Of a stretch of 64,000 nucleotides of DNA, positions 1 to 64,000 are shown one piece after another. The position numbers and the translations under genes are program-made. The notes beneath the pieces are model-generated. The model was not told where the DNA came from. It ran no database searches and saw only the letters and a list, made by a program, of their open reading frames with translations. How positions within the stretch are numbered: the stretch's first letter is position 1; each line of letters opens with the position of its first letter. The DNA comes from Gemmatimonadota bacterium (lineage in GTDB: Bacteria; Gemmatimonadota; Gemmatimonadetes; Longimicrobiales; Gaopeijiaceae), in NCBI GenBank assembly GCA_028875075.1, contig JAPPGF010000009.1, positions 1-64,000 of the forward strand, given 5' to 3'.

Positions 1-306
1 CCGAAAGCGCCGCACCGCCCGCAACCCCAGGACGGGGGAACCGGTCGAGGTTCCCGCCCGCGCCGCGCCGGTCTTCCAACCCTCGTCACTGCTCCGTGAC
101 CGGGTGACCGGGGGGAACGCCTCCGCGTAGACACGGACGTGCGCTCGGTGCTAGGATGGGATGGTTCCGGGACGGTTTTCGACTCCCGCAACTTCCCGGG
201 AATTGAGGCGGTTTTCCCGCTTCAGCGGCACGATCTAGGACGATCTAGCTCGTCGGCAGGAGTGGCGGATCGTGCAGTCCCAGTTAGACTTACATGATCT
301 CCTGCC
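1..306. other. Non-coding left edge
   Basis: I see no supportable gene, RNA or repeat here. The sequence is GC-rich and stops occur in the frame that leads into the next gene (a TGA at 295-297), so that gene does not extend leftward. Confidence 0.5.
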
Positions 307-807
307 GTGATTTGGGGCTTTGGCAGTCTGCGCTACCACAGGAACGACTTCGGCAAGATCGACGGCGAAGACGCCGTGATGGATGCGCTACGGCCCCACG
401 GTCTCGCGCCGGGCGACTACTTCTTCCCCCACGCGGGCAGTCCCGAGGTCATGAGATCGGAGGCCTACCAGGCCAAGCTGGCGAAGGGGCCCGTGGCCTT
501 CCTCACGGTGGCGGACACCAGCGCGTTCACGTCCATGGGCAAGAATCTGGCGCAGTGGTTCGCCTACTGCGTCGTGGTGGGGGCGATTGTGGCGTACGTG
601 ACCGGCGGGATGCTCGAACCCGGGGCGTCGTATCCGGAAGTCTTCCGGCTCTCGGGGGCGGTGGCCTTCTGCTGCTACGCGCTCGCGCTGCCGCATCGCT
701 CGATCTGGTACCACCAGAAGTGGCTGATGACGCTCAAGTCGATGTTCGACGGGCTGGTCTATGCCCTGTTGACTGCGGGCTCGTTCGGATGGCTCTGGCC
801 GGCCTGA
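307..807 (+). CDS. Small integral membrane protein, probably 5'-truncated
   Basis: A 166-residue protein of unknown function. It opens at a GTG with YHRNDFGK, then an acidic segment (DGEDAVMDALR), a soluble stretch to about residue 75, and two or three hydrophobic helices (roughly 80-100, 115-135 and 148-165) that make it an inner-membrane protein. Proteins of this type, as I recall them, begin with a transmembrane helix directly before the His-Arg-Asn segment; here an in-frame TGA sits three codons upstream of the GTG, so the first helix appears to be missing. No ribosome-binding site is obvious. It may be a decaying copy or an N-terminal frameshift. No function can be assigned. Confidence 0.55.
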   Translation: MIWGFGSLRYHRNDFGKIDGEDAVMDALRPHGLAPGDYFFPHAGSPEVMRSEAYQAKLAKGPVAFLTVADTSAFTSMGKNLAQWFAYCVVVGAIVAYVTGGMLEPGASYPEVFRLSGAVAFCCYALALPHRSIWYHQKWLMTLKSMFDGLVYALLTAGSFGWLWPA

Positions 808-1319
808 CGGGCTGCGCAGACATGGGTGCCGACGTACACGACCGTGCCGGGCAGCGTTCGCGATAGCGTAGTCGAGGCCTGAAGTCGGACGTCGACACCG
901 GTGCGCTTACCGAGCGCGCAATCCAGCAGACGGACGACGGCCCGCGGAGTGAACCGCGTCACCGGTTTCATCGAACGCGGCACGACCGTTCGGAGCGTCG
1001 GCACGCTGGAATCCCGGCGCCTCGACCAGTAGTTTCTGGACGATCCGGGCATGAGTGAACCTTGTTCATCTAATTCCGCTAGCCCGACACTAGACTACGG
1101 GTGCGGCCAAACCCAAAGGGAGATCTGGTCTTGTGAAGCAGTCGGCCATCGCCGTTCCCATCTGCGGGGTTATTCACCCCACAAAAGGAACCTATGCGCC
1201 CTCGCAGGCATCAAGACTTGCTATCGAACCCTGCCACTGCAACCACCGCGGAACGGCGTACCGGATCGCGCGGTTAGCCGTAACCTAGGTGCGGCTGGCT
1301 ACAGCGAAGCGGGATAGGG
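808..1319. other. Intergenic, no gene seen
   Basis: Open frames here are short and have arginine-rich shadow composition. From about 1051 base composition becomes more AT-rich, matching the ATPase gene that follows, so the left border of that acquired segment may lie near 1040-1060. Confidence 0.4.
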
Positions 1320-3902
1320 ATGTCTAACGTGCAGCAGGACATTCGGGATTGGCTTCGTCAGCAGCAGGATTGGTTCCAACAAGCGGCGGAGCAACTGCTT
1401 TCTTCGGACAATCCGGGGGACGTCAACATCCAAGTCATTACGGATCGTCTAAAGACGCCAGACGGACAGCAGAAGACCACACACAGGAAGTTCAATACTC
1501 TTACGGAATCGCCTAGTAGTTCTGCCGCCGAACTACGGTTGGCTGCGATCGGCTACATCACCGGGATCGAAAATCTAGCACCGCAGCGTCCGCTGGAATT
1601 TGGATCTGGCAATCTCGTTGTGGTCTACGGTCATAACGGTTCCGGAAAATCTGGCTTTACCCGCATCCTCAAACGAGTCTGTGGGAAGCCCCGTGCCGCC
1701 GAGCTCAAGTCCAACGTATATGAGAGTCCGCCTGCGAAGCGGGAGTGCCGGGTTGAATACCAGTTGGCCGGAGAGATTCGGTCGGTTGTATGGCAGCCGG
1801 ATGACGCACCTATAGATGACCTCAGATCGGTCGATATCTTCGACTCTCAGGAAGCATCCTTCTACCTTAGCAGCAAGACTGAAGCGTCATACACGCCACC
1901 GTTCATAGCCCTATTCGAAGAACTGGCGAGCGTGTGCGATCTCGTGCGGGGGAAGCTGCAGGAGGAGCAGGACCGCCTTGTCAGCAGGTTACCCGACCTG
2001 CCTGAGACCTATGCGCTTACGGAAGCCGGACACGCGTACCGAAGCCTGCGACGAGATTTCAGCGAGGGAGCCGTCCAGCGCCTCACGGAATTCTCCGAAG
2101 CTGACCAAGCTGCGCTCGACGAGTTGAACGCCCGACTCGCGGCGGTGGATCCCGCAGCGTCTGCGGACGAGAAGCGAAGGCGAGAGCAGGAGCTCCGGGG
2201 GTTCATCGGACAACTCGATACAGCCGCATCCGCCGTGAGTTCGCAAGCCGTGCAGGTGATTCGTCATCTGTATGAAGATGCGCGGACCAAGCGACAGATC
2301 GCCACAGAGTCTAGCTTCGCAGAATCAGCCCATTTGGAAGGCGTTGGTTCGACGGCGTGGAGCCTCCTCTGGGATGCTGCGCGGGAATACTCGCGGACGG
2401 CGTACCCGGGACGGGACTACCCCGTTACGGACGAAGCGCGCTGTGTGTTGTGTCAACAGGACCTGCCGCCCGAAGCTCGTCAACGCTTGCGTGACTTCGA
2501 GGCGTTCGTTCGCGGCGCCGCTGAGGCGCATGCCCGAGAAGCGGACCACGCATACCAGAAGGCGATCAATGACCTTCCCCAAATACCGACCGAGGCCAAT
2601 ATCGTTACGCAATGTGCCGCGGCGGGACTCACCGGGAACGAGTTGCTTGATACGTTGCGGACTTTCTGGAGCATGGTGGCCGACGCCCGCGAGCAACTCC
2701 GCAACGGTGACCATGGAACTAGCGCCGCAGCCCCCGTTACCAAACTACGGGACGAGCTGGTATCACAGTTAACCCTTCAAGTCGAGGAGTTGGCGTGCGC
2801 CGCACAGCAGGATGCTGACGATGCAGCGGCTCTTGATCGGGATAAAGCGAATCGTGACAAACTAAATCTCGAAGCTCGACGATGGATTGCCAGCCAGGCT
2901 CGTGCTGTCCAGGATGAGATTGCTCGCCAGCGCAAAGTGAAGGAATACGATGAGTGGAAGAAGTCCGCCAACTCGCGATTCGTCTCCAACAAGATTCGGC
3001 AGATTACCGAGAAGGTCATTACTCAAGCGTATGTAGATCGCTTCAACCGCGAACTCAAAGCGCTATCTGCTCAACACATCAGAGTGGAGCTCGTAAAGGC
3101 CGGGGCGACGAAAGGGAAAATGCTTCATCAACTTCGTCTCAAGGGCGTTCAGACCGACCAAGATCTCCCGGCATCAGTACTCAGCGAGGGTGAGCGTCGC
3201 ATTGTTGCCTTAGCCGCTTTCCTAGCGTCGCTTGTAGAAAAGCCACAGGCGACTCCCTTCATCTTCGATGATCCGATTTCTTCTCTGGATCAGCACTTCG
3301 AAAGTCATGTGGCAAGGCGATTGGCAGAACTAGCTAAGAGTCGTCAAGTGTTGGTGTTTACGCACCGCCTATCGCTTTACGGGGCCATGCAGGACGCCGC
3401 AACGAAGGTTGGACCCGCAGGGAATAAGGAGTACCTGCAACAGCGGCATATTGAATCGTTCTCGGGAGTTGCAGGCCAGCCGGCAGATGAGGCGGTTCGG
3501 AATGCGAACACGAAGAAAGCCAATAACATATTGCTGAATCGTCTTGATGATGCTCGTACCGCCGGACAGGAGCACGGGGCCGATGCTTACCGGATTCAAG
3601 CGCAAGGAATTTGCACAGAATTCCGAATTCTGTTAGAACGAACAGTTGAAGATGATCTCTTGAATCAGGTTGTACGGCGACACCGACGAAGCGTTACTAC
3701 CGACAATCGGCTGGGGTCACTTGCACACATTAGCGATGCTGATTGTCGGTTTATCGACGCGCTGATGACAAAGTACTCGACGTACGAACATAGTCAGTCC
3801 GCCGAGACACCGATTTCCCTACCAGAAGAACCGGAACTGCGAGCTGATCTGGAGTCGCTGGCGGGGTGGCGAGAGGAATTCAAGCGACGTGCGAAAGCGT
3901 GA
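1320..3902 (+). CDS. RloC/PrrC-like zinc-hook ATPase (candidate anticodon nuclease)
   Basis: An 860-residue SMC/Rad50-like ABC ATPase of the AAA_13 type. Walker A is GHNGSGKS near residue 104, the ABC signature LSEGE near 620, Walker B FIFDDP near 646, and an H-loop-like FTHR near 680. A long helical region is interrupted near 375-378 by C-x2-C (CVLC), the mark of a Rad50-type zinc hook as found in RloC. The C-terminal part has an R-x3-E (RILLE, about 768-772) with a His about 30 residues on (near 802), resembling the Arg-Glu-His set of PrrC/RloC anticodon nucleases. Those enzymes are phage-defence effectors that cut tRNA anticodon loops and often sit in restriction loci; a methyltransferase relic lies immediately downstream. 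Anticodon-nuclease activity is inference. The gene is more AT-rich than its surroundings, suggesting transfer. The ATG follows GGGATAGGG closely. Confidence 0.8.
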   Translation: MSNVQQDIRDWLRQQQDWFQQAAEQLLSSDNPGDVNIQVITDRLKTPDGQQKTTHRKFNTLTESPSSSAAELRLAAIGYITGIENLAPQRPLEFGSGNLVVVYGHNGSGKSGFTRILKRVCGKPRAAELKSNVYESPPAKRECRVEYQLAGEIRSVVWQPDDAPIDDLRSVDIFDSQEASFYLSSKTEASYTPPFIALFEELASVCDLVRGKLQEEQDRLVSRLPDLPETYALTEAGHAYRSLRRDFSEGAVQRLTEFSEADQAALDELNARLAAVDPAASADEKRRREQELRGFIGQLDTAASAVSSQAVQVIRHLYEDARTKRQIATESSFAESAHLEGVGSTAWSLLWDAAREYSRTAYPGRDYPVTDEARCVLCQQDLPPEARQRLRDFEAFVRGAAEAHAREADHAYQKAINDLPQIPTEANIVTQCAAAGLTGNELLDTLRTFWSMVADAREQLRNGDHGTSAAAPVTKLRDELVSQLTLQVEELACAAQQDADDAAALDRDKANRDKLNLEARRWIASQARAVQDEIARQRKVKEYDEWKKSANSRFVSNKIRQITEKVITQAYVDRFNRELKALSAQHIRVELVKAGATKGKMLHQLRLKGVQTDQDLPASVLSEGERRIVALAAFLASLVEKPQATPFIFDDPISSLDQHFESHVARRLAELAKSRQVLVFTHRLSLYGAMQDAATKVGPAGNKEYLQQRHIESFSGVAGQPADEAVRNANTKKANNILLNRLDDARTAGQEHGADAYRIQAQGICTEFRILLERTVEDDLLNQVVRRHRRSVTTDNRLGSLAHISDADCRFIDALMTKYSTYEHSQSAETPISLPEEPELRADLESLAGWREEFKRRAKA

Positions 3903-4011
3903 GTGGAGGGGCTCGACATGATACGTGTGCGCGGCGAGGTGTGCACAGGGACCGGAGTTCCTATCGGAGGGGGTGTGAACTTGGGCTCCTCCTTCTGGCT
4001 GGCCGGGAGCA

Positions 4012-4173
4012 ATGAACGGCGTGACGGACCACGCAATACGGATGTTCAGCTTCGTGGGAGACACAGTACTGGACCCCTTCACCGGGACGGCATCCACACA
4101 GGTCCCTGCGGCGGGAGACCTGCCGGGTGCGCTTGCGCTCGACCTCGGATGCGCGGGCGGTCCACGCCGCTAG
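4012..4173 (+). pseudogene. Relic of an N6/N4 DNA methyltransferase
   Basis: Read from the ATG at 4012, a 53-codon frame contains IRMFSFVGDTVLDPFTGTAS. This is the C-terminal S-adenosylmethionine-binding segment of beta/alpha-class amino-methyltransferases (consensus around DPF-G-G-T-T, usually preceded by 'RLIRMFSFVGDTV'). The rest of the gene is absent: upstream sequence has no matching frame and downstream it runs into a TAG at 4171. It lies 110 bases after the zinc-hook ATPase, on the same strand, which fits a former restriction-modification locus around that ATPase. Recognition rests on one motif. Confidence 0.55.
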
Positions 4174-4438
4174 CGTCGGGGATGGGCTCGGCGACCGCGG
4201 CGCCCAGGACGCTGAAGGGCAACGAGCCCCGCTGACCAGGGTTGTTGGAAGCAACTGCGCGTTTGGGCAGCTCTGGGGGCATGTAAGACGTTTGCTTGCC
4301 AATGATCCAACGGACACTACGAGTTACGTGTGCTCTTGAGAGGTTGCCGTTCGCAACAAATCGAGCAGCACGCAAGTAAGGAAGTGCTCACGGCGACCGT
4401 TATCCCATAGGCGATTCTTTTCTTGTCCGCGCGGCCCA

Positions 4439-4567
4439 CTGACGGAGAAGGCGACCAACCGGAAGACCACCCCGGCCATGGCGGCCGGCCTGGAGAGTCT
4501 GCCGTGGACGATGCTGGATGTGGTTGATCGGATGGACCCGGACCGCAGGCTATTCTCGGCTGCCTGA
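4439..4567 (+). pseudogene. Possible transposase C-terminal fragment
   Basis: A short frame reading KATNRKTTPAMAAGLESLPW followed by a Trp-Thr-x-x-x-Val stretch and a TGA at 4565-4567. The 'TPAMAAGL....WT...' pattern is, to my memory, typical of the C-terminus of a DDE transposase (IS1-like), where it normally reads 'TPAMAAGLTDHVWTVEEL'. Nothing upstream restores a catalytic domain, and no terminal inverted repeats are visible. It is best read as debris of an old insertion. Confidence 0.35.
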
Positions 4568-4774
4568 TTACTGTTACGTCAAACCAGCCCACTACCCGCA
4601 TCCTACGAGCTACGGGAGACGACCGTTGGGCCGCAGGGTTACATTGAACCGATTGCCGAGCGGCCGGGCCGCTGCGCTCGCGGCCGGCGACGCTAGCGTC
4701 CTCACGAGCGTAGGGCGCCGCTCCGGCCCCTCGGACGCTTGCCCACGTACGTGAACCGACTGGAGGTCTGCCAA

Positions 4775-5902
4775 GTGCCGGGGCTCTTACCGAACGTCGA
4801 TCCCGACGGGCTGCTCGAGTACTCCGTCGTCTATAACGACCGTACCCTCAACCACATGTCGCGGTCGTTCCGAAGCGTCATGAAAGAGATCTCGGCGGCG
4901 CTCAAGCGGGTCTACAACGCTCGCGCGGTCGTCTTGGTGCCGGGCAGCGGCACCTACGGCATGGAGGCCGTGGCTCGCCAGTTCGCCACCGGGCAGTCCT
5001 GCCTGGTCATCCGCAACGGATGGTTCAGCTTCCGTTGGACGCAGATCCTCGACATGGGAGCCATCCCGTCCGGTCAGACCGTGCTCAAGGCGCGCCAGGT
5101 GGGCAGGGGCAGCCGGGCGCCCTTCGCGCCGGCGCCGATCGAGGAGGTCGTGAGTGCGATCGCCGCCGAGCGCCCCGGGATCGTCTTCGCGCCCCACGTC
5201 GAGACCGCCTCGGGGATGATCCTGCCCGACGACTACGTGCGGCGGGTCGCCGACGCCGTGCACGAGGCCGGCGGCATGTTCGTTCTCGACTGTATCGCGT
5301 CGGGTGCGGTCTGGGTGGACATGGAGGCCTCGGGCGCCGACGTGCTGCTCAGCGCGCCGCAGAAGGGCTGGACGGGCTCGCCGTGCTGCGGACTCGTCAT
5401 GCTGGGCGAGCACGCGCTCGAGCGCCTGGACGCGACCACGAGCACGAGCTACTCCTGCGACCTGAAGAAGTGGCTGGAGATCATGCGGGCGTACGAGGGA
5501 GGGGCTCACGCGTACCACGCGACCATGCCCACGGACGGGCTCCGCACTCTGGCCGCCGCCATCGCCGAAACGGAGCGCTTCGGCCTCGCCGCGGCGTCCG
5601 AGCGTCAGGACGAGCTGGGCGGCCGAGTGCGCGAACTCCTCGTGGGGCGAGGCTTCCCGAGCGTGGCTTCCCAGGGCTTCCAGGCGCCCGGGGTCGTCGT
5701 GAGCTACACGGATGACGACGACATGAGCAACGGGAGTAAGTTCGCCGAGGCCGGCGTCCAGGTTGCGGGCGGGGTCCCCTTGCGGTGCGACGAGCCGGCG
5801 GACTTCAAGACGTTCCGGGTCGGGCTCTTCGGTCTGGACAAGCTGGCCGACGTAGAGGGCACGGTCCAGTCGTTCCGCCGGGCGCTGGAGCGGATCGGTT
5901 AG
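4775..5902 (+). CDS. Class V PLP aminotransferase (serine/alanine-glyoxylate type)
   Basis: A fold-type I, class V aminotransferase of about 375 residues. The PLP-binding lysine is in SAPQKGW near residue 200, the cofactor-phosphate region near 60-65 is GSGTYGMEAV, and the PLP-stacking Asp is in FVLDCIAS near 172. Family members transfer amino groups from alanine or serine to glyoxylate or pyruvate. The start is taken as the GTG at 4775 because GGAGG (4762-4766) stands eight bases before it; the longer TTG frame from 4739 has no such site. It stands alone between relics and a small membrane gene, with GC typical of the chromosome, so it is probably a resident gene flanked by acquired DNA. Exact substrate is unknown. 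Confidence 0.8.
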   Translation: MPGLLPNVDPDGLLEYSVVYNDRTLNHMSRSFRSVMKEISAALKRVYNARAVVLVPGSGTYGMEAVARQFATGQSCLVIRNGWFSFRWTQILDMGAIPSGQTVLKARQVGRGSRAPFAPAPIEEVVSAIAAERPGIVFAPHVETASGMILPDDYVRRVADAVHEAGGMFVLDCIASGAVWVDMEASGADVLLSAPQKGWTGSPCCGLVMLGEHALERLDATTSTSYSCDLKKWLEIMRAYEGGAHAYHATMPTDGLRTLAAAIAETERFGLAAASERQDELGGRVRELLVGRGFPSVASQGFQAPGVVVSYTDDDDMSNGSKFAEAGVQVAGGVPLRCDEPADFKTFRVGLFGLDKLADVEGTVQSFRRALERIG

Positions 5903-6240
5903 CCCGCCTCCGTCGGGGGCCGGGAGGTTGTACGGAACAAGAACTGGTAGGGTATCTTCCGACACCCCCAGACTTGCCCCACAGTCATCACGCCACTCGT
6001 TGGGAGTAGTTGTGGAGGGCCCCACGAGCCCGGTCGATCGTCGCCACGCGAATGGTCCAGTTCGTCTTCGATAGGATGGATGCCCGCAGCCTGAAGTGCC
6101 TCGGGCCGGAGACGCCGCGTAGCCGAAGGGCCGATCCCTGGCGTGGCTAGCTGCCGAGGGAAAGCAAGAATCTGGGTAGACGTTCAGATGGAATGGTTAC
6201 GAAGGTGCAAGCACGCATAGTATCTGGTTGCGGACTCTCG
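5903..6240. other. Intergenic, no gene seen
   Basis: No recognisable coding sequence or relic. Composition shifts from chromosomal GC-rich sequence to the more AT-rich accessory style toward the right end. Confidence 0.4.
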
Positions 6241-6259
6241 GGCACCCTCTTAGGGTGCC
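6241..6259 (+). promoter_or_regulatory. Hairpin covering the ribosome-binding site of the next gene
   Basis: GGCACCC (6241-6247) and GGGTGCC (6253-6259) form a perfect 7-bp stem with a 5-base loop. The likely Shine-Dalgarno, AGGGTG at 6252-6257, is inside the 3' arm and lies six bases before the ATG at 6264. Folding would hide the site, so translation of the downstream protein could be conditional. This is inference from structure alone. Confidence 0.4.
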
Positions 6260-6263
6260 GAGC

Positions 6264-6788
6264 ATGCCTGAGTTCTTTGCCGAAGTACTCGCATCCTTAG
6301 CCTCCGGGGTACTCTATGTCCTAGGAGGATCGGCTGTGACCGCCCTGATTGCGTGGTTCTGGCGCCGAGACAGGATCCGCAGGCTTGAGGAAGGGGTCGA
6401 GAAGCGCGACGAGAGGATCCAAGCGCTCGAGCAGAAGGTCGACGAGTTACTGCGTAGCGACCCCATTCGCCCGGAATCAGAATCCGAACACCCGATTAAC
6501 GGAACAGAAGGGGACCCCGCCCCCCCGTTTCCACAACTGTTGGTTGACGCTATAGAAGCCGTGTCACAAGTTCGACGGCCAGAGATCCTAGATCCTGATC
6601 AGCCTGGCAACCCTGCAGCCATCCGACACAATGCCGAAATGGCTGTTGACCTGATCTACAGCAGGATTGCAGAAGACGTTTGTCCTGATCCAATTGATGT
6701 TGACGACTTACAGTCCGTGGACGACTGGCACTATGCCTTGCGGCAGGCGCTCATGGATATGAATCGGGAGCACGAAGGCCGGGCGTGA
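6264..6788 (+). CDS. Membrane-anchored coiled-coil protein of unknown function
   Basis: About 174 residues. One N-terminal transmembrane helix (around residues 8-32, ending in WFWRRDRIRR) is followed by a short coiled coil (EKRDERIQALEQKVDELL), an acidic linker and a soluble C-terminal domain with no motif I recognise. The orientation rule (positive residues after the helix) puts the C-terminus in the cytoplasm. The ATG at 6264 is preferred over the GTG at 6228 because it follows AGGGTG at normal spacing. Membrane-plus-coiled-coil small proteins are common companions of phage-defence genes, and this one sits between two defence loci, but no functional link is shown. Confidence 0.6.
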   Translation: MPEFFAEVLASLASGVLYVLGGSAVTALIAWFWRRDRIRRLEEGVEKRDERIQALEQKVDELLRSDPIRPESESEHPINGTEGDPAPPFPQLLVDAIEAVSQVRRPEILDPDQPGNPAAIRHNAEMAVDLIYSRIAEDVCPDPIDVDDLQSVDDWHYALRQALMDMNREHEGRA

Positions 6789-7167
6789 CAACTGGTTGGG
6801 AGGAACTAAGCCGTGTTCTGGTTTGGGCGCGAGAAAGGGGGCCAGTAAAGCGGCGGCAGAGCCGCTGGTAATGGGCGAGCAAGGCGTTCAGACCCTCCAT
6901 CGAAGCCACGCCGCAAGTTCGTGCGCCACGATGGGGCCCGCCCGTCTATGTTCACGTCGGGTAGTCAATTTGGCCGAGAGTCTCTCGGCTCCCCTCTTTT
7001 GTCCGTGTGACAAGGCTGCTTAGGTTCACCACACTGTGTAGTAATATGGCCGATTTAGCTCGGATCTTTGAGTACTACTTGAACAGCAGGTCGTATTGAA
7101 TTTACGGCCCAATCCACATACTTGCTGTGAGGTATTTTATTTGTCATCCCGAACTACCAACAGAGGC
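6789..7167. other. AT-richer intergenic with a 17-base palindrome
   Basis: No gene seen. At 6973-6989 there is a perfect palindrome GCCGAGAG-T-CTCTCGGC followed by a C/T-rich run; it could be a weak terminator for the preceding gene or an operator. The region 7020-7170 is markedly AT-rich. Confidence 0.35.
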
Positions 7168-7492
7168 CTAATCCCGGATCATTACGTTTAGATCCAACGG
7201 CTCAGCCAGAATCTGAATGCTGGAGGGTGCCTTACCGGTCCGGAAGATTTTCTCCCAGTATTCACGGTTTGTTTCGGTCCGAATACAGTAGTGCTGAGGT
7301 TGGGATCGACCCATCCGCATCAGGAGACCACCAATCTAGTCCCACGTGATCGGCTTGTCATCGAAAACCTGACCTGCACGAGTAGTGCGGCACCACTCCG
7401 GGTGTTCGGTTCAGCACTCCAGCCACGGAATCCGCCCGGATCACGACTTCTCCGTCAATAGCTGTCATTTCGCCGAGCTTGCAATAGATCAT
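7168..7492 (-). pseudogene. Decayed gene directly downstream of the helicase
   Basis: Ten bases after the helicase stop an ATG (7492) opens a frame reading CKLGEMTAIDGEVVIRADSV and running to about residue 37, where a one-base shift moves coding sense into the next frame (AGQVFDDKPITWD). An amber TAG follows, then IGGLLMRMGRSQPQHYCIRT and further sequence to a TAG ending at 7168. Joined, these make a plausible protein of about 108 residues with one frameshift and one stop. The 3' half could also be a separate 50-residue ORF from an ATG at 7320. I do not recognise the family. Same strand and spacing suggest it belonged to the helicase operon. Confidence 0.4.
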
Positions 7493-7502
7493 CGTCGCCG
7501 AC

Positions 7503-10500
7503 CTATACGCTCAAGACCCCCATCCAACACACCACGCCTACGTCGTCGGCCGAAATCTCTTCTTTCTCCGGTGCCTTTTCCACCTTCCGTAACCCGAACA
7601 TCTTCACGATATTCACAATCCGCTTCGCAGCCCCGCCACGGGTGATCTTCTCATCGTCAAGCAAGCGCTTGACCTCACCCAGCGCTTTCCGCACCGGTTG
7701 GCTTCGCCCCACACCCAACGCCTCGTAGGCCTCAGCCCCACCCAGCGGCACAGCGATCGTAGGATCTGCAAGCAGTTCGAGCCCCCATCGCTGCATAGGT
7801 CCCAGCGACTCGGACGAGCCGCCGGACGCTTCTTTGTTGTGTTCCTCCACGATCGATGCAACCGCCTTCGCCCAAGCCACTTCCAAATCGATCGGGGAAT
7901 CGTCCACGCCGGGAGCAAGGCCCGGATCGATCCGCCGAAGAATGGATGCCGGCGCTGTTATCACCTCACCCGCATGATCCACATATCGCCAATACCGCTC
8001 ACCCTTTGCCCGGCACGCGAAAAACACTCCAGGCGCTCCGAAGGACGGCGTCTCTGGACCCTGTCGGAACGTGGCCCCGATCCCCCAAGGCAGGCCTCTC
8101 AATTCCTCCCCCCGCCCCTCGTCAAGTTCGCGCGTCAGCTCTGCCCGCAAAGCCTCACTTGAGAACTCGTGCGTCCCTCCAGCCTCATTATCCTCGTCAA
8201 GCAGAGTGGTATCTCCATCAACCAAACGCTGGGCATACGCACGCGCTTCCTCCTCCGTCTTGTCGATGACCTGGACCTCCATGCCATAGGGCCGCGCCGC
8301 GACAATCTTTCGCCGGATCGCGATCTCAAGTTTGAGTATTTCCTCAAGATCACCCTGCTCGGGTAGCATGGTAGTTAGGTATACTTCGTCGTGCGGGCTC
8401 TTGAGACGGATGACTCGCCCGTAGCGCTGGACCATGCGCTGGGGATTCCAAGGCATGTCGTAGCTGACGACCGCAGCCGCCTGCTGCAGATTCTGACCCT
8501 CAGACAGGACATCGTTACTGAGGAGCAGGTCCACCTCGCCGTCGCTTGGCTGGTATCCCGGTCGCACGACGGTGTCCGGACAAAACCGCGACAGCAGCCC
8601 GGTGCGTACGTCAGGCGTGGTATCCGCCCCGATCACGGTGACTCGCTGCCGGCCGGCGACCTGTTTGGGTAGCTTGTCATGAAGGTACTCGACGGTGTCC
8701 GCAAAGGTGCTGAACACGACGACCTTTTGCGAAGCGGATTCCTCCAGGACGCGGCGAAAAAGAGCCAACTTGGGATCGCTCTCGGCGTCGAGCTTCTGAA
8801 GCCGCTCCTGGACCCCCGACAAGAGATCCCTGTCGTGTTCAACATCCTCTCGGAAAGTTCGCACGTAGGCGTCCACCGACTCGGCGGCGAGCCCCTCGTC
8901 GAGCCTCTCTTCCAGCCACTGCGCCGTCGCCGTCTCGTCCAATTCCGCCTTTGCTGCTTCGCGCAGAGTCTCGCGCCCTAGGGTATATCCTTCGTCCCAG
9001 GCTTCCAAGAAAGCGTGATGGGCTGCGAGTATCCGGTTGACTGTCAACAGGCAGGCGTACCAGCACGACTCGAATCGCTTGAGGATCCCCGACTGGAGCA
9101 AGGCACTCAGGGCCGCTTCCCCGGGTTCCTCAGCGGTTTCCCTGCGATACCGACTGGGGCGGTAGCGCGCCATCTTCAGGGCGCTGATCCGCGTCGTGAT
9201 CTCCAACACGAGGTTCGGATAGGTTTCATCGAGGTCGTAGCGTTCGGTGGTCAAGTGGGGTGTAGGAAACGATACCGGTGTACCATCGGGGAAGGTCGCG
9301 CCCGGATACCGAGATTCGATGAAGCGGCGGTCTCGCCTCACGCTGACCATGTCAGCTAGTGGGAACAGCACGTCAGGGTTCAGGTTTTCCGGGTCGCGTT
9401 CATTGGCTCCGGCGCTCAGGAAGAGGTGACGCAGGGAAGAGATTCCGTGGGCCGCGAAGGCCTGGTCGTGGCGCGCGAAAGCCATAACCATGTGGTACAG
9501 GTCCCAAAGCCCGTTGTTGATGGGTGTGGCGGTCAGGAGTAGCAAAGCCTTTTCTTGACCGCCCAGCAGGCGCGACATCGCGCCGTACCAGGTTGTTCCC
9601 GGATTCCGCAGGGCGTGAGCTTCATCGAAGATGATCAGCCGGTAGGCGTCCTTGTCGCTGGAGAGGACGCGGCGGCGGTTCGTGACCTCCGGATTGGCAA
9701 GCTGTTCGTCGGCAGCGAACGCCTGATAGCTGACTACCTGTGCAGGAAGCCGGCTCTGGTTCAGTCGGTTTTCCCATTGGTCCTTGAGCTGGGCCGGAAC
9801 AACGACAAGCACGTGTTGCCCACGCCGGACCGCGTATTCTTCCACGAAGGCGAGGCCAATCTCGGTCTTGCCTGTACCGACGCCGTCGGCGAAAACGACT
9901 CCCCGGTGCCGGTTTACGATACTAGTGGCCCGACGAAAGCCATCTTCCTGAAACGGCGCCAGGTTCACTGCTTGCGGCAACTCCTGATCCTCGTCCAATT
10001 GGTCGCCGAAGAGCTCTAGGAGAGCGCGGAGGTAGACCGTTCGCGGGTCGATGAGGCCGACGTCGGGGAAGAGGAGGTCGTAGAGATCGTCCTTGTAGTT
10101 GCTCGCTTCTTCCCACAACGCGTCGAACCAGTTGACGGCCCGTTTCGCGATCTCGGGATCGTAGTGCACGAGGCCGAGTTCCAGATTCTGCCACATTCCG
10201 GCTGCAGTGAGGTTCGCCGACGTGACCAAGGCGGCGCGCGCGTCGATGTGGTCACCGAACAGGTACGCCTTCCCGTGCAGGAACTTCTTGACGTAACGGC
10301 GGACATCCACGTTCGGGCGATCGAGCCAGTCCTGGATGGCCAGCAGCTTCTTGAGCGCTCGGCTCTTCGGAAAACGCGCGAGATCTCTTTCCTTGCGAAG
10401 GGCCAAGAGCGTTCGCTCGAAGAGGGTCCCGGGGAACTCTCCACCGAGGCCGGAGCTAGGAGCCGTGCCTAGGAGTAGCCGAGTAGCGCGGTCTTCATCG

Positions 10501-10658
10501 ACCGACACTGCGACGTGGTGGAGGCCCCCGAGGTTAACGTAGCCCGTGGCCACCGACAGCTCATGACAATCGTCAAGATTCTTGGTCAGGTAGACGAGGC
10601 CATCACCGTGCCCAGTGTCAGCGTGGAGGTTGTCGAGTAGGGACGGGCGTCCTGCCAT
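7503..10658 (-). CDS. PLD-family nuclease fused to SNF2-type helicase
   Basis: About 1,050 residues. Residues 1-170 carry a phospholipase-D-like nuclease motif: H-G-K at about 128-130, then SANLTAAG with Asn and a following Glu. From about 235 comes a superfamily 2 SNF2-like helicase: Walker A DGVGTGKTEIG near 258, DEAH (IIFDEAHALRNP) near 345, LLLTATPINNG, then the second RecA domain with VVFSTFADTVEYL, LSEGQNLQ and an arginine-rich motif VI (QRYGRVIR). The C-terminal 200 residues have no motif I can name. It begins two bases after the stop of the methyltransferase gene, so the two are co-transcribed and probably translated together. The ATG at 10658 is preferred to a TTG at 10664. Similar helicases occur in DISARM-like and other methylation-linked phage defences; cleavage of unmethylated DNA is the likely role. 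Confidence 0.85.
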   Translation of the reverse strand: MAGRPSLLDNLHADTGHGDGLVYLTKNLDDCHELSVATGYVNLGGLHHVAVSVDEDRATRLLLGTAPSSGLGGEFPGTLFERTLLALRKERDLARFPKSRALKKLLAIQDWLDRPNVDVRRYVKKFLHGKAYLFGDHIDARAALVTSANLTAAGMWQNLELGLVHYDPEIAKRAVNWFDALWEEASNYKDDLYDLLFPDVGLIDPRTVYLRALLELFGDQLDEDQELPQAVNLAPFQEDGFRRATSIVNRHRGVVFADGVGTGKTEIGLAFVEEYAVRRGQHVLVVVPAQLKDQWENRLNQSRLPAQVVSYQAFAADEQLANPEVTNRRRVLSSDKDAYRLIIFDEAHALRNPGTTWYGAMSRLLGGQEKALLLLTATPINNGLWDLYHMVMAFARHDQAFAAHGISSLRHLFLSAGANERDPENLNPDVLFPLADMVSVRRDRRFIESRYPGATFPDGTPVSFPTPHLTTERYDLDETYPNLVLEITTRISALKMARYRPSRYRRETAEEPGEAALSALLQSGILKRFESCWYACLLTVNRILAAHHAFLEAWDEGYTLGRETLREAAKAELDETATAQWLEERLDEGLAAESVDAYVRTFREDVEHDRDLLSGVQERLQKLDAESDPKLALFRRVLEESASQKVVVFSTFADTVEYLHDKLPKQVAGRQRVTVIGADTTPDVRTGLLSRFCPDTVVRPGYQPSDGEVDLLLSNDVLSEGQNLQQAAAVVSYDMPWNPQRMVQRYGRVIRLKSPHDEVYLTTMLPEQGDLEEILKLEIAIRRKIVAARPYGMEVQVIDKTEEEARAYAQRLVDGDTTLLDEDNEAGGTHEFSSEALRAELTRELDEGRGEELRGLPWGIGATFRQGPETPSFGAPGVFFACRAKGERYWRYVDHAGEVITAPASILRRIDPGLAPGVDDSPIDLEVAWAKAVASIVEEHNKEASGGSSESLGPMQRWGLELLADPTIAVPLGGAEAYEALGVGRSQPVRKALGEVKRLLDDEKITRGGAAKRIVNIVKMFGLRKVEKAPEKEEISADDVGVVCWMGVLSV

Positions 10659-10660
10659 GG

Positions 10661-13600
10661 TCAAGTGAGCTGTTCTAGGCGGGCGATGAATGCGGAGCGG
10701 TACGCCGGCGCAACTGCATCTTCGGTGAAGTCCCTAAAGATCACATCTAGATCAGCCACCGTCAGGTTCCAGGCACGAGCGATCCGGGCGTCTATGTTGA
10801 CACGAAGTTCCGTGCGGTCGGCAGGGACGAGGGAACCGTAGTTCACGCCCGTAGCCACCGCGAAGTCGGTGAAGCGGTCGTCAACGGCTGAGAGGCGCGC
10901 CGCAGCCTGGGCGATGTCGTGGAAGTCGTCGTCATCGAGTTCGGGGACAAAGAGTCCTTCGAGGAGGAAGAAATTGGCGTGAATCTCGACGAAGCGTCGA
11001 GCTTGCCAATCGAAGGGAAGGCTGTTCATGACGCCCAAGCAGACAGCTTGATCGACTGGCGTGCCGTTTGGGAATGCCAAGTACGGCGCGGTGTTGGTCA
11101 GAAAAACGCCAGGTGGGATGAGACACGACCTGATTGTCCGCGAATCGGTCGATCGCGCGACGTCCCGAAATGCCACCCGTGCACGTTTGAGTTCTGTTAA
11201 CACTGCCTTCCGACGACGCGCGACCGGCGTTTGGGACGCGATCAGCGATTTCAAACCCGGCCTGGACTTCCGCACCTTCTTCAGAAGGTCGTCCGTAACC
11301 AGGCACGCTCGCTCTCCAGCGCCGCTTGGGTCATACTGGTCGAAGCTCTCGCCCTTCCACAGCGGTTGGCCTTGACTCTGGCCTCGCCAGAATCGCCGAT
11401 CTTTGGTTTCGTTCAAGTCTCCCTGTACCGGAAAGCTCAACCACTGACCGGCGCCGTATGGGAAGCGATGTCCGGTCCGTAACTTGGCCAACAGGTCAGC
11501 CTCGTCCTGAGACCGAAGCATTGGTGTCTCCCGCCCTGGGCCGAACGTGGACGTCGTGAGACGAACGCCCTCCGATGAGGCCTGTCGGTTCCATTCGGTT
11601 AGGGACCTAGCCGTCCCGGCTACCTCGATTCGATGCGTATGCCCCGGCGTTGCGCGCTCCGCCACGACCAACGCGATGGAGTATTGCGGATGCGTATCGA
11701 AGATCCAGCTCCTGTTGTTCAGCAAGAAGTCAATCCGGTGGGTAACCGAACTCACGTACAGCCACTCCCTGAATCCTTCCGATCCCTTGGTGTTGAAAGC
11801 CGTTCGCGGCAGGACTACGCCAATGAAACCGGAACGTCGTACTATGCTCCGATACCGCTGGCAAAAATACTTGTAGAGGTCAGGGAATGCGCCCATCTCA
11901 TCGTAGTCCCCCGCCGCGAGCGCCGTCCGGGCAATCTCCAGGTCGTTTTGTCGTGCTAGAAGCTGGGCCGGCAAGTCCGGTCGCTCCCGCGCTACTTCGG
12001 CCACCGCGGCGTCGCGTTCGGCCTCGCCAAGGCTCTGGATGCCCGGACGCCACATCCCATAGAAGGACAGTTCTTCGACTCGCACTTGCTCCCACGGCGG
12101 ATTACCGACCACCACATCGAACCCTGGACGTTCCCGGGAGAATACCTGTGGGAAAGCGAGTGGCCAGTGGAGAAACCGATTCTCGTTGGACAGCCTTTGC
12201 GCGTGCCTAACGAGCGCTGTGGTATCCTTATCGACTCCCTCGATCACAGCCGCGCCGTGCAGCTCCGTGTGCTGACGGGCGTCGGTCAGCCCAAATTGTT
12301 CCGACGTCCACAGGTCGAAGAGGCGCTTCAGACCTGCGGTCACCCGATTCACGTCCTGGTCCGCCTCACGACTGGCCGCGACTTCCTTTGGCGTCCGGTC
12401 TTCCATGTCGGCGAGCTTGCGGACGATATCAGTGGCCATATCCAGTTGTCGCTTCACGACATCGGTAAAGAAACCGCCCTTCCCGATGACGGCATGCGAG
12501 TCGGCCACTCCGAACAGAGAATCGCCCACCACCACGTTGCGTCCGAGATAGGAGAGGGGGAGTCCCGGCACGAAGGAGGCAAGCCAGAGGGACAGGGTAG
12601 CGACCTCGGCACCCATTGGGCTGACGTCCACACCGAACACGCAGTGCTTTACGAGCAGACGCCGTAACAACGACATGTCGTCAATCTCGACCCCAAGGGC
12701 GGCAGCGCTCCGCAGCCGGTCCATCGCTGCAACGATGGCAGGCAGCGGGTGCTCGGCCAGGAAGCGCACCGTCCGCTCGGCCAGGGTCTCAGCAACCTGC
12801 ACGAGGAAGTGGGCGCTCCCGCACGCCGGGTCCACTACAGCAAAGGACAAGAGGTGCCGTGCCGCCTTGTTGGGGTTGGTCTTGGCAAGCTCCGCTACCT
12901 CCTTGAGGTGCGATTCGTAGGCTGGTAAGACTGCCCCTGTCACCAGATGGCGCACGATCTCCACCGGCGTGTAGTACACGCCGCCAGCCTTTCGTCCTCC
13001 CTGATGCGTTTGCCACAGGAGCCCGCCCGCCTTGATCTCTGCGTCACCTGGCGCTCTGGCGACAACATAGTGGTCTTTCCGAGCGTCATAGCGCACCGCC
13101 CGCTTGGTCAGAGACAATCGAAGGCTGAGCAGCGACTCATAGGTGTGCCCAACGTGCGCGATTTCCAGCGTCGAGAAGTCGGCACCGCGCCCGGTTTCCT
13201 GGTCCTGGCCTATGGCGACGAGAACCCTCGCGAACTCTGGGTCCCGGAGCTCCATCCGTTCCAGCAACTCGGCGCCGTCAAAGTCGTGAGACGCGAACAG
13301 GGCGCCGTCGTATGCCGGTACGTCCCACGCGGGGTTGCCACTTCGCATCGCGCGAACCAAGCGCACGAAGCCGGACCAGAGCGCCGAGGACGCTGGACTC
13401 AGCTTGGACTGCGTTTCGTAGGCTTCGCGAACAAGCGACGAGAGTGACACCTGCTTGTACGTCCGATTGTTCATCGGAAGATGGCCGGCGCTCTCACAAA
13501 AGAGGATGAAAACGACCCGGAACACCAACGTGAGTGCCGCGCGCTCGAGTTCTTCGCGTTCACTGTCTTTGGTCAGGTCAATCCTGCACTCCTTGGCCCA

Positions 13601-14551
13601 AGCCTCCATCCCCGCAGCAAGGGCCGGAAGAGCATCCTGACGGATCGTGCGGTCTAATCGTTTGTGGAGCTTGACCCCAAAGTCACGCGCTTCACTTCGA
13701 AGAGCCGAGAATCCGCCGTCGGCCAGTGATGAAGGTGCAAGCAGTGCCAAGAATGGCATTCGGTCCTTCCCCAGTAGTGGCGTATCCAGTTCCAACCACT
13801 CGGTCGCCGGAGAAGCTGACCCTGCGTCGAAGAGACGGAAGCGACTGCCTTGGGTAAGAATGCCAAAGCGAGTGCCTTGGGCCTCACAGTCGTCTAAGAG
13901 AAGGCCCTCCGGGGGCCGTCCCTGCCGGTCAACTCGGGTGAGGTCGCGAGCGGCGGTTTTGGCGTGAATCACCGCGATCGGTCGGCCGTTGTGGCGAGCG
14001 AGATGCCCCCGGTTCGGGAGTTGCTGGAGAGTGTAGCCAAGCCCAGTGAGCAGTCGGCGCCACGAATCGCCTGATCTGATGTCCCGGACCTGGTCGCTCG
14101 CGGAAGCCCAGCGGGACGGGTTCCCCTTAAGGCGGTATTCAAGCGTGTGCCGCGTCAGGAGACGATTGAGGGTCAGGCCGTCACCCCCGATTCGGATGAG
14201 GTCATCGGCGAGTTGGCGGACAGCGTCGAATGCCGGGAGCGTCGCCGCTTGTTGAAGCGAGCCTGCCAGCAGCTCGGCGTTGACTGATTGGATGGGACGA
14301 TCGCCCAGAGTCGGGCCCAAGACCCAAATCTGGCCTGGGTGTGGTGGGTCATCTGCGATCAACAGGAGTGGCGTGGCGCTGCCCCCGACGCGCTCCCTCC
14401 AGCAGACCTGCATGAAGGTGTTGCTCGATCGCTGTGCTACGGCGACTTCGATGGGTCCGATGGCCACGGCCTGGAAGATTCCGGGGCGCACGGACCGGGG
14501 GTGGGCGAGGCCGATTTGGGCGAAGTGCTGGATGAGTTCAGATGCATTCAC
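10661..14551 (-). CDS. Large Eco57I-like adenine-specific DNA methyltransferase
   Basis: A 1,296-residue gamma-class N6-adenine methyltransferase. Motif I DPACGSAHFL is near residue 572 (AdoMet binding), a following acidic segment is VFGVDVSPMGAEVA, and the catalytic motif IV NPPW (VVVGNPPWEQV) is near 817. The last 350 residues are probably the target-recognition region. The N-terminal 400 residues resemble the nuclease-bearing region of type IIG enzymes, but the place where an E-x-K would be expected reads IAVIHAK (about 190), so cleavage is doubtful and would then fall to the helicase partner. The start is a GTG with no clear Shine-Dalgarno. It lies first in a two-gene unit with the PLD-helicase, and downstream of the OLD nuclease. 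This arrangement recalls class 1 DISARM drmMI/drmD and the predicted Hma systems, without their other parts. Confidence 0.85.
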   Translation of the reverse strand: MNASELIQHFAQIGLAHPRSVRPGIFQAVAIGPIEVAVAQRSSNTFMQVCWRERVGGSATPLLLIADDPPHPGQIWVLGPTLGDRPIQSVNAELLAGSLQQAATLPAFDAVRQLADDLIRIGGDGLTLNRLLTRHTLEYRLKGNPSRWASASDQVRDIRSGDSWRRLLTGLGYTLQQLPNRGHLARHNGRPIAVIHAKTAARDLTRVDRQGRPPEGLLLDDCEAQGTRFGILTQGSRFRLFDAGSASPATEWLELDTPLLGKDRMPFLALLAPSSLADGGFSALRSEARDFGVKLHKRLDRTIRQDALPALAAGMEAWAKECRIDLTKDSEREELERAALTLVFRVVFILFCESAGHLPMNNRTYKQVSLSSLVREAYETQSKLSPASSALWSGFVRLVRAMRSGNPAWDVPAYDGALFASHDFDGAELLERMELRDPEFARVLVAIGQDQETGRGADFSTLEIAHVGHTYESLLSLRLSLTKRAVRYDARKDHYVVARAPGDAEIKAGGLLWQTHQGGRKAGGVYYTPVEIVRHLVTGAVLPAYESHLKEVAELAKTNPNKAARHLLSFAVVDPACGSAHFLVQVAETLAERTVRFLAEHPLPAIVAAMDRLRSAAALGVEIDDMSLLRRLLVKHCVFGVDVSPMGAEVATLSLWLASFVPGLPLSYLGRNVVVGDSLFGVADSHAVIGKGGFFTDVVKRQLDMATDIVRKLADMEDRTPKEVAASREADQDVNRVTAGLKRLFDLWTSEQFGLTDARQHTELHGAAVIEGVDKDTTALVRHAQRLSNENRFLHWPLAFPQVFSRERPGFDVVVGNPPWEQVRVEELSFYGMWRPGIQSLGEAERDAAVAEVARERPDLPAQLLARQNDLEIARTALAAGDYDEMGAFPDLYKYFCQRYRSIVRRSGFIGVVLPRTAFNTKGSEGFREWLYVSSVTHRIDFLLNNRSWIFDTHPQYSIALVVAERATPGHTHRIEVAGTARSLTEWNRQASSEGVRLTTSTFGPGRETPMLRSQDEADLLAKLRTGHRFPYGAGQWLSFPVQGDLNETKDRRFWRGQSQGQPLWKGESFDQYDPSGAGERACLVTDDLLKKVRKSRPGLKSLIASQTPVARRRKAVLTELKRARVAFRDVARSTDSRTIRSCLIPPGVFLTNTAPYLAFPNGTPVDQAVCLGVMNSLPFDWQARRFVEIHANFFLLEGLFVPELDDDDFHDIAQAAARLSAVDDRFTDFAVATGVNYGSLVPADRTELRVNIDARIARAWNLTVADLDVIFRDFTEDAVAPAYRSAFIARLEQLT

Positions 14552-15018
14552 GAGGAGGCGTCAAGGAGGTAGTGAGTGCTTCGGGGAAGATCCTGGGGGT
14601 TGCCAGAGATGACGGAATTTGCCTTGGTCAAACCACGTAGGGCCAGCCCAAGATAGGGCAACGTCTTGTCGTAATCCCCGTCACAATCGAGCCTGGCAGC
14701 GGGCGCAAGGCTGACTGGTGGGCACCTGCCGAGGGGGTCACGTTGTGACTCCTGAGTTGGCCGTCTGGGCACTGGCACGTAGGCGCCGAAGCCTGGGCGG
14801 CGGTTATCCCCTGGTTTGCCGGAGGTTGTCCCTCTGTATTCCGACGATTGCGATCAGCGATTCTGACAAGACGCCGTTAGCGGCAGGCGTGAGCAGGCAC
14901 ACCCACTCCCCCCCCTGTCCTGCGCCTAGTCGTGAGAGGATACCTCGTACCCTAAGGTTACTGCGCCAGTCCCTGACTCTACCTCGGCCTGTTCTTGGCG
15001 CTCCAACGGGCGAGCGAC
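14552..15018. other. Intergenic between OLD nuclease and methyltransferase
   Basis: No gene seen on either strand. The 467 bases probably hold the promoter of the methyltransferase-helicase unit. I cannot pick a convincing sigma-70 site. Confidence 0.4.
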
Positions 15019-15651
15019 TCAGCCCGGGCTCCTGTTCTCTGGTAGCACACTCAGTCTCCCCTGTAGTCGCTCAAGCAGGTCTCTTCCCACTTGTGTCCGT
15101 GCGGGTTCGGTGGCACTCAAATCTGGCCGGTCCGAGAGCACATCAAGGACCGCGTATGCCAGGTCGACCTTTGGGGGAACAGCGCTCCCATTGTCTTCGC
15201 ACCAGCGTCGGATAGCAGAATACCGATTCGATGGTGGGAGATCCTTGTTCCTAAACGGGTGTTTCGGTGTGCCGTACCACTGCCTTATGTGTCGGTTGAC
15301 TGCTTCTACTAATACGTCTCTATTGACGAGATCCTCCACTTGTTTCAGTGTGCTGTTGCTCGCGGCTATCGAAAATATATCCGCACGAGCCACGCCACAA
15401 TCACGGAGGAACTTTCGGAGGTCATGGCCGCCGTCATCGTTATCGATGAGATAGATGACTTGAGTCCCATGTCCGACAAGAATCGGGATATGGTAGCGAT
15501 TCGCCTCAGATAGCCCATGAACCACTTGAAAATCGAGGGAATCTCTGTCCGAAATATCTCTGAAGATTGTGGGTAGAAGAATCATGTCTGAAGGGCCTTC
15601 AACAAGCACTGCGTTGCGCAAAGGAAAGAATGCGAGCGCACTGGCGCCCAT
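15019..15651 (-). CDS. OLD-family nuclease, TOPRIM half (frame-separated from its ATPase)
   Basis: A 210-residue open frame with a TOPRIM catalytic domain: the first glutamate in NAVLVEGPSD and the metal-binding acidic pair in YLIDNDDGG. In class 1 OLD nucleases this domain directly follows the ATPase in one chain. Here it is in the -1 frame relative to the ATPase ORF that overlaps it. Removing one A from the nine-A tract at 15679-15687 (minus-strand sense) joins the two into a single 650-residue protein, continuing SEKKPGLSPLIFGMGASALA. The usual OLD length is 550-700 residues. So this is either the 3' half of a frameshifted gene or is expressed by slippage; initiation at the internal ATG is also possible. 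Metal-dependent DNA cleavage is the family activity. Confidence 0.7.
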   Translation of the reverse strand: MGASALAFFPLRNAVLVEGPSDMILLPTIFRDISDRDSLDFQVVHGLSEANRYHIPILVGHGTQVIYLIDNDDGGHDLRKFLRDCGVARADIFSIAASNSTLKQVEDLVNRDVLVEAVNRHIRQWYGTPKHPFRNKDLPPSNRYSAIRRWCEDNGSAVPPKVDLAYAVLDVLSDRPDLSATEPARTQVGRDLLERLQGRLSVLPENRSPG

Positions 15652-16972
15652 GCCGAATATTAGTGGAGATAATCCTGGTTTTTTTTTCAGACCAAAAGCG
15701 GTTTGAAATCGTGCTGACCGGATCTGAGATATGCGGCTTTACGAGTCGCACACCTGCGCCCAAATCTTCTGGAAGACATCCCATGGAGTGGGTGGAATAG
15801 ATCACTTGCCTGGCGACCGCTTGACGTGCGAGCATGCTTACCATATCGGCCTGCGCATCATAGTGGAGATGTGTTTCCGCTTCATCGATTAGGAGCAACG
15901 GATCTCTAATACTTTGTTGGAGGCAGAAGGCCATGAGTGCGACGAATTGGCGTAGACCATCGCTCCTCTCAGAGATTGTGCTGAATCGGCCTCCTTCATC
16001 TTGAATCTGGAGATGAAGATCATAGCCATTGATGCGGAATTCGACTTTCACTTGTGACTGATTCCATTCCTGGGCAAAGACCTCAGCGAGTCGGTGGTTC
16101 GCACGAGTCTGCTGTGTATTCACCTCCGCTTGATCGTCGTGCGCTACTGCTTCGTGAAGGGTCGATAGATCGAGCCCCGCAACATCCGCCAGATTTCCGA
16201 GCGCTAGCGGTGGGGTGGCATGAACCTCTTGCAAATGATACGTCGACAGAAGATTCCTACTCTCCTCGCTGAATGGTGCGACGACAGGGATTCGTTCGCG
16301 TAGGCGATCCACCGCGATTTGAGAAGGGTGTGGCTCTCTCTCAATCTCGACCAACTTTGTCAAGGCCTCAGGCAGCCCTGCTATGTACGCGGGCACCTTG
16401 AATGGCAGGTTATCACGCAGTGTTGCAGCCAACTCCGACATCTCAGATATCGACGTGAGCGTGGGTGTTGTCAGTGTTTGTCCCGCCTCTGTATTCTCTA
16501 AGTCTGCAATCAGTTCTCTGAGGGAAGCCAGTATATATTGGGAATCGTCATGTTCGAGGACAGCGAGCTTTGGATTATGAACGACCCGAGACATTTGACG
16601 AATCGCTTTGATCCGAGGTCTAAGATTTCTCTTGACTGCGGGTCGTAGTTCAAATTTTCTGCCTGTGTGGGCATACTTGGACACAAGTAACCATTTCACT
16701 GACTTACCGTCTGGCAAGTCAAGGATAAGGTTGCGGTCTTCGTCGTCCAAGTAGAACGCCCAGACCAACACAGCGCCCGGTGGTTCGTAGTCGCGAGTAA
16801 GCTCGCCACGTTCGAATATATTGTCGTGGGTGAGATGCTCTATTGATTGTAGAATCGACGTCTTACCAGCCTCGTTCGGTCCCACCAGCGCCACAAGCTT
16901 AGAATCTATCTTGATCGTCTGACTGGACTTGAACCGCTTATAACCGTCTAGTTGTAACCACCTAAGGCGCAT
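15599..16972 (-). CDS. OLD-family ATPase half
   Basis: About 457 residues with the ABC-type ATPase of OLD (overcoming lysogenization defect) nucleases: Walker A LVGPNEAGKTSIL near residue 35, signature-like SERSDGLRQF, Walker B LLLIDEAETHLHYDAQ, and a His switch in YSTHS. After STISNRFWSEK the frame enters a nine-A tract and ends in an unrelated, Arg-rich tail of about 30 residues, while the TOPRIM domain continues in the neighbouring frame. The ATG at 16972 is chosen because AAGGAAG stands five bases before it; the TTG at 16999 lacks this. The gene is more AT-rich than the chromosome. OLD proteins act in phage defence, alone or with a partner such as in Gabija. Here it is followed on the same strand by the methyltransferase and PLD-helicase. 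Confidence 0.75.
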   Translation of the reverse strand: MRLRWLQLDGYKRFKSSQTIKIDSKLVALVGPNEAGKTSILQSIEHLTHDNIFERGELTRDYEPPGAVLVWAFYLDDEDRNLILDLPDGKSVKWLLVSKYAHTGRKFELRPAVKRNLRPRIKAIRQMSRVVHNPKLAVLEHDDSQYILASLRELIADLENTEAGQTLTTPTLTSISEMSELAATLRDNLPFKVPAYIAGLPEALTKLVEIEREPHPSQIAVDRLRERIPVVAPFSEESRNLLSTYHLQEVHATPPLALGNLADVAGLDLSTLHEAVAHDDQAEVNTQQTRANHRLAEVFAQEWNQSQVKVEFRINGYDLHLQIQDEGGRFSTISERSDGLRQFVALMAFCLQQSIRDPLLLIDEAETHLHYDAQADMVSMLARQAVARQVIYSTHSMGCLPEDLGAGVRLVKPHISDPVSTISNRFWSEKKTRIISTNIRHGRQCARILSFAQRSAC

Positions 16973-17725
16973 TGGATCTTCCTTGTTCCGAGCCGTCAAG
17001 GCGCACGCACGTTAGAGAGAACATATGGTGCTAGGAGGCAATAGGGTAGCTACCGTGTTGAGGTACGTTGGTGAGTTGGCCATTGAGCTCCTGGAAGAAA
17101 TCTCCTTCTCAAGTGCCCGAGCGTTACCGAAACCCCACTAGGACTTGTTAGTGAAGATGGAGCCACTACTAAGCACGCAGTCATCACGCCATTTCTGTGC
17201 GCACTTAAGTACCCCGTTGGCATCCGGGAGGCGGGCCATTTCTTACCCCTTGGGAAACTACGGAAGAACATCAGGATGGGGGGCTTGGGGGTGGTAGGCA
17301 AGCCAGAGTGCACCGGCTTCCGGTTCCATGGACAGGATGGTGGCTTCTTGAGCGGCAGCTTGCACCGGCGACAAAACAGCAGCACATCGTTGTGCAGGAT
17401 AGCGGCGGAGCCCACTCCACCACGCTGATCGGCGCCGTGCACGGGAGCGGGGTCACGTTCTGGGCGAGCGGCCAACCGGCGAGCCGAGGTGTCGTGATGG
17501 GGAACTGCCACGGCGGCCAGCCCTCGAGGGTCTCCGGAACGCCGCGGCACATCGTGACACGTAACTCCGGTCGCGGTGTAGTGCGCGCTTCCGCGGGTAT
17601 CGACGAGCCCCGCACCCAGTCCCCCCGACTCGTATGCGGAGAACCTCGCCGACCTGTTCCGTTTTTTCCGAACCCGCCCGGTTCCTGGAGGCCGCACGCG
17701 TCAGACGCCCTGCGGAGCACTGCCC
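16973..17725. other. Long gap with no intact gene
   Basis: No supportable gene. A 29-codon frame from a GTG at 17055 reads VLRYVGELAIELLEEI and looks protein-like, possibly the tail of a lost gene, but is too short to name. Overlapping frames between 17270 and 17770 on both strands look like composition shadows. Confidence 0.35.
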
Positions 17726-18241
17726 TTGAAGAGGATCCTTCTTCTCCGTCACGCCAAGTCCGATTGGCATGACTACACGGTCCCGGACTTCGACCGTCCG
17801 CTCTCGCCCCGCGGGCGCGACGCCGCACCCCAGGTCGCGGCCTGGATGCGGAAGCACCGGCTGTTCCCCGACCGAGTGCTGTGCTCGGCGGCGCGGCGCA
17901 CGAGGGAGACGTGGGAGCTGATGGCGCCAGCGCTCGGACATGAGGCCTCCGTCGCCCATAGCAGGGCGCTCTATCACGCGTCGAGGCGGGCGATCCTCAG
18001 CCATCTGACGAGAGAGGACGACACGGCGGACACGATCGCCGTCGTCGGGCACAACCCGGGAATCGCCGAGTTCGCCTCCTACTACGCCGTCTTCGGCGAC
18101 GAAGAGGATATCGCACGGATCCGGCTCAAGTACCCCACGGGAGCACTGGCAGTCATCTCCTTCCGCATAGACCGGTGGGCCGATCTACCGGGAGCGCACG
18201 GTACCCTTGAGCACCATGTGCGCCCGAGGGAGCTCGAGTAA
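17726..18241 (+). CDS. sixA: Phosphohistidine phosphatase SixA-like
   Basis: A 171-residue histidine phosphatase. The catalytic RHAKS motif is at residues 8-12 (RH with the nucleophilic His), a second arginine is in CSAARRTRET near 55-60, and the second catalytic His is in VVGHNPG near 110. SixA removes phosphate from phosphohistidine, acting on HPt domains in E. coli ArcB or on the nitrogen-PTS protein NPr. The start is a TTG with GGAG nine bases upstream; no ATG is available before the RHAKS motif. It converges on the ammonium transporter gene with 130 bases between them. Confidence 0.88.
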   Translation: MKRILLLRHAKSDWHDYTVPDFDRPLSPRGRDAAPQVAAWMRKHRLFPDRVLCSAARRTRETWELMAPALGHEASVAHSRALYHASRRAILSHLTREDDTADTIAVVGHNPGIAEFASYYAVFGDEEDIARIRLKYPTGALAVISFRIDRWADLPGAHGTLEHHVRPRELE

Positions 18242-18371
18242 CTCGTCCTCCGGCGCCTCTTCCCGGTCCGGCGGGACGCCGCCGGGACCTCGATAGATCC
18301 ACCGGGGCCGCGGCCGGCCCCTGGCCCGGAGCCTGCCCGGCCGCGGCGCTCCAGCCTCCTGCGGGCCCTTC

Positions 18372-19646
18372 CTACTCCGGTTCCGGCATGAGCACGAACT
18401 CGGGGTAGGCGTCGATGCCGAGCTCGGCCACGTCCTGTCCCATCTCCTCGACCTTCTGGGAGACGCGAACGCCCATCGTCTTCTCGAGCACCCGCCACAC
18501 GACCCACGAAGTGCCGAACGCGAAGCCCGTTATGGAGAGCACACCGAGCAGTTGCGTGACGATGTCGGCTCCGGCCGCGATGACCGTGGCGAGCGTGCCC
18601 CAGACGCCGGCGAAGAGGTGGGCCGGCACCGCGCCCACCACGTCGTCCACCTTGAGCCTCTCCAGGAGCTTCATGGAGGCGGTGCAGATCACCCCGCCCA
18701 CCGCGCCGATCGCGATCGCCCAGTAGTGGGTGGTGATGTCCGGGCCCGCGGTGATGGAGACGAGACCCGCGATGGCGCCGTTCAGGCCGGCCAGCAGGTC
18801 GACGCGACCGAGGATCGGCCGCGAGACCGCGATGGCCGCGATGGTCCCGGCCGCGGCCGCCAGGTTCGTGTTGACCAGCACGTGGGCCATGGCGAGCACG
18901 TCGATCGCGCCGCCGAGGGCGAGCTGGGAGCCGCCGTTGAAGCCGAACCAGCCGAACCAGAGGATGAACACCCCGAGGGTGACCACAGGTACGTTCGAGG
19001 GAGGCGTGCTCGTGACCGTGCCGTCCGTGCGGAACTTGTGGCGCCTTGGGCCGACCACGAGCGCCCCGGCGAGCGCGGCGGCCCCGCCGGTGCAGTGCAC
19101 GATGCTCGAGCCGGCGAAGTCCTGGAATCCCATCGCGCCCAGCCAGCCGCCGCCCCAGGTCCAGGCGCCGACGATCGGATAGATGAACGCGGTCAGCACG
19201 AGCGTGAACACGAAGAACGACCAGAGTCTGACCCGCTCGGCCAGCGCCCCGGAGACGATGGAGCCCGCGGTCGCCACGAAGACCATCTGGAAGAACCAGT
19301 CGGACATGACCGCGTAGTCGGTCGCGACCACGATTTCGCGCGCGCCCTCGGCGCCCGCGAGCAGCGCGAGCTCGTCAGCCGAGGGGCTTCGGAAGAAGCT
19401 GAACGACCCGATCAGGCTGCCCACGTCCACGTACATCAGGTTGTAGCCGATGACGTAGTAGGCCATTCCCGCGATCGCGTACAGCCCGATGTTCTTGAGG
19501 CAGATGACCGAGGCGTTCTTGGTGCGGACGGAGCCGGACTCGAGCATCGTGAATCCGGCCGCCATCCACATCACCAGCGCGCCCCACAGAAGGAACGAGA
19601 ACGTGTTGAAGATGAACTGAAGCTCCGCCCCAGAAAGCTCGCTCAT
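18372..19646 (-). CDS. amt: Ammonium transporter Amt
   Basis: About 424 residues with eleven predicted membrane helices, beginning NTFSFLLWGALVMWMAAGF and carrying the AmtB hallmarks FAGSSIVHCTGGAAALAGA (first pore-lining region with His) and VPAHLFAGVWGT (second pore His). It conducts NH3/NH4+ across the inner membrane. The cytoplasmic tail after the last helix is about 40 residues, rich in acidic residues. The ATG at 19646 has a strong Shine-Dalgarno (GGAGGTGGGG) right before it, so the extra 16 Arg-rich residues of the longer frame are not used. No glnK/PII gene is adjacent, although amt is very often paired with one. Confidence 0.93.
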   Translation of the reverse strand: MSELSGAELQFIFNTFSFLLWGALVMWMAAGFTMLESGSVRTKNASVICLKNIGLYAIAGMAYYVIGYNLMYVDVGSLIGSFSFFRSPSADELALLAGAEGAREIVVATDYAVMSDWFFQMVFVATAGSIVSGALAERVRLWSFFVFTLVLTAFIYPIVGAWTWGGGWLGAMGFQDFAGSSIVHCTGGAAALAGALVVGPRRHKFRTDGTVTSTPPSNVPVVTLGVFILWFGWFGFNGGSQLALGGAIDVLAMAHVLVNTNLAAAAGTIAAIAVSRPILGRVDLLAGLNGAIAGLVSITAGPDITTHYWAIAIGAVGGVICTASMKLLERLKVDDVVGAVPAHLFAGVWGTLATVIAAGADIVTQLLGVLSITGFAFGTSWVVWRVLEKTMGVRVSQKVEEMGQDVAELGIDAYPEFVLMPEPE

Positions 19647-19874
19647 GCCCCACCTCCGTCGCCGCCGGCCCAGGGCCGGACGTGGTCGTCTCAAGAAACA
19701 TCCATACTACGGTCCAATCGTTGCAAGTCGAGGACTGACGTAACCGCGCGTCCGGTCGCTCGATTCGGGCCCGGCGGCGGCCCCTGCACGCCTTGCGCGC
19801 CAGAAGGCCCCCGGGTAACGATCCCGAGGCACAACGAAGGCGCCGGACGGCGCCTCATGTCCCGGGAGATGCAC

Positions 19875-21005
19875 ATGCCGAACCCGCTCGACCCCCCGGC
19901 GACCGGACCGCTCCGGTTCGCCGCCCAGGTGCTCTTTGCCGCGCTTCTCGCTCCGAGCTTGCTCGCGGCTCAGGATCCGGTCCGGGACGGGCCGGCGCGC
20001 CCCGACGGCCTGCGGCTGGCCGGCGTGCTGGGCGGACTGGAGATGACGGCGGCCGACAGCGCCGTTCAGGCGATCGTCGACCGCTTGGACTTCGAAAGCT
20101 ACAAGGAGCTGGTCCGCGGCCTCACCCGCTTCGGCGACCGGGAGCAGGGCACGGAGCGGAACGCGCGGGCGATCGACTGGATCGAGGAGCAGCTCCGTGG
20201 CTGGGGCCTGGAGACGGCGCGCGTCCATTACGAGTACACCCCTCGCGGGGCCGCGGAGGCCGAGCCCCGAGAGCAGGTGTACGCCACCAAAGTCGGAAGC
20301 GAGGTGCCCGGGGAGATGTACATCCTCGGAGCGCACATGGACGGCCGCGGGGGTGGCGAGGCGGCGAACGACAACGCGTCGGGCACGGCTCTCGTCATGG
20401 AAATCGCCCGCGTGCTCGCCTCGCCCGACGTCCGCACGGCCCGGTCCGTCCGCTTCGCCCTGTGGAACAACGAGGAGACGGGGCTCAACGGGGCGAGGGC
20501 CTACGTGGAGCAGCGTGCTTCACTCCAGGGGATCGAGGACACGGCCGGATCGGGGCGCTATCCGGAGCCCACGTGGCTCGGCATGATCCAGCACGACATG
20601 ATGATGTGGGACCACGGCAACCCTGTGACGCACGAACAGGCGCTGGATGCGGACGTGGACATCGAGTTCCAGCTGGCCTCGGAAAAAGCCCAGGAGTCGG
20701 CGGCCCTCGCCCTCGCGCTCCTCAACTCCAACCGCATGTTCGCCACGGACTATCCGGCCGTGGTGAGCAACGCCATGAGCAACACCGACTCGAGCGCGTT
20801 CCAGGATCTCGTGGCGGCAGTGAGCTTGCGCGAGAACCGACGTCTCTACGAAACGGGCAACGGGGCCAATCCCCACTGGCATCAGCCCACCGATCTCTAC
20901 GTCACGTTCTCGGACCGGGACTTCCGACTGGGCTTCAACGCGGCCCAGACGACGCTCGGCACCGTGGCGAGGCTCGTGGACGGGCGCATCGTGGCCGGGC
21001 GCTAG
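19875..21005 (+). CDS. Secreted M28-family zinc aminopeptidase
   Basis: About 376 residues. A signal peptide (RFAAQVLFAALLAPSLLAAQ) is followed by the co-catalytic zinc peptidase domain: LGAHMDGRG (zinc His and Asp near 153-156), NDNASG (bridging Asp), WNNEETG (general base and zinc Glu near 200), an Asp in the NTDSSAF segment, and the last zinc His in PHWHQPTD near 345. M28 enzymes release N-terminal amino acids from peptides in the periplasm or outside the cell. Three in-frame ATGs (19857, 19869, 19875) are close together; GGGAG six bases before 19875 favours the last. A very long frame running in from the antisense of amt is a composition artefact. Confidence 0.88.
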   Translation: MPNPLDPPATGPLRFAAQVLFAALLAPSLLAAQDPVRDGPARPDGLRLAGVLGGLEMTAADSAVQAIVDRLDFESYKELVRGLTRFGDREQGTERNARAIDWIEEQLRGWGLETARVHYEYTPRGAAEAEPREQVYATKVGSEVPGEMYILGAHMDGRGGGEAANDNASGTALVMEIARVLASPDVRTARSVRFALWNNEETGLNGARAYVEQRASLQGIEDTAGSGRYPEPTWLGMIQHDMMMWDHGNPVTHEQALDADVDIEFQLASEKAQESAALALALLNSNRMFATDYPAVVSNAMSNTDSSAFQDLVAAVSLRENRRLYETGNGANPHWHQPTDLYVTFSDRDFRLGFNAAQTTLGTVARLVDGRIVAGR

Positions 21006-21291
21006 GCTTGCTCCTCCGAGTCGTCGCGCCGCGTGGCGTGCCTCTCCGGCGTCCTCCAGCTGCTCCGGGCGTATGTCCCCGCCGGACGGAAGTGTCCGGG
21101 CCCTCGGGCGCGGCCCAAGATCCGCCGGCCCCGGCGGGTCACCCCGGCTCCTGAGCCGGCGGCGCCCGTTGCAACCTTCCCCCGCCGCCGGCGCGTCTGA
21201 TGGGCTGGCCGGTGCGTCGGGTTTTACGGAATCGCCGGACCGCGCGTCCCATGGCAGACGACGACGAACCGGGGAACCGAGGAGGATCGCA

Positions 21292-22197
21292 ATGTCGAGG
21301 AAGTGGAAGGCGGAAGGCGGGCGGGCGAGAAGGGCCGGCGCGGCGCTCTGGGTGGCCGCGCTGCTCGTCGCGGTGGCGGCGGTGCCCGCGCTGGAGGCAC
21401 AGGAACGAGACCGCGGCCGGGACTGGAGGGGCTTCGACCGTCCCCTGATGCGCCTGCAGGGCAACGCGATGTCCAGGGCGCTGCTCGGGATCAGGCTGAG
21501 CACGCGCCCGGCGGATGCGGACGCTGAGGGAGCCGAGGTGCACGGGGTCACCGAGGACGGCCCGGCCGACCAAGCGGGGATCCGGGAAGGAGACATCATC
21601 ACAACGCTGGACGGCCAGAGCCTGCTCGAGCCCCTCGCCGACGCGGAGCTCGAGGAGCGCGTCGATGCCGACCGCTCGGTGCCCAGTCAGCGGTTGCTGC
21701 TGCTGGCGCGTGGGCTGGAGCCGGGCGAGGAGGTCGTGGTGGCGTACGTGCGCGACGGCCAGACGGCGGAGGTGGCCGTCGAGCCTCAGGTGGCCTGGAT
21801 GGGGCGGAGGTTCGACGCCGACCGGGTCCGGGAGGTGATCGAAAGAGCCCGCGAGGCGGCGGAGCGGATGCGGATCCCGGCGGTGGGGCGCGGCGCCCCG
21901 CACGGCATCAGCCTGGCGACGCTGAACCCTGAGCTGGGCCGCTACTTCGGCGCCGAGAGCGGCGCGCTGGTGACCGCGGCCGACGAAGACAACCCGCTCG
22001 GGCTCGAGGCCGGGGACGTGATTCTCTCAATCGACGGCCGCGCTGTCGACTCGGCCGGCGACGCCCGCCGGATCCTGCGCTCCTACGAGGAGGGTGAGGA
22101 GATGACTCTGACGATCCTGCGCGAGCGGGCCGAGATGCAGGTGAGCGGCGCGGTCGAGGATCGGGTGCGCCCGCGCCGCCGCGGCGCCCGGCGCTGA
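21292..22197 (+). CDS. Periplasmic protein with two PDZ domains
   Basis: About 301 residues. A signal peptide (GAALWVAALLVAVAAVPALEAQ) precedes two PDZ domains: the first around residues 60-165 with GIREGDIITTLDGQSL, the second around 200-285 with GLEAGDVILSIDGRAV. A helical, Arg/Glu-rich segment (VREVIERAREAAERM) links them. There is no protease domain, so it resembles the PDZ part of HtrA/DegP-type or C-terminal processing proteases used on its own, probably to bind exposed C-termini of periplasmic or outer-membrane proteins. The ATG at 21292 has GGAGG at 21280-21284. It ends with an Arg-rich tail. It may form a unit with the upstream peptidase, 286 bases away. Confidence 0.75.
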   Translation: MSRKWKAEGGRARRAGAALWVAALLVAVAAVPALEAQERDRGRDWRGFDRPLMRLQGNAMSRALLGIRLSTRPADADAEGAEVHGVTEDGPADQAGIREGDIITTLDGQSLLEPLADAELEERVDADRSVPSQRLLLLARGLEPGEEVVVAYVRDGQTAEVAVEPQVAWMGRRFDADRVREVIERAREAAERMRIPAVGRGAPHGISLATLNPELGRYFGAESGALVTAADEDNPLGLEAGDVILSIDGRAVDSAGDARRILRSYEEGEEMTLTILRERAEMQVSGAVEDRVRPRRRGARR

Positions 22198-22629
22198 GTT
22201 CCTTTGGGCGCGGCCGGCCGCAGGGCGTCGGTCGGCCCCGGGCTGTCCAGACGGGGCATGGTCTGCCGAGTTTGCGGCCGACCGACGTAGCCAGCTCTCG
22301 AAGGGCATGTCCCCGCAGGTCCCAGGGCATGGGATCGGGTGGAGAGAGGCGGCGGAGGGTGCCACCAGCCACTCGCTCGAGTGAGTCGAGCATGCCCGAG
22401 TCGGCCAGACGCGCAATCCCGGCATGATGCCGTCGACAAGCTCTGCAGCGACCGCGCCGCCAGCGGCTTTGAGGGCCCGGCTGGCAGGGTCTGAGGGATG
22501 CGTTCTCAGGCGGTATATTGGACTGTTGAGAACTCGCGCTGACCGAGAATTGCACGAACTGCACCGAATCTTCTCGTCTTTTCCCTTGCCGAGCGCCTCG
22601 GCACACTGCGCGCCCAGCAACGACAGGAC
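22198..22629. other. Intergenic, no gene seen
   Basis: No gene on either strand. The first 200 bases are chromosomal in composition and the last 120 less GC-rich, so the left edge of the second defence patch is probably near 22500. Confidence 0.35.
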
Positions 22630-23208
22630 ATGGGCCTAGTGGCCTGCGGAACCGGGAACTACGCGGCGTTCCACGTGGACGAACCGTTCAGCGAAGGGAA
22701 CGCCGGCGCGCACTCCACCAGGGATTTCTGCTACTACAATGTGCTCCGGGTGTGGAAGGACATGGATCCCTCCTTTCCCTTCCTCGATTCGCACGGGAAG
22801 GGCTACGACGTCAGGGACGGCAGCGACTGGGAGGGCACGCTCGAGGCTCGCATTCGTGGGCGCCTGCGCGACGCACAGAACCTGGTTCTCTTCCTAAGTT
22901 CGGCCACGAAGCACTCGCGGGCGCTCCGGGAAGAGGTGGACTACGGAGTCAACGGCCTCGGACTGCCGATCATCGTGGTGTATCCGGATTGCAGTGAGAG
23001 GTCCGACATCGTCCTCTGCGAGTCCAGCCGAGTAAGGAAGGAGATCGAGGACCTGTGGGGCAGGTTGCCCGGGCTCCGGGACTCGATGGAGAGGGTTCCC
23101 ACGATTCACGTTCCGAACAAGAAGCAGCTGATCCGTCATGCGCTGCAAACCGATGACTTCAAGGCGGGCACCAAAGGGAAGCCCGGGATCTCCTTCTATC
23201 CGTGCTAG
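22630..23208 (+). CDS. TIR-like (DUF1863 / ThsB-type) protein
   Basis: A 192-residue protein of the TIR-like DUF1863 family. It has the opening Y-A-A-F-x-V-D-E-P-F-S-E segment, then DFCYYNVLRVWK, the FPFLDSHGKGYDVRDGSDWE stretch, LVLFLSSATKHSRALREEVD (the second strand and catalytic-helix region with the key Glu), and GLPIIVVYPD. ThsB of the Thoeris phage-defence system belongs to this fold and makes a cyclic-ADP-ribose-type signal from NAD+. No ThsA-like effector (SIR2 or Macro) is present nearby, so it may act alone, with the downstream GmrSD-like protein, or regulate something else. The ATG at 22630 lacks a well-placed ribosome-binding site; a slightly later start is possible. Confidence 0.75.
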   Translation: MGLVACGTGNYAAFHVDEPFSEGNAGAHSTRDFCYYNVLRVWKDMDPSFPFLDSHGKGYDVRDGSDWEGTLEARIRGRLRDAQNLVLFLSSATKHSRALREEVDYGVNGLGLPIIVVYPDCSERSDIVLCESSRVRKEIEDLWGRLPGLRDSMERVPTIHVPNKKQLIRHALQTDDFKAGTKGKPGISFYPC

Positions 23209-23550
23209 CGTCTTGGTCACCGAATCACCTTCTGCGTAGGGAGGGGTGTGTCAAGCACTCCTACGTCTATGTGTGAGTGTAATTCATTGCTATATAATGA
23301 CTTGTGGCACTACCACGTAAGTCAATATCACTTTGGGTAAGCAGGCCGGTTTTCGTAGCCGAGCCTGTGTTAGCTAAGGCAACCGGGCGGGGCGGGTGTT
23401 CCAGGACAGAGCCACGCCCCGCAGTTCTCGTTGGCACCGATCAGCACGTGCGTGCCAGTAGGTGTCGGCGATACTGGGAGGTCCATCTCAAGGCATCACC
23501 CCCAAGCACCCTTTTTCGTCTAGTGTTAGGAGCGCGTTGTCGTTAGAGAC
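23209..23550. other. AT-rich intergenic with possible promoter
   Basis: No gene seen. A TATAAT hexamer lies at 23293-23298 within an AT-rich patch, without a clear -35 element; it is a reasonable candidate promoter for the small ORF and the GmrSD-like gene downstream. Confidence 0.3.
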
Positions 23551-23715
23551 TTGGTTGAACTGTCCGATGTGGAGCTTGTTGAGAAAGTCCTTGCTGGCCA
23601 GCTTGTTGCCCAAGATCCTACAGACGACCCTGGCATTGCCCGGCTGGAGCGAATCAAGACAAACGGCGCGAGGGTGCAACAGATGAGTAAACGAGGGAGT
23701 TCCTATGCAAGCTGA
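23551..23715 (+). CDS. Small ORF overlapping the start of the GmrSD-like gene
   Basis: An open frame runs from a stop at 23527-23529 to a TGA at 23713-23715. From the TTG at 23551 it encodes about 54 residues beginning LVELSDVELVEKVLAGQLVA and ending SKRGSSYAS. The amino-acid composition is protein-like (acidic amphipathic helix, then basic tail), unlike the Arg/Ser-rich shadow frames nearby. Its end overlaps the ATG of the downstream gene by eleven bases, suggesting translational coupling. No ATG is available, so it may instead be the 3' end of a truncated gene. I do not recognise the family. Confidence 0.35.
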   Translation: MVELSDVELVEKVLAGQLVAQDPTDDPGIARLERIKTNGARVQQMSKRGSSYAS

Positions 23716-25636
23716 CGATCACGCCGTCGAGGAAATATTGGCCGAAGGACGCCGCTTCATGGTGCCGCTCTATCAACGTAAGTATCAGTGGCATGACTCC
23801 CAGATCATCCCGTTTTGGGAGGATGTTGAAGCGAAAGCAGTTGAAGTCCTAGAAGGTGCGAGCAAGTTTCAGCATTACATGGGGGCGCTGATCTTGTCGC
23901 CCATTGGCGAAGCTGCACAGATCGGTGTAACGCCCAAAGTCCAGGTCGTAGATGGCCAGCAACGCCTCACGACTTTCCAACTATTTCTCGCTGCCATTCG
24001 AGAGGTTTCCCGAGACTATGAGTGTAATGCTGTCGTGGAGCATGTCGGCGATTATCTCTTCAACAAACTGAAGTCGAAGGACACGCATAGGCTAACTAAG
24101 TTCAAGCTAACACCGACCCCTTCCGATCAATCGGTCTTTTTCGACATCGTGAAAGAGGAATACAGCACGATCAGGATCCGATATCGCAAGTACTTCTGGG
24201 GTGGACGTGTCCCAAAGAACACCCAAATTCGTGCATTGCGCGCGTACGAACAGTTCTATCGACTTATCCACCACTTCGCTAAATTTGGATCTGTCGAATT
24301 GAATACGGACAGTAACGAAAGTAATGATGCCCAAGTCATCACGGATGAGACTGATACTAATCAAGCTATCCAAAGGCGCCTGGAAGCCATGCTCACGGCG
24401 CTCCTCAATCGCATGAAATTAGTCGTCATAATTCTGGGAGAAGATGATGATGCGCAGGTCATATTTGAGACTCTAAATTCGAAGGGAGAACCGTTGCTCG
24501 CCATGGATCTCGTGCGAAACAATATCTTCTATCGCGCGGAGCGCGAGCAAGCGGAAGTCGAAGATCTTTATCAAGAGCTATGGGATCCATTCGATCAGCC
24601 TTGGTGGAGGGAACCAGCGCCTTTCGCTCGTCCCAAGCGACCTCGAATCGACCATTTTCTTGCCCATGTACTAGCGGCTGAAAGTGGTCAGAGAATATCG
24701 ATGCGTGAACTCTACGCCGAGTATCGATCCTTCGCGGTGCCCAAGGGTAATCCACGATTCCAAAGCGTCGAGGATGAACTCCGAGTGCTTGGGAAATATT
24801 CACCCAGCTACGAGACTCTCGAAGGGCGCCTTGCGGAAGACGTGGATTTACACTGGCTAGGGAGAAAACTCTCGGCGTGGCAGGTCACTACGGCCTATCC
24901 AATCGCGATGCAGGTCAGCGGAAGCCGTATAGACAAGAATGAGATGCGTATTCTGTACCGGTTAATCTATTCGTACATCGTCCGCCGTGCGCTATCTGGC
25001 TTGACGGCCAAGAATCTCAATCGGGTGTTCCACAGTATTTCGCAGGCCTTTTTGGAGGAAGGCCCTTCCAAGGATACCTTGGAAAACTACTTCGCGGATA
25101 GAGTCGGTGACAGCACTCGTTTTCCGGGTGACCATGAATTCCGCCAAGGGATCGTTTCCAAGCCCGCGTACACTCTCGCTCCGCAGACTCGGATCAAGGA
25201 TGTCCTATGGGAATTGGAAGAGGCTAGTCGTTCGACGTTCGCTGAAACGACCCCAATGCCTCCCAGACTGTGGACAGAACACGTGCTTCCCATTTCATGG
25301 ACTGAGGATTGGCCATTTGAGGACGGGGAATTCGTTGAACGCTGGTCGAATGACCCGAAGGTTGAGAGTCGCAATAGGCTACTCCACACCCTTGGTAATC
25401 TTACTTTATTGACGGACATTCTGAATATCTCGGCCGGAAACAAAGGATTTCTTGAAAAGCGCGATAAGCTTGAAGAACACACTGGGTTATTTCTCAACAA
25501 ATGGTTCCTAAAGCAGAATGAGTGGCACGAGATTCACATCAGGGAACGTAGCGAAGCTCTAGCAGATATGGCCGTGAAGATCTGGCCGTCGCTCACAGTT
25601 CCAGAAATCGAACCAGACCGAGCGGATGACTCGTGA
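23705..25636 (+). CDS. GmrSD-like type IV restriction protein (DUF262-DUF1524)
   Basis: A 643-residue fusion. The N-terminal DUF262 domain has PLYQRKYQW (about 21-29) and VVDGQQRLTTFQLFL (about 81-95), the ParB/Srx-like nucleotide-binding core that hydrolyses NTP. The C-terminal DUF1524 domain has the HNH-type motif EHVLPISW near 525, followed by NRLLHTLGNLTLL and NKGFLEKRD. GmrSD enzymes cut phage DNA with modified (glucosylated hydroxymethyl) cytosines, and related fusions serve in several defence systems. Length matches single-chain members. The ATG at 23705 follows GGGAG. The gene is clearly more AT-rich than flanking chromosomal genes, so likely transferred. It follows a TIR-like gene on the same strand. 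Confidence 0.88.
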   Translation: MQADDHAVEEILAEGRRFMVPLYQRKYQWHDSQIIPFWEDVEAKAVEVLEGASKFQHYMGALILSPIGEAAQIGVTPKVQVVDGQQRLTTFQLFLAAIREVSRDYECNAVVEHVGDYLFNKLKSKDTHRLTKFKLTPTPSDQSVFFDIVKEEYSTIRIRYRKYFWGGRVPKNTQIRALRAYEQFYRLIHHFAKFGSVELNTDSNESNDAQVITDETDTNQAIQRRLEAMLTALLNRMKLVVIILGEDDDAQVIFETLNSKGEPLLAMDLVRNNIFYRAEREQAEVEDLYQELWDPFDQPWWREPAPFARPKRPRIDHFLAHVLAAESGQRISMRELYAEYRSFAVPKGNPRFQSVEDELRVLGKYSPSYETLEGRLAEDVDLHWLGRKLSAWQVTTAYPIAMQVSGSRIDKNEMRILYRLIYSYIVRRALSGLTAKNLNRVFHSISQAFLEEGPSKDTLENYFADRVGDSTRFPGDHEFRQGIVSKPAYTLAPQTRIKDVLWELEEASRSTFAETTPMPPRLWTEHVLPISWTEDWPFEDGEFVERWSNDPKVESRNRLLHTLGNLTLLTDILNISAGNKGFLEKRDKLEEHTGLFLNKWFLKQNEWHEIHIRERSEALADMAVKIWPSLTVPEIEPDRADDS

Positions 25637-25817
25637 TTACCGCGCTAATTGTGTCCAGGGTATAGAGTTTCTGTACTACGCTCCGTGAAGACGGTCCGGT
25701 GCTTGGACCTGCATTCGCGGGTATACAGGCTTCCCGCGCGGTTGTCGGGTCCTCCAGTGTCAGTTCCCGCAACGGGTACGGTGCAGGACGGACGACTGGA
25801 ATGGTAGAGAGATAGTG

Positions 25818-26477
25818 ATGGGTGTCCGGTGCGGGCGGTTGTGGGCGGCGTTCCTCGTGGCCATGGCGTGCGCGTTCGGCCGCGCGGAGGCGGCCGGGCA
25901 GCTCGGGCCCCGGTCCGCCGAGGAGTGGATCCGACTGATGGAGCGGCCCGAACGGGTCGCCACGCTCCGGATCGACGAGATCATCTCCAGGCTCGGGCTC
26001 GGTCCGGGCGATGTCGTGGCCGACATCGGCGCGGGGGCGGGGACGTTCAGCCTGCCTTTCGCACGTGCGGTCGCTCCCGGAGGCACGGTCTACGCCGTGG
26101 AGATCGACCCCGAGCTCGTGGCCTACATCGAGGAGCGGGCCGAGACCGAGGGGGTGCGGAACGTGGCCGGCGTGCTCGGGGAGTTCACGGATCCGGCGCT
26201 TCCCGCCCGGGACGTCGACTTGGCCTTCTTTCACGACGTGCTGCACCACGTCGAGGACCGCGCGGGCTATCTCGAGAACCTCGCGGGCTACATCGGGCCC
26301 GAGGGCAGGGTAGTGGTGATCGAGAACCCGCGGTCCCACCAGGACCCGGAGCAGAGCGAGATGCACCTGAGCCGCGAGGAGGTGGACCGGTGGATGGCCG
26401 ACGCCGGCTTCGGCGTGAGCGAGGAGCACGACCTCTTCGGCGGCGGCAAGTGGTTCGTCGTGTACTCGAGGAGGTGA
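25818..26477 (+). CDS. Exported class I SAM-dependent methyltransferase
   Basis: About 219 residues. A hydrophobic N-terminus (LWAAFLVAMACAFGRAEA) has the look of a signal peptide, followed by a Rossmann methyltransferase: motif I VVADIGAGAGTFSLPFA near 65, acidic motif II VYAVEIDPELV, motif IV LAFFHDVLHHVEDR, and post-I strands to the end. The closest named families are UbiE/arsenite-type enzymes, but no substrate can be assigned. If truly exported, the source of SAM is a puzzle, and cytoplasmic or membrane-anchored action is possible. The ATG at 25818 (after a GTG at 25815) is used. It stands upstream of the metal efflux operon with 165 bases between. Confidence 0.75.
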   Translation: MGVRCGRLWAAFLVAMACAFGRAEAAGQLGPRSAEEWIRLMERPERVATLRIDEIISRLGLGPGDVVADIGAGAGTFSLPFARAVAPGGTVYAVEIDPELVAYIEERAETEGVRNVAGVLGEFTDPALPARDVDLAFFHDVLHHVEDRAGYLENLAGYIGPEGRVVVIENPRSHQDPEQSEMHLSREEVDRWMADAGFGVSEEHDLFGGGKWFVVYSRR

Positions 26478-26642
26478 CCCCGCACGGGTTCCGCTAGCGT
26501 CTTCGCCGGCCCGCGCCCGAGCCCCTCGGCGCGCGTGTGGCCGGTCGGTGCGGGTTCGGTGGCGCGACAGACGGCCAGCGCCGACCTTACTCATGACCCG
26601 GCGGTAGCCGGTACGTGACGACATCCCGTGGGCGAGGTGCAT

Positions 26643-27968
26643 ATGGCCATCAAGGGGACGTTCGCGGGTGCGCTAGCGCTCGCGCTATCTGCTCTTTCCG
26701 GTCCGGACGGCGCCGCGGCGCAGGAGCCGTCCTACACGAGCAACGGCGATCCGGCCCTGGCCCTTCTCATTGCCGAAGCGCTCGAGGGCAACCCGCGCGT
26801 CCTGGGGGCGCTCTCGGAGGCCCGGGCCGCGCGCGCCAGGATCGCGCAGGCTTCCGCGCTGCCCGATCCGATGCTCGGCTTCACCCAGCACCTGCGCGGC
26901 CCCGAGACCCGGGTCGGGCCGCAGACCTCGGCCGTGTCGCTGAGCCAGGCGTTCCCGTGGTTCGGGACGCTGTCGGACCGGAGGGACATAGCGGAGGCCG
27001 AGGCAGGCGGCCGTGACGAGGCCTACCGGGAGCAGAGGGCCGAGATCGTGCGACAGGTCAAGTGGGCCTACTACGATCTCGCGTACCTGGACGAGGCGCT
27101 CCGGATCACGGACGAGGAAGAGCAGCTCCTGCGCCACTACGAGGGGCTCGCCCAGGCGCGCTACTCGCAGGGCTTCGGGCAGCAGCAGGCGGTCCTCAAG
27201 CTGCAGGCCGAGGTCACGCGCGTCCTGAGCCGGCGCCGGGAGCTCCTAAGGCAGCGGACCGACTTCGAGGCCGCGCTCAACATCCTCGCGAACCGGCCGG
27301 TGGACGCCCCGGTTCCGGCGGTGGAGATGGGCGAGCGCCCCCCAGCCCAAGTCGACGGCGAGCGGCTGCGCGAGACCGGACTCGACGCCCGGCCCGAGGT
27401 CATGCGGGCGCGGCTCGGGATCGAGCGGGGCGAGCGTGCCGTCGGCCTGGCGCGTCGCCGCTACGGGCCCGACTTCTCGATCGGCCTCGCCTGGGGGAGC
27501 GTGCTCGAGCGGCGGGACGAGCAGGGCCGCTCCGCTCCGCCCCCGGACAACGGACGCGACTCCTACAGCCTCACCCTGGGCGCTAGCATCCCCGTCTTCA
27601 GATCCAGCTACGACGCGGGGGTGCGCGAGGCCCGGGCGCGCCTCTCGGCCGCCGAGGAGGCGTACCGGGACGCGGTCAACGCCGTGGCCCTGGACGTCCG
27701 CCGCACCGCGTTCCGTCTGACGACCATCGAGGACCAGTTGGGCCTCTTCGAGCGCGCCCTGCTGCCGCAGGCGGAGCAGGCGCTGAGCGCCAGCGAGGAG
27801 GCGTACTCGGCCGGCGTCGGGGGCGTGCTCGAGCTGCTGGACAGCGAGGAGATCCTTCTGGACGTCCGGCTTGGCCTGGCGCGCATGCGGGCCGACTACA
27901 TGAAGGCGCTGGCCGACATGGAGCGGGCCATCGGCTCGGCGTTTCCCGAGGAGGAGGGATCGTCATGA
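26643..27968 (+). CDS. TolC-like outer-membrane efflux channel (CusC-type)
   Basis: About 441 residues with a signal peptide (GALALALSALSGPDGAAAQ) and the two repeated alpha-helical/beta units of outer-membrane efflux proteins; typical signatures are GNPRVLGALSEARAARARIA, the LQAEVTRVLSRRRELL helix, and in the second half RARLSAAEEAYRDAVNAVAL. It would form the trimeric outer-membrane duct of the adjoining RND pump. The ATG at 26643 follows GGGCGAGGTG; the upstream GTG is less likely. Its stop overlaps the start of the adaptor gene (ATGA at 27965-27968), showing one operon. Confidence 0.87.
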   Translation: MAIKGTFAGALALALSALSGPDGAAAQEPSYTSNGDPALALLIAEALEGNPRVLGALSEARAARARIAQASALPDPMLGFTQHLRGPETRVGPQTSAVSLSQAFPWFGTLSDRRDIAEAEAGGRDEAYREQRAEIVRQVKWAYYDLAYLDEALRITDEEEQLLRHYEGLAQARYSQGFGQQQAVLKLQAEVTRVLSRRRELLRQRTDFEAALNILANRPVDAPVPAVEMGERPPAQVDGERLRETGLDARPEVMRARLGIERGERAVGLARRRYGPDFSIGLAWGSVLERRDEQGRSAPPPDNGRDSYSLTLGASIPVFRSSYDAGVREARARLSAAEEAYRDAVNAVALDVRRTAFRLTTIEDQLGLFERALLPQAEQALSASEEAYSAGVGGVLELLDSEEILLDVRLGLARMRADYMKALADMERAIGSAFPEEEGSS

Positions 27969-29512
27969 GGAACACGAAGGCACTCTACGGCGGGGCCTTC
28001 CTCGCGCTGGGCGTCCTGGCCGGCGCGGGCGGGGCGCTGCTCCTCTCGGGCGGCCGCTCGGACGACTCGCCGCCGGGGGGCGGAGCCGACGGGGAAGCCC
28101 CGGCCGTCCAGACGGACGCGGACGGGCGCAGGATCCTCTACTGGCGCGCCCCGATGGACCCGAACTACACCTCCGACCGCCCGGGCAAGTCGCCGATGGG
28201 CATGGACCTGGTCCCGGTCTACGAGGACGACGCCCTCGCGGACGGCCAAGTCCGGGTGAGTCCGAGCTTCCTGCAGAACTTCGCCGTGCGGACGGCCGAG
28301 GTCGCGCGCGGCTCGGTGCCCGTCTCGATCCGGACGGTCGGCATCCTGGCGCACAACGAGGAGCGGCTGGTCTCGGTCCAGACCAAGTACGAGGGCTGGA
28401 TCGAGCGGGCCAGCGTCAACAACGTCGGCGAGACGGTCGAGCGGGGCGACGTCCTCTTCGAGATCTACAGCCCCGAGCTCCTCACGACGCAGCGCGAGTT
28501 CCTGGGCGCGATGGACTACGTACGGCGCCTGAGAGACGGCGGGGCCTACCGGGAGGCCGTCGCCCGGGCCGAATCGCTGCTGGAGGCGACCCGCGAGCGG
28601 CTGCTCTACTGGGACATGACCGAGGCGCAGATCGACGAGCTCGCCCGCTCGCGCACGGTCTCGCGCACGATCCGCGTCTTCGCACCCGCCACGGGCTTCA
28701 TCGTCGACAAGCTGGGCGACTCGCTCGAGGGCATGAAGCTCGAGCCCGGGATGAGTATCCTCAAGATCGCCGACCACTCCATGCTCTGGGCCGAGACGGA
28801 GTTCTACGAGGGCGACCTGAGGCACGTCGCCGAGGGAGGGGCCGTCGAGATCGAGGCCGACGCCTTCCCGGGCCGGACCTGGGACGGGAGGATCCTGTTC
28901 TTCCGCCCGGCGCTCAACGCCCAGACGAGGACGCTCAGCGCGTTCGTGGAGGTGGACAACCGCGACCTGTTGCTCCGTCCCGGCATGTACGTCGACGTCA
29001 CGGCGCGGGCCGGAGGAGCGACGGACGCGCTCATGGTCGCCTCCGAGGCGGTGATCCACAGCGGAGCGCGCGCGGTGGTCATCGTGGCCAGGGGCGGCGG
29101 CGTCTTCGAGCCCAGGGAGGTCCAGCTCGGCACCGAGGGCGAGGGGTTGCAGGAGGTGAGCTCGGGGCTCGAGGCGGGAGAGCAGGTGCTCGTCTCGTCT
29201 CAGTTCCTGATCGACACCGACGCCAACCTCAAGGCAGCCATCTCGCAGCTGCTGGGCAGCGCGGAGGCCGGGCCGTCGGGCACCCAGGAGATGCCGGGCA
29301 TGTCGGATATGCCGGCCACGGACGAGATGCCGGCTATGCCCATGCCCGGTATGCCGGCTACGCACGAGATGCCGGGCATGCCCGATGAGCCGGCTGCGGA
29401 GGAGATGCCGGACATGCCGGCCGACGACGAGCAGATGCCGGGCGGACACGACATGGGCGCCCCGGGCGGGGAGCCCGAGGGCGGGGCACGGGCCACGCCC
29501 GACGGTCGCTGA
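27965..29512 (+). CDS. cusB: CusB-like periplasmic adaptor with Met-rich metal-binding tail
   Basis: A 515-residue membrane-fusion protein. After an N-terminal membrane anchor comes a heavy-metal-binding domain-like segment near 60-90 (RAPMDPNYT and GKSPMGMDLVPVY), then the lipoyl/hairpin and beta-barrel parts (VSIRTVGILAHNEERLVSVQ, FAPATGFIVDKLGDSL, GMSILKIADHSMLWAE). The C-terminus, about residues 440-505, is a run of Met-Pro-Gly-Met-type repeats (EMPGMSDMP, MPMPGMPATHEMPGM) with His near the end. Met-rich motifs bind Cu(I)/Ag(I), so copper or silver is the likely cargo. In the metal-binding segment the usual Cys are replaced by Ala and Met. Translationally coupled to the channel gene. Confidence 0.87.
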   Translation: MRNTKALYGGAFLALGVLAGAGGALLLSGGRSDDSPPGGGADGEAPAVQTDADGRRILYWRAPMDPNYTSDRPGKSPMGMDLVPVYEDDALADGQVRVSPSFLQNFAVRTAEVARGSVPVSIRTVGILAHNEERLVSVQTKYEGWIERASVNNVGETVERGDVLFEIYSPELLTTQREFLGAMDYVRRLRDGGAYREAVARAESLLEATRERLLYWDMTEAQIDELARSRTVSRTIRVFAPATGFIVDKLGDSLEGMKLEPGMSILKIADHSMLWAETEFYEGDLRHVAEGGAVEIEADAFPGRTWDGRILFFRPALNAQTRTLSAFVEVDNRDLLLRPGMYVDVTARAGGATDALMVASEAVIHSGARAVVIVARGGGVFEPREVQLGTEGEGLQEVSSGLEAGEQVLVSSQFLIDTDANLKAAISQLLGSAEAGPSGTQEMPGMSDMPATDEMPAMPMPGMPATHEMPGMPDEPAAEEMPDMPADDEQMPGGHDMGAPGGEPEGGARATPDGR

Positions 29513-29528
29513 GCGGGACGACCGGCCG

Positions 29529-32500
29529 GTGTTCGCGCGCGTAATCGACGGCTCCATCCGGAACCGGCCGCTCGTCCTGGTCGGCGCCATGGCCGTCGTG
29601 CTCGGGGGCGTCTACGCGCTCGGCAGGACGCCCGTCGACGCGATCCCGGACCTTTCCGATGTCCAGGTCATCATCCAGACGGATTATCCCGGCCAGGCGC
29701 CCCGGATCGTCGAGGATCAGGTCACCTACCCGGTGGCCACGCAGATGCTGGCGGCGCCGTTCGCCGAGGTCGTGCGCGGCTACTCGTTCTTCGGGGTCTC
29801 GTTCGTGTACGTGATCTTCGAGGACGGAACCGACCTCTACTGGGCCAGGAGTCGGGTCCTCGAGTACCTGAACACGCTCTCGGGGCAGCTGCCGCCGGGC
29901 GTCACGCCGCGCCTGGGCCCGGACGCCACCGGCGTGGGCTGGGCCTTCGTCTACGCGCTCAGGTCGGACCGCCACGACCTGGGCGAGCTCCGCTCGATCC
30001 AGGACTGGTTCCTCAAGTACGAGCTCACGGCGGTCCCTGGGGTCTCGGAGGTCGCGAGCGTGGGCGGCTTCGTGCGGCAGTACCAGATCACGGTCGACCC
30101 CAACCGGCTGCGCGCCTACGACCTCTCCATCTCGGCCATCCGCGCGGCGATCCAGGAGAGCAACAGCGACGTCGGCGGCGGCCTGATCGAGGTCGCCGAG
30201 AGCGAGTTCATGATCCGGGGCCTCGGCTACATCCGCTCGGTCGAGGACATACGCTCGATCGGGCTCGGCGTGAGCGCCGAGGGAACGCCGATCCTGCTCG
30301 AGGACGTGGCGCGCGTGAGCCTGGGGCCCGAGGGCCGGCGCGGGCTCGCCGAATGGAACGGGGAAGGGGAGACGGTCGGGGGCATCGTCGTGGTGCGCTC
30401 GGGCGCCGACGTGCGCGAGGTGATCCGGGGCGTCAAGGCGAGGCTGGCCGAGATCGAGCCCGGGCTGCCGGAAGGGGTCCAGGTGGAGGTGGCCTACGAC
30501 CGCACGGCGCTGATCGACCGCGCGGTCGGGAGCATCCGCACAAGCCTCGCGCAGCAGCTCGTGATCGTGGGCCTGATCTGCCTGCTCTTCCTATTCCACC
30601 TCCGGAGCGGGTTCGTCGCCGTGATCGCCCTGCCGGTGGGCATCCTCATGGCGCTGATCGTGGCGCGACTGCAGGGGCTCACGCTGAACATCATGTCGCT
30701 CGGGGGGATCGCGGTCGCGATCGGCACGATGGTGGACGCCGGGATCGTGTTGGTCGAGAACGCCCACAAGCACCTGGCCCGTGACGGCGGCCGGCGGCCG
30801 CACTGGGAGGTGGTCGCCTCGGCGGCCAAGGAGGTGGGCCCCTCGCTCTTCCTCGCCCTGCTCGTGATCACGGTCTCGTTCGTGCCAGTCTTCGCCCTGG
30901 AGGCGCAGGAGGGGCGGCTCTTCAAGCCGCTCGCGTTCACGAAGACCTACGCGATGGCGTCGGCCGCGCTGCTCTCGCTCACGCTGGTCCCGGTGCTCGT
31001 GGGCTACTGGGTGAGGGGCAACATCCGCCCCCCCTCGGCCACGCCCCTGGGGAGGATGCTCGCCCGGACGTACGGGCCGCTCCTAGGCCTGGTGCTCAGG
31101 CGCCGCGCTTGGGTCCTGGGCGCCGCGGCGGCGGCCCTCGTGGCCACCGCGGTGCCGCTCTCGCGCCTGGGCTCGGAGTTCATGCCGCCGCTCTGGGAGG
31201 GCGACCTGCTCTACATGCCCACGACCCTGCCCGGGGTCTCGATCACGGAGGCGCGGGAGATCCTCCAGCAGACGGACCGGATCATCTACACCTTCCCCGA
31301 GGTCCGCCACGTCTTCGGCAAGGTCGGCCGCGCGGACTCGGCGACCGACCCCGCGCCGCTCTCCATGCTCGAGACCACCATCGCGCTCAGGCCCCGCGAG
31401 GAGTGGAGGGAGGGGATGACGCCCGAGCGGCTGATCGAGGAGCTGGACGCCGCGCTCCAGATCCCCGGGCTAACGAACGCCTGGACGATGCCGATCAGGA
31501 GCCGGATCGACATGCTCTCGACCGGCATCCGCACCCCCGTGGGGATCAAGATCGGCGGCCCCGACCTGACCGAGCTCGAGCGGCTCGGGCGCGAGATCGA
31601 AGACGTGCTCCGGGAGCTTCCCGGAACCGCGAGCGTGTACGCCGATCGCGTCATGGGCGGCAACTACCTGGACTTCGCCATCGACCGCGAGGCCATCGCC
31701 CGGCACGGGTTGACCGTGAGGGACGTGCAGGAGGTGATCCAGACGGCGATCGGCGGGATGAACGTCACGACCACGGTCGAGGGCCTCACCCGCCACCCGG
31801 TGAACCTCCGCTACAGCCGCGAGCTCCGAGACGACCTGCCCGCGCTGAGGGAGGTCCTCGTGACGACGTCCGAAGGGCACCAGGTGCCGCTCGGGCAGCT
31901 GGCCGGCATCGAGTACGTGGTGGGGCCGCCCAGCATCAAGAGCGAGGGCGCGAGGCCCAACGCCTGGGTCTACGTCGACCTGCGCGACGTTGACGTCGGC
32001 AGCTACGTGGAGAGCGCGCAGGAGGCGGTCGTCGCCGGGGTGCAGCTGCCGCCCGGCTACACGTTGGCCTGGAGCGGGCAGTACGAGTACCTGGAGCGCG
32101 CCCAGCGCCGGCTGATGTTCGTGATCCCGCTCACGCTGCTCCTGATCTTCGTCCTGATCTACCTGACCAACCGCTCGGTCGCCGAGACCCTGCTCGTGCT
32201 AGCGGGCGTCCCGTTCGCAGTCGCGGGCTCCTTCTGGCTGCTCCACGTGCTCGACTACGAGCTGAGCATCGCCGTCTGGATCGGGATCATCGCGCTGGCC
32301 GGCCTCTACGCCGAGACCGCGATCGTGTTCTTGCTCTACCTGAAGCTCTCGCTTGGGGAGTACCGCGAGCGCGGGCTGCTGAAGGACCGCGCCGCGCTCG
32401 CGGCCGCGATCCGCGACGGCTCGATCAAGCGCGTGCGCCCGGTGATGATGACGATCGCGACCGACGTGATCGGGCTGCTTCCGATCATGTGGAGCGCGGG

Positions 32501-32657
32501 CGCGGGGGCCGACGTCATGAAGCGGATCGCGGCGCCCCTGGTCGGCGGGGTCGTGACGTCGGGCGCCGTGGTGCTCCTGCTGTTTCCAGTGGTCTACTAC
32601 CTGTGGCGCTCCCGCGGGCTGCCGGAGGCGCCGGAGGAAGCAGCGCTCGCGGGCTAG
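29529..32657 (+). CDS. cusA: CusA-family heavy-metal RND efflux pump
   Basis: About 1,042 residues, twelve transmembrane helices with two large periplasmic loops. It starts at a GTG (29529), 17 bases after the adaptor stop, giving the usual N-terminus ARVIDGSIRNRPLVLVGA; the longer frame is only read-through. Family marks are TPVDAIPDLSDVQVIIQTDY, a membrane helix with GGIAVAIGTMVDAGIVLVEN (proton-relay acidic residues), the periplasmic stretch SRIDMLSTGIRTPVGIKI (a conserved metal-site Met in CusA), and AGLYAETAIVFLLYL. It pumps Cu(I)/Ag(I) or other soft metals from periplasm or cytoplasm out through the TolC-like channel, driven by protons. No CueR/CusRS regulator adjoins the operon. Confidence 0.92.
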   Translation: MFARVIDGSIRNRPLVLVGAMAVVLGGVYALGRTPVDAIPDLSDVQVIIQTDYPGQAPRIVEDQVTYPVATQMLAAPFAEVVRGYSFFGVSFVYVIFEDGTDLYWARSRVLEYLNTLSGQLPPGVTPRLGPDATGVGWAFVYALRSDRHDLGELRSIQDWFLKYELTAVPGVSEVASVGGFVRQYQITVDPNRLRAYDLSISAIRAAIQESNSDVGGGLIEVAESEFMIRGLGYIRSVEDIRSIGLGVSAEGTPILLEDVARVSLGPEGRRGLAEWNGEGETVGGIVVVRSGADVREVIRGVKARLAEIEPGLPEGVQVEVAYDRTALIDRAVGSIRTSLAQQLVIVGLICLLFLFHLRSGFVAVIALPVGILMALIVARLQGLTLNIMSLGGIAVAIGTMVDAGIVLVENAHKHLARDGGRRPHWEVVASAAKEVGPSLFLALLVITVSFVPVFALEAQEGRLFKPLAFTKTYAMASAALLSLTLVPVLVGYWVRGNIRPPSATPLGRMLARTYGPLLGLVLRRRAWVLGAAAAALVATAVPLSRLGSEFMPPLWEGDLLYMPTTLPGVSITEAREILQQTDRIIYTFPEVRHVFGKVGRADSATDPAPLSMLETTIALRPREEWREGMTPERLIEELDAALQIPGLTNAWTMPIRSRIDMLSTGIRTPVGIKIGGPDLTELERLGREIEDVLRELPGTASVYADRVMGGNYLDFAIDREAIARHGLTVRDVQEVIQTAIGGMNVTTTVEGLTRHPVNLRYSRELRDDLPALREVLVTTSEGHQVPLGQLAGIEYVVGPPSIKSEGARPNAWVYVDLRDVDVGSYVESAQEAVVAGVQLPPGYTLAWSGQYEYLERAQRRLMFVIPLTLLLIFVLIYLTNRSVAETLLVLAGVPFAVAGSFWLLHVLDYELSIAVWIGIIALAGLYAETAIVFLLYLKLSLGEYRERGLLKDRAALAAAIRDGSIKRVRPVMMTIATDVIGLLPIMWSAGAGADVMKRIAAPLVGGVVTSGAVVLLLFPVVYYLWRSRGLPEAPEEAALAG

Positions 32658-32792
32658 AGTGGCCCGGGCCGTGGGCCGGGCTGGGCACCCAGCAGATGAT
32701 TTAACGCGGTTCGTGGGGCGTCTATCGGAACACAAAGGGAGTGGCGACGATTGATGTATTTTATTTTGTGAGACATCGGAGAACGTCGCGCC

Positions 32793-33407
32793 ATGTTGCG
32801 AGTTAAGATTTGCGGTATTACTAGACGGGAGGATGCTTTGGCTGCAGCGCGAGCTGGAGCCGATGCCATTGGTCTAAATTTTTGTAAAGAATCAGTTCGC
32901 TACGTAACGGCTGAACAAGGAATCCTTATCACGAAACAGTTGCCACCATTTCTTTCTGTGGTTGGCGTGTTTGTGAATGCCAAAAGGGACGAGATACTAC
33001 GCACTGCGGAACTTTGCCGTTTAGACTATATTCAATTGCACGACGATACCCCGGATGCCTTTAGGAATCTACCTGTCAGAACCATCAAGACTGTGCGAGT
33101 AGGTGACGTAGAAGATTTACGCGGCCTGGAACGTTACCCAGTGGATGCATTGCTCTTGGACGCTAAGGTCGGGGGTCAATATGGTGGTACAGGTCAGTGT
33201 TTTGACTGGTCGCTGCTCAACGGATTTGTGACGTCTGCGCCGCTGATTCTGGCGGGAGGGTTAAGGCCGGACAATATAGCACGCGCGGTAGAGGCCACTA
33301 ATCCGCAAGCGGTGGATGTGTCTAGCGGTGTAGAATCCACGCCGGGCATCAAGAGTTACGACAAGATGCAAGCGTTTGTACAAAACGCTCATAGCGTGTC
33401 CTCTTAG
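32793..33407 (+). CDS. trpF: Phosphoribosylanthranilate isomerase
   Basis: A 204-residue TIM-barrel enzyme of tryptophan synthesis (third step, Amadori rearrangement of phosphoribosylanthranilate to CdRP). The general base Cys is in VKICGIT at the N-terminus, the general acid Asp in LLLDAK near 127, and phosphate-binding loops are GGTGQCFDW and ILAGGLRPDN, with VDVSSGVESTPGIKS at the end. Length is normal. No other trp gene is nearby, and the coding sequence is far more AT-rich than the CusA gene before it and the TonB gene beyond, with codons ending in A/T. It looks acquired or relocated. GGAG eleven bases before the ATG may be the ribosome-binding site. Confidence 0.93.
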   Translation: MLRVKICGITRREDALAAARAGADAIGLNFCKESVRYVTAEQGILITKQLPPFLSVVGVFVNAKRDEILRTAELCRLDYIQLHDDTPDAFRNLPVRTIKTVRVGDVEDLRGLERYPVDALLLDAKVGGQYGGTGQCFDWSLLNGFVTSAPLILAGGLRPDNIARAVEATNPQAVDVSSGVESTPGIKSYDKMQAFVQNAHSVSS

Positions 33408-33434
33408 CCTTCTTGGCGTGCCGTCTCTGAGGGT

Positions 33435-33454
33435 CCTGCCGGGAAATCGGCAGG
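33435..33454. terminator. Possible terminator hairpin between trpF and the GIY-YIG gene
   Basis: CCTGCCG (33435-33441) pairs perfectly with CGGCAGG (33448-33454) around the loop GGAAAT, 28 bases after the trpF stop. There is no T-run, so it is either a weak bidirectional terminator between two convergent genes or only a transcript-end hairpin. Confidence 0.4.
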
Positions 33455-33485
33455 GATACCCTGCCTGTTCTCACGTGCCGTTGGC

Positions 33486-34043
33486 TTAGCCCCGGACGTC
33501 GGTGACCAGCTTGTACGGCCTGCCGCATCCCATACACGTGACCGTTATGTCCACCAGGAGTCGCGGCAAACTATTCCGCTTACCGCAACCGGGACACTGA
33601 ACGACGCGCTTGCCCAGCGCGGGCTCGAGGAAGCCAGAGCGAGGTGTCCGGCCGAGTTGGATGGGCCACCTGAGAGCCGCCACATCGAGGACCTTCACGA
33701 TCGTCATGAGGGGAGCTTCGAAGAATTCCTTTCCGGGGTTTACGCGCGAGTCTTTCAGAGCCTCATGGGCGAAACCCTCGGCCTGGTCTCGATCCGAGAC
33801 GTGAACGAAGTACACCAACTCGAACGGCCGGTACACGGACGTCGACTGGCTGAGGCTCGTCACACGCTTCAGTGGGGACACCTTGGTTAGGCCGACCTTG
33901 AAGACGGGATCTGCGAAGCACGGATTTCGCGTTGCGTACACCCATCCCACCCGCTTGTACTCCCGCCTCCTTTTGTCGAACGAGGCGACGCGCGCGACGC
34001 TCTGCATGACGGGGTGAATCCACATCGACTGTCTCACGCGCAC
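33486..34043 (-). CDS. GIY-YIG (T5orf172-like) protein with C-terminal zinc ribbon
   Basis: About 185 residues. The middle part resembles the T5orf172/GIY-YIG fold: GWVYATRNPCF, then VFKVGLTKVSPLKRVTSL (strand-turn-helix with Lys and Arg), FELVYFVHVSDRDQAEGFAH and NPGKEFFEAPL with the Glu typical of this fold. The C-terminus has C-x2-C...C-x2-C (CPGCGKRN and CMGCGRPYK), a zinc ribbon for nucleic-acid binding. Such proteins occur in phages, mobile elements and defence loci; nuclease activity is plausible but the catalytic Tyr/Arg set is only partly evident. Start is a GTG (34043); an ATG at 34025 is an alternative. It begins 20 bases after the TonB gene ends, on the same strand. Confidence 0.65.
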   Translation of the reverse strand: MRVRQSMWIHPVMQSVARVASFDKRRREYKRVGWVYATRNPCFADPVFKVGLTKVSPLKRVTSLSQSTSVYRPFELVYFVHVSDRDQAEGFAHEALKDSRVNPGKEFFEAPLMTIVKVLDVAALRWPIQLGRTPRSGFLEPALGKRVVQCPGCGKRNSLPRLLVDITVTCMGCGRPYKLVTDVRG

Positions 34044-34046
34044 GGA

Positions 34047-34080
34047 GCGACCGTATCGTCTGTCAGAACGATACGGTCGC
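34047..34080. repeat. 13-bp perfect inverted repeat across the TonB-gene stop codon
   Basis: GCGACCGTATCGT (34047-34059) and its exact complement at 34068-34080 are separated by eight bases. On the minus strand the right arm is the last codons of the TonB receptor, the loop contains its TGA stop (34063-34065), and the left arm lies just before the GIY-YIG start. There is no T-run after it. It could be a transcript-end hairpin or a processing site that separates the two genes. Confidence 0.6.
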
Positions 34081-36684
34081 GGTCATCGAAATCGTCCGAG
34101 GCGCGCCCAGCCAGGCTGCGTTTTCGGTGATCGCGGACAGATAGGGATTGTCGAGCACGTTGTTCGCCACGATCGAGAACTCCGTCGAGCGGAACAGATC
34201 GCTCAACGCTTCGCCGCTGAAGCTCACGTAGGCGTCCACCACCCAGTAGGCGTCGGTGTACCAGTCCGCCGTCAGACTCACGCGGCGCGACGCCGTGTAC
34301 TTGGCGGATAGTCCGCCGCCCAGGGGTCCGCTCCGGTCGAGAGACACGACCCACAGCCGGGGCGGTATCCCCGTGACGTCCGTGCCCGGGACGATGCCCT
34401 GGCTGGCGTCGACCTGCGCATCGTCGGTCCCGACGTACTTGGAGTCGTTGAGCGTCAGGGCAGTGTAGAGCGACGTGCGGTCCGCCAACGCCACGGTGGC
34501 GGCCAACTCGACACCGCTCGTCTCGATCCCTCCCGCGTTGAAGTAGGCCCCCCCTCCGGGGATGAGGTAGTTGGGTCCCGCGGGCGTCTGGGGGCCGAGG
34601 TAGAAGATCCGGTTGTCGAAGTCGATGGAATACGCCGTGGCGCTCAACGCGAGCCGCTCGCCGCCGTAGCGGACCCCGACATCGATGTTGGACGCGGTCT
34701 CAGGCTCCAGGAGGTCCAGACTACGGCCCGGCACCTCGAGCAACGTGCTGCCGATCGCCCTGAAGTTCTGGGCGTAGCCCACGAACACGTCGAGGCCCGC
34801 GACCGGGCTCTCGTACGTGACGCCGCCCGAGAAGAGGAGATCCGAATCGGAGTCGACGGCGAGGCTCCGGTCGACGCCGAACTCGTCCTCGCGTGACACG
34901 GAGACGAGGTACTGCTTGACGCCGCCCGTCAATTCGAACGGGCCGAAGTACAGCGTCTCCTCCACGTACCACTTGAGCACGTCCTGCGGGAAGTCCCACT
35001 CGTACTGGTGCCAGTAGGGCTCGTCGTCCCACTTGAAGTTGAGCGCCGGGTCGAGCATCCGGTGCCAGTCCCGGCCCAGGTCGCGCCGCGAGTCCTCGTA
35101 CCAGATGCCCGCCCGCAGCCCGCTGCCCCCGCTGCCGCCGAACAGGACGGACCACTCCCCGTCGACGGTGACGCCGAGGCGATTCTTCCCGTAGTGGCTG
35201 TGGCGGTACGACTGGACCGCGCTCGCCCCCGGGTGGCACGCCGGATCGACCTCCGGGCCGCCCGAGCCGTAGTAGTTGAAGATGTAGGACGACGTGCATC
35301 CCTGTGCCGGCTCGACGGCGACCCCGTCGGCGTCCACGAAGTGGATCACCCCGAGCTGGCTGCCGCCCTTCACCGGGGGGCGGCCCTCGAGCTCCGACTC
35401 CGGTCCGCCGCCGTCGTCCGACACGTCGACGATGTAGGGGGGCAGCCAGTCGCCGCGCCCCCAGTTGTGATGCCGATACGCGCCCGCGCTGAGGGAGACG
35501 AACTCGTTGGGGGACCAATCGGCCTTGACGTAGGCGAACGTGTTCTTGCGCCGTGTCTGCCAGCCGGGGCGGTAGAACTGGTTCAGGTAGGGAACGCCGG
35601 GCCAGTGGCCGACCAGCCGGTCCCAGCGCGGATCGGCCCTGAAGTCCGCCTCGCTGTAGAGCCGCTGGTAGACGTCCTCGTGGATGTCGTCGTGCGAGAC
35701 GTAGCCCGTGAGATCGACGCTTCCCCGCGAGAACACGAGCTTGGCGGCGAGGTGCTCCCGTTCGTTCCGTGCGGAGCCCTCCATCCAGTCGGTCGCCTCC
35801 TGCCGGATCGCTGCGACCCAGGCCCGCGTCGTGCCGCCGAACAACAGTCCGGTCTCGACGCGCGCGGCGAAGCGCTGGCCCTCGTGCTCGCCGATCGTGA
35901 CGGACGCCGTGTGGCTCCGCTCCTCCGCCGGGTCGGCCGTCAGGTAATCGAACGTGCCGCCCAGCGCCTCGACCGACCGGGAGGCGATGTCGGCGGTCCC
36001 CTGCGATACCTCGACGCCGCCCAGGTTCATCGGGTCGACGAACCGGTTCGCCTTCGCGCCGCTCCAGTAGTCCGACGTGCCGTTGGGGAATCCGTCGATG
36101 GTGGTGCCGATCTGCACGTCGTTGATGGTCGACTGGAACCCGCGCATGGCGACGTTGCTCGACCAGTCGTCAAAGGAGTATGCGTCTCCCTCCTGGACGG
36201 ACACGCCGGGAAGGTTGTCGGCCACCGACGTCACGGCCGTGATGTTCGACTGCTGCCTGATCATCGGTTCCGCGACGACGTTGCGTGCGAAGACCGTGGG
36301 CTCTTCCGCTACCACGCTCAGCGGCTCGAGCCCGAAACCCGGCTCCAGAACGATCGGGACCGTCTCGACGGCGCCGGTGCCCACGCTCACGCGAATCTCC
36401 TGGGGCGCGAGGCCGAACAGGGTGGTGGTCAAGACGTAGTCGCCGGCGGCGAGAGCCGTGAATTCGTAGGCGCCTTGGGCGTCGGTGACGACCTCCGTGT
36501 CCACGCCGGAGGTGGTCGCCCTCACCACGACACCGGGCAGGGCGTTGCCGGCCGCGTCCACCACAGTGCCCCTGATGGTTCCCGTCGCTTGGGCGGCGGC
36601 CGAGGCTGCGGTCACGAGGAACAGCAGCGTGGCGACGAAACCGAAAGAAGCGAGTCGGCCTAGGCTCGTCCGCAAGGTCGGCAT
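34063..36684 (-). CDS. TonB-dependent outer-membrane receptor with CarboxypepD_reg-like domain
   Basis: About 873 residues. A signal peptide (FVATLLFLVTAASAAAQ) leads into a carboxypeptidase-regulatory-like beta domain (GTIRGTVVDAAGNALPGVVV, about 30-110), then the plug (VTSVADNLPGVSVQEGDAYS, SNVAMRGFQSTINDVQIGTT, near 145-270) and a 22-strand barrel ending in ...ISMTATVSF, the C-terminal Phe needed for assembly. It imports a siderophore, metal chelate, glycan or vitamin using TonB energy; the substrate cannot be read. The ATG at 36684 has GGGAG eight bases upstream, so the first 16 residues of the longer frame are excluded. No substrate-linked enzymes adjoin it. Confidence 0.9.
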   Translation of the reverse strand: MPTLRTSLGRLASFGFVATLLFLVTAASAAAQATGTIRGTVVDAAGNALPGVVVRATTSGVDTEVVTDAQGAYEFTALAAGDYVLTTTLFGLAPQEIRVSVGTGAVETVPIVLEPGFGLEPLSVVAEEPTVFARNVVAEPMIRQQSNITAVTSVADNLPGVSVQEGDAYSFDDWSSNVAMRGFQSTINDVQIGTTIDGFPNGTSDYWSGAKANRFVDPMNLGGVEVSQGTADIASRSVEALGGTFDYLTADPAEERSHTASVTIGEHEGQRFAARVETGLLFGGTTRAWVAAIRQEATDWMEGSARNEREHLAAKLVFSRGSVDLTGYVSHDDIHEDVYQRLYSEADFRADPRWDRLVGHWPGVPYLNQFYRPGWQTRRKNTFAYVKADWSPNEFVSLSAGAYRHHNWGRGDWLPPYIVDVSDDGGGPESELEGRPPVKGGSQLGVIHFVDADGVAVEPAQGCTSSYIFNYYGSGGPEVDPACHPGASAVQSYRHSHYGKNRLGVTVDGEWSVLFGGSGGSGLRAGIWYEDSRRDLGRDWHRMLDPALNFKWDDEPYWHQYEWDFPQDVLKWYVEETLYFGPFELTGGVKQYLVSVSREDEFGVDRSLAVDSDSDLLFSGGVTYESPVAGLDVFVGYAQNFRAIGSTLLEVPGRSLDLLEPETASNIDVGVRYGGERLALSATAYSIDFDNRIFYLGPQTPAGPNYLIPGGGAYFNAGGIETSGVELAATVALADRTSLYTALTLNDSKYVGTDDAQVDASQGIVPGTDVTGIPPRLWVVSLDRSGPLGGGLSAKYTASRRVSLTADWYTDAYWVVDAYVSFSGEALSDLFRSTEFSIVANNVLDNPYLSAITENAAWLGAPRTISMTATVSF

Positions 36685-37156
36685 GGTGAAGACTCCCGCT
36701 CTGTGGACGCTGCGGCAGTGGGCTGATCCCACCGCATCCGCTCAGTTGTCGGTCACCCGATAAAGTAGCGCCCGTGATGAGCACGGGCGACGGAGTAAGC
36801 CCGAGCGGAGCGGGCTTCTCCGGCCTGCGCGTACACCCCCGTGCACCTGCGGCCTCGTCGCCGGGGACGTGGCGGCGGCGGGGACGTACGAGGCAGGACG
36901 ACGGCCGGAATAGCTGTTGTAGTGCTGCTGCGGCGCTTGACCGAAACAGGGCGGTCGCTCCGGGCCCGGCCGCGGGTCCCGACCAGGATCACCCGTTCCG
37001 AGTTCAACGCCGCCCCGGACGTTGCGGCCGCCGTCGGATGGTCATATTGATGACACGATAACGTCAGTATATGGATATGTTAAAGCCAGATTATGGGCCA
37101 TTAAGAAGTCATCAGGGCGTTCTGAAGACCAATATTCTTCACAATTCGCTCTGTCG

Positions 37157-37185
37157 TTGCGAGCTAGCCACGTTACAGGTATTCT
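37157..37185 (+). promoter_or_regulatory. Candidate sigma-70 promoter with AT-rich upstream region
   Basis: TTGCGA (37157-37162), a 17-base spacer and TATTCT (37180-37185) form a promoter whose start would lie near 37192, 35 bases before the barrel gene's GTG. The 100 bases upstream are AT-rich and resemble a second copy near 43861-43993, including TTCACA-x-TTCGC, GTTGCGAG and CAC-x-TT-x-CAGGTAT blocks. Confidence 0.55.
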
Positions 37186-37226
37186 CCTGCTTCTACAAGT
37201 TCCTCGGTTTTCCACCGTCGAGGGTT

Positions 37227-37892
37227 GTGTTGACGCGAGTCCGGCCCTGTGCATTCATCGCCTTGTTGCTGGCGGGCCTCCATGCAGGGCCTGCGCTGGC
37301 GCAGCGCGTGGCGCCATCCGTGCACGTGGGAACGCTCGGGCTCGGAGCGAGGGTCACGGTTTCGCTCGGGGAGTGGATCAACTTCAGGGGAGGGATGGAC
37401 TTCGTGCCCCTGAGCGTCCAGGTCGAAGAAGAGGGTGTCGATTTCGATGTGAAGTTCCCCTCTCCTTCCACGACTGCACTGCTTGACCTGCACCCGGGCG
37501 GGGGCGACTTCCGCCTGAGTGCCGGCGCGGTCTACTTCCGGGCGGTGCCCGGGATCGAAGGAACACCGACGGACGTGGTGGAGCTCGGGGACAGCGAGTA
37601 CACCCCGGCCGAGGTGGGCACCATCCGGGGCTCGCTCGGAACCTCGCGCGTTGCCCCCTATCTGGGAGTCGGCGTCGGCAACGCCCCCGAAGCCAGCTTC
37701 GGCTTCGCTCTCGACCTCGGGGCGGCCTTTCACGGCACGCCGGATTTCAGCTACGAGGCTACCGGTCCGGCGTCCGGCGACGCGCGCTTCAGGTCGGATC
37801 TGCGGGAAGAGGCCGAGCTGGTCAACGACGACATCCCCGCGTTCGCCTCCGTGTATCCCGTGCTGAATCTCGGATTCAGCTTCCGGCCGTAG
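37227..37892 (+). CDS. Outer-membrane beta-barrel protein (first of three)
   Basis: About 221 residues from a GTG (37227; TTG at 37230 also possible). A signal peptide (PCAFIALLLAGLHAGPALAQ) is followed by alternating-residue beta strands (WINFRGGMDFVPLSVQVE, FRLSAGAVYFRAVPG, APYLGVGVGN) and a C-terminal PVLNLGFSFRP, nearly the aromatic end signal. Proteins like this are common as small outer-membrane barrels of unknown function. The frame stays open upstream to 37071, but that part is promoter-like and not used in my reading. Two further barrel genes follow with no gap, so this is an operon of envelope proteins. Confidence 0.75.
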   Translation: MLTRVRPCAFIALLLAGLHAGPALAQRVAPSVHVGTLGLGARVTVSLGEWINFRGGMDFVPLSVQVEEEGVDFDVKFPSPSTTALLDLHPGGGDFRLSAGAVYFRAVPGIEGTPTDVVELGDSEYTPAEVGTIRGSLGTSRVAPYLGVGVGNAPEASFGFALDLGAAFHGTPDFSYEATGPASGDARFRSDLREEAELVNDDIPAFASVYPVLNLGFSFRP

Positions 37893-37896
37893 GGCC

Positions 37897-38671
37897 GTGA
37901 CGTCTCCGTCACGACGGAAGGGCTCGCCCGGCGGCGGGCCACGCACGTGCCGGCGGACGCTCTTGGCGGCTTGCGTTCTGATGCTCTTGGCCGCGGGTCG
38001 CGCGGGCGCCCAGGAAGGGCTGTACGCGGGAGTGGCTGCCGGGTGGGACCGGGCGAGCGCCGACTACACGAAGGGGATCGGCCTCGACGTGCCACCCGCG
38101 AGCCACGAGACGGCGACGAATGACGCGCTGGGCGGGTTCGGCACCGTGCGGGCATCGCTCGGCTACCGGACCGTTGTCGCCGGCCGGATGTCCGTCTCGG
38201 CGGAGTTCGAGGCGGCGCTCCACGGAGGCGCCGGCCCGGAGGGCTACCTGCGGGAGGGCACGGGCGTCGGAGACCGGGACGTGTGGCCGGGCCCCTGGAG
38301 CGTGGAGAAGAACCGCGGCCTGGGCGCGAACGTCCGGCTGGGGTATGCGCCGGGCGGGCTGCTGGGCGAGGCCGGCTCGGTCTACTTGATCACCGGCGCG
38401 CATTGGGAGCGAGCGACCGTGTGGCGCGGCTCCGACATCGGCGGCGAATCGATCCGATCCGAGGCCGACCACACGCTGCGGCCGTGGGTCGCCGGGGCGG
38501 GCGTCGTGGGGGGGCTCGGCGAACCGTGTCCGGCTGGAGGTCCGCTACTCGGCGGCTGATCTGGAATTCCGCACCGGAGGGGACGGGTCGGTGCTCGGGA
38601 TGCCGCGCATCGACCACCAGTTCGGCGTGCGTGAGATCGGCGTCCGGGCGGGCTACGTCCGCTCGTTCTGA
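37897..38671 (+). pseudogene. Outer-membrane barrel gene broken at a 7-G tract
   Basis: Reads from a GTG with a signal peptide (LLAACVLMLLAAGRAGAQ) and barrel strands (LYAGVAAGWDRASADY, MSVSAEFEAALHGGAG, VYLITGAHWERATVW) to residue 205, where seven G (38508-38514) are followed by out-of-frame sequence stopping at 38559. Removing one G restores GVVGGSANRVRLEVRYSAAD and continues to a TGA at 38669-38671 with the proper C-terminal GYVRSF, a 257-residue protein. So the gene is complete but for one base: sequencing error, recent mutation, or phase-variable control. Its stop overlaps the next ATG (TGATG). Confidence 0.65.
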
Positions 38672-39903
38672 TGGAGACGGCAGGTATTTCCGGGGCTGGA
38701 GCCGGCAGGAGCCGTGCCGGGGCTGCTGCCCGGCGTGCCGCCCTTCCGCCCGGTCCCTCCGGGGCGCCCGTTGCCGGCAAACCGCTTCGTCGGAACGGCA
38801 TGATCGGAAACGGTCGCGGCGAGGCCGGCCCCGATCTTCGCGGCGAACTGTCCGGGCCCGGACCGGGAGGGCTTGGTCACGGAACATCCGAAGGCCCTGG
38901 GGGGCCGGACCGTCCCGGAGCGGCGGAACGCGCTTGCGCCGGCCGCCGTCCGGCATGGCCCCGCAAGCCGGTCCGGACGACGATCTTGGTCGCCGCCCTG
39001 ATTCTTGCCCGCGGCGCGCCCGTCGCCGCCCAGGAAACCGACGGATTCTATGTCTCCGCCGCCACGGGGCTCACATCGGCCTTCGGGGCCGACGTGACCG
39101 CGTTCGGGGCCAACCATCCGACCCGGTGCGACCGCCTACTCTACTCCGACCCCGCGAGCGCCCCGACCGACGCTGCCTGCGCGGCCCCGCTCGCCAGCTC
39201 GCGCCAAGGCGCCTACGTGTTCGACCGGAACTCGGGCACCGCACAGGCACTGGCGCTGGGATACGCGACGGGCAGGCTCCGCTTCGAGGGCGAGCTCCTC
39301 TTCCGCGAACAGAAGGGCGCGGCCACGCCCTTCGACGTAGGCGCCGACGCATCGTTGGTCAGCAAGGACACCGAGTGGAGCGCGCTCTCGCCGCCCAACG
39401 GCGACATCTACAGCTTCCGCTCCTGGCAGGTGTTCGCCAACGCCTTCCACGCCTTCGGCGGCTCTTCCGGCTGGACGCCCTACCTGGGCGCCGGAGCGGG
39501 TCTCGCGTGGATGGATTTCGGGTTCTACGTCGAGTTCCTCAGGAAGTCGGTCGCCGAGGGATATCTGGAGGCGTTCGGGGGCTCGAGGTCCGACCCCGAG
39601 GCGGCTCCCGAATGGCAGCGGGCAGCGGCGGGCACCCTCAGCATGATGGATTCGGCGGTGAACGAGACGGCCTTCGGATATCAGCTCCTTGCCGGACTGG
39701 ACCGGGCGCTGGGCGAGCGTGCGGCCCTGGGCTTCAAGATCCGCTGGACTTCTCTCCAGACCGCATCGGCCGACCTCCAGGCCAAGGTGATCCGCAGCCA
39801 CGAGCCGGTCCATGCCGACGGGCGGACCCCCTTCGTCTGGGAATTCGAGTTCGCCGGGATGGGGTATCTCGGGGCGGCGCTCGAGATGAGCTACCGGTTC
39901 TAG
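38671..39903 (+). CDS. Outer-membrane beta-barrel protein (third of three)
   Basis: The frame is open from the ATG at 38671, but the first 100 residues are Gly/Pro/Arg-rich and not protein-like. The real protein begins near the hydrophobic signal VRTTILVAALILARGAPVAAQ (about 38971) and runs about 300 residues of barrel strands (GFYVSAATGLTSAFGADV, LRFEGELLFREQKGAA, WTPYLGAGAGLAWMDFGFYV) to ALEMSYRF, a perfect C-terminal Phe. An ATG at 38955 would give MARKPVRTTIL with one C fewer in the CCCC that follows, so a third homopolymer indel is likely at the start. Function beyond a pore or adhesin-like barrel is unknown. Confidence 0.7.
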   Translation: METAGISGAGAGRSRAGAAARRAALPPGPSGAPVAGKPLRRNGMIGNGRGEAGPDLRGELSGPGPGGLGHGTSEGPGGPDRPGAAERACAGRRPAWPRKPVRTTILVAALILARGAPVAAQETDGFYVSAATGLTSAFGADVTAFGANHPTRCDRLLYSDPASAPTDAACAAPLASSRQGAYVFDRNSGTAQALALGYATGRLRFEGELLFREQKGAATPFDVGADASLVSKDTEWSALSPPNGDIYSFRSWQVFANAFHAFGGSSGWTPYLGAGAGLAWMDFGFYVEFLRKSVAEGYLEAFGGSRSDPEAAPEWQRAAAGTLSMMDSAVNETAFGYQLLAGLDRALGERAALGFKIRWTSLQTASADLQAKVIRSHEPVHADGRTPFVWEFEFAGMGYLGAALEMSYRF

Positions 39904-40174
39904 AGCCCCGGAGGGAGAGGCAGCGGCAGAACGATGGGCACGACGTCAAAGCGCGCTCACCCGACGACGGCCGCGCCCGTGCCGCCAGAGACTCGGGGAG
40001 GCGTTCCTGTTGCACGACCTCGCCCGGATCCCGCGCAGGACCGGCCCGTGTCGTGGAACCTGAGCTTCCGGGGAGGTCCGTGAGGACGATGCCCCCTCGG
40101 ACGGGCGGCGAGGGCGGGTGTGTGGAGGGAGCTCCCGCCGGGTCCCGCGAACGTCGGCGGGACGCCAACGATCC

Positions 40175-41320
40175 ATGAGGCCGCTTCCCTTTGCCTGCGT
40201 CGCGGCGGTGTTCCTGGCCGTGTGTGACGACGGGTCGTCGCCGACCTCCCATGGGGAAGTCGACGATACTCCGGTCAGAGTCGGCTTTCTCGTCTCGGGC
40301 GTCCGGACCTATCTGAACGGAGCGACGATCGCGGTGGACGAGGTCAACGGCCGCGGGGGCCTGTTGGGCCGTACGGTCGAGCTTGTCGTCCGGACGGGAC
40401 TGGAGGAGGCGGAGGCTGCGGTGGAGGCCGCGGAGGCCATGATCGGCACCGACCGGGCCGTCGCCCTCATCGGCCCCAACCGCTCGTCTCACGCCATCGA
40501 GGTGGGGGCCCTCGCCCAGCGCCGCGGGGTGCCGATGATCACGACGGCGGCCACCAACCCGGGCGTGACCGCGGCCGGCGACCTGGTATTCATGGCCGCG
40601 TTCACCGACCAGTTTCAGGGGCGCGTCATGGCGGAGTTCGCCGCCGGGACGCTCGAGGTGAGCGCCGCCGCCGTTCTGACCGAGCGGGGGAACGTGTACA
40701 GCGAGGGGATCGGCGAGTTCTTCATCGACCGTTTCCGCGAGTCCGGAGGCGCGATCGTGGCCGAGGAGTCGTACGAGCGCGGCGCGACGGAGTTCGCCGC
40801 GCAACTGGCGCCCATCGCGGCCGCGGCTCCCGGCGCGGTTTTCGTGCCGGTCCGGGCGGAGGACGTGGCGCTTCTGGCCGCGGAGGCGAGGGCCCTACCC
40901 GTGCACGACGCCGCCGGAGAACCGGCGCTGCTTCTCGGCGCCGACGCCTGGGACAACGCCGCGCTGCTGGAAGGCGGGGGAGCCGCCGTGGACGGCAGCT
41001 TCTTCAGCACCCACTTCTCGCCGGACACGGACGAGCCAACGGCGCGCGCGTTCGTCGACGCGTACCTGGCTCGGTACGCGATACCGCCCACGGGCGGCGA
41101 CGCGGTGAGTTACGATGCGGTCCGGTTGTTTCTTGAGGCCGCGGCACGGGCGGGCAGCCTAGAGGCCGACGCCGTCCGGCTGGAGATGCTGGCCACCCGG
41201 CAGTATGCCGGAGCCACGCGCATCTCCCACTACGACGACGACCGCCACCCGACCAAGAGCGCCGTCATCATGACCATCGAGAACGGCGTGAAGAGGTTCT
41301 ACCGGCAGGTGGATCCGTAG
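40175..41320 (+). CDS. Lipoprotein receptor of the branched-chain amino acid / Peripla_BP_6 type
   Basis: About 381 residues. A short signal peptide ends in a lipobox (FLAVCDD), then the two-lobed periplasmic binding fold: RVGFLVSGVRTYLNGATIAV, LLGRTVELVVRT, VALIGPNRSSHAIEVGALAQ, GVPMITTAATNP, and PAAVLTERGNVYSEG-like switch segments. Members bind amino acids, amides, urea or aromatic compounds for ABC uptake or signalling. No permease or ATPase gene follows, so it is an orphan receptor; the next gene is a hybrid kinase on the other strand, with which it could share a stimulus, though that is conjecture. The ATG at 40175 is chosen for the signal peptide. Confidence 0.85.
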   Translation: MRPLPFACVAAVFLAVCDDGSSPTSHGEVDDTPVRVGFLVSGVRTYLNGATIAVDEVNGRGGLLGRTVELVVRTGLEEAEAAVEAAEAMIGTDRAVALIGPNRSSHAIEVGALAQRRGVPMITTAATNPGVTAAGDLVFMAAFTDQFQGRVMAEFAAGTLEVSAAAVLTERGNVYSEGIGEFFIDRFRESGGAIVAEESYERGATEFAAQLAPIAAAAPGAVFVPVRAEDVALLAAEARALPVHDAAGEPALLLGADAWDNAALLEGGGAAVDGSFFSTHFSPDTDEPTARAFVDAYLARYAIPPTGGDAVSYDAVRLFLEAAARAGSLEADAVRLEMLATRQYAGATRISHYDDDRHPTKSAVIMTIENGVKRFYRQVDP

Positions 41321-41457
41321 CCGACCCGGCGAGGATCCCCGGCTCGGTCGACGTCCCAGGACCGCGCCGCCGATCGACCGCACCGGAGGTCCTCGGATGC
41401 TTGGGTCCCGGTTCGCCGTGGCCCGGCTACGGCGTCCGCCTGTCCTGAGGGGCGGAT

Positions 41458-43770
41458 CTAGGGTCCGTCGGAAGCCGGCATGCGGTAGCCGACCCCGCGC
41501 TCGGTGAAGATGTATTTCGGCTTCTTCACCTCGTCGCCGAGCTTGTGGCGGAGCTTCTTGACGGCGCTGCGCACCGGATGTGCGCTGCTCGCGCCATGCT
41601 CCCCCCAGACCTGGCGCAGGAGGGACTCGTACGTCGTCACCCCGCCCGCGTCGAGCGAGAGGGCACGCAGCAGCCCGTACTCGGTGGCCGTGAGGCGCAC
41701 GGGACGGCCGGCCACGGTGACCCGGCGCTTCTCGTAGTCGATGGCGAGGTCTCCGAGCCGGAAGGGCTCGCGTCCGGGTCCGGCTCGCCTGCGCAACGCC
41801 CCCTTGATGCGCGCCACGAGTTCGGCCGGCGAGAACGGCTTGACGATGTAGTCGGCGGCGCCGGCCTCGAGCGCCCTCGCGACGGTGTCGCCCCGCCCGT
41901 AGGCGGATATGAAGATCACCGGCAGGTCGGCGAGCGCCGGAAGCGTTTCCATCAGCGCGATGCCGTCGGTGCCGGGCAGCACGAGGTCCAGCAGGACAAG
42001 ACGGGGCCTCTTGGTCTCGACCAGGCGGGGTACCTCGCCCGGCTCGGTGGTGACGACCGGGGCGTAGCCCGCCGCCGCCAGCGCGGCGCGCACCTGGCGC
42101 AGCGAATTGGGATCGTCGTCCACCACGAGGATGGGTGTCCGCTCCGGGTCCCGTCTCTCCGGCGGGGAAGCGCTCGCCGAGGCGCGGGGCTCCGCTTCCG
42201 CCACGGGCAGCGTGAACGCCACGCGCGTGCCCCGGCCCGGCCCGCCGCTCTCGGCCCGGATCCGCCCTCCGTGCGCCTCCACGATCCCCTTGCAGATGAC
42301 GAGCCCCAGGCCGGACCCCCGGCCCCGGGGATCGGCGCCGGCGTGACGACTGAACAGGTGGGGGAGCGCGTCCGGCGCCACGCCCTCGCCTTCGTCGGCG
42401 ACCGAGACCTCGACGTGCGCGCCGTCGCGCGCCGCCGCCACCCGGATGGGCGAGGTCTCCGGCGAGTGGCGCGCGGCGTTGGCGAGGAGGTTGTCGAGCA
42501 CCTGCACGACGCGCCGCCCGTCGGCCATCACCGGGGGAAGGTCCGCCGGCAGGTCGACGACGACGGCGTGCCTACTGCCCCCGCCCGAGAACGCCGTGCG
42601 CGCCCGCTCGACGAGGGCGCTGAGCTCCTCGGGTGCGGCGTCCACGGGCAGCGCGCCCGCGCCGATCCGCCCCGCGTCCATCAGGTCGGTGATCAGCCCG
42701 TCCATGCGGTCGGCCTGCTCCTCGACGATGCGCAGGAACTGGCGCAGCTCCGCCCGGTCGGGGTCGCGCGAATCCCCGAGCGCCGTCGCTGCGGAGCCCT
42801 TGATGGCGGCGAGCGGCCCCCTGAGTTCGTGGCTCACGAGCCCCAGGAACTCCGCGCGCGAACGCTCGAGCGCCTCGAACGGGGCCAGGTCCTGGAGGGT
42901 CACCACGACCGTCTCGACCGCGCCCTCCCGGGAGCGGATCGGGGTCGCGTCGAGCAGGGTCCGGACGCTCCGCCCGTCGGGCAGCGAGAGCTCGACCTCC
43001 TCGGCCCGCACCCGCTCTGCGCTGCGGAGATCGGCGAGCGTGGCCTCTCGCCCGTCGCCGCGCCGGCAGGTCACCTCCTCCGCCAACCGTTCGATGGGGT
43101 GGCCGGGAGTGTGCAGCCCGGCCACGATGCGCTTCGCCTCCCGGTTGAAGGACGGCGGCGCGCCGCTCACGGCATCCAACACCACGACGCCGATGGGCGA
43201 CGTCTCGACCAGCGCCTCCAGGTCGGCCCTTGCGCGCCGCTCGTCGCGGTGCGCACGGGCGTGGGCGATGGCCGCCGCCGCCTGCTGCGCGAACAGCGCG
43301 AGCACCGCCTCGTCCCGCTCCGTGAACCCGCCCTCCTTCTCCGCGAGGAAGAAGCCGCCCACGGGCTCGTCCTGGTGACGCATCGGCGTGCCCAGCAGGG
43401 CCCGGCAGGGAAGCGGGAGCGGCGAACACCCGAGCGAGCGGGCGTAGGCCTCAAGGTCCGGCAGTCTTCGCGGCGTCGTGAGGTCGCGCAGGTGTTCGAA
43501 GAGCCGGAGCCCGTCGGGCCACTGGGCCAGCGTTCCGTGTTCCTCCGGCGTGAGGCCGGAGGTGACGAAGTCGAGGGGGCTCTCCGGAACGGCGGGCGCG
43601 TAGATGGCGCCGTAGCGGGCGCCGGTGAGCGCGCGCGCGCCCTCGAGGGCCTCGCGCAGCACCGTGTCTAGGTCGAGGCTCGCGCCGATGCGCACGATCG
43701 CCGCGATCACGGCGGAATCGCCCTCGCCCGGGTCTCGGGCCTCCAGTGCCGGTTCGTCGAAATCGTTCAA
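41458..43770 (-). CDS. One-chain two-component system: GAF-PAS-kinase-receiver-winged helix
   Basis: A 770-residue protein. In order: GAF (about 20-170), a PAS-like domain (about 185-295), HisKA with the phospho-His in LGLVSHELRGPL (near 314), HATPase (LDNLLANAARHS, DEGEGVAPD, GSGLGLVICKGIVEAHGG), a receiver domain with the acidic pocket VVDDD near 555, phospho-Asp in LVLLDLVLPG near 600 and the switch Lys in YIVKPFSP, and finally an OmpR-type winged helix (RLTATEYGLLRAL... YIFTERGVGYRMP). It thus can sense, phosphorylate itself and bind DNA in one chain. No membrane segment: a cytoplasmic sensor. Starts at a TTG with GGGAGG eight bases before. It is divergent from the promoter repeat at 43.9 kb. 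Confidence 0.88.
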   Translation of the reverse strand: MNDFDEPALEARDPGEGDSAVIAAIVRIGASLDLDTVLREALEGARALTGARYGAIYAPAVPESPLDFVTSGLTPEEHGTLAQWPDGLRLFEHLRDLTTPRRLPDLEAYARSLGCSPLPLPCRALLGTPMRHQDEPVGGFFLAEKEGGFTERDEAVLALFAQQAAAAIAHARAHRDERRARADLEALVETSPIGVVVLDAVSGAPPSFNREAKRIVAGLHTPGHPIERLAEEVTCRRGDGREATLADLRSAERVRAEEVELSLPDGRSVRTLLDATPIRSREGAVETVVVTLQDLAPFEALERSRAEFLGLVSHELRGPLAAIKGSAATALGDSRDPDRAELRQFLRIVEEQADRMDGLITDLMDAGRIGAGALPVDAAPEELSALVERARTAFSGGGSRHAVVVDLPADLPPVMADGRRVVQVLDNLLANAARHSPETSPIRVAAARDGAHVEVSVADEGEGVAPDALPHLFSRHAGADPRGRGSGLGLVICKGIVEAHGGRIRAESGGPGRGTRVAFTLPVAEAEPRASASASPPERRDPERTPILVVDDDPNSLRQVRAALAAAGYAPVVTTEPGEVPRLVETKRPRLVLLDLVLPGTDGIALMETLPALADLPVIFISAYGRGDTVARALEAGAADYIVKPFSPAELVARIKGALRRRAGPGREPFRLGDLAIDYEKRRVTVAGRPVRLTATEYGLLRALSLDAGGVTTYESLLRQVWGEHGASSAHPVRSAVKKLRHKLGDEVKKPKYIFTERGVGYRMPASDGP

Positions 43771-44552
43771 CGCTCCATCCTCCCTCGGTTAACGCCGTGT
43801 GCCCGACCCGGCGATCCGCCCCCGGCGGTGCGGGCCAAGGTGTCATGGTGACACTGAAAACATGATAACTCGCAAAAAGGACATTCTCAAGTCATATAAA
43901 GAGGCCTTGTTGACCGTGCTCAAGCGTAATGCGAGACCTGTCCGTTCACAGTTCGCACGGCATTGTTGCGAGTCAGACACCTTGCAGGTATAATGCCCGC
44001 GTTACCGAGGGGACCGTTGAAGGGCAGGTGTCGTTCCCGGCATTTCTACGAGCCTCCGTGACTGCGGCCCCCCTGAGGCTGACCAGTCAGTCGCCGACAT
44101 CCTCCGGCCGCACGACGATGTAGCAGGAAAGCCGCAGGACCACATTCCGCGGTGGCGTCGCCTTGGTGGCCACACTCGCGCGTCCATGAGCAAGCGACGG
44201 GCTCCGCCGTCCGATGTGGACGGGTGGTTCGACCCCGAGCGGTCGAGGAACAGGACAGCGGGGACAGCAGCGAGGTTCTGCACCATGCGCAACGAAATAC
44301 CTGGGCGCCGTGCAAGAGCGTGTCGGGCCGGTATTGGACCGTGAGCGAGGATGATGCCGTCATGTGGCTGCTCCGCAGTGACTACACGCCACTGCCCGAG
44401 TTCTCCGACGCATTCGAGAACCTCGAGATCTAGGAGGTCGCACGTCCATCCACGAAAGGAGAACGCCAGGGATTCCAAGGTCGTTGGAGTGGTGTTGTTG
44501 AGTATCCAAGCCCGGTAGCCGGAGGACGTAGGCCGACACAGGGGGAGCGCGG
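43771..44552. other. Gap with orphan promoter and no intact gene
   Basis: Holds the AT-rich leader and promoter described separately (43861-43993). Downstream of that promoter there is no convincing gene: a 30-codon frame from 44031 ends at 44123, and a frame ending at 44433 has a protein-like tail (TVSEDDAVMWLLRSDY) but no start. A lost gene is likely. Confidence 0.4.
43966..43993 (+). promoter_or_regulatory. Strong sigma-70 promoter without a gene
   Basis: TTGCGA (43966-43971), a 17-base spacer and a perfect TATAAT (43988-43993). The 105 bases before it are AT-rich, and the whole block matches the layout and several sequence blocks of the promoter at 37157-37185. The same -35, spacing and the CAGGTAT around the -10 are shared. 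Confidence 0.6.
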
Positions 44553-44753
44553 ATGAGACGGGAACTCGAGAGCATAGGCATTGCCTTGCTGATCCTGCTG
44601 GCCGCTGCGCTGGTGGATTCTCAACTGGGAATCACCGTGTTCATGCTGGTGGGCTCATTCTGTGGCCTGGCCATCACGATCGCCCTGTGTCGCGATGCGC
44701 TTGAGCGGCGGCGGGACTGGAGGGGGCACAAGAGGAGGAAGGACAGGCTGTAG
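44553..44753 (+). CDS. Small two-helix membrane protein
   Basis: A 66-residue protein from an ATG with GGGGGAG five bases upstream. Two hydrophobic helices (IGIALLILLAAALVDS and ITVFMLVGSFCGLAITIALC) are followed by an Arg/Lys-rich cytoplasmic tail (RRRDWRGHKRRKDRL). No family is recognised. The good ribosome-binding site and helix pattern argue for a real gene; small size and lack of neighbours keep confidence moderate. Confidence 0.5.
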   Translation: MRRELESIGIALLILLAAALVDSQLGITVFMLVGSFCGLAITIALCRDALERRRDWRGHKRRKDRL

Positions 44754-45158
44754 AGGATTACCCGCTACACCGCGTCCGTGGAGGGCGAGGTCTCCACGAG
44801 CGAGACAACCGGAAGCCGGGCCGGAACGCTTGCTCCGTGGCTGGGCTTGTCCTGAACCATAGTGGCGCGGCTCCCACGGTTGCGTCGCCCGCTTCCCAAG
44901 CGTGTCCGACGCTGGCTCTGTTATTCGAATTCGGCGAGTGCGCCCGCGGCCTTGATCTGCCGGGGACTTGTCATGATCGCCATAGGGACAAGGGGGCTAG
45001 GGTGAGAGGGGATCGAAAGACCCGAAGACCAACTCTCCCGGTCAAGACACACCTAAGGCCCCCGACCCGCCTAGAATCGGGCAGCTAGAATGGACTTCCG
45101 CATACCGCTGGCTGGAGCGGCTGCTATGTTCCGCGCCGCGGCAGGGGAACTGCTGCTC
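44754..45158. other. Intergenic, no gene seen
   Basis: No recognisable gene or relic. Composition is mixed, becoming less GC-rich at 45000-45200 before the small acidic protein. Confidence 0.35.
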
Positions 45159-45182
45159 ATGCTTGCAGAAACGAGCAAGCAT
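45159..45182. repeat. Inverted repeat upstream of a small acidic protein
   Basis: ATGCTTGC (45159-45166) and GCAAGCAT (45175-45182) are exact complements separated by eight bases, giving a 24-base dyad that ends 34 bases before the ATG at 45217. The half-site spacing is what a dimeric helix-turn-helix regulator would contact, or the transcript could fold into a hairpin. Confidence 0.45.
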
Positions 45183-45216
45183 AACTTTGCAAGGCATCCT
45201 TGACGGGGAACAGGAG

Positions 45217-45399
45217 ATGACCGACACCACCGACCCGATCGTGAGATTCGTGACTGAAATGGCCGTGCACTGTGATGCAGAGCAGTTGGAAGAACTGATG
45301 GAAGCACTGGAAGCAATCCCTAGCGAGAGTCTGGAGGACCGAGAGGAGCGTCTTGTAAAGCTGGTGCAGGCAATCAGGTACGCCTTGGAGAACGACTGA
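45217..45399 (+). CDS. Small acidic helical protein of unknown function
   Basis: Sixty residues from an ATG with GGGGAACAGGAG immediately before it. The sequence (VRFVTEMAVHCDAEQLEELM, then EALEAIPSESLEDREERLV) predicts two or three amphipathic acidic helices and no signal peptide. The codon pattern is protein-like and less GC-biased than neighbours. I do not recognise the family. A dyad lies just upstream. Confidence 0.5.
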   Translation: MTDTTDPIVRFVTEMAVHCDAEQLEELMEALEAIPSESLEDREERLVKLVQAIRYALEND

Positions 45400-45692
45400 C
45401 CTGTTGGGCCACGATCGGGAGCGGGTGAGCACATCTCTCAGCGGGACCGACCGGGGGCTCTTGCTCCTGTCCCGCGCTCTCGAGGACTCGCTGGGGGAGG
45501 TTGCCGCGGAGCGAGCGGCGGCTGGAGCCCGGGCGGCCGTGAAGCGGGCGAGGCCGAAACCGGCGGCGGCGATCGTCCGGGTGGCGCTGGCGGCGGGCCT
45601 TGTGGGGGCGGGCCTGGCGGCGCCCTAGCGGGCGGGCGAGCGGGCCGGCGCGCGGGGGCCAGCCAGGAGGACGGATTGAGGCCAGACTTCGG

Positions 45693-46727
45693 ATGAGCAA
45701 GAAACGCTTGTTCGCCTTCATGGTCGGTCTGGCTGCCATGTCCGGCGCCGCATGCCGCACGAGCGTCGTCGATCCGGGGACGGCATCGTGCGCCCCTGCG
45801 AACGGCGAGCCGGTCAACTTCGGGTTCTACGCCTTTTTCGAGCCGGTGAGCTACAGCGAAGACTCGGACCCGGCCTCGCCGGGGTTCGCCAAGCACCTGG
45901 GCTACGAGGCCGATCTGCTTACGGCCCTCGAGGCGATCGAGGGAAACCGCCTTTTCTTCGCGCGTGAACCCATCGCCGACTGGCCAGGAATCTGGCTGCT
46001 TCCGGCAACGCCGGAGTTCGATATCGTCGGTGGCGGCATCACCATTCTGGAATCACGCACGCTGGACGCCGCGGGCCAGCGCGCCGTGGCGTTCACATCG
46101 GGCCATATCGCCTTCCGACAGTCCCTGCTGGTGAGATCGGAGGATGAGGAGCGCTTCGCCTCCTACGACAACCTGACCAACGACGTGCGCGTGGGGGTGC
46201 TCCGGGGCACGACCGGGGAGGCGCGGCTGCTCCAGATAGCCGGGATAGCGAACGGGGACGGCGTGCTCGCGCGCGGAGCGAGAATCGAGACGCCGAGCGG
46301 AGTGGTGGTTGCCGACGGCACCGCCCGCTACACGATCACGGCGGCGAGGGCATCCTCCGCGGTGGAGGGCAGGACGCACATCGTGCCGCCTTCGGACGGG
46401 ATGCCCCAAGTGATCTATCTGGGCGACGTGTCGGGCGAGGAGGAATTGCTGGCCGCCTTGGGCGACGGGACGATTGATGCCGTGGCCCGCGGTGAGATCG
46501 GCAACGGTGAAGCAGCACGGGCGTCCGACGATCGCTTCGTGGTGGCCGCGGTCGATTCCTTGGCCGAGTACGGCGGTTTCGCCCTCGACGCCGACAACGC
46601 GCCCATGCTGGCGTGCATCGACGAGAGGCTCGATTGGCTCACGGACCAGCGCCGGATCGGCTATCCCGAGTGGCGGACCGATCCCGGCGTCTTCCTCTCT
46701 CGCGCCGCCTTGTGGAACCGGGGGTGA
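45693..46727 (+). CDS. Substrate-binding lipoprotein of the SBP_bac_3 (amino acid) type
   Basis: About 344 residues. The N-terminus MSKKRLFAFMVGLAAMSGAAC looks like a lipoprotein signal with Cys at 21. The fold follows the polar-amino-acid receptor pattern: VNFGFYAFFEPVSYSED, a GYEADLLTALEAIEG helix, FDIVGGGITILESR, VAFTSGHIAFRQSLLVR and VRVGVLRGTTGEARL. Two extra beta segments (IVPPSDGMPQVIYLG) are unusual. No ABC permease or ATPase is adjacent. The ATG at 45693 is chosen because it starts the signal; the frame is open further back but is Arg/Gly-rich there. Confidence 0.78.
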   Translation: MSKKRLFAFMVGLAAMSGAACRTSVVDPGTASCAPANGEPVNFGFYAFFEPVSYSEDSDPASPGFAKHLGYEADLLTALEAIEGNRLFFAREPIADWPGIWLLPATPEFDIVGGGITILESRTLDAAGQRAVAFTSGHIAFRQSLLVRSEDEERFASYDNLTNDVRVGVLRGTTGEARLLQIAGIANGDGVLARGARIETPSGVVVADGTARYTITAARASSAVEGRTHIVPPSDGMPQVIYLGDVSGEEELLAALGDGTIDAVARGEIGNGEAARASDDRFVVAAVDSLAEYGGFALDADNAPMLACIDERLDWLTDQRRIGYPEWRTDPGVFLSRAALWNRG

Positions 46728-47007
46728 GTACCGACACGCAAGGCTCGTCCGTTGCCGAGAAGGAATTCTCGGCCACGTGGTGCCTTACCCTGACCCGCTC
46801 GGGCGCACCGCAGACGATTCCGTTGCGCTGGAGCGACGCCTGAGCCCACCCCTTCCGGGCCGGACGCACGAAGTCGGACTCCCCGATGTCAATGCACATT
46901 GACTGCGCGACCGCCAATTCCTTTCTTGGAAGGAATCGCGTCCGGGAGCGGATGCCCCGACAAGGATCCGGTCACCTGTCCAGGTTGGCCGAGTGGTGAC
47001 GAAAACG

Positions 47008-48591
47008 ATGACAAGACCAGCCATGATGAGCGCGATCCCACATCGACGTATGGCCACGGCCACGACCCTCGCCATAATTGCGCTCGCCGCCTGCGACCGC
47101 CCCGATCCCGCCCCCATCCCCGTCGTCGAGGCCACCATCGCCGGCGTCCAGGAGGCCATCTTCTCGGGCGCCACTACCTGCCGCATGGTCGTACAGGCCT
47201 ACCTCGACCGTATCGAGGCGTACGAGGACCGCATCAACGCGATCACGGTCGTCAACCCCGCCGCCCTCGCGCGTGCCGACGAACTCGACCGGGCCCTGGC
47301 CGCCGGCGAGCCGCCCGGCCCCCTCTTCTGCGTGCCGATGCTCGTCAAGGACAACTTCGACACCCACGACATGGTCACGACCGCGGGCTCGATCGCGCTG
47401 GCGAGCAGCATTCCCCCCGACGACGCCTTCATGGTCCGCCGCATCCGCGAGGCGGGCGCCGTCGTGCTCGCCAAGACCAACATGGCCGAGTGGGCCTTCA
47501 GCCCCCGCCAGTCCGTGAGCTCGTCCTTCGACACGACCCGCAACGCGTACGCCCTCGACCGCGTGCCGGCGGGTTCCAGCGGGGGCACCGCCTCGGGAGT
47601 CGCCGCCAATCTCGGCCTGATCGGGCTCGGCACCGACACCGGCAACTCGATCCGCGGACCATCGTCGCGCCTCGCGCTGGTCGGCATCCGCTCGACGATC
47701 GGGCTCACCAGCCGCGACGGCGTGGTGCCTCTCGCCCTCGATCGGGACATCGCCGGGCCAATGGGCCGCACCGTCGAGGACGTGGCGCGCGTCTTCAGCG
47801 TGGTGGTCGGACACGACCCCGCGGACCCCTATACCGAAGCCGGGCGCGGCCGCAGTGAAGACGACTACACGACCTTCCTCGACGCGGACGGCCTGCAGGG
47901 CGCCCGCATCGGCGTGCTGCGCGCCCTGGTCGACACCGAAGACGCCGATTCGGCCATCGTCGCCGTCTTCGAGCGCGCGCTCGAAGAACTCGCCGGGCTG
48001 GGCGCGGAGATCGTCGACCCCTTCGATTTCGACGTGCAGGCCCAGATCGAGCGCGAGAACATCTCCTGCCAGCGCTTCCGCTACGACATGCACGGTTATC
48101 TCGAATCGCTCGGCGACGCCGCTCCTATCACCGACGTCGTGCAGGTGCTCGAAACCGGCGAGTACTCCAGTCATGTCGAGGAGCGGCTGCGCCGAGCCGC
48201 GGATACGCCCTTGGACGTGCACCCTGCCGACTGGGATCCCCCCTGTCCCGACTACTTCGAAAACGAGGGGCGCCAGGCCTATCTCAACGACTTCGTGAGC
48301 GCCATGGACGCCGCCGGCCTCGACGCAGTCGTCTACCCGACCTGGCTCAGCCCGCCCGCGCACATCGACCGTGGCCGCGAGGAGTACAGCGGCGACAACT
48401 CCCGGGTCGTGGCCCCGCCGACGGGGACGCCGTCAATCACGGTGCCGATGGCCTTCACGGAAGACGTGCACCCCGCGGGGCTGCAGATCCTGGCGCGCCC
48501 GTACGCCGACGGCCTGCTGTTTCGGTATGCCTATGCCTACGAGCGGGGCACGCTCCACCGGCGCCCACCGGAGGGATTCCCGGAGCTCTAA
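47008..48591 (+). CDS. Secreted amidase-signature hydrolase (lipoprotein)
   Basis: About 527 residues. A lipoprotein signal (TTLAIIALAACDRP) precedes the amidase-signature domain: catalytic Lys in MLVKDNFDTHD (about 117), the Gly/Ser-rich core AGSSGGTASGVAANLGLIGL with the cis-Ser, and the nucleophile Ser in DTGNSIRGPSS. These enzymes hydrolyse amides (acetamide, peptide amides, Glu-tRNA amide relatives). The C-terminal half is normal. Start is uncertain: a GTG at 46993 and ATGs at 47008, 47023 and 47050 all precede the signal. Location outside the cytoplasm suggests scavenging of external amides. Confidence 0.85.
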   Translation: MTRPAMMSAIPHRRMATATTLAIIALAACDRPDPAPIPVVEATIAGVQEAIFSGATTCRMVVQAYLDRIEAYEDRINAITVVNPAALARADELDRALAAGEPPGPLFCVPMLVKDNFDTHDMVTTAGSIALASSIPPDDAFMVRRIREAGAVVLAKTNMAEWAFSPRQSVSSSFDTTRNAYALDRVPAGSSGGTASGVAANLGLIGLGTDTGNSIRGPSSRLALVGIRSTIGLTSRDGVVPLALDRDIAGPMGRTVEDVARVFSVVVGHDPADPYTEAGRGRSEDDYTTFLDADGLQGARIGVLRALVDTEDADSAIVAVFERALEELAGLGAEIVDPFDFDVQAQIERENISCQRFRYDMHGYLESLGDAAPITDVVQVLETGEYSSHVEERLRRAADTPLDVHPADWDPPCPDYFENEGRQAYLNDFVSAMDAAGLDAVVYPTWLSPPAHIDRGREEYSGDNSRVVAPPTGTPSITVPMAFTEDVHPAGLQILARPYADGLLFRYAYAYERGTLHRRPPEGFPEL

Positions 48592-48879
48592 AGCCGGCCT
48601 ATTGCTGCATATCTCTGGATCACACAAGAGATGTGCGCGGATCATCGCCCTCAAACTTGGGGCTGTTGCGCATACTGCCCGGACTGTCTCTTCCATGCCC
48701 TGAGGGAGTGTGGCTCCTGGACTCCCGGCGAGGGGGCCTAGCCGAGTTCCTCGACGATCATCGTCCCCTCTAAGGCGACGCGCTACATCGTGGCCGAATC
48801 AGGCCGCTGATCGATCTCGACGAGCGCGCGCGGGAACTTCCATCCTCCCGCAGCCGCGACACGGCCCGTGGTCCCGGCT
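48592..48879. other. Non-coding, possibly upstream IS debris
   Basis: Nothing clear. It adjoins the transposase relic to its right and probably includes unrecognisable parts of the same insertion. Confidence 0.3.
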
Positions 48880-49029
48880 CGACGACATCGAGCGGGTCTG
48901 TGGTTCAACAACCACTGCCTGCTCAAGCCTATCGGCCTCGTCCGTCCGGCCGAGTACGAGGAGGCCCACTACCGTGAACCGAACACTTCAGCGAACCTGG
49001 AGACACTCAGCACAGACGGTCTCCGATGA
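48880..49029 (+). pseudogene. IS3-family transposase C-terminal relic
   Basis: One frame reads LDDIERV up to 48897; a neighbouring frame continues with WFNNHCLLKPIGLVRPAEYE and then EAHYREPN to a TGA at 49027-49029. This is the end of an IS3-type integrase-core transposase (usual form: 'LDDVEYATLEWVDWFNHRRLLGPIGNIPPAEFEA.YY'). A frameshift and loss of the whole catalytic core show it is dead. No inverted terminal repeats were found. Confidence 0.6.
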
Positions 49030-49122
49030 GCCCGGCGCGGTTCACACCTCGACCCCACCTCCTTTGGGGCGGCGACAGCGGCTAGGATTCTCCCATGTCC
49101 GTGGACATGCGTAATTTCTAGG

Positions 49123-50226
49123 ATGCTACGCAGCGTGGTGCGGACTGTGCGCTATGCCCGGAGCTGGAAGAACGGCTCGGCGGTGTCACTCCACGAAATC
49201 AAGATCGAACGCGGTGGGACGAGCCTTCCCGCGACCTTCATTTCGCCCACGTCCTACCGCGGGGCGCTGCCCGGCTGGATCGTGTTGGGGGGCCTCACCC
49301 GCATGGGCCGCTTCCATCCGCAGCTCGTGCGCTTCGCGCACGCTCTGGCTGCGAGCGGGGCCGGTGTAATCGTTCCCGAGGTCCCGGAGTGGCGCGATCT
49401 CAGGCCTGCGCCGCGCGTCACAGTACCGACAGTCCGAGGGGCCGTGCACGCGCTCGATGCTCGTCCCGACGTCCGCGCCGGCAAGTTCGGGCTGATCGGC
49501 TTTTCCTTCGGCGGGCCTCAAGCGGCGATCGCGGCCAACCATGAGGAGTTGAGCGAACGGATCGCCGGTGTGGTCTCCTTCGGCGGCTACTGCGACATCG
49601 AGCGAACTCTCCGCTGCCAGCTTACCGGACTGCACGAGTGGGAGGGCGTAACCCGTCGCATCGATCCGGACCCGTACGGGCGCTGGGTGTTGGCGAGCAA
49701 CTACTTGACCGAGATACCCGGGTACGAGGATGCCGCCGACGTGGCCGCTGCCCTGCGTCGCCTGGCGTTGACTTCGAGCGAGCAGCGAGTGCCGGCGTGG
49801 GATCCGCGCCTTGACGTGCTCAAGGGTGAGCTTCGCGCCGGCCTGGCGCCACGCCGGCAGGCGCTCTTCGACCTGTTTGCGCCGTTGGCCGCGTCACCGG
49901 TGACCAGACGAGAAGAGAGCGAGAGGATGGCGATCGATCTGGCGGGGGCGTGCCGCCGGAGCGAGCCGCTGCTCGATCCCGCACCTGAACTCCGCCGGAT
50001 GCGCGTTCCCATTTATCTCTTTCACGGACGCAGCGACCGGCTCGTGCCTTACACCGAGAGCCTCCGCTTCAAGCAAGGTCTGTCCGACGGCCTCGCAGCC
50101 AACGTCACCGTGACCGGCCTGTTCGCACACACCGCGGACCACCGACCGTCATCCGTCCCCGCTCGGCTGCGCGAGGGACTGATCTTCTTTCGTGCCCTGC
50201 AGCGGATGCTCGACTCGGTGGGTTGA
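49123..50226 (+). CDS. Alpha/beta hydrolase (dienelactone-hydrolase-like)
   Basis: About 367 residues with an alpha/beta-hydrolase core: nucleophile elbow GLIGFSFGGPQAA with Ser near 128, an Asp in HGRSDRLVPYTES and a His in LFAHTADHRPS toward the end. The first 30 residues are basic with a hydrophobic start but no clean signal peptide. A helical insertion (about 170-280) forms a lid. Substrate unknown: ester or peptide hydrolysis is the general role. Cytoplasmic. No partner genes. Confidence 0.78.
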   Translation: MLRSVVRTVRYARSWKNGSAVSLHEIKIERGGTSLPATFISPTSYRGALPGWIVLGGLTRMGRFHPQLVRFAHALAASGAGVIVPEVPEWRDLRPAPRVTVPTVRGAVHALDARPDVRAGKFGLIGFSFGGPQAAIAANHEELSERIAGVVSFGGYCDIERTLRCQLTGLHEWEGVTRRIDPDPYGRWVLASNYLTEIPGYEDAADVAAALRRLALTSSEQRVPAWDPRLDVLKGELRAGLAPRRQALFDLFAPLAASPVTRREESERMAIDLAGACRRSEPLLDPAPELRRMRVPIYLFHGRSDRLVPYTESLRFKQGLSDGLAANVTVTGLFAHTADHRPSSVPARLREGLIFFRALQRMLDSVG

Positions 50227-50474
50227 GAGCCAGGGTCCGGGGGGACGGACGAGAGGACGGTGTGCAGTGGAGGGACTCCAGTCGCGGTCGGTCGCGAGGG
50301 AGCCTATCGGGAACAGTTCCTGGTCGTGCTCCGCCGACATCGACGGAATCGGCACCGACGCGGCTACGATCGAGCTCTAGCACACCCCCGTGCAGCTCTG
50401 GAAGATCAGCGTAGGCCTCACCACCGCCCTTGCCGAACGCATCGCTCGTGAATCTCACGAGGAGCGCATCCCAC

Positions 50475-51695
50475 TCAACCGCTCCCCACGCCCTCGCCGC
50501 CCTCGGCCCACCACATGGCGGCCAACGCTCCCGCCCCGCAGACGCCGAAAGCGGCGATCTGGGCGTACATGGTCCCGTCGAAGCGCTGGCCGATGAGCGC
50601 GCCTAGCGGCACAGCGATGAAGATGGAGATCGAAGCGACCACTGCGGCGCCGACCCCCGCGATGTGGCCGAGGGGTTCCATCGCGAGCGCACTAAGGTTT
50701 CCGAAGACGAGGCCCATGCAGAAGAAGACGAGGAGGAGGTAGGCCATGAAGAGCCAGAAGGGAGGAAGCCCGTCGAAGACCAGGGCCAGTGCCCACGCGA
50801 GAACCGAGACCAGCGTCATGGACACCATCGCCGCCTGTGAGAGCCGGCGCATCCCGTGCTTCATCACGAGGTAGCCGTTCACGAACGAGGCGCACCCGAC
50901 GGCAAGGGCGAGGACTCCGAACCAGAGCGGAAAGAGCACCCCGGTTCGGTACCCCTCCTGAAAGATCTGCTGGGCCGAGCTGAGGTAGGCGACGAAGGGC
51001 GCGAACACGATTGCACTGGCAAGCGTATGACCCGCCGCGGCCCGGATTCCCAGGACTTCCAAGGCGGCCCCGGCGATGGCCCGCGCGGAGAAGGGTCGCC
51101 GGCGGACGGCGGGGAGGGTTTCCGGCTGGCGAAGCGCAAACCAAGCGAATGTGATCACGGTGATGGCGATGTAGGTCGCAAATACCGCGCGCCAGCCTCC
51201 CAGCCACAGCACACCCTGGCCAAGGCCCGGAGCGACGGTGGGAACGAGGATGAACACGGCCATCACGAACGACATGAGGCGTGCCATCTGGCGGCCCGTG
51301 TACTGATCGCGCACCAGGGCGATGGTCACGATGCGCGGTCCCGCGACCCCGATTCCCTGTAGGATACGGCCCCCGATCATCACCTCGAAGGTGGGTGCGA
51401 AGATGCTCACGAGACATCCGGCCATGAACAGGACAAGGCCGGCCTGCATGGCAGGCTTCCGTCCGATGCGATCAGATAGGGGGCCAATGAGGATCTGGCC
51501 GAGCCCAAGTCCCAGGAACAGCGCCGTGATGACGTACTGGACGTCGTTGCCGCGCAATGCCCCGAGGTCGCGGCCGATCGCGGGCAGCGCCGGCAGCAGC
51601 GCGTCGGTCGAGAGCGCGGCCAGCGACATCAGGAGGGCGGCGAGGGGAACGAATTCGCCGGGACGAAGGGAGGACCCGGGCGTCGTCCGGCTCAT
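50475..51695 (-). CDS. MFS drug exporter of the Bcr/CflA type
   Basis: About 406 residues and twelve membrane helices. The Bcr/CflA (DHA1) signature is visible: FVPLAALLMSLAALSTDALL in helix 1, LGLGLGQILIGPLSDRIGRK (motif A) between helices 2 and 3, GRILQGIGVAGPRIVTIALV in helix 4-5. It exports drugs or metabolites in exchange for protons. The ATG at 51695 has GGGGGGAA upstream, so the 42 extra residues of the longer frame are excluded. It follows a methyltransferase gene by 140 bases on the same strand, which may form an operon. Confidence 0.87.
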   Translation of the reverse strand: MSRTTPGSSLRPGEFVPLAALLMSLAALSTDALLPALPAIGRDLGALRGNDVQYVITALFLGLGLGQILIGPLSDRIGRKPAMQAGLVLFMAGCLVSIFAPTFEVMIGGRILQGIGVAGPRIVTIALVRDQYTGRQMARLMSFVMAVFILVPTVAPGLGQGVLWLGGWRAVFATYIAITVITFAWFALRQPETLPAVRRRPFSARAIAGAALEVLGIRAAAGHTLASAIVFAPFVAYLSSAQQIFQEGYRTGVLFPLWFGVLALAVGCASFVNGYLVMKHGMRRLSQAAMVSMTLVSVLAWALALVFDGLPPFWLFMAYLLLVFFCMGLVFGNLSALAMEPLGHIAGVGAAVVASISIFIAVPLGALIGQRFDGTMYAQIAAFGVCGAGALAAMWWAEGGEGVGSG

Positions 51696-51835
51696 GTTCC
51701 CCCCATGCACGCCACCGCGGTGTGGTTGGCCATCTGCCCGATCATCCGTCCCTGCTGGGTGAGGTGAAGTTCGCTTCGCATCGACTTCGTGGGACGCATC
51801 GGTCGCTCGGCCTTGAATCACACGAGCGCGACGGG

Positions 51836-52867
51836 CTAGCGATTCGCGGGCACGTCGGCAACGATCAACCCGCCGACAGGCGTCCCACGCTCGGCCTCGC
51901 CTCCCAACGCCTCGAAGCTCTGGAGCTTCAACCCGCGGGCTTCGATGAACTCCCTTGCGCGCTCATGCGCGGGGGCGGCGGTCGAGATGCCGAAGTGCCA
52001 GCTCTCGCGGTAGAACGACTTGATCGCGTACTTCGCGTAGCTCCCCAGCACCACGAAGGGCTTCCGGCCAAACACGAACTCCCGGCTGAAGAAGTCGAAA
52101 GCGATGCGCGATCCGGGCGCGAGTCCCGCTACTTCACTCAGCGTCTTGTCGATCGCCGCGTCGTCGAGATACATCGTCACGCCTTCCCAGAGGATGAAGG
52201 TCGGCGAGTCCGGGTCAAACCCGTGTTCCGTTAGCGACTCCAGCCAGGACTGCTGGTTGAAGTCGGTCGGCGCGAAGACGACGTGGTCGCAGTCGATGCC
52301 GCCGGCTCGCAGGGCCTCGACCTTGGCCTCTTGCGTGGGCGGCTCGTCGACCTCGAAGAGTCTCAATGCCTCGCCGCTGTCCCGCCCGCCCAACGCGCGC
52401 AGGTCCGCTCCGCCTGGCAACGGTCCGTACGAGCGCGTGTCCCAGCCCGCGCCGAGCACGACGAACTGCCGGATCAGACTGTCCGTGGCGGCAGCAGCGG
52501 CGACGGCACTGTCGAAGAAGTGCGTGCGATGGCTGATCAAGGTCATCAGGGTCGACGGCCGCGGGCCTGGGTACGCCAGGAACGAACCCCTAAAGCCGCT
52601 CCATCTCGCCGCCAGAACCAGGGTCTCAATCATCAGCAGGACAAGGGGCGACAGCGCGGGGAGGTGAGGCGCAATTCTCTCGGCTGCCTCGTCGTTGCGG
52701 CTCGTGGTGCGGTGGAACAACAGCCGTGCCATGTAGGGCTCGTAGGCCGTACCCGAGATGCCGCGGGGCATGTTCACGAAACGGACCCGGAAGGCGTAGA
52801 CCAGCGATCCAATGAGCTGGAGGGGGGAGAACACGATCGCCAGGAGGGCGAAAAGCAGGACTCTCAC
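51836..52867 (-). CDS. Leucine-carboxyl-methyltransferase-like (TIGR00027-type) enzyme with N-terminal membrane anchor
   Basis: About 343 residues. The N-terminus has a hydrophobic helix (VLLFALLAIVFSPLQLIGSLV). The methyltransferase core follows: QFVVLGAGWDTRSYG (motif I, near 140), LFEVDEPPTQEAKVEAL (acidic motif II), VVFAPTDFNQQSW, and FILWEGVTMYLDD. These traits define the LCMT/PPM1-like family that methylates carboxyl or hydroxyl groups of small molecules; the actual substrate is unknown. It is the first gene of a possible pair with an exporter. Confidence 0.83.
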   Translation of the reverse strand: MRVLLFALLAIVFSPLQLIGSLVYAFRVRFVNMPRGISGTAYEPYMARLLFHRTTSRNDEAAERIAPHLPALSPLVLLMIETLVLAARWSGFRGSFLAYPGPRPSTLMTLISHRTHFFDSAVAAAAATDSLIRQFVVLGAGWDTRSYGPLPGGADLRALGGRDSGEALRLFEVDEPPTQEAKVEALRAGGIDCDHVVFAPTDFNQQSWLESLTEHGFDPDSPTFILWEGVTMYLDDAAIDKTLSEVAGLAPGSRIAFDFFSREFVFGRKPFVVLGSYAKYAIKSFYRESWHFGISTAAPAHERAREFIEARGLKLQSFEALGGEAERGTPVGGLIVADVPANR

Positions 52868-53233
52868 TGGCCGCTCTCCTTGATCGACCTCAGACCGGCG
52901 GCCAGCGCGTCAATGAACCGGGAAATGACTTGCACGACCTCTTGGTGACGTCGGGAACGGGAGACCATCTGGGCACGAGCGTATCCTAATGATCCGAGAA
53001 TAGTCCCGCGCTCTGTCGGGAAGCGGTCCGCTCACCCGCGAACTGCGGTAGAGCCTCGGAGAAGGACGAGTCGAGGAGGATGGACATGACCAGACGGATG
53101 ACCGGCGCTACGTGGGGGATCGGAGTCGTCGTCGCCTGCCTGGCAGGGGCGCTCCCCGACGACACTCGTCCGAGCAGGACCGTGGTGGCGAGAAGAATCG
53201 ACAGAGTAACGATGAACGGTCGAATGCACGTAG
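52868..53233. other. Intergenic, no intact gene
   Basis: An ATG at 53080 opens a frame with a signal-like start (GATWGIGVVVACLAGALP), but it soon turns into Arg-rich sequence. It may be a truncated secreted protein. Nothing further can be supported. Confidence 0.3.
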
Positions 53234-53310
53234 CTGTCCTACGACGGCGTCCGCTACCGCATGCGCAGCATCTTCGCGAAGCTCGGGGAGCGCAACAGGC
53301 TCGATGCGCG
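53234..53310 (+). pseudogene. Fragment of a LuxR-type helix-turn-helix
   Basis: The stretch LSYDGVRYRMRSIFAKLGER followed by NRLDARR matches the recognition helix and tail of LuxR/FixJ output domains ('LS.GTVR.HL..IF.KLGVRSR.EA'). It lies in a frame without a preceding receiver or start, and continues into Arg-rich nonsense. A relic of a regulator gene. Confidence 0.4.
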
Positions 53311-53431
53311 CAGGGCATCCTGCCGGAGCCGGGGGAGCCGCCGCCGAAGCGGAGTTCGAGTTCGTGGAGTTGAAGCACCGCGCCCGGCTTCGCGGCTGTC
53401 TCGCGGGGGTCATGGTGGTCCGTCCCCAACA

Positions 53432-54808
53432 CTACTTCCTCGACCCCTCGATCCTCACACCTCCGATCCACACCCCATCGATCTCGCGGAGATTCGCGAG
53501 GTCCGCCAGGGGATTTGCCCGCAGTACGATGAAATCCGCACGGCGTCCCTCCTCGAGCGTCCCGATGTCATCCCGGCCCAGGCATTCCGCGGCCACCGCC
53601 GTTGCCGACCGCAGGATCTGCTCTGCCGACAGCCCCGCCTCGGCCATCAGCTCGGTCTCCATGTGCTCGAAATAGCCCTGGAAGCGGCCCATCGGGCCGG
53701 AATCGGTGCCGAACGCAACCGGGACGCCCGCCTCGACGAGCCGTGCGAGATTGTCCTGCGCGATCTCGAGGGCCCGCCCATAGGCCTCGGCGGCCCCCGA
53801 TGCCCGCACCAGGGCCTGCCGCGCCGGGTCGCTGACGACCTGCACCTGCACCGAGTCCACATCGGACATCAGGAACGGATCGTCAAGGAAATCGGGGTGC
53901 TCTCCGTAGGCGAAGGTGGACACTTCGCGCGTCAGCGTCGGCACGTAGCAGACTCCGGTCTCGAGGAAGAGCCCGATCGTCTCGTCGTCCACCGATTCGT
54001 CCCGGATGCTGTGGGCGACAAGCCCGGTGCCGGCGCGGAGGAGGCCCTTCGCGTCCTCGTGGTAGAAGAGGTGCGAGGCCACGCGGAGGCCGTGAGTGCG
54101 GGCCCGGTCGATTACCGCCCCATATGACGCGGGACTCATCTTCGTGGTCGTGCCGAGGTTGTCGTCGACCCGGATCTTGATCCAGTCCGGACCCGCGCGC
54201 GCGACCGCGTCGACCGCCAGGGTCAGCTCTTCCGGGTTCGCGCCCGTGACGACCGGTCCCGCAACGAGGAGCCGCGCGCGCGCCGGACCCTCCTCGCCCC
54301 AACTCGCATCCCGAAGGGCGAACGAGCCTTCCCGGTCCCCTCCCAGGCTGTTGACGCTCGTCACGCCGAAACGGGCGTAGCGCGCCAACTCCATCGCCGC
54401 GAACTCGCCGTAGGTGCCGCTCCGCTCCACGCTCCAGGTCCCGGCTACATGACCGTGCGCGTTGATCAGACCGGGGATGATGTACGACCCGCTCGCGTCC
54501 ACCACGCTGACGCCGGCCGATTCGGCCGATGCAATGTCGACGTCCTCCAGCGGTTCCACCGAGATGATCCGGCCTCCACCGACCTGGACGACCGCAGGGG
54601 CGCCCATGGGCGCGCCGGTTCCGTCCCAGACGCGGGCGCCGTGGATTACCAGATCGGCCAGCGGATCCACTGTCGACTGGCAGGCGGGTAGCCACGCGAG
54701 ACCGACGACGCATAGCAGTAGGACCCGCAACTCCGGCAGGCTCACCATGCGGACTCTCTTGCAATTCGAGGCGGACGGCCGCTGCGAGGCCATTGCGGAT
54801 CTCTTCAT
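53432..54808 (-). CDS. Lipoprotein amidohydrolase (imidazolonepropionase-like)
   Basis: About 458 residues. A signal with lipobox (LLLCVVGLAWLPACQ) is followed by the amidohydrolase fold: strand-rich start ADLVIHGARVWDGTGAP, metal site YIIPGLINAHGHVAGTW (H-x-H), later His in VASHLFYHEDAKG and VAHSI, and Asp in VAFGTDSGPMG. The bracket lysine is within DWIKIRVD. Enzymes of this group cleave cyclic amides or Xaa-Pro peptides. The ATG at 54808 has GGAAGAG six bases upstream; the ATG at 54748 is closer to the signal peptide but has a weaker site. It is the only gene of its strand group. Confidence 0.83.
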   Translation of the reverse strand: MKRSAMASQRPSASNCKRVRMVSLPELRVLLLCVVGLAWLPACQSTVDPLADLVIHGARVWDGTGAPMGAPAVVQVGGGRIISVEPLEDVDIASAESAGVSVVDASGSYIIPGLINAHGHVAGTWSVERSGTYGEFAAMELARYARFGVTSVNSLGGDREGSFALRDASWGEEGPARARLLVAGPVVTGANPEELTLAVDAVARAGPDWIKIRVDDNLGTTTKMSPASYGAVIDRARTHGLRVASHLFYHEDAKGLLRAGTGLVAHSIRDESVDDETIGLFLETGVCYVPTLTREVSTFAYGEHPDFLDDPFLMSDVDSVQVQVVSDPARQALVRASGAAEAYGRALEIAQDNLARLVEAGVPVAFGTDSGPMGRFQGYFEHMETELMAEAGLSAEQILRSATAVAAECLGRDDIGTLEEGRRADFIVLRANPLADLANLREIDGVWIGGVRIEGSRK

Positions 54809-55009
54809 GATCATCTCTTCCTCTACTGCCTCAGCGGTGCAATGTCCCCGTGTCCCAGGCGGCATCGGCCTTCCGATGGCTACGGCGATTCTGACTGTCC
54901 TCTACCCGGAAGACTCAAGGACACTTGGCGCGGCGACGGCAGGGCGGGGAAGCCGGCGGCCCTTGTGGTGGAAGACGGTAACGGAGCACTTCGGGGTCGA
55001 AGGCTAGCG

Positions 55010-55159
55010 GTGCCGAGCCGATCGGCTGCAGGTTCCTCCAGCTTGAGCCAGATCTCGGGCCCCTCGTCGACTCCGAGCCGCACCAGCGGAGTGCGGGAGA
55101 GCCGCCGCGTAGACCCGCTCGCGCGCCGCCTCGATCTCCTGGAGGCCGGGGGCGTTCAT
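55010..55159 (-). pseudogene. Relic of a threonine/serine dehydratase
   Basis: The start codon (ATG, 55159) overlaps the stop of the preceding PLP gene (ATGA). It reads NAPGLQEIEAARERVYAA, then in the next frame RTPLVRLGVDEGPEIWLKLE, then in a third frame NLQPIGS, matching the N-terminus of threonine dehydratase (normally '...VYAAALRTPLVRL....IWLKLENLQPIGSFKLRGA'). Two frameshifts within 130 bases and loss of everything after the PLP-lysine region mark it as dead. The intact ancestor would have formed an operon with the Cys/Met-metabolism enzyme. Confidence 0.6.
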
Positions 55160-56358
55160 GCGGTCGCGCTCGCGACCGACCTGGGCAGGCTCGCCAGCGC
55201 CCCCGCGAAATCGGCGGCCAGATCCTCCGAACTCTCCAGTCCGGTCGAGAAGCGGATGAGGTCATCCCTGATCCCGGCCCTGGCTCTCTCTTCGGCGGAG
55301 AGGCCCGCGTGGATGGCGGCGGCGGGCCGCACGACGAGCGACTCCGGGCCGCCGAGGCTCGCCGCGACCATCGGGATCGTAAGAGCGGACATGAAGGCCT
55401 CGGCCGCGTCGACCCCGCCCTCGAGCTCGAACGACATCATTCCGCCGAAACCGTCGAAGAGACGCGCGGCCCGCTCGTGCTGGGCGTGGCTCGCCAGTCC
55501 CGGATAGTGCACCACCGACACCGCCGGGTGCGCTTCGAGGAGCGCGGCGAGGCGCCCGGCCGACTGGTTCTGCTCCCGGACCCGCACGCTGAGCGTCTTC
55601 AGCCCTCGCTCGAGCAGGAAAGCCGCGTGCGGATCGAGGGTGCCGCCCAAGTGGTCGTGCAGCACCTTCACGCGGCGCACGAGGTCGGCGGGTCCCGCCA
55701 CGCTTCCAGCGACGATGTCGCTGTGCCCGTTCATGTACTTCGTGCAGCTCTCGAGCACGAGATCGAAGCCGATTTCCGCCGGCCTGAAGTTGATCGGGCT
55801 CGCGAACGTGTTGTCAATCAGCGTCACGAGTCCGTGCTCTCGCGCGAAAGCCACGACCGCTTCGAGATCCGCCACCTGCACGAGCGGATTCGTGAGCGTC
55901 TCCACGTACATCGCCCGCGTGGTCGGCTTCAACTGTGCGGCCCAGCTCGACCGGTCCTGGGGATCGATCACGGTGTGCTCGATCCGGAAGCGTGGAAGGT
56001 CCTGTTGCAGGAAGGCGGCCGTGCCCCCGTAGAGCGTGTCCTGCACGAGCACGTGATCCCCCGACGACAGCACCGTGAGCAGCGACCCCGAGATCGCCGC
56101 CATCCCGCTGCCGAGGACGAGGGCCGCCTCCGTCCGCTCGAGCGCCGCGATGCGCTCTCCCAGCACGCGATGGTTCGGGGTCGTGCTTAGCCGGATGTAG
56201 CCGATGTCGTGGTAGTCCTCGCCACGCAGCTCATAGTTCGCCGTCTGGTAGATCGGCGTGACGACGGCTCCCTCGGGCCTCGGCTCCTGTTCGCCCGCAT
56301 GCACGGCATCCGTCGATGCCGCCCTGTCCCGCCGGGCTCCATCTCTCTTTCCCGTCAT
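55156..56358 (-). CDS. Cys/Met-metabolism PLP enzyme (cystathionine gamma-synthase/lyase or methionine gamma-lyase)
   Basis: A 400-residue fold-type I enzyme of the MetB/MetC/MGL family. The PLP lysine is in ESCTKYMNGHSDIVAG near 205, an Asp in LIDNTFASP near 178, the phosphate site GSGMAAISGSLL near 90, and the N-terminal tether Y-I-R-L-S near 55. C-terminal SLGGPESLVVRPA distinguishes the gamma-family. Whether it builds cystathionine or degrades methionine cannot be told from sequence; no met gene adjoins. A dehydratase relic follows it in translational overlap, which is more common with catabolic lyases. Confidence 0.85.
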   Translation of the reverse strand: MTGKRDGARRDRAASTDAVHAGEQEPRPEGAVVTPIYQTANYELRGEDYHDIGYIRLSTTPNHRVLGERIAALERTEAALVLGSGMAAISGSLLTVLSSGDHVLVQDTLYGGTAAFLQQDLPRFRIEHTVIDPQDRSSWAAQLKPTTRAMYVETLTNPLVQVADLEAVVAFAREHGLVTLIDNTFASPINFRPAEIGFDLVLESCTKYMNGHSDIVAGSVAGPADLVRRVKVLHDHLGGTLDPHAAFLLERGLKTLSVRVREQNQSAGRLAALLEAHPAVSVVHYPGLASHAQHERAARLFDGFGGMMSFELEGGVDAAEAFMSALTIPMVAASLGGPESLVVRPAAAIHAGLSAEERARAGIRDDLIRFSTGLESSEDLAADFAGALASLPRSVASATA

Positions 56359-56456
56359 GTCTCGAACCTCCGAATCGACCGTCGTTATCCGCTACGACGT
56401 TCTCCGTGTGTTAGGGAGCGCAAAGAAGGGTCAGCTCGAACCGACCCGCGTTCCTA

Positions 56457-56485
56457 TTGACAGACCCTAAGTTTCCTGCGATACT
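56457..56485 (+). promoter_or_regulatory. Promoter of the cold-shock gene
   Basis: A consensus TTGACA (56457-56462), a 17-base spacer and GATACT (56480-56485). Transcription would start near 56492, giving a leader of about 190 bases ahead of the cold-shock coding region, as is typical of cspA-like genes. Confidence 0.6.
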
Positions 56486-56532
56486 TTCTGCTGCCTGATA
56501 ATTACAATTGGTGTACCTAAGTCCTGCAAAGA

Positions 56533-56570
56533 GGTGGCGGTCCCATCTTAGCGGCCGCCACCCATTTTTT
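56533..56570 (+). terminator. Intrinsic terminator inside the cold-shock leader
   Basis: GGTGGCGG (56533-56540) and CCGCCACC (56555-56562) form a perfect 8-bp GC-rich stem, followed by CA and six T (56565-56570). It lies between the promoter and the coding region, about 45 bases after the predicted start, so it can act as an attenuator or release a short RNA. Confidence 0.65.
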
Positions 56571-56598
56571 GTTTCTGTGGCCAAACAAGGTCACGCAC

Positions 56599-56617
56599 TG
56601 CGCGGGGATTCCGCGCA
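56599..56617 (+). promoter_or_regulatory. Second hairpin of the cold-shock leader
   Basis: TGCGCGG (56599-56605) and CCGCGCA (56611-56617) pair perfectly around the loop GGATT. It lies 66 bases before the ATG. Together with the terminator stem it makes a structured leader of the sort that can sense temperature. Confidence 0.45.
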
Positions 56618-56682
56618 CATCAAGAAGTCGGCAAGTACGTATCCTCGTAACTCCGACTCGAAAAACCAAGGGAGCGCGATCG

Positions 56683-56892
56683 ATGCGTACCAAGGGACAA
56701 GTAAAGTGGTTCAACGACCAGAAGGGGTTCGGCTTCATCACGCCTGACGACGGAAGCAAGGACTGTTTCGTCCATCATAGCGCGATTCAGACCGAGGGTT
56801 TCCGGACGCTCGCCGAAGGAGCCGCGGTTGAGTTCGACGTTGTGCAGGGCCAGAAGGGTCCCGCTGCAGAGAACGTGGTCGTCTCAGCCTAG
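56683..56892 (+). CDS. csp: Cold-shock domain protein
   Basis: Sixty-nine residues, a complete CspA-type OB fold. RNP1 is KGFGFITP (about 14-21) and RNP2 is CFVHHSAI (about 29-36), with the opening GQVKWFNDQ. It binds single-stranded RNA and DNA as a chaperone that melts structures, mainly in the cold. The ATG at 56683 follows AGGGAG nine bases upstream; the frame is open earlier but is leader RNA. It has its own promoter, structured leader and terminator. Confidence 0.95.
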
Positions 56893-56912
56893 CGCTGTTG
56901 AACCTAGCAACG

Positions 56913-56949
56913 ACGGGCCGCTCCGAAGTTCTCGGGGCGGCCCGTTTTC
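56913..56949 (+). terminator. Terminator after the cold-shock gene
   Basis: ACGGGCCGC (56913-56921) and GCGGCCCGT (56937-56945) form a perfect 9-bp stem with a 15-base loop, followed by TTTC. It lies 21 bases after the stop codon. Confidence 0.8.
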
Positions 56950-56991
56950 TCATGGCTGCCGTGGAGTAGGCCGCACGTCACACGACGCTGC

Positions 56992-57280
56992 TGGTACCGG
57001 ATGGCCGCCAAGCAGGGCTACGTCGAAGCGCAGTACAACCTCGGGCGCATGTACTACCTGGGGGGACGTGTCTCGGGGAGCACCCGAGCGCCGCCGCTAC
57101 GGCCCCAATGCCGTGCTCTCGCATATGTGGTTCAACATCGGCGTTGCGAACGGAGACAAGGGGGACGCTAGGTACTTCCGGGACGACCTAGAGCGGGGCA
57201 TGACCCGCTCTAAGATCGTCCGCGCTCAAGAGCTGGCCCTTGCGTGCGTAGCGTCCGATTACGAGGGCTGCGGGGGGTGA
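56992..57280 (+). pseudogene. Sel1-repeat protein relic
   Basis: The frame from 56992 reads WYRMAAKQGYVEAQYNLGRM and YYLGG, a classic Sel1/TPR-like repeat; after about 57070 the sense moves to the next frame with GPNAVLSHMWFNIGVANGDK and on to LALACVASDYEGCGG, the C-terminal part. One frameshift and loss of the N-terminal repeats make it a pseudogene. Sel1 proteins are protein-interaction scaffolds, often secreted. Confidence 0.65.
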
Positions 57281-57414
57281 ACCGGGAGCGGCGGGTTCTG
57301 GCGTGGGCGGTGGCTCTGCTCGCACTGAGCGCGGCCCCCGCAAGTGCCCGAGCTCGACCCGCGTTCGACGTCCTGCGCGAGCAGCTGGAGGCGCAAGCGG
57401 CAGGCGGAGGCTGA
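57277..57414 (+). CDS. Possible 45-residue secreted peptide
   Basis: From a GTG overlapping the stop of the Sel1 relic (GTGA), the frame reads RRVLAWAVALLALSAAPASA, a textbook signal peptide, followed by RARPAFDVLREQLEAQAAGG and a stop. It could be a genuine small exported peptide or the N-terminus of a truncated gene. No family recognised. Confidence 0.35.
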   Translation: MNRERRVLAWAVALLALSAAPASARARPAFDVLREQLEAQAAGGG

Positions 57415-57551
57415 GGTCGGCCCCACTACATGTTCCAGCACATGTTGGTAGTCGGAATCCTGCGGCAAACCGGGTCGTAAGTCCGCCATTTCAGCGAAGA
57501 ATGCTCCGGGGCTTCGCTGCTTCTGCGGAAAGCGGGACGACAGATGTAGAG

Positions 57552-57593
57552 TTTGCAGCCAGGAGGTCGCCGGTTCGATTCCGGCTGGCTCCA
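57552..57593 (+). other. tRNA 3'-end fragment (probable attachment-site remnant)
   Basis: GCCGG-TTCGATT-CCGGC (57569-57585) is a perfect T-arm with a 7-base T loop, followed by TGGCTCC and A (57586-57593), a complete 3' acceptor strand and discriminator. The preceding TTTGCAGCCAGGAGG resembles the 3' half of an anticodon arm. The 5' half of the tRNA (a GGAGCCA and D-arm) is absent for at least 80 bases upstream. A 3' half-tRNA is what remains at one end of an element integrated into a tRNA gene. No integrase lies nearby. Confidence 0.55.
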
Positions 57594-57813
57594 TTGATGT
57601 AAGTTATTGAAATACAAAAGATTACGGGACGTGTTTAGTTGACTATGGCTGAGGGGTGTACAGGTTATAGTACATGTTCACGCTGATCAGGGGCGTAAGC
57701 GTGCGAGGATCGTGGCGGGTTGTGGTGGGGGTATCACGGACTCGGGATCGCGAGGCGCGGGTTGCGTTTCGGCGACTCGTGCCCCCGGCGAGAGACCACG
57801 ATCGGAGCATGGC

Positions 57814-58491
57814 ATGAACCTGAACGACCTGACTCGGCGACCGTTCCCGCCAACCGCGCTTCGCTTGCTGGCATGGCTGGTCCTGCCGGTAGCCGTTACT
57901 CCGTCCGCGCTCGAGGCGCAGGCCTGCCTCGGGTTCGGCGGCAACGGGTTCGTGAGTGCCTCGGGGGCCCAATGGCGCGAAGACTCCGAAAACACGAACG
58001 GGATCGGGGGGCGCGCCGGGCTCGATCTCGGACCGCTGGCTGCGACGGCCCAGTACCTGAAGTTCTCGGGTGCGGCCGACTTCGATTTCGAGGATTCACG
58101 CGCGACCGTCGCGCTGAAACTACCGATGATGCCGCTGCTTTCGCTGTGCCCGGTCGTGACGGTGGGCACCGGCGGCGTCCTGTCGGCGAACTTCTCGGAC
58201 TTGCCCTACAAGAGCGAACTCGTCTACGGAGCCGGCATGGCGCTGGGTCACCGGTTCAGCGCAGCAGGTTCCGGCTTCGCGATCATCCCCTCGGCGATCA
58301 TCAGCGTCGAGAACTACGAGGTGGATCGCCTCTTCGACGACATCCTGGAAGGGGACAGGGAATTCAGCGCCATCCTCCGGGGCGGGGTTACGGTCGAGAT
58401 CGGAAAGATCTACACTCGACCATACGTTGCGCTAAACACCACCGACCAGAGTTACCTGCTGGCCGGCGCCCTGCTCGGCGTCACCTTCTGA
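57814..58491 (+). CDS. Outer-membrane beta-barrel protein
   Basis: About 225 residues. A signal peptide (LLAWLVLPVAVTPSALEAQ) is followed by a domain with alternating strands (CLGFGGNGFVSASGAQWRED, GLDLGPLAATAQYLKFSG, VYGAGMALGHRFSAAGSGF, RPYVALNTTDQSYLLAGAL) ending in LLGVTF with C-terminal Phe. This matches small 8-strand barrels such as OmpW/OprF-N-like proteins of unknown role. The ATG at 57814 has GGAG six bases upstream. It stands alone. Confidence 0.75.
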   Translation: MNLNDLTRRPFPPTALRLLAWLVLPVAVTPSALEAQACLGFGGNGFVSASGAQWREDSENTNGIGGRAGLDLGPLAATAQYLKFSGAADFDFEDSRATVALKLPMMPLLSLCPVVTVGTGGVLSANFSDLPYKSELVYGAGMALGHRFSAAGSGFAIIPSAIISVENYEVDRLFDDILEGDREFSAILRGGVTVEIGKIYTRPYVALNTTDQSYLLAGALLGVTF

Positions 58492-58648
58492 CCCGCGCGG
58501 CGGGCCCGCGAGCTGCGCGAAGCGCTTCGCCACCACTCGTATCTCTATTACGTCCGCGCTATTCCATCGCGACGTATTGGTGGAAGTCGAGGGCATTGCC
58601 GTGCTACCGGTGTGGCGGCTATCGAGGTGACTGGTTCCTCGCCACAAG

Positions 58649-59941
58649 CTATGGCGACCCAGGCGCTGTGCTCGCCTCAGCCGAGCGGGCCGTGCACGGC
58701 TCGGCTTCGGCGTTTTCGTCCGGGAAGACAATGCGCTGCACGAGCCCGCCCAGGCCGTCATCCTGCCACTGGATCTGGAGACGCACGAGCAACCGCTGGC
58801 TTCCCGCGTCCGGCTCCCCTAGCGGGGTCACTCCGAACGGGCCGAGCACGGTCTCGGTCGGTGTGGAAAACAGGTGGTTCCGGACGGCGGTCTCGTCGAT
58901 CCCCCCACCCGTGTCCACCGAAGCCCGCGCTGCCTCGGTGAGCAATTCGATGGCTCCGAACCCGGCCGCCGCCGTGTAGCCGGGCTCGAGGCCGTACTCG
59001 GCAACGTAGCGCTCGACGAACGTGGCGTTCGTCGCGAGCGGACCCGACGTGTTCAAGCCTGCGACCCAAGGGGCGTTTCCCAGCGCGCAGCGGGCCGGAC
59101 CGATGCCCACGCGGTCGGGGAAGTCGGGTTCGGCCGGCCCGGTGGTCCAGCTCGACAGCAACGGCTCGTACCCGGCCTCGGCTACAGCCCCCGTGAAGGC
59201 CACCGCATCCTCGGTGTAGCCGCCGCCCAAGAAGAGGTCGGCACCCACTTCTTGGGCCCGGGCCACTAGCCCGGCGGGGTCGGCACCCCCGACCGGAAAG
59301 CTCTCGTCCACGATGATCACGAGGCCGTGCTCGGTCGCAGCCTCGCGCACTCCCTCGGCCACCGAGACCGGGAACCTCGAGTCCTCGTGGGCCAGGGCCA
59401 CGGTCTCCGCACCCATTCGTGCCCCGACGACAACGGCACCCCGCATATGGTCGCGGGCGTTGTTCATCACCTGCACGCTCCACTGCCGGCTCTGACCCTC
59501 CCAGATCGAGGGCGAGGACGCGGTCGGCGTGACCAGCGGCCGCCTTGCCGCCTCCGTCACGGGCAGAACGGCACTCGTGATCGAACTCCCGTACGGGCCG
59601 ATCAGAAGGTCTATCGAGTCGGCGGACGCCAGCTCCAGGTAGATCTCCACCGCTCTCCCGGGATCACTGCGGTCGTCGTGCAGAACGAGGCGAACCTCCC
59701 TGTCGCCGATTCCACCCGTCTCGTTCAGCATCTTGACGGCGAGCTCAAGGCCCCTGGCCATGTTCAGCCCCTCGGTGCGCAGACCACCCGTGGCGCTTCG
59801 GGTGCCCGCAACGATGATGGGGTTCGCTTCAGCAGGTGGCGCATCCGCGTCCCGGCAGCCCGCGAGTGCCGCCAGCGCAGCCGCAAGAGTTCCCGCGACT
59901 ACGACGGGGTTCACGGTGTTGGCACGCGAGGTAGCGGGCAT
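58649..59941 (-). CDS. Lipoprotein receptor of the branched-chain amino acid / Peripla_BP_6 type
   Basis: A 430-residue receptor. Lipobox LAALAGC near residue 29 gives a membrane-anchored lipoprotein. The two-lobe fold follows: IIVAGTRSATGGLRTEGLNM, LAVKMLNETGGIGDREVRLV, LLIGPYGSSITSAVLPVTEA, PLVTPTASSPSIWEGQSR and AVVVGARMGAETVAL. It is the third solute receptor of the window and, again, has no permease. It follows dihydropyrimidinase on the same strand by 184 bases, so uracil, hydantoins or amides are candidate ligands; that is inference from context. Confidence 0.86.
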   Translation of the reverse strand: MPATSRANTVNPVVVAGTLAAALAALAGCRDADAPPAEANPIIVAGTRSATGGLRTEGLNMARGLELAVKMLNETGGIGDREVRLVLHDDRSDPGRAVEIYLELASADSIDLLIGPYGSSITSAVLPVTEAARRPLVTPTASSPSIWEGQSRQWSVQVMNNARDHMRGAVVVGARMGAETVALAHEDSRFPVSVAEGVREAATEHGLVIIVDESFPVGGADPAGLVARAQEVGADLFLGGGYTEDAVAFTGAVAEAGYEPLLSSWTTGPAEPDFPDRVGIGPARCALGNAPWVAGLNTSGPLATNATFVERYVAEYGLEPGYTAAAGFGAIELLTEAARASVDTGGGIDETAVRNHLFSTPTETVLGPFGVTPLGEPDAGSQRLLVRLQIQWQDDGLGGLVQRIVFPDENAEAEPCTARSAEASTAPGSP

Positions 59942-60125
59942 GGATCACTCCTCATTCAAGACCGACTTGTGCACCGCGCGGGCAAGGGGCCGTCGGGTGC
60001 CCCCAGCGGCCGGTGCACCTCCATAACCTGACTCAGCCGGGCAGGTTCGGGAACCGTTTCCGGGCCGCCCCGCCGCCGGGCCGCATCGTAGCGGAAGCGG
60101 GTCGCATTGGAAGGCCGCAACCGCT

Positions 60126-61559
60126 TCAGAAGTAGGGCTCCTGCCGAAGGGAAGCGGCCAGGGGCGCGTATGCGCCACCGTACGGCCCCCACCTGATGAA
60201 CTGACCGTCGCCCGGGCTGCCGACGTATTCGCCGTCGTCGACGACCACACGGCCCCTAGATAGCACGGTCTCCGTGTAGCCCCGGACCTGGAACCCCTCG
60301 TACGCGCTGTAGTCGACGTTCATGTGATGCGTCCGTGGATCGCTTCGGCTGATCGTCAGCTCCCGCTCCGGATCGAAGATCACGATGTCGGCGTCCGACC
60401 CGACCGCGATGGTTCCCTTGCGCGGGAACATCCCGAAGATCCGGGCGGGTGCCGCGGAGGTCAGCTCCACGAACCGGTTCAGATCGATCCGGCCCGCGTT
60501 GACCCCGTGGTGGTAGATCAGGCTCATCCGGTTCTCCACTCCCGGACCGCCGTTGGGAATACGGCTGAAGTCGTCGCGTCCCAGCTCCTTCTGGTCCCGC
60601 AGGCAGAAGGGGCAGTGATCGGTGGAGATGACTTCGAGGTGCCTGCTCCGGAGACCCCGCCATAGCTGCTCCTGGTTCCACTTCTCCCGCAGCGGCGGGG
60701 TCATCACGTACTTGGCGCCCTCGAAGCCCGGCTCGTCGTAGGCAGCGGCGTCCAGCAGCAGGTACTGCGGGCAGGTCTCGGCGTGTGCCATGACTCCCCG
60801 CTCCTGTGCCCGCCGCAGCTCGGTCAGGGCGTCGTGACAGCTCAGGTGGACGATGTAGACGGGCGCGCGGGCCACTTCTGCGATGGCGAGCGCACGGTGG
60901 GCCCCTTCCGCTTCGAGCCGAGTGGGCCGAGTCAGGGCATGATACTTGGGCCCCACGTGGCCTTCCGCGAGCGCGATCCTGATGAGCTCGTCGATCACGA
61001 CGCCGTTCTCGGCGTGCATGCAGACGAGAGTCCCGTCTTCCCCCGCCCTGCGCATGGCGCGGAAGATCGTCCCATCGTCGGAGAGCAGTGCACCGGGGTA
61101 GGCCATGAAGAGCTTGTAGCTCGTCACGCCTTCGTCCGCGAGCCGCCGCATCTCCGGCACGCGGTGGCCCGGCAGGTCCGTGATGATCATGTGGAACGCG
61201 TAGTCGATCGCCGCCCTGCCGGCCGCCTTGGCGTGCCAGGCGTCCAGCCCCTCGATGGTGGATGCGCCCCGGTCCTGGATCGCGAAGTCGATGATGCTCG
61301 TCGTGCCTCCGAAAGCGGCGGCCCGCGTGCCGGTCTCGAAGGTGTCGGACGACTCCGTCCCGCCGAACGGCATTTCCATGTGGGTGTGCGGATCGACGCC
61401 GCCGGGCAACACCAGCCGCCTCGCCGCGTCGATGATCCGGTCGGCGGGAAGCGTGAGATCGCGACCGATCACCGCCACCCTCTCGCCTTCGATGAAGACG
61501 TCGGCGCGGCAGTCGTCGGCGGCGGTCACGACACGCCCGTTCTTGATCAGTACGCTCAT
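60126..61559 (-). CDS. hydA: Dihydropyrimidinase (hydantoinase)
   Basis: A 477-residue cyclic amidohydrolase opening dihydrouracil to N-carbamoyl-beta-alanine, second step of reductive pyrimidine breakdown. Metal site H-x-H in GGVDPHTHMEMPFGG near 58-60, carbamylated Lys in TSYKLFMAYPG near 149, His in VYIVHLSCHDA and MAHAETCPQYL, and Asp in VISTDHCPF near 317. Length and motif spacing are normal. A relic of the first-step enzyme's small subunit lies divergently at 61898, so the pathway was once complete here. Confidence 0.92.
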   Translation of the reverse strand: MSVLIKNGRVVTAADDCRADVFIEGERVAVIGRDLTLPADRIIDAARRLVLPGGVDPHTHMEMPFGGTESSDTFETGTRAAAFGGTTSIIDFAIQDRGASTIEGLDAWHAKAAGRAAIDYAFHMIITDLPGHRVPEMRRLADEGVTSYKLFMAYPGALLSDDGTIFRAMRRAGEDGTLVCMHAENGVVIDELIRIALAEGHVGPKYHALTRPTRLEAEGAHRALAIAEVARAPVYIVHLSCHDALTELRRAQERGVMAHAETCPQYLLLDAAAYDEPGFEGAKYVMTPPLREKWNQEQLWRGLRSRHLEVISTDHCPFCLRDQKELGRDDFSRIPNGGPGVENRMSLIYHHGVNAGRIDLNRFVELTSAAPARIFGMFPRKGTIAVGSDADIVIFDPERELTISRSDPRTHHMNVDYSAYEGFQVRGYTETVLSRGRVVVDDGEYVGSPGDGQFIRWGPYGGAYAPLAASLRQEPYF

Positions 61560-61897
61560 GCGCGTTTCCGGATTCGGACCGAAGGTGGTTGAGTCCGGGA
61601 TCCCGTGGCGAAGGCCGGGCCGGCGGCGATCACCACGACCGGCTCCCGTTCATTTCCCGCCGCGCCTGCGTCCCTCCCGGCAACATTGCGACGCAGGCGG
61701 ATGGTGTGGAGCCTTGCTGATCCCCTGACGCGGGAGGCATCGAACGGGAGAGGCTAGCACCGCCGGGATCGATCTGGCAAAGAAGCGCTCCCGGATGCGG
61801 GGGACGAGCGCGGTACGGCGTCGGCTGCATCCTGACCGGATACGATTCCCGGCCTGGGTATGATTCTCGGAGGCAGCTATCGGGACGGAGGAGCTGC
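61560..61897. other. Divergent intergenic region of the pyrimidine genes
   Basis: No gene seen. It should hold the promoters of dihydropyrimidinase and of the former divergent dehydrogenase gene. Confidence 0.35.
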
Positions 61898-62113
61898 GTG
61901 GGCGATTCAGTTTCCACGCCAGGCGTCACCACGAGCCGCCTGGCGGCAGGAACCTGCGAGAAGAACTTCGCCGACCTCAGCCCGGCCTTCACCGGCCACG
62001 AGGCGGCCGTCGCCGCGGACCGGTGCTACTTCAGCAGATCGAGCGTGTCGACCGGGAACCGATCCCTCTTGACATGCATCCGAGGCTCCGAAACAAGTAA
62101 CTATTCGGTTTGA
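61898..62113 (+). pseudogene. Relic of the dihydropyrimidine dehydrogenase small subunit (PreT-like)
   Basis: From the ATG at 61898 the frame has TSRLAAGTCEKNFADLSPAF and TGHEAAVAADRCYF. This is the N-terminal signature of glutamate-synthase-small-subunit/PreT flavoproteins, normally 'NFADLHPPL..HEA..EADRCYFCYDAPC..ACPT'. Right after RCYF the iron-sulphur Cys segment is lost, and a different frame continues with LLQQIERVDREPIPL to a stop. PreT with PreA reduces uracil, the step before dihydropyrimidinase, so the neighbour makes sense. Confidence rests on one 35-residue match. Confidence 0.5.
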
Positions 62114-62297
62114 GTGAGCTGGACGAGATGATCGGGCACCGGGCCCGAACCAGCGCGTTTCGGCAGGCGGACCGAATCCGGCGGCCTTGGCTCTACAACC
62201 GGAGGGAGCCGTCGGCGTTGGAGACGCCTCCTCTCGAATCATGCGATGATGAAGGGGAGGGCCCGAAAGCCTAACCCGCAACCCAACGGGAGAAACC

Positions 62298-64000
62298 GTG
62301 AGAGCCCGACTGACAATACTCTTTTTTGCCCTCTCCGCTTGGATAGGCGCAACCGCTTCTGGTGTTGCCGCACAGGAGGTCACCCATCTTCTGGATGAGC
62401 TCACGGCGGCGGAGCACTGGGTGCTCTACGAGACGCTGGCGGCCCATCCCGACATCGCGGGCGACGCCGACTTCCTCTATGCGGGTCTGAACGAGCCTTC
62501 GAAGACCGAGGTCCGGGCCTGGCGCCCCGGCACGCCCTTCGGCCGCGAGGCCCGCGTGCACTTCGTGCAGGACCACATCGGCTACGAGGCAGTAGTGGAT
62601 CTCGTCGGGCGCACGGTCGTTGAGCTGCGTGAGGTGACCGATCGCCAGTACATGTTCTCGCCCTCCGACGATCGCGCGCTGTCCGACGTGAAGGAGCATC
62701 CGCTAATGCTCGCGGCCTTCGAGGCGCGGGGGATCACGGATCTCGAGAACGTGCGTTGCTGGATCGGATCGGATGCGTACTTCGATACGCCGGAGGAGCG
62801 GGGTCGCCGCCTGGGCCGGCTTCGGTGCATGAACCGGATCGGCCGCGTTTCTGGACTGGGCGTGCCGATCGCGAACCTCGTCGTCGTCGTGGATCGTCAG
62901 ACGGGCGAGATCCTGCAAGTCATAGACGAGGGTCCCATCGATGCCACGGTGCCCTCGATCGGCGAGCATCACGACGAGGCCGTGGGTCCGCCCCGAAAGG
63001 CTCTGCCCCCCATCACGGTTGCGCAGCCAGGGGGCCCTGGCTACGAACTCTCGGGCCATGAGGTCCGCTGGGAAGGCTGGGGATTCCACTTCCGGGTCGA
63101 CCAGCGGAGGGGGATCGTCCTGTCCCGCGTGGGACATCACGAGGGGGGTGAGTTTCGGTCGGTCCTCTACCAAGCCTCACTCTCCGAGCTCCTGGTGCCT
63201 TATCACGACCCCGAGGAGCCTTGGAACCACCAGGCTTTCTTCGATCTCGGGAGCTATCCCCACAGCTTCGGGGGCGTGGCCAGCTCGTTGGCGCCGGGTC
63301 GCGATTGTCCGGTCCGTGCGGAGTTCTTCGATACCTGGGTGATTCAGGCGGACGGATCGCCGAGGGAGCGCCAGCGGGTTGCCTGTCTGTTCGAGCGACT
63401 TCCCGACGAGCCCGCGTGGCGGCACACGCGTGACGGAGGCGTGGTGGAGAGCCGGGCCCGTCGTGACCTCGTGCTACGCATGATCATGGGCGCGGGGAAC
63501 TACGACTACCTCTTCGATTGGGTCTTCAGGCAGGACGGGACGATCCGAGTCAACCTGGCGGCGACCGGGATCGACCAGATGAAGGCCGTAGGCGCGAAGG
63601 ACGCGTACGAGGCGATGGCCGACAATGGGGGCGCCGACGACCGCTACGGCCGCTTTGTCGCGCCCCATCTCGTGGCCGTGAACCATAGCCATATCTTCAA
63701 CTTCCGCTTGGACTTCGATATCGAGGGAGTGGAAAACACCCTCGTCGTGGACCGGCTTGTAACGGAAATCCAGGACCAGGATAACCCGCGCCGAAGCGTC
63801 TGGCGTGTCGAGTCAGAGGTAGCGAGTCGGGAGAACGATGCGATGCGAACGGCTTCCCTGAACGCTCCCGAGTACTGGCGCGTTGTGAATCCGTCTCGAA
63901 TGGGTCCCACGGGGTACCCGCGCGGCTACATCGTGGAGGGGCATGGCATCATGTCGCTCCTGAGTCCCGATGACTACCTGCAACAGCGGGCTGGCTTTAC
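62298..64000 (+). CDS. Copper amine oxidase, cut off by the right edge
   Basis: The frame from the GTG at 62298 (GGGAG five bases before) is open to the window's end: at least 567 residues. A signal peptide (LTILFFALSAWIGATASGVA, then AQ) is followed by N-terminal domains and the catalytic domain: SGHEVRWEGWGFHFRVDQRR, base Asp in AFFDLGSYPHSFGG (about 316), the quinone-forming Tyr in MGAGNYDYLFDW (Tyr 402), and copper His-x-His in VAVNHSHIFNFRLDFDIEG (463, 465). The third copper His would be past the edge. These enzymes oxidise primary amines to aldehydes with release of NH3 and H2O2, here in the periplasm. Because it has no stop in the window it is easily overlooked. Confidence 0.9.
   Translation, partial: MRARLTILFFALSAWIGATASGVAAQEVTHLLDELTAAEHWVLYETLAAHPDIAGDADFLYAGLNEPSKTEVRAWRPGTPFGREARVHFVQDHIGYEAVVDLVGRTVVELREVTDRQYMFSPSDDRALSDVKEHPLMLAAFEARGITDLENVRCWIGSDAYFDTPEERGRRLGRLRCMNRIGRVSGLGVPIANLVVVVDRQTGEILQVIDEGPIDATVPSIGEHHDEAVGPPRKALPPITVAQPGGPGYELSGHEVRWEGWGFHFRVDQRRGIVLSRVGHHEGGEFRSVLYQASLSELLVPYHDPEEPWNHQAFFDLGSYPHSFGGVASSLAPGRDCPVRAEFFDTWVIQADGSPRERQRVACLFERLPDEPAWRHTRDGGVVESRARRDLVLRMIMGAGNYDYLFDWVFRQDGTIRVNLAATGIDQMKAVGAKDAYEAMADNGGADDRYGRFVAPHLVAVNHSHIFNFRLDFDIEGVENTLVVDRLVTEIQDQDNPRRSVWRVESEVASRENDAMRTASLNAPEYWRVVNPSRMGPTGYPRGYIVEGHGIMSLLSPDDYLQQRAGF

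Follow-up and report, generated by a model that had tools for sequence, protein, structure and literature searches.

A methyltransferase gene and a nuclease-helicase gene form a conserved two-gene unit on contig JAPPGF010000009.1 of a Gemmatimonadota bacterium (assembly GCA_028875075.1), of which positions 1 to 64,000 were analyzed and are referred to here as the window. At the level of the sequence, both genes are present with intact catalytic motifs, and they are strictly paired and tightly spaced. The pair is best read as being of BREX/DISARM ancestry, with a function that we infer: the pair probably methylates the DNA of the bacterium that carries it, and its motor-cutter destroys DNA that is unmarked. 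It is likely that the two genes constitute a stand-alone, ATP-dependent restriction-modification system, in which the HKD domain of the helicase would serve as the nuclease, and to which the neighboring OLD-type gene would be an independent passenger. The OLD gene lies outside the unit.

Both genes are intact open reading frames on the minus strand (Table 1), and their Pfam matches above cut-off, together with the motif order X-I-IV of the methyltransferase, agree with the initial annotation of this region, which had described a 1,296-residue gamma-class adenine methyltransferase and a helicase carrying its own PLD nuclease domain. The same annotation had placed the two genes two bases apart, which is correct for a helicase start at ATG 10658, and a start at TTG 10664 produces an overlap of four bases. 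An Rfam search of positions 1-30000 of the window returned no match.

Table 1. Features of the two-gene unit and its surroundings, in window coordinates.
Feature	Positions	Strand	Description
Methyltransferase, first gene of the pair	10661-14551	minus	1296 aa, GTG start, intact ORF
HKD (PLD-family) nuclease and RapA-like SNF2 helicase, second gene	7503-10664	minus	1053 aa, intact ORF
Methyltransferase motif I, DPACGSAHFL, residues 574-583	12803-12832	minus	D574, A576, G578, S579, H581, F582 and L583 invariant (23-sequence alignment)
Methyltransferase motif IV, NPPW, residues 817-820	12092-12103	minus	invariant in 23 sequences
N-terminal alpha/beta domain, in the type IIG nuclease position	13784-14176	minus	from model secondary structure and alignment columns
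Hypervariable segment (residues 1033-1062) preceding the presumed target-recognition part	11366-11455	minus	several relatives have repeats, the window copy has none
HKD active-site stretch, single copy (H130, K132, S149, N151)	10212-10277	minus	invariant in an 18-sequence alignment
SNF2 N-terminal motor lobe, Walker A GVGTGKT and DEAH	9471-9968	minus	Pfam match to residues 175-398; motifs fully or almost invariant
Helicase C-terminal lobe, QRxGRxxR motif	8403-8771	minus	Pfam Helicase_C, 58 bits; invariant residues
OLD-type ABC ATPase half, outside the pair	15599-16972 (ATG 16972)	minus	Pfam AAA_15 and AAA_21; ends out of frame
TOPRIM half of OLD, other frame, outside the pair	15019-15651	minus	Pfam OLD-like_TOPRIM, 26.3 bits (cut-off 23.2)
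A9 run where the OLD frame is lost	15679-15687	minus	ATPase ORF stops shortly after
PDC-S06 ATPase	1320-3902		window neighbor
ThsB-type TIR protein	22630-23208		window neighbor
GmrSD enzyme	23705-25636		window neighbor

The product of the first gene is predicted to be a gamma-class N6-adenine DNA methyltransferase with a PglX/BrxX- and MmeI-like architecture. Its matches to the Pfam families Eco57I (60.5 bits, cut-off 25.3) and N6_Mtase both exceed the curated cut-offs, and motifs X (GGVYYTP, 523), I (DPACGSAHF, 574) and IV (NPPW, 817) follow each other in the gamma order. Among the PADLOC models, type IIG scores highest (377 bits), followed by DrmMI (225 bits, covering part of the protein), and the NCBIfam PglX family reaches 20.5 bits at a cut-off of 500. 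The AlphaFold model of residues 1-1199 has a mean pLDDT of 80, and the BREX BrxX/PglX structures 8c45 and 9ewz are its top fold matches in Foldseek. In the N-terminal alpha/beta domain, HAK is present where a D...(E/D)xK triad would stand; the alignment contains no conserved triad of this kind and none of the 18 members examined matches a nuclease family in this domain, and 12 of them display a weak match to the MmeI spacer domain. Judged by these residues, the domain is presumed to be non-catalytic and may represent a degenerate nuclease. Since the methyltransferase is devoid of a conserved nuclease triad, the HKD domain is the sole recognizable cutter of the pair. When close relatives are compared, residues about 930-1020 emerge as the fastest-changing part of the methyltransferase (50-57% versus 65-90% in the adjoining segments), which fits the expectation for a target-recognition region.

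In several relatives, the methyltransferase gene contains unstable DNA at one and the same site, which is flanked by the anchors FPYG and PLWKGESF and corresponds to residues 1033-1062 of the window copy. As assembled, the gene is put out of frame by a perfect CCAG tract (30.5 copies) in locus L002 and by an AG tract (18.5 copies) in L010, and the genes with shorter GA tracts in L008 and L026 are in frame. Perfect inverted repeats of 23-26 bases are found at the site in L030, L035 and L043, and shuffling each of these sequences yields no more than 9-10. The window copy has no repeat at this site. That a single position of the gene carries independent tracts suggests the repeated evolution of an on/off switch, i.e. 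phase variation, in relatives that are all metagenome assemblies, where artefacts are possible.

In the second gene product, PLDc_2 (residues 116-184), SNF2-rel_dom and Helicase_C are all detected above their curated Pfam cut-offs; ResIII also exceeds its cut-off, but overlaps the SNF2 match. The HKD residues are unchanged across relatives down to about 30% identity, and the Walker A lysine is invariant in the 18-sequence alignment. The best PADLOC model is 'HKD+Snf2' (161 bits), followed by DrmD (108 bits), HmaA (82 bits) and PbeA (50 bits), and the NCBIfam DrmD family (NF038317) gives 133.6 bits at a cut-off of 610. No named system fits the pair, in line with the suggestion of the initial annotation that the variant might be new. 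The AlphaFold model of the helicase is of moderate confidence (mean pLDDT 72), and RapA is its top fold match. For both models, the full-length TM-scores against the best matches are low (0.25-0.35), hence these fold matches are mostly single-domain.

Used as the query of a genome-wide scan, the helicase retrieved 43 orthologous loci, with 41-82% identity for nearly complete copies, from metagenome-assembled genomes that carry the labels Gemmatimonadetes, Actinomycetota, Acidobacteria, Chloroflexi and others. In every one of the 36 informative loci, the methyltransferase is encoded upstream of the helicase, and the remaining seven of the 43 have less than 0.8 kb of upstream sequence or a helicase fragment only. 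The spacing of the two genes is mostly between -10 and +60 bases; it is widened by inserted DNA of about 7-9 kb in L004 and L029, and L017, L030 and L043 have smaller insertions (about 0.8-1.0 kb). The neighbors of the pair differ between lineages, and no other protein recurs beside it, save for shared chromosomal genes in a few Acidimicrobiia. A comparison with a congener and another relative, made in search of inserted-island boundaries, revealed no flanks in common. At about 30% identity, the pair is also found on three viral contigs and on plasmids of both bacterial and archaeal carriers (Euzebya, Halorubrum lacusprofundi, Halalkalicoccus, Rhodococcus, Paenarthrobacter and Mycobacterium gallinarum). 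The distance matrices of the methyltransferase and the helicase are closely correlated (Mantel r = 0.983, 24 pairs), and because the correlation stems partly from the shared ancestry of the carriers, it supports joint transmission and is not independent proof of interaction. A candidate methyltransferase-helicase fusion, a 1966-aa open frame in genome G028, was rejected, as an HTH-ImmA-type gene separates the two.

The OLD gene had been annotated initially as a single ATPase-TOPRIM nuclease gene and as the third component of the system, and neither description is supported here. The ATPase and TOPRIM halves are in different frames, with the switch at the A9 run. In Gordonia, a distant relative is encoded by an undivided 627-aa ORF, to which both the ATPase (26% identity) and the TOPRIM (25% identity) pieces can be aligned. 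As this single ORF spans both halves, one gene that has been broken is a more probable origin than a natural ATPase/TOPRIM two-gene pair; the window copy may be a broken gene, contain a sequencing or assembly indel, or harbor a slippage site. A gap of 467 bases separates the OLD stop from the methyltransferase start downstream of it, and the G+C content of the OLD DNA is about 49-55% versus 60-65%. Neither half of OLD has a match above 60 bits at any of the 43 orthologous loci, and, the window's own genome apart, the OLD ATPase is absent from 59 relatives (E 1e-15) and from 395 genomes of the phylum (E 1e-12). Four weak matches are located on plasmids, and none were found in phages or viral contigs. 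The co-occurrence of all three genes in other genomes, for which the initial annotation proposed to look, was not found in this set: the pair recurs, but OLD is never beside the other copies.

A Walker-A scan of the flanks revealed other ATPases near the pair, namely PDC-M38A (of PDC-M38A/B) with a DUF3226 partner upstream of it in L002 and an AAA_21 ATPase directly downstream in L020, and the insertion in L029 contains a DUF2326 ATPase. These ABC-type ATPases differ in family and position. Defense islands would produce such neighbors, and their presence makes no case for OLD as a component. OLD is best seen as an independent, apparently inactive passenger and one more occupant of a defense-rich region (Table 1).

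With a specificity methyltransferase, a double-strand DNA motor and a fused nuclease, the pair possesses the components required of an ATP-dependent restriction-modification system. In the scheme that we infer, the PglX-like methyltransferase would recognize a sequence and methylate an adenine of the host DNA, generating m6A. At an unmethylated site on incoming DNA, which would act as the trigger, the methyltransferase would form a complex with the helicase and, as the specificity subunit, recruit or license it. Driven by its RapA-like SNF2 motor, the helicase would translocate on the DNA and cut it with its one HKD nuclease domain, for which dimerization is expected. Further host genes could be needed for this activity, and a stand-alone methyltransferase-helicase pair could also regulate rather than restrict.

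The main rival explanation is a BREX-like exclusion mechanism, in which the host is methylated, the motor blocks the replication of unmethylated DNA, and the HKD domain has a secondary or structural role. The methyltransferase fold is indeed nearest to BREX PglX, and the motor is nearest to RapA, as in BrxHII and ARMADA (PMC12839542, PMC12458937). However, the HKD residues are invariant across about 30% identity, and the locus is without PglZ, a DUF499 ATPase or MZB proteins, leaving exclusion an unlikely reading. A purely regulatory role appears less probable still: an accessory methylation pair, in which the helicase aids the methyltransferase to work as an epigenetic switch outside defense, would accord with the on/off switching that is suggested by relatives with simple repeats or inverted repeats at a single site, but the conserved nuclease would be hard to explain, and the pair sits on plasmids, on viral contigs and among defense genes.

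A three-gene system composed of the OLD nuclease, the methyltransferase and the helicase is already largely refuted and can hardly be maintained. The three genes are neighbors on the same strand, ABC-type ATPases of other families stand beside a few relatives, and OLD-type ABC modules have been described as backup effectors of BREX (PMC12839542); nevertheless, the frame break, the distance, the differing G+C content and the absence of OLD beside every other copy all speak against it. Of the initial proposal, the self-contained modify-and-cut pair that matches no named system thus survives, whereas its OLD effector does not. The preferred reading remains a two-gene restriction-modification system.

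BREX and DISARM require many proteins, and the division of labor among them is unsettled. It is quite possible, albeit still tentative, that the PglX-like methyltransferase and the HKD-RapA-like helicase represent a widespread, un-named minimal defense system of two genes, distributed over bacteria, archaea and viral contigs, with repeated switches in its methyltransferase. If this is true, machinery of the BREX/DISARM type can function in the absence of its ATPase, phosphatase or MZB partners, and switches made of simple repeats or palindromes have been acquired repeatedly by the methyltransferase, at a single site ahead of the target-recognition region. As a two-gene relative that has the methyltransferase fold and the motor of these systems and an explicit nuclease in addition, the pair would be simple enough to serve as a minimal model, so that assays of recognition, protection and attack would take only two purified proteins, and it would join the PglX/DrmD world to the classical ATP-dependent restriction enzymes.

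Comparison with known systems places the pair close to several of them. The Hma-like gene content suggested initially is not borne out, as HmaA (82 bits) scores below 'HKD+Snf2' and DrmD, no ATPase is conserved beside the pair, and no Hma methylase match is present among the best 25 PADLOC matches; membership in Hma was therefore rejected. A type IIG bifunctional enzyme was likewise dismissed, since the methyltransferase chain is without a nuclease motif (judged by motif in 18 members). The window OLD gene resembles the OLD family nucleases in having ATPase and TOPRIM halves, but these are in different frames and are unlinked to the pair elsewhere. In PbeA / CxC-ABC systems, an HKD domain is fused to an SF2 helicase, sometimes together with a methylase, but a CxC ABC-ATPase and a DndE-like protein make up the center of these systems (PMC10853773), and the PbeA model gives only 50 bits here. 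Type III restriction-modification also relies on two genes, a specificity methyltransferase and a motor-nuclease, and some type III-like helicases have an N-terminal HKD domain replacing the usual nuclease (PMC2292703). In contrast to Mod and the Res helicase, the pair combines a gamma-order PglX-like methyltransferase with an SNF2/RapA-like motor, and its leading Pfam families are Eco57I and Helicase_C/SNF2, respectively.

Class 1 DISARM contains an SNF2 helicase (DrmD, 108 bits) related to that of the pair and a methyltransferase (DrmMI) that may be related, although the type IIG model scores higher than DrmMI, but DrmA and DrmB are missing here, the PLD domain is fused to the helicase, and the DrmD family score is far under its cut-off. 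The initial annotation had correctly noted the absence of the DISARM core: MZB/DUF1998 (PF09369) was not detected in the genome, which is about 92% complete, while control genomes were positive. BREX offers the closest solved fold of the methyltransferase, PglX/BrxX (with a low full-length TM-score), and a RapA-like motor (BrxHII in type 3), but the pair has no PglZ in its locus and no recurrent neighbor of any type that might be a partner such as the BrxC ATPase, and its PglX family score is far below the cut-off; the only PglZ-domain protein of the genome is a 610-aa ORF on another contig. In ARMADA (PMC12458937), a BrxHII-like helicase adjoins a PglX-like methyltransferase, but a YprA-like helicase is also present, the accompanying MZB/DUF1998 domain is absent from the window genome, and the description consulted makes no mention of an HKD domain in ArmA.

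Because the defining partners are absent, the pair is not filed under BREX, BR, DISARM, ARMADA or Hma. A literature search, mostly outside subscription journals, returned no description of a stand-alone pair, and the term un-named is provisional. A resemblance in domain architecture exists to the Type-2 BREX-related (BR) systems. BR systems center on a DUF499 ATPase, to which Type-2 adds DUF3780 (PMC12839542), but DUF499 (PF04465) was not detected in the window genome (about 92% complete, control genomes positive), and no such gene recurs near the pair. Type-2 BR consists further of an HKD-Swi2/Snf2 helicase and an N6-methyltransferase, for which a modify-and-cut mechanism has been proposed (PMC12839542), and the pair displays the same N-terminal HKD domain on a Swi2/Snf2 helicase (PLDc_2 followed by SNF2 in Pfam) together with an N6-methyltransferase. 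The pair probably works in the manner proposed for Type-2 BR.

Several relatives carry simple repeats (among them CCAG x30.5 and AG x18.5) or perfect inverted repeats of 23-26 nt at one fixed position within the methyltransferase gene. These repeats suggest phase variation of the methyltransferase, or they may instead be an assembly artefact. The window copy has neither the simple nor the inverted repeats of its relatives in the corresponding hypervariable segment (11366-11455). In the neighbouring OLD gene, the frame is lost exactly at a run of nine A residues (15679-15687), which could be an indel, a broken gene or a slippage site.

The gene content beside and between the two genes of the methyltransferase-helicase pair differs among the relatives. 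At L002, which belongs to the two nearest relatives, an ABC ATPase gene and a DUF3226 gene (PDC-M38A/B) occupy the slot that the OLD gene has in the window. An ImmA/IrrE-type gene sits between the methyltransferase and the helicase in two distant-clade copies (L106 and L107), and at L032 it is placed after the helicase, there with an HTH, and it is possible that its product is a regulator of the pair. In two further loci, the pair is split by insertions that contain DUF5131, DUF2326 ATPase, ATP-grasp, sulfotransferase and DUF4143 ATPase genes.

The complete pair is also found, at about 30% identity, on three viral contigs (L114, L115 and L116), and therefore it may be moved by a (pro)virus or by a misbinned island. 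The methyltransferase remnant at L110, in the relative's genome G027, is a decayed copy of the pair, and the same genome holds a distant second copy in which the methyltransferase is fragmented.

Features in the window and in loci of relatives
Feature	Position	Remarks
860-aa ATPase	window 1320-3902	PADLOC PDC-S06, 1012 bits
ThsB-type TIR protein	window 22630-23208	200 bits
GmrSD type IV restriction enzyme	window 23705-25636	after ThsB-type TIR gene
RND heavy-metal-type efflux operon (OEP, HlyD_D23, ACR_tran)	window 26628-32657	downstream of defence genes
Methyltransferase repeat site	L002 9031-9152; L010 4839-4875	equivalent site in L026, L008, L030, L035, L043
Methyltransferase remnant	L110 2851-3342 (G027)	first 164 residues only, 63% identical
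ImmA/IrrE-type (Peptidase_M78) domain gene	L106 11492-12748; L107 9182-10429; L032 10232-11425	
ABC ATPase + DUF3226 gene (PDC-M38A/B)	L002 3936-5779	immediately upstream of methyltransferase
Insertions splitting pair	L004 1201-9893; L029 3195-10001	unrelated genes, ~7-9 kb

Elsewhere in the window, the 860-residue ATPase matches PDC-S06, an uncharacterised PADLOC candidate, nearly end to end.
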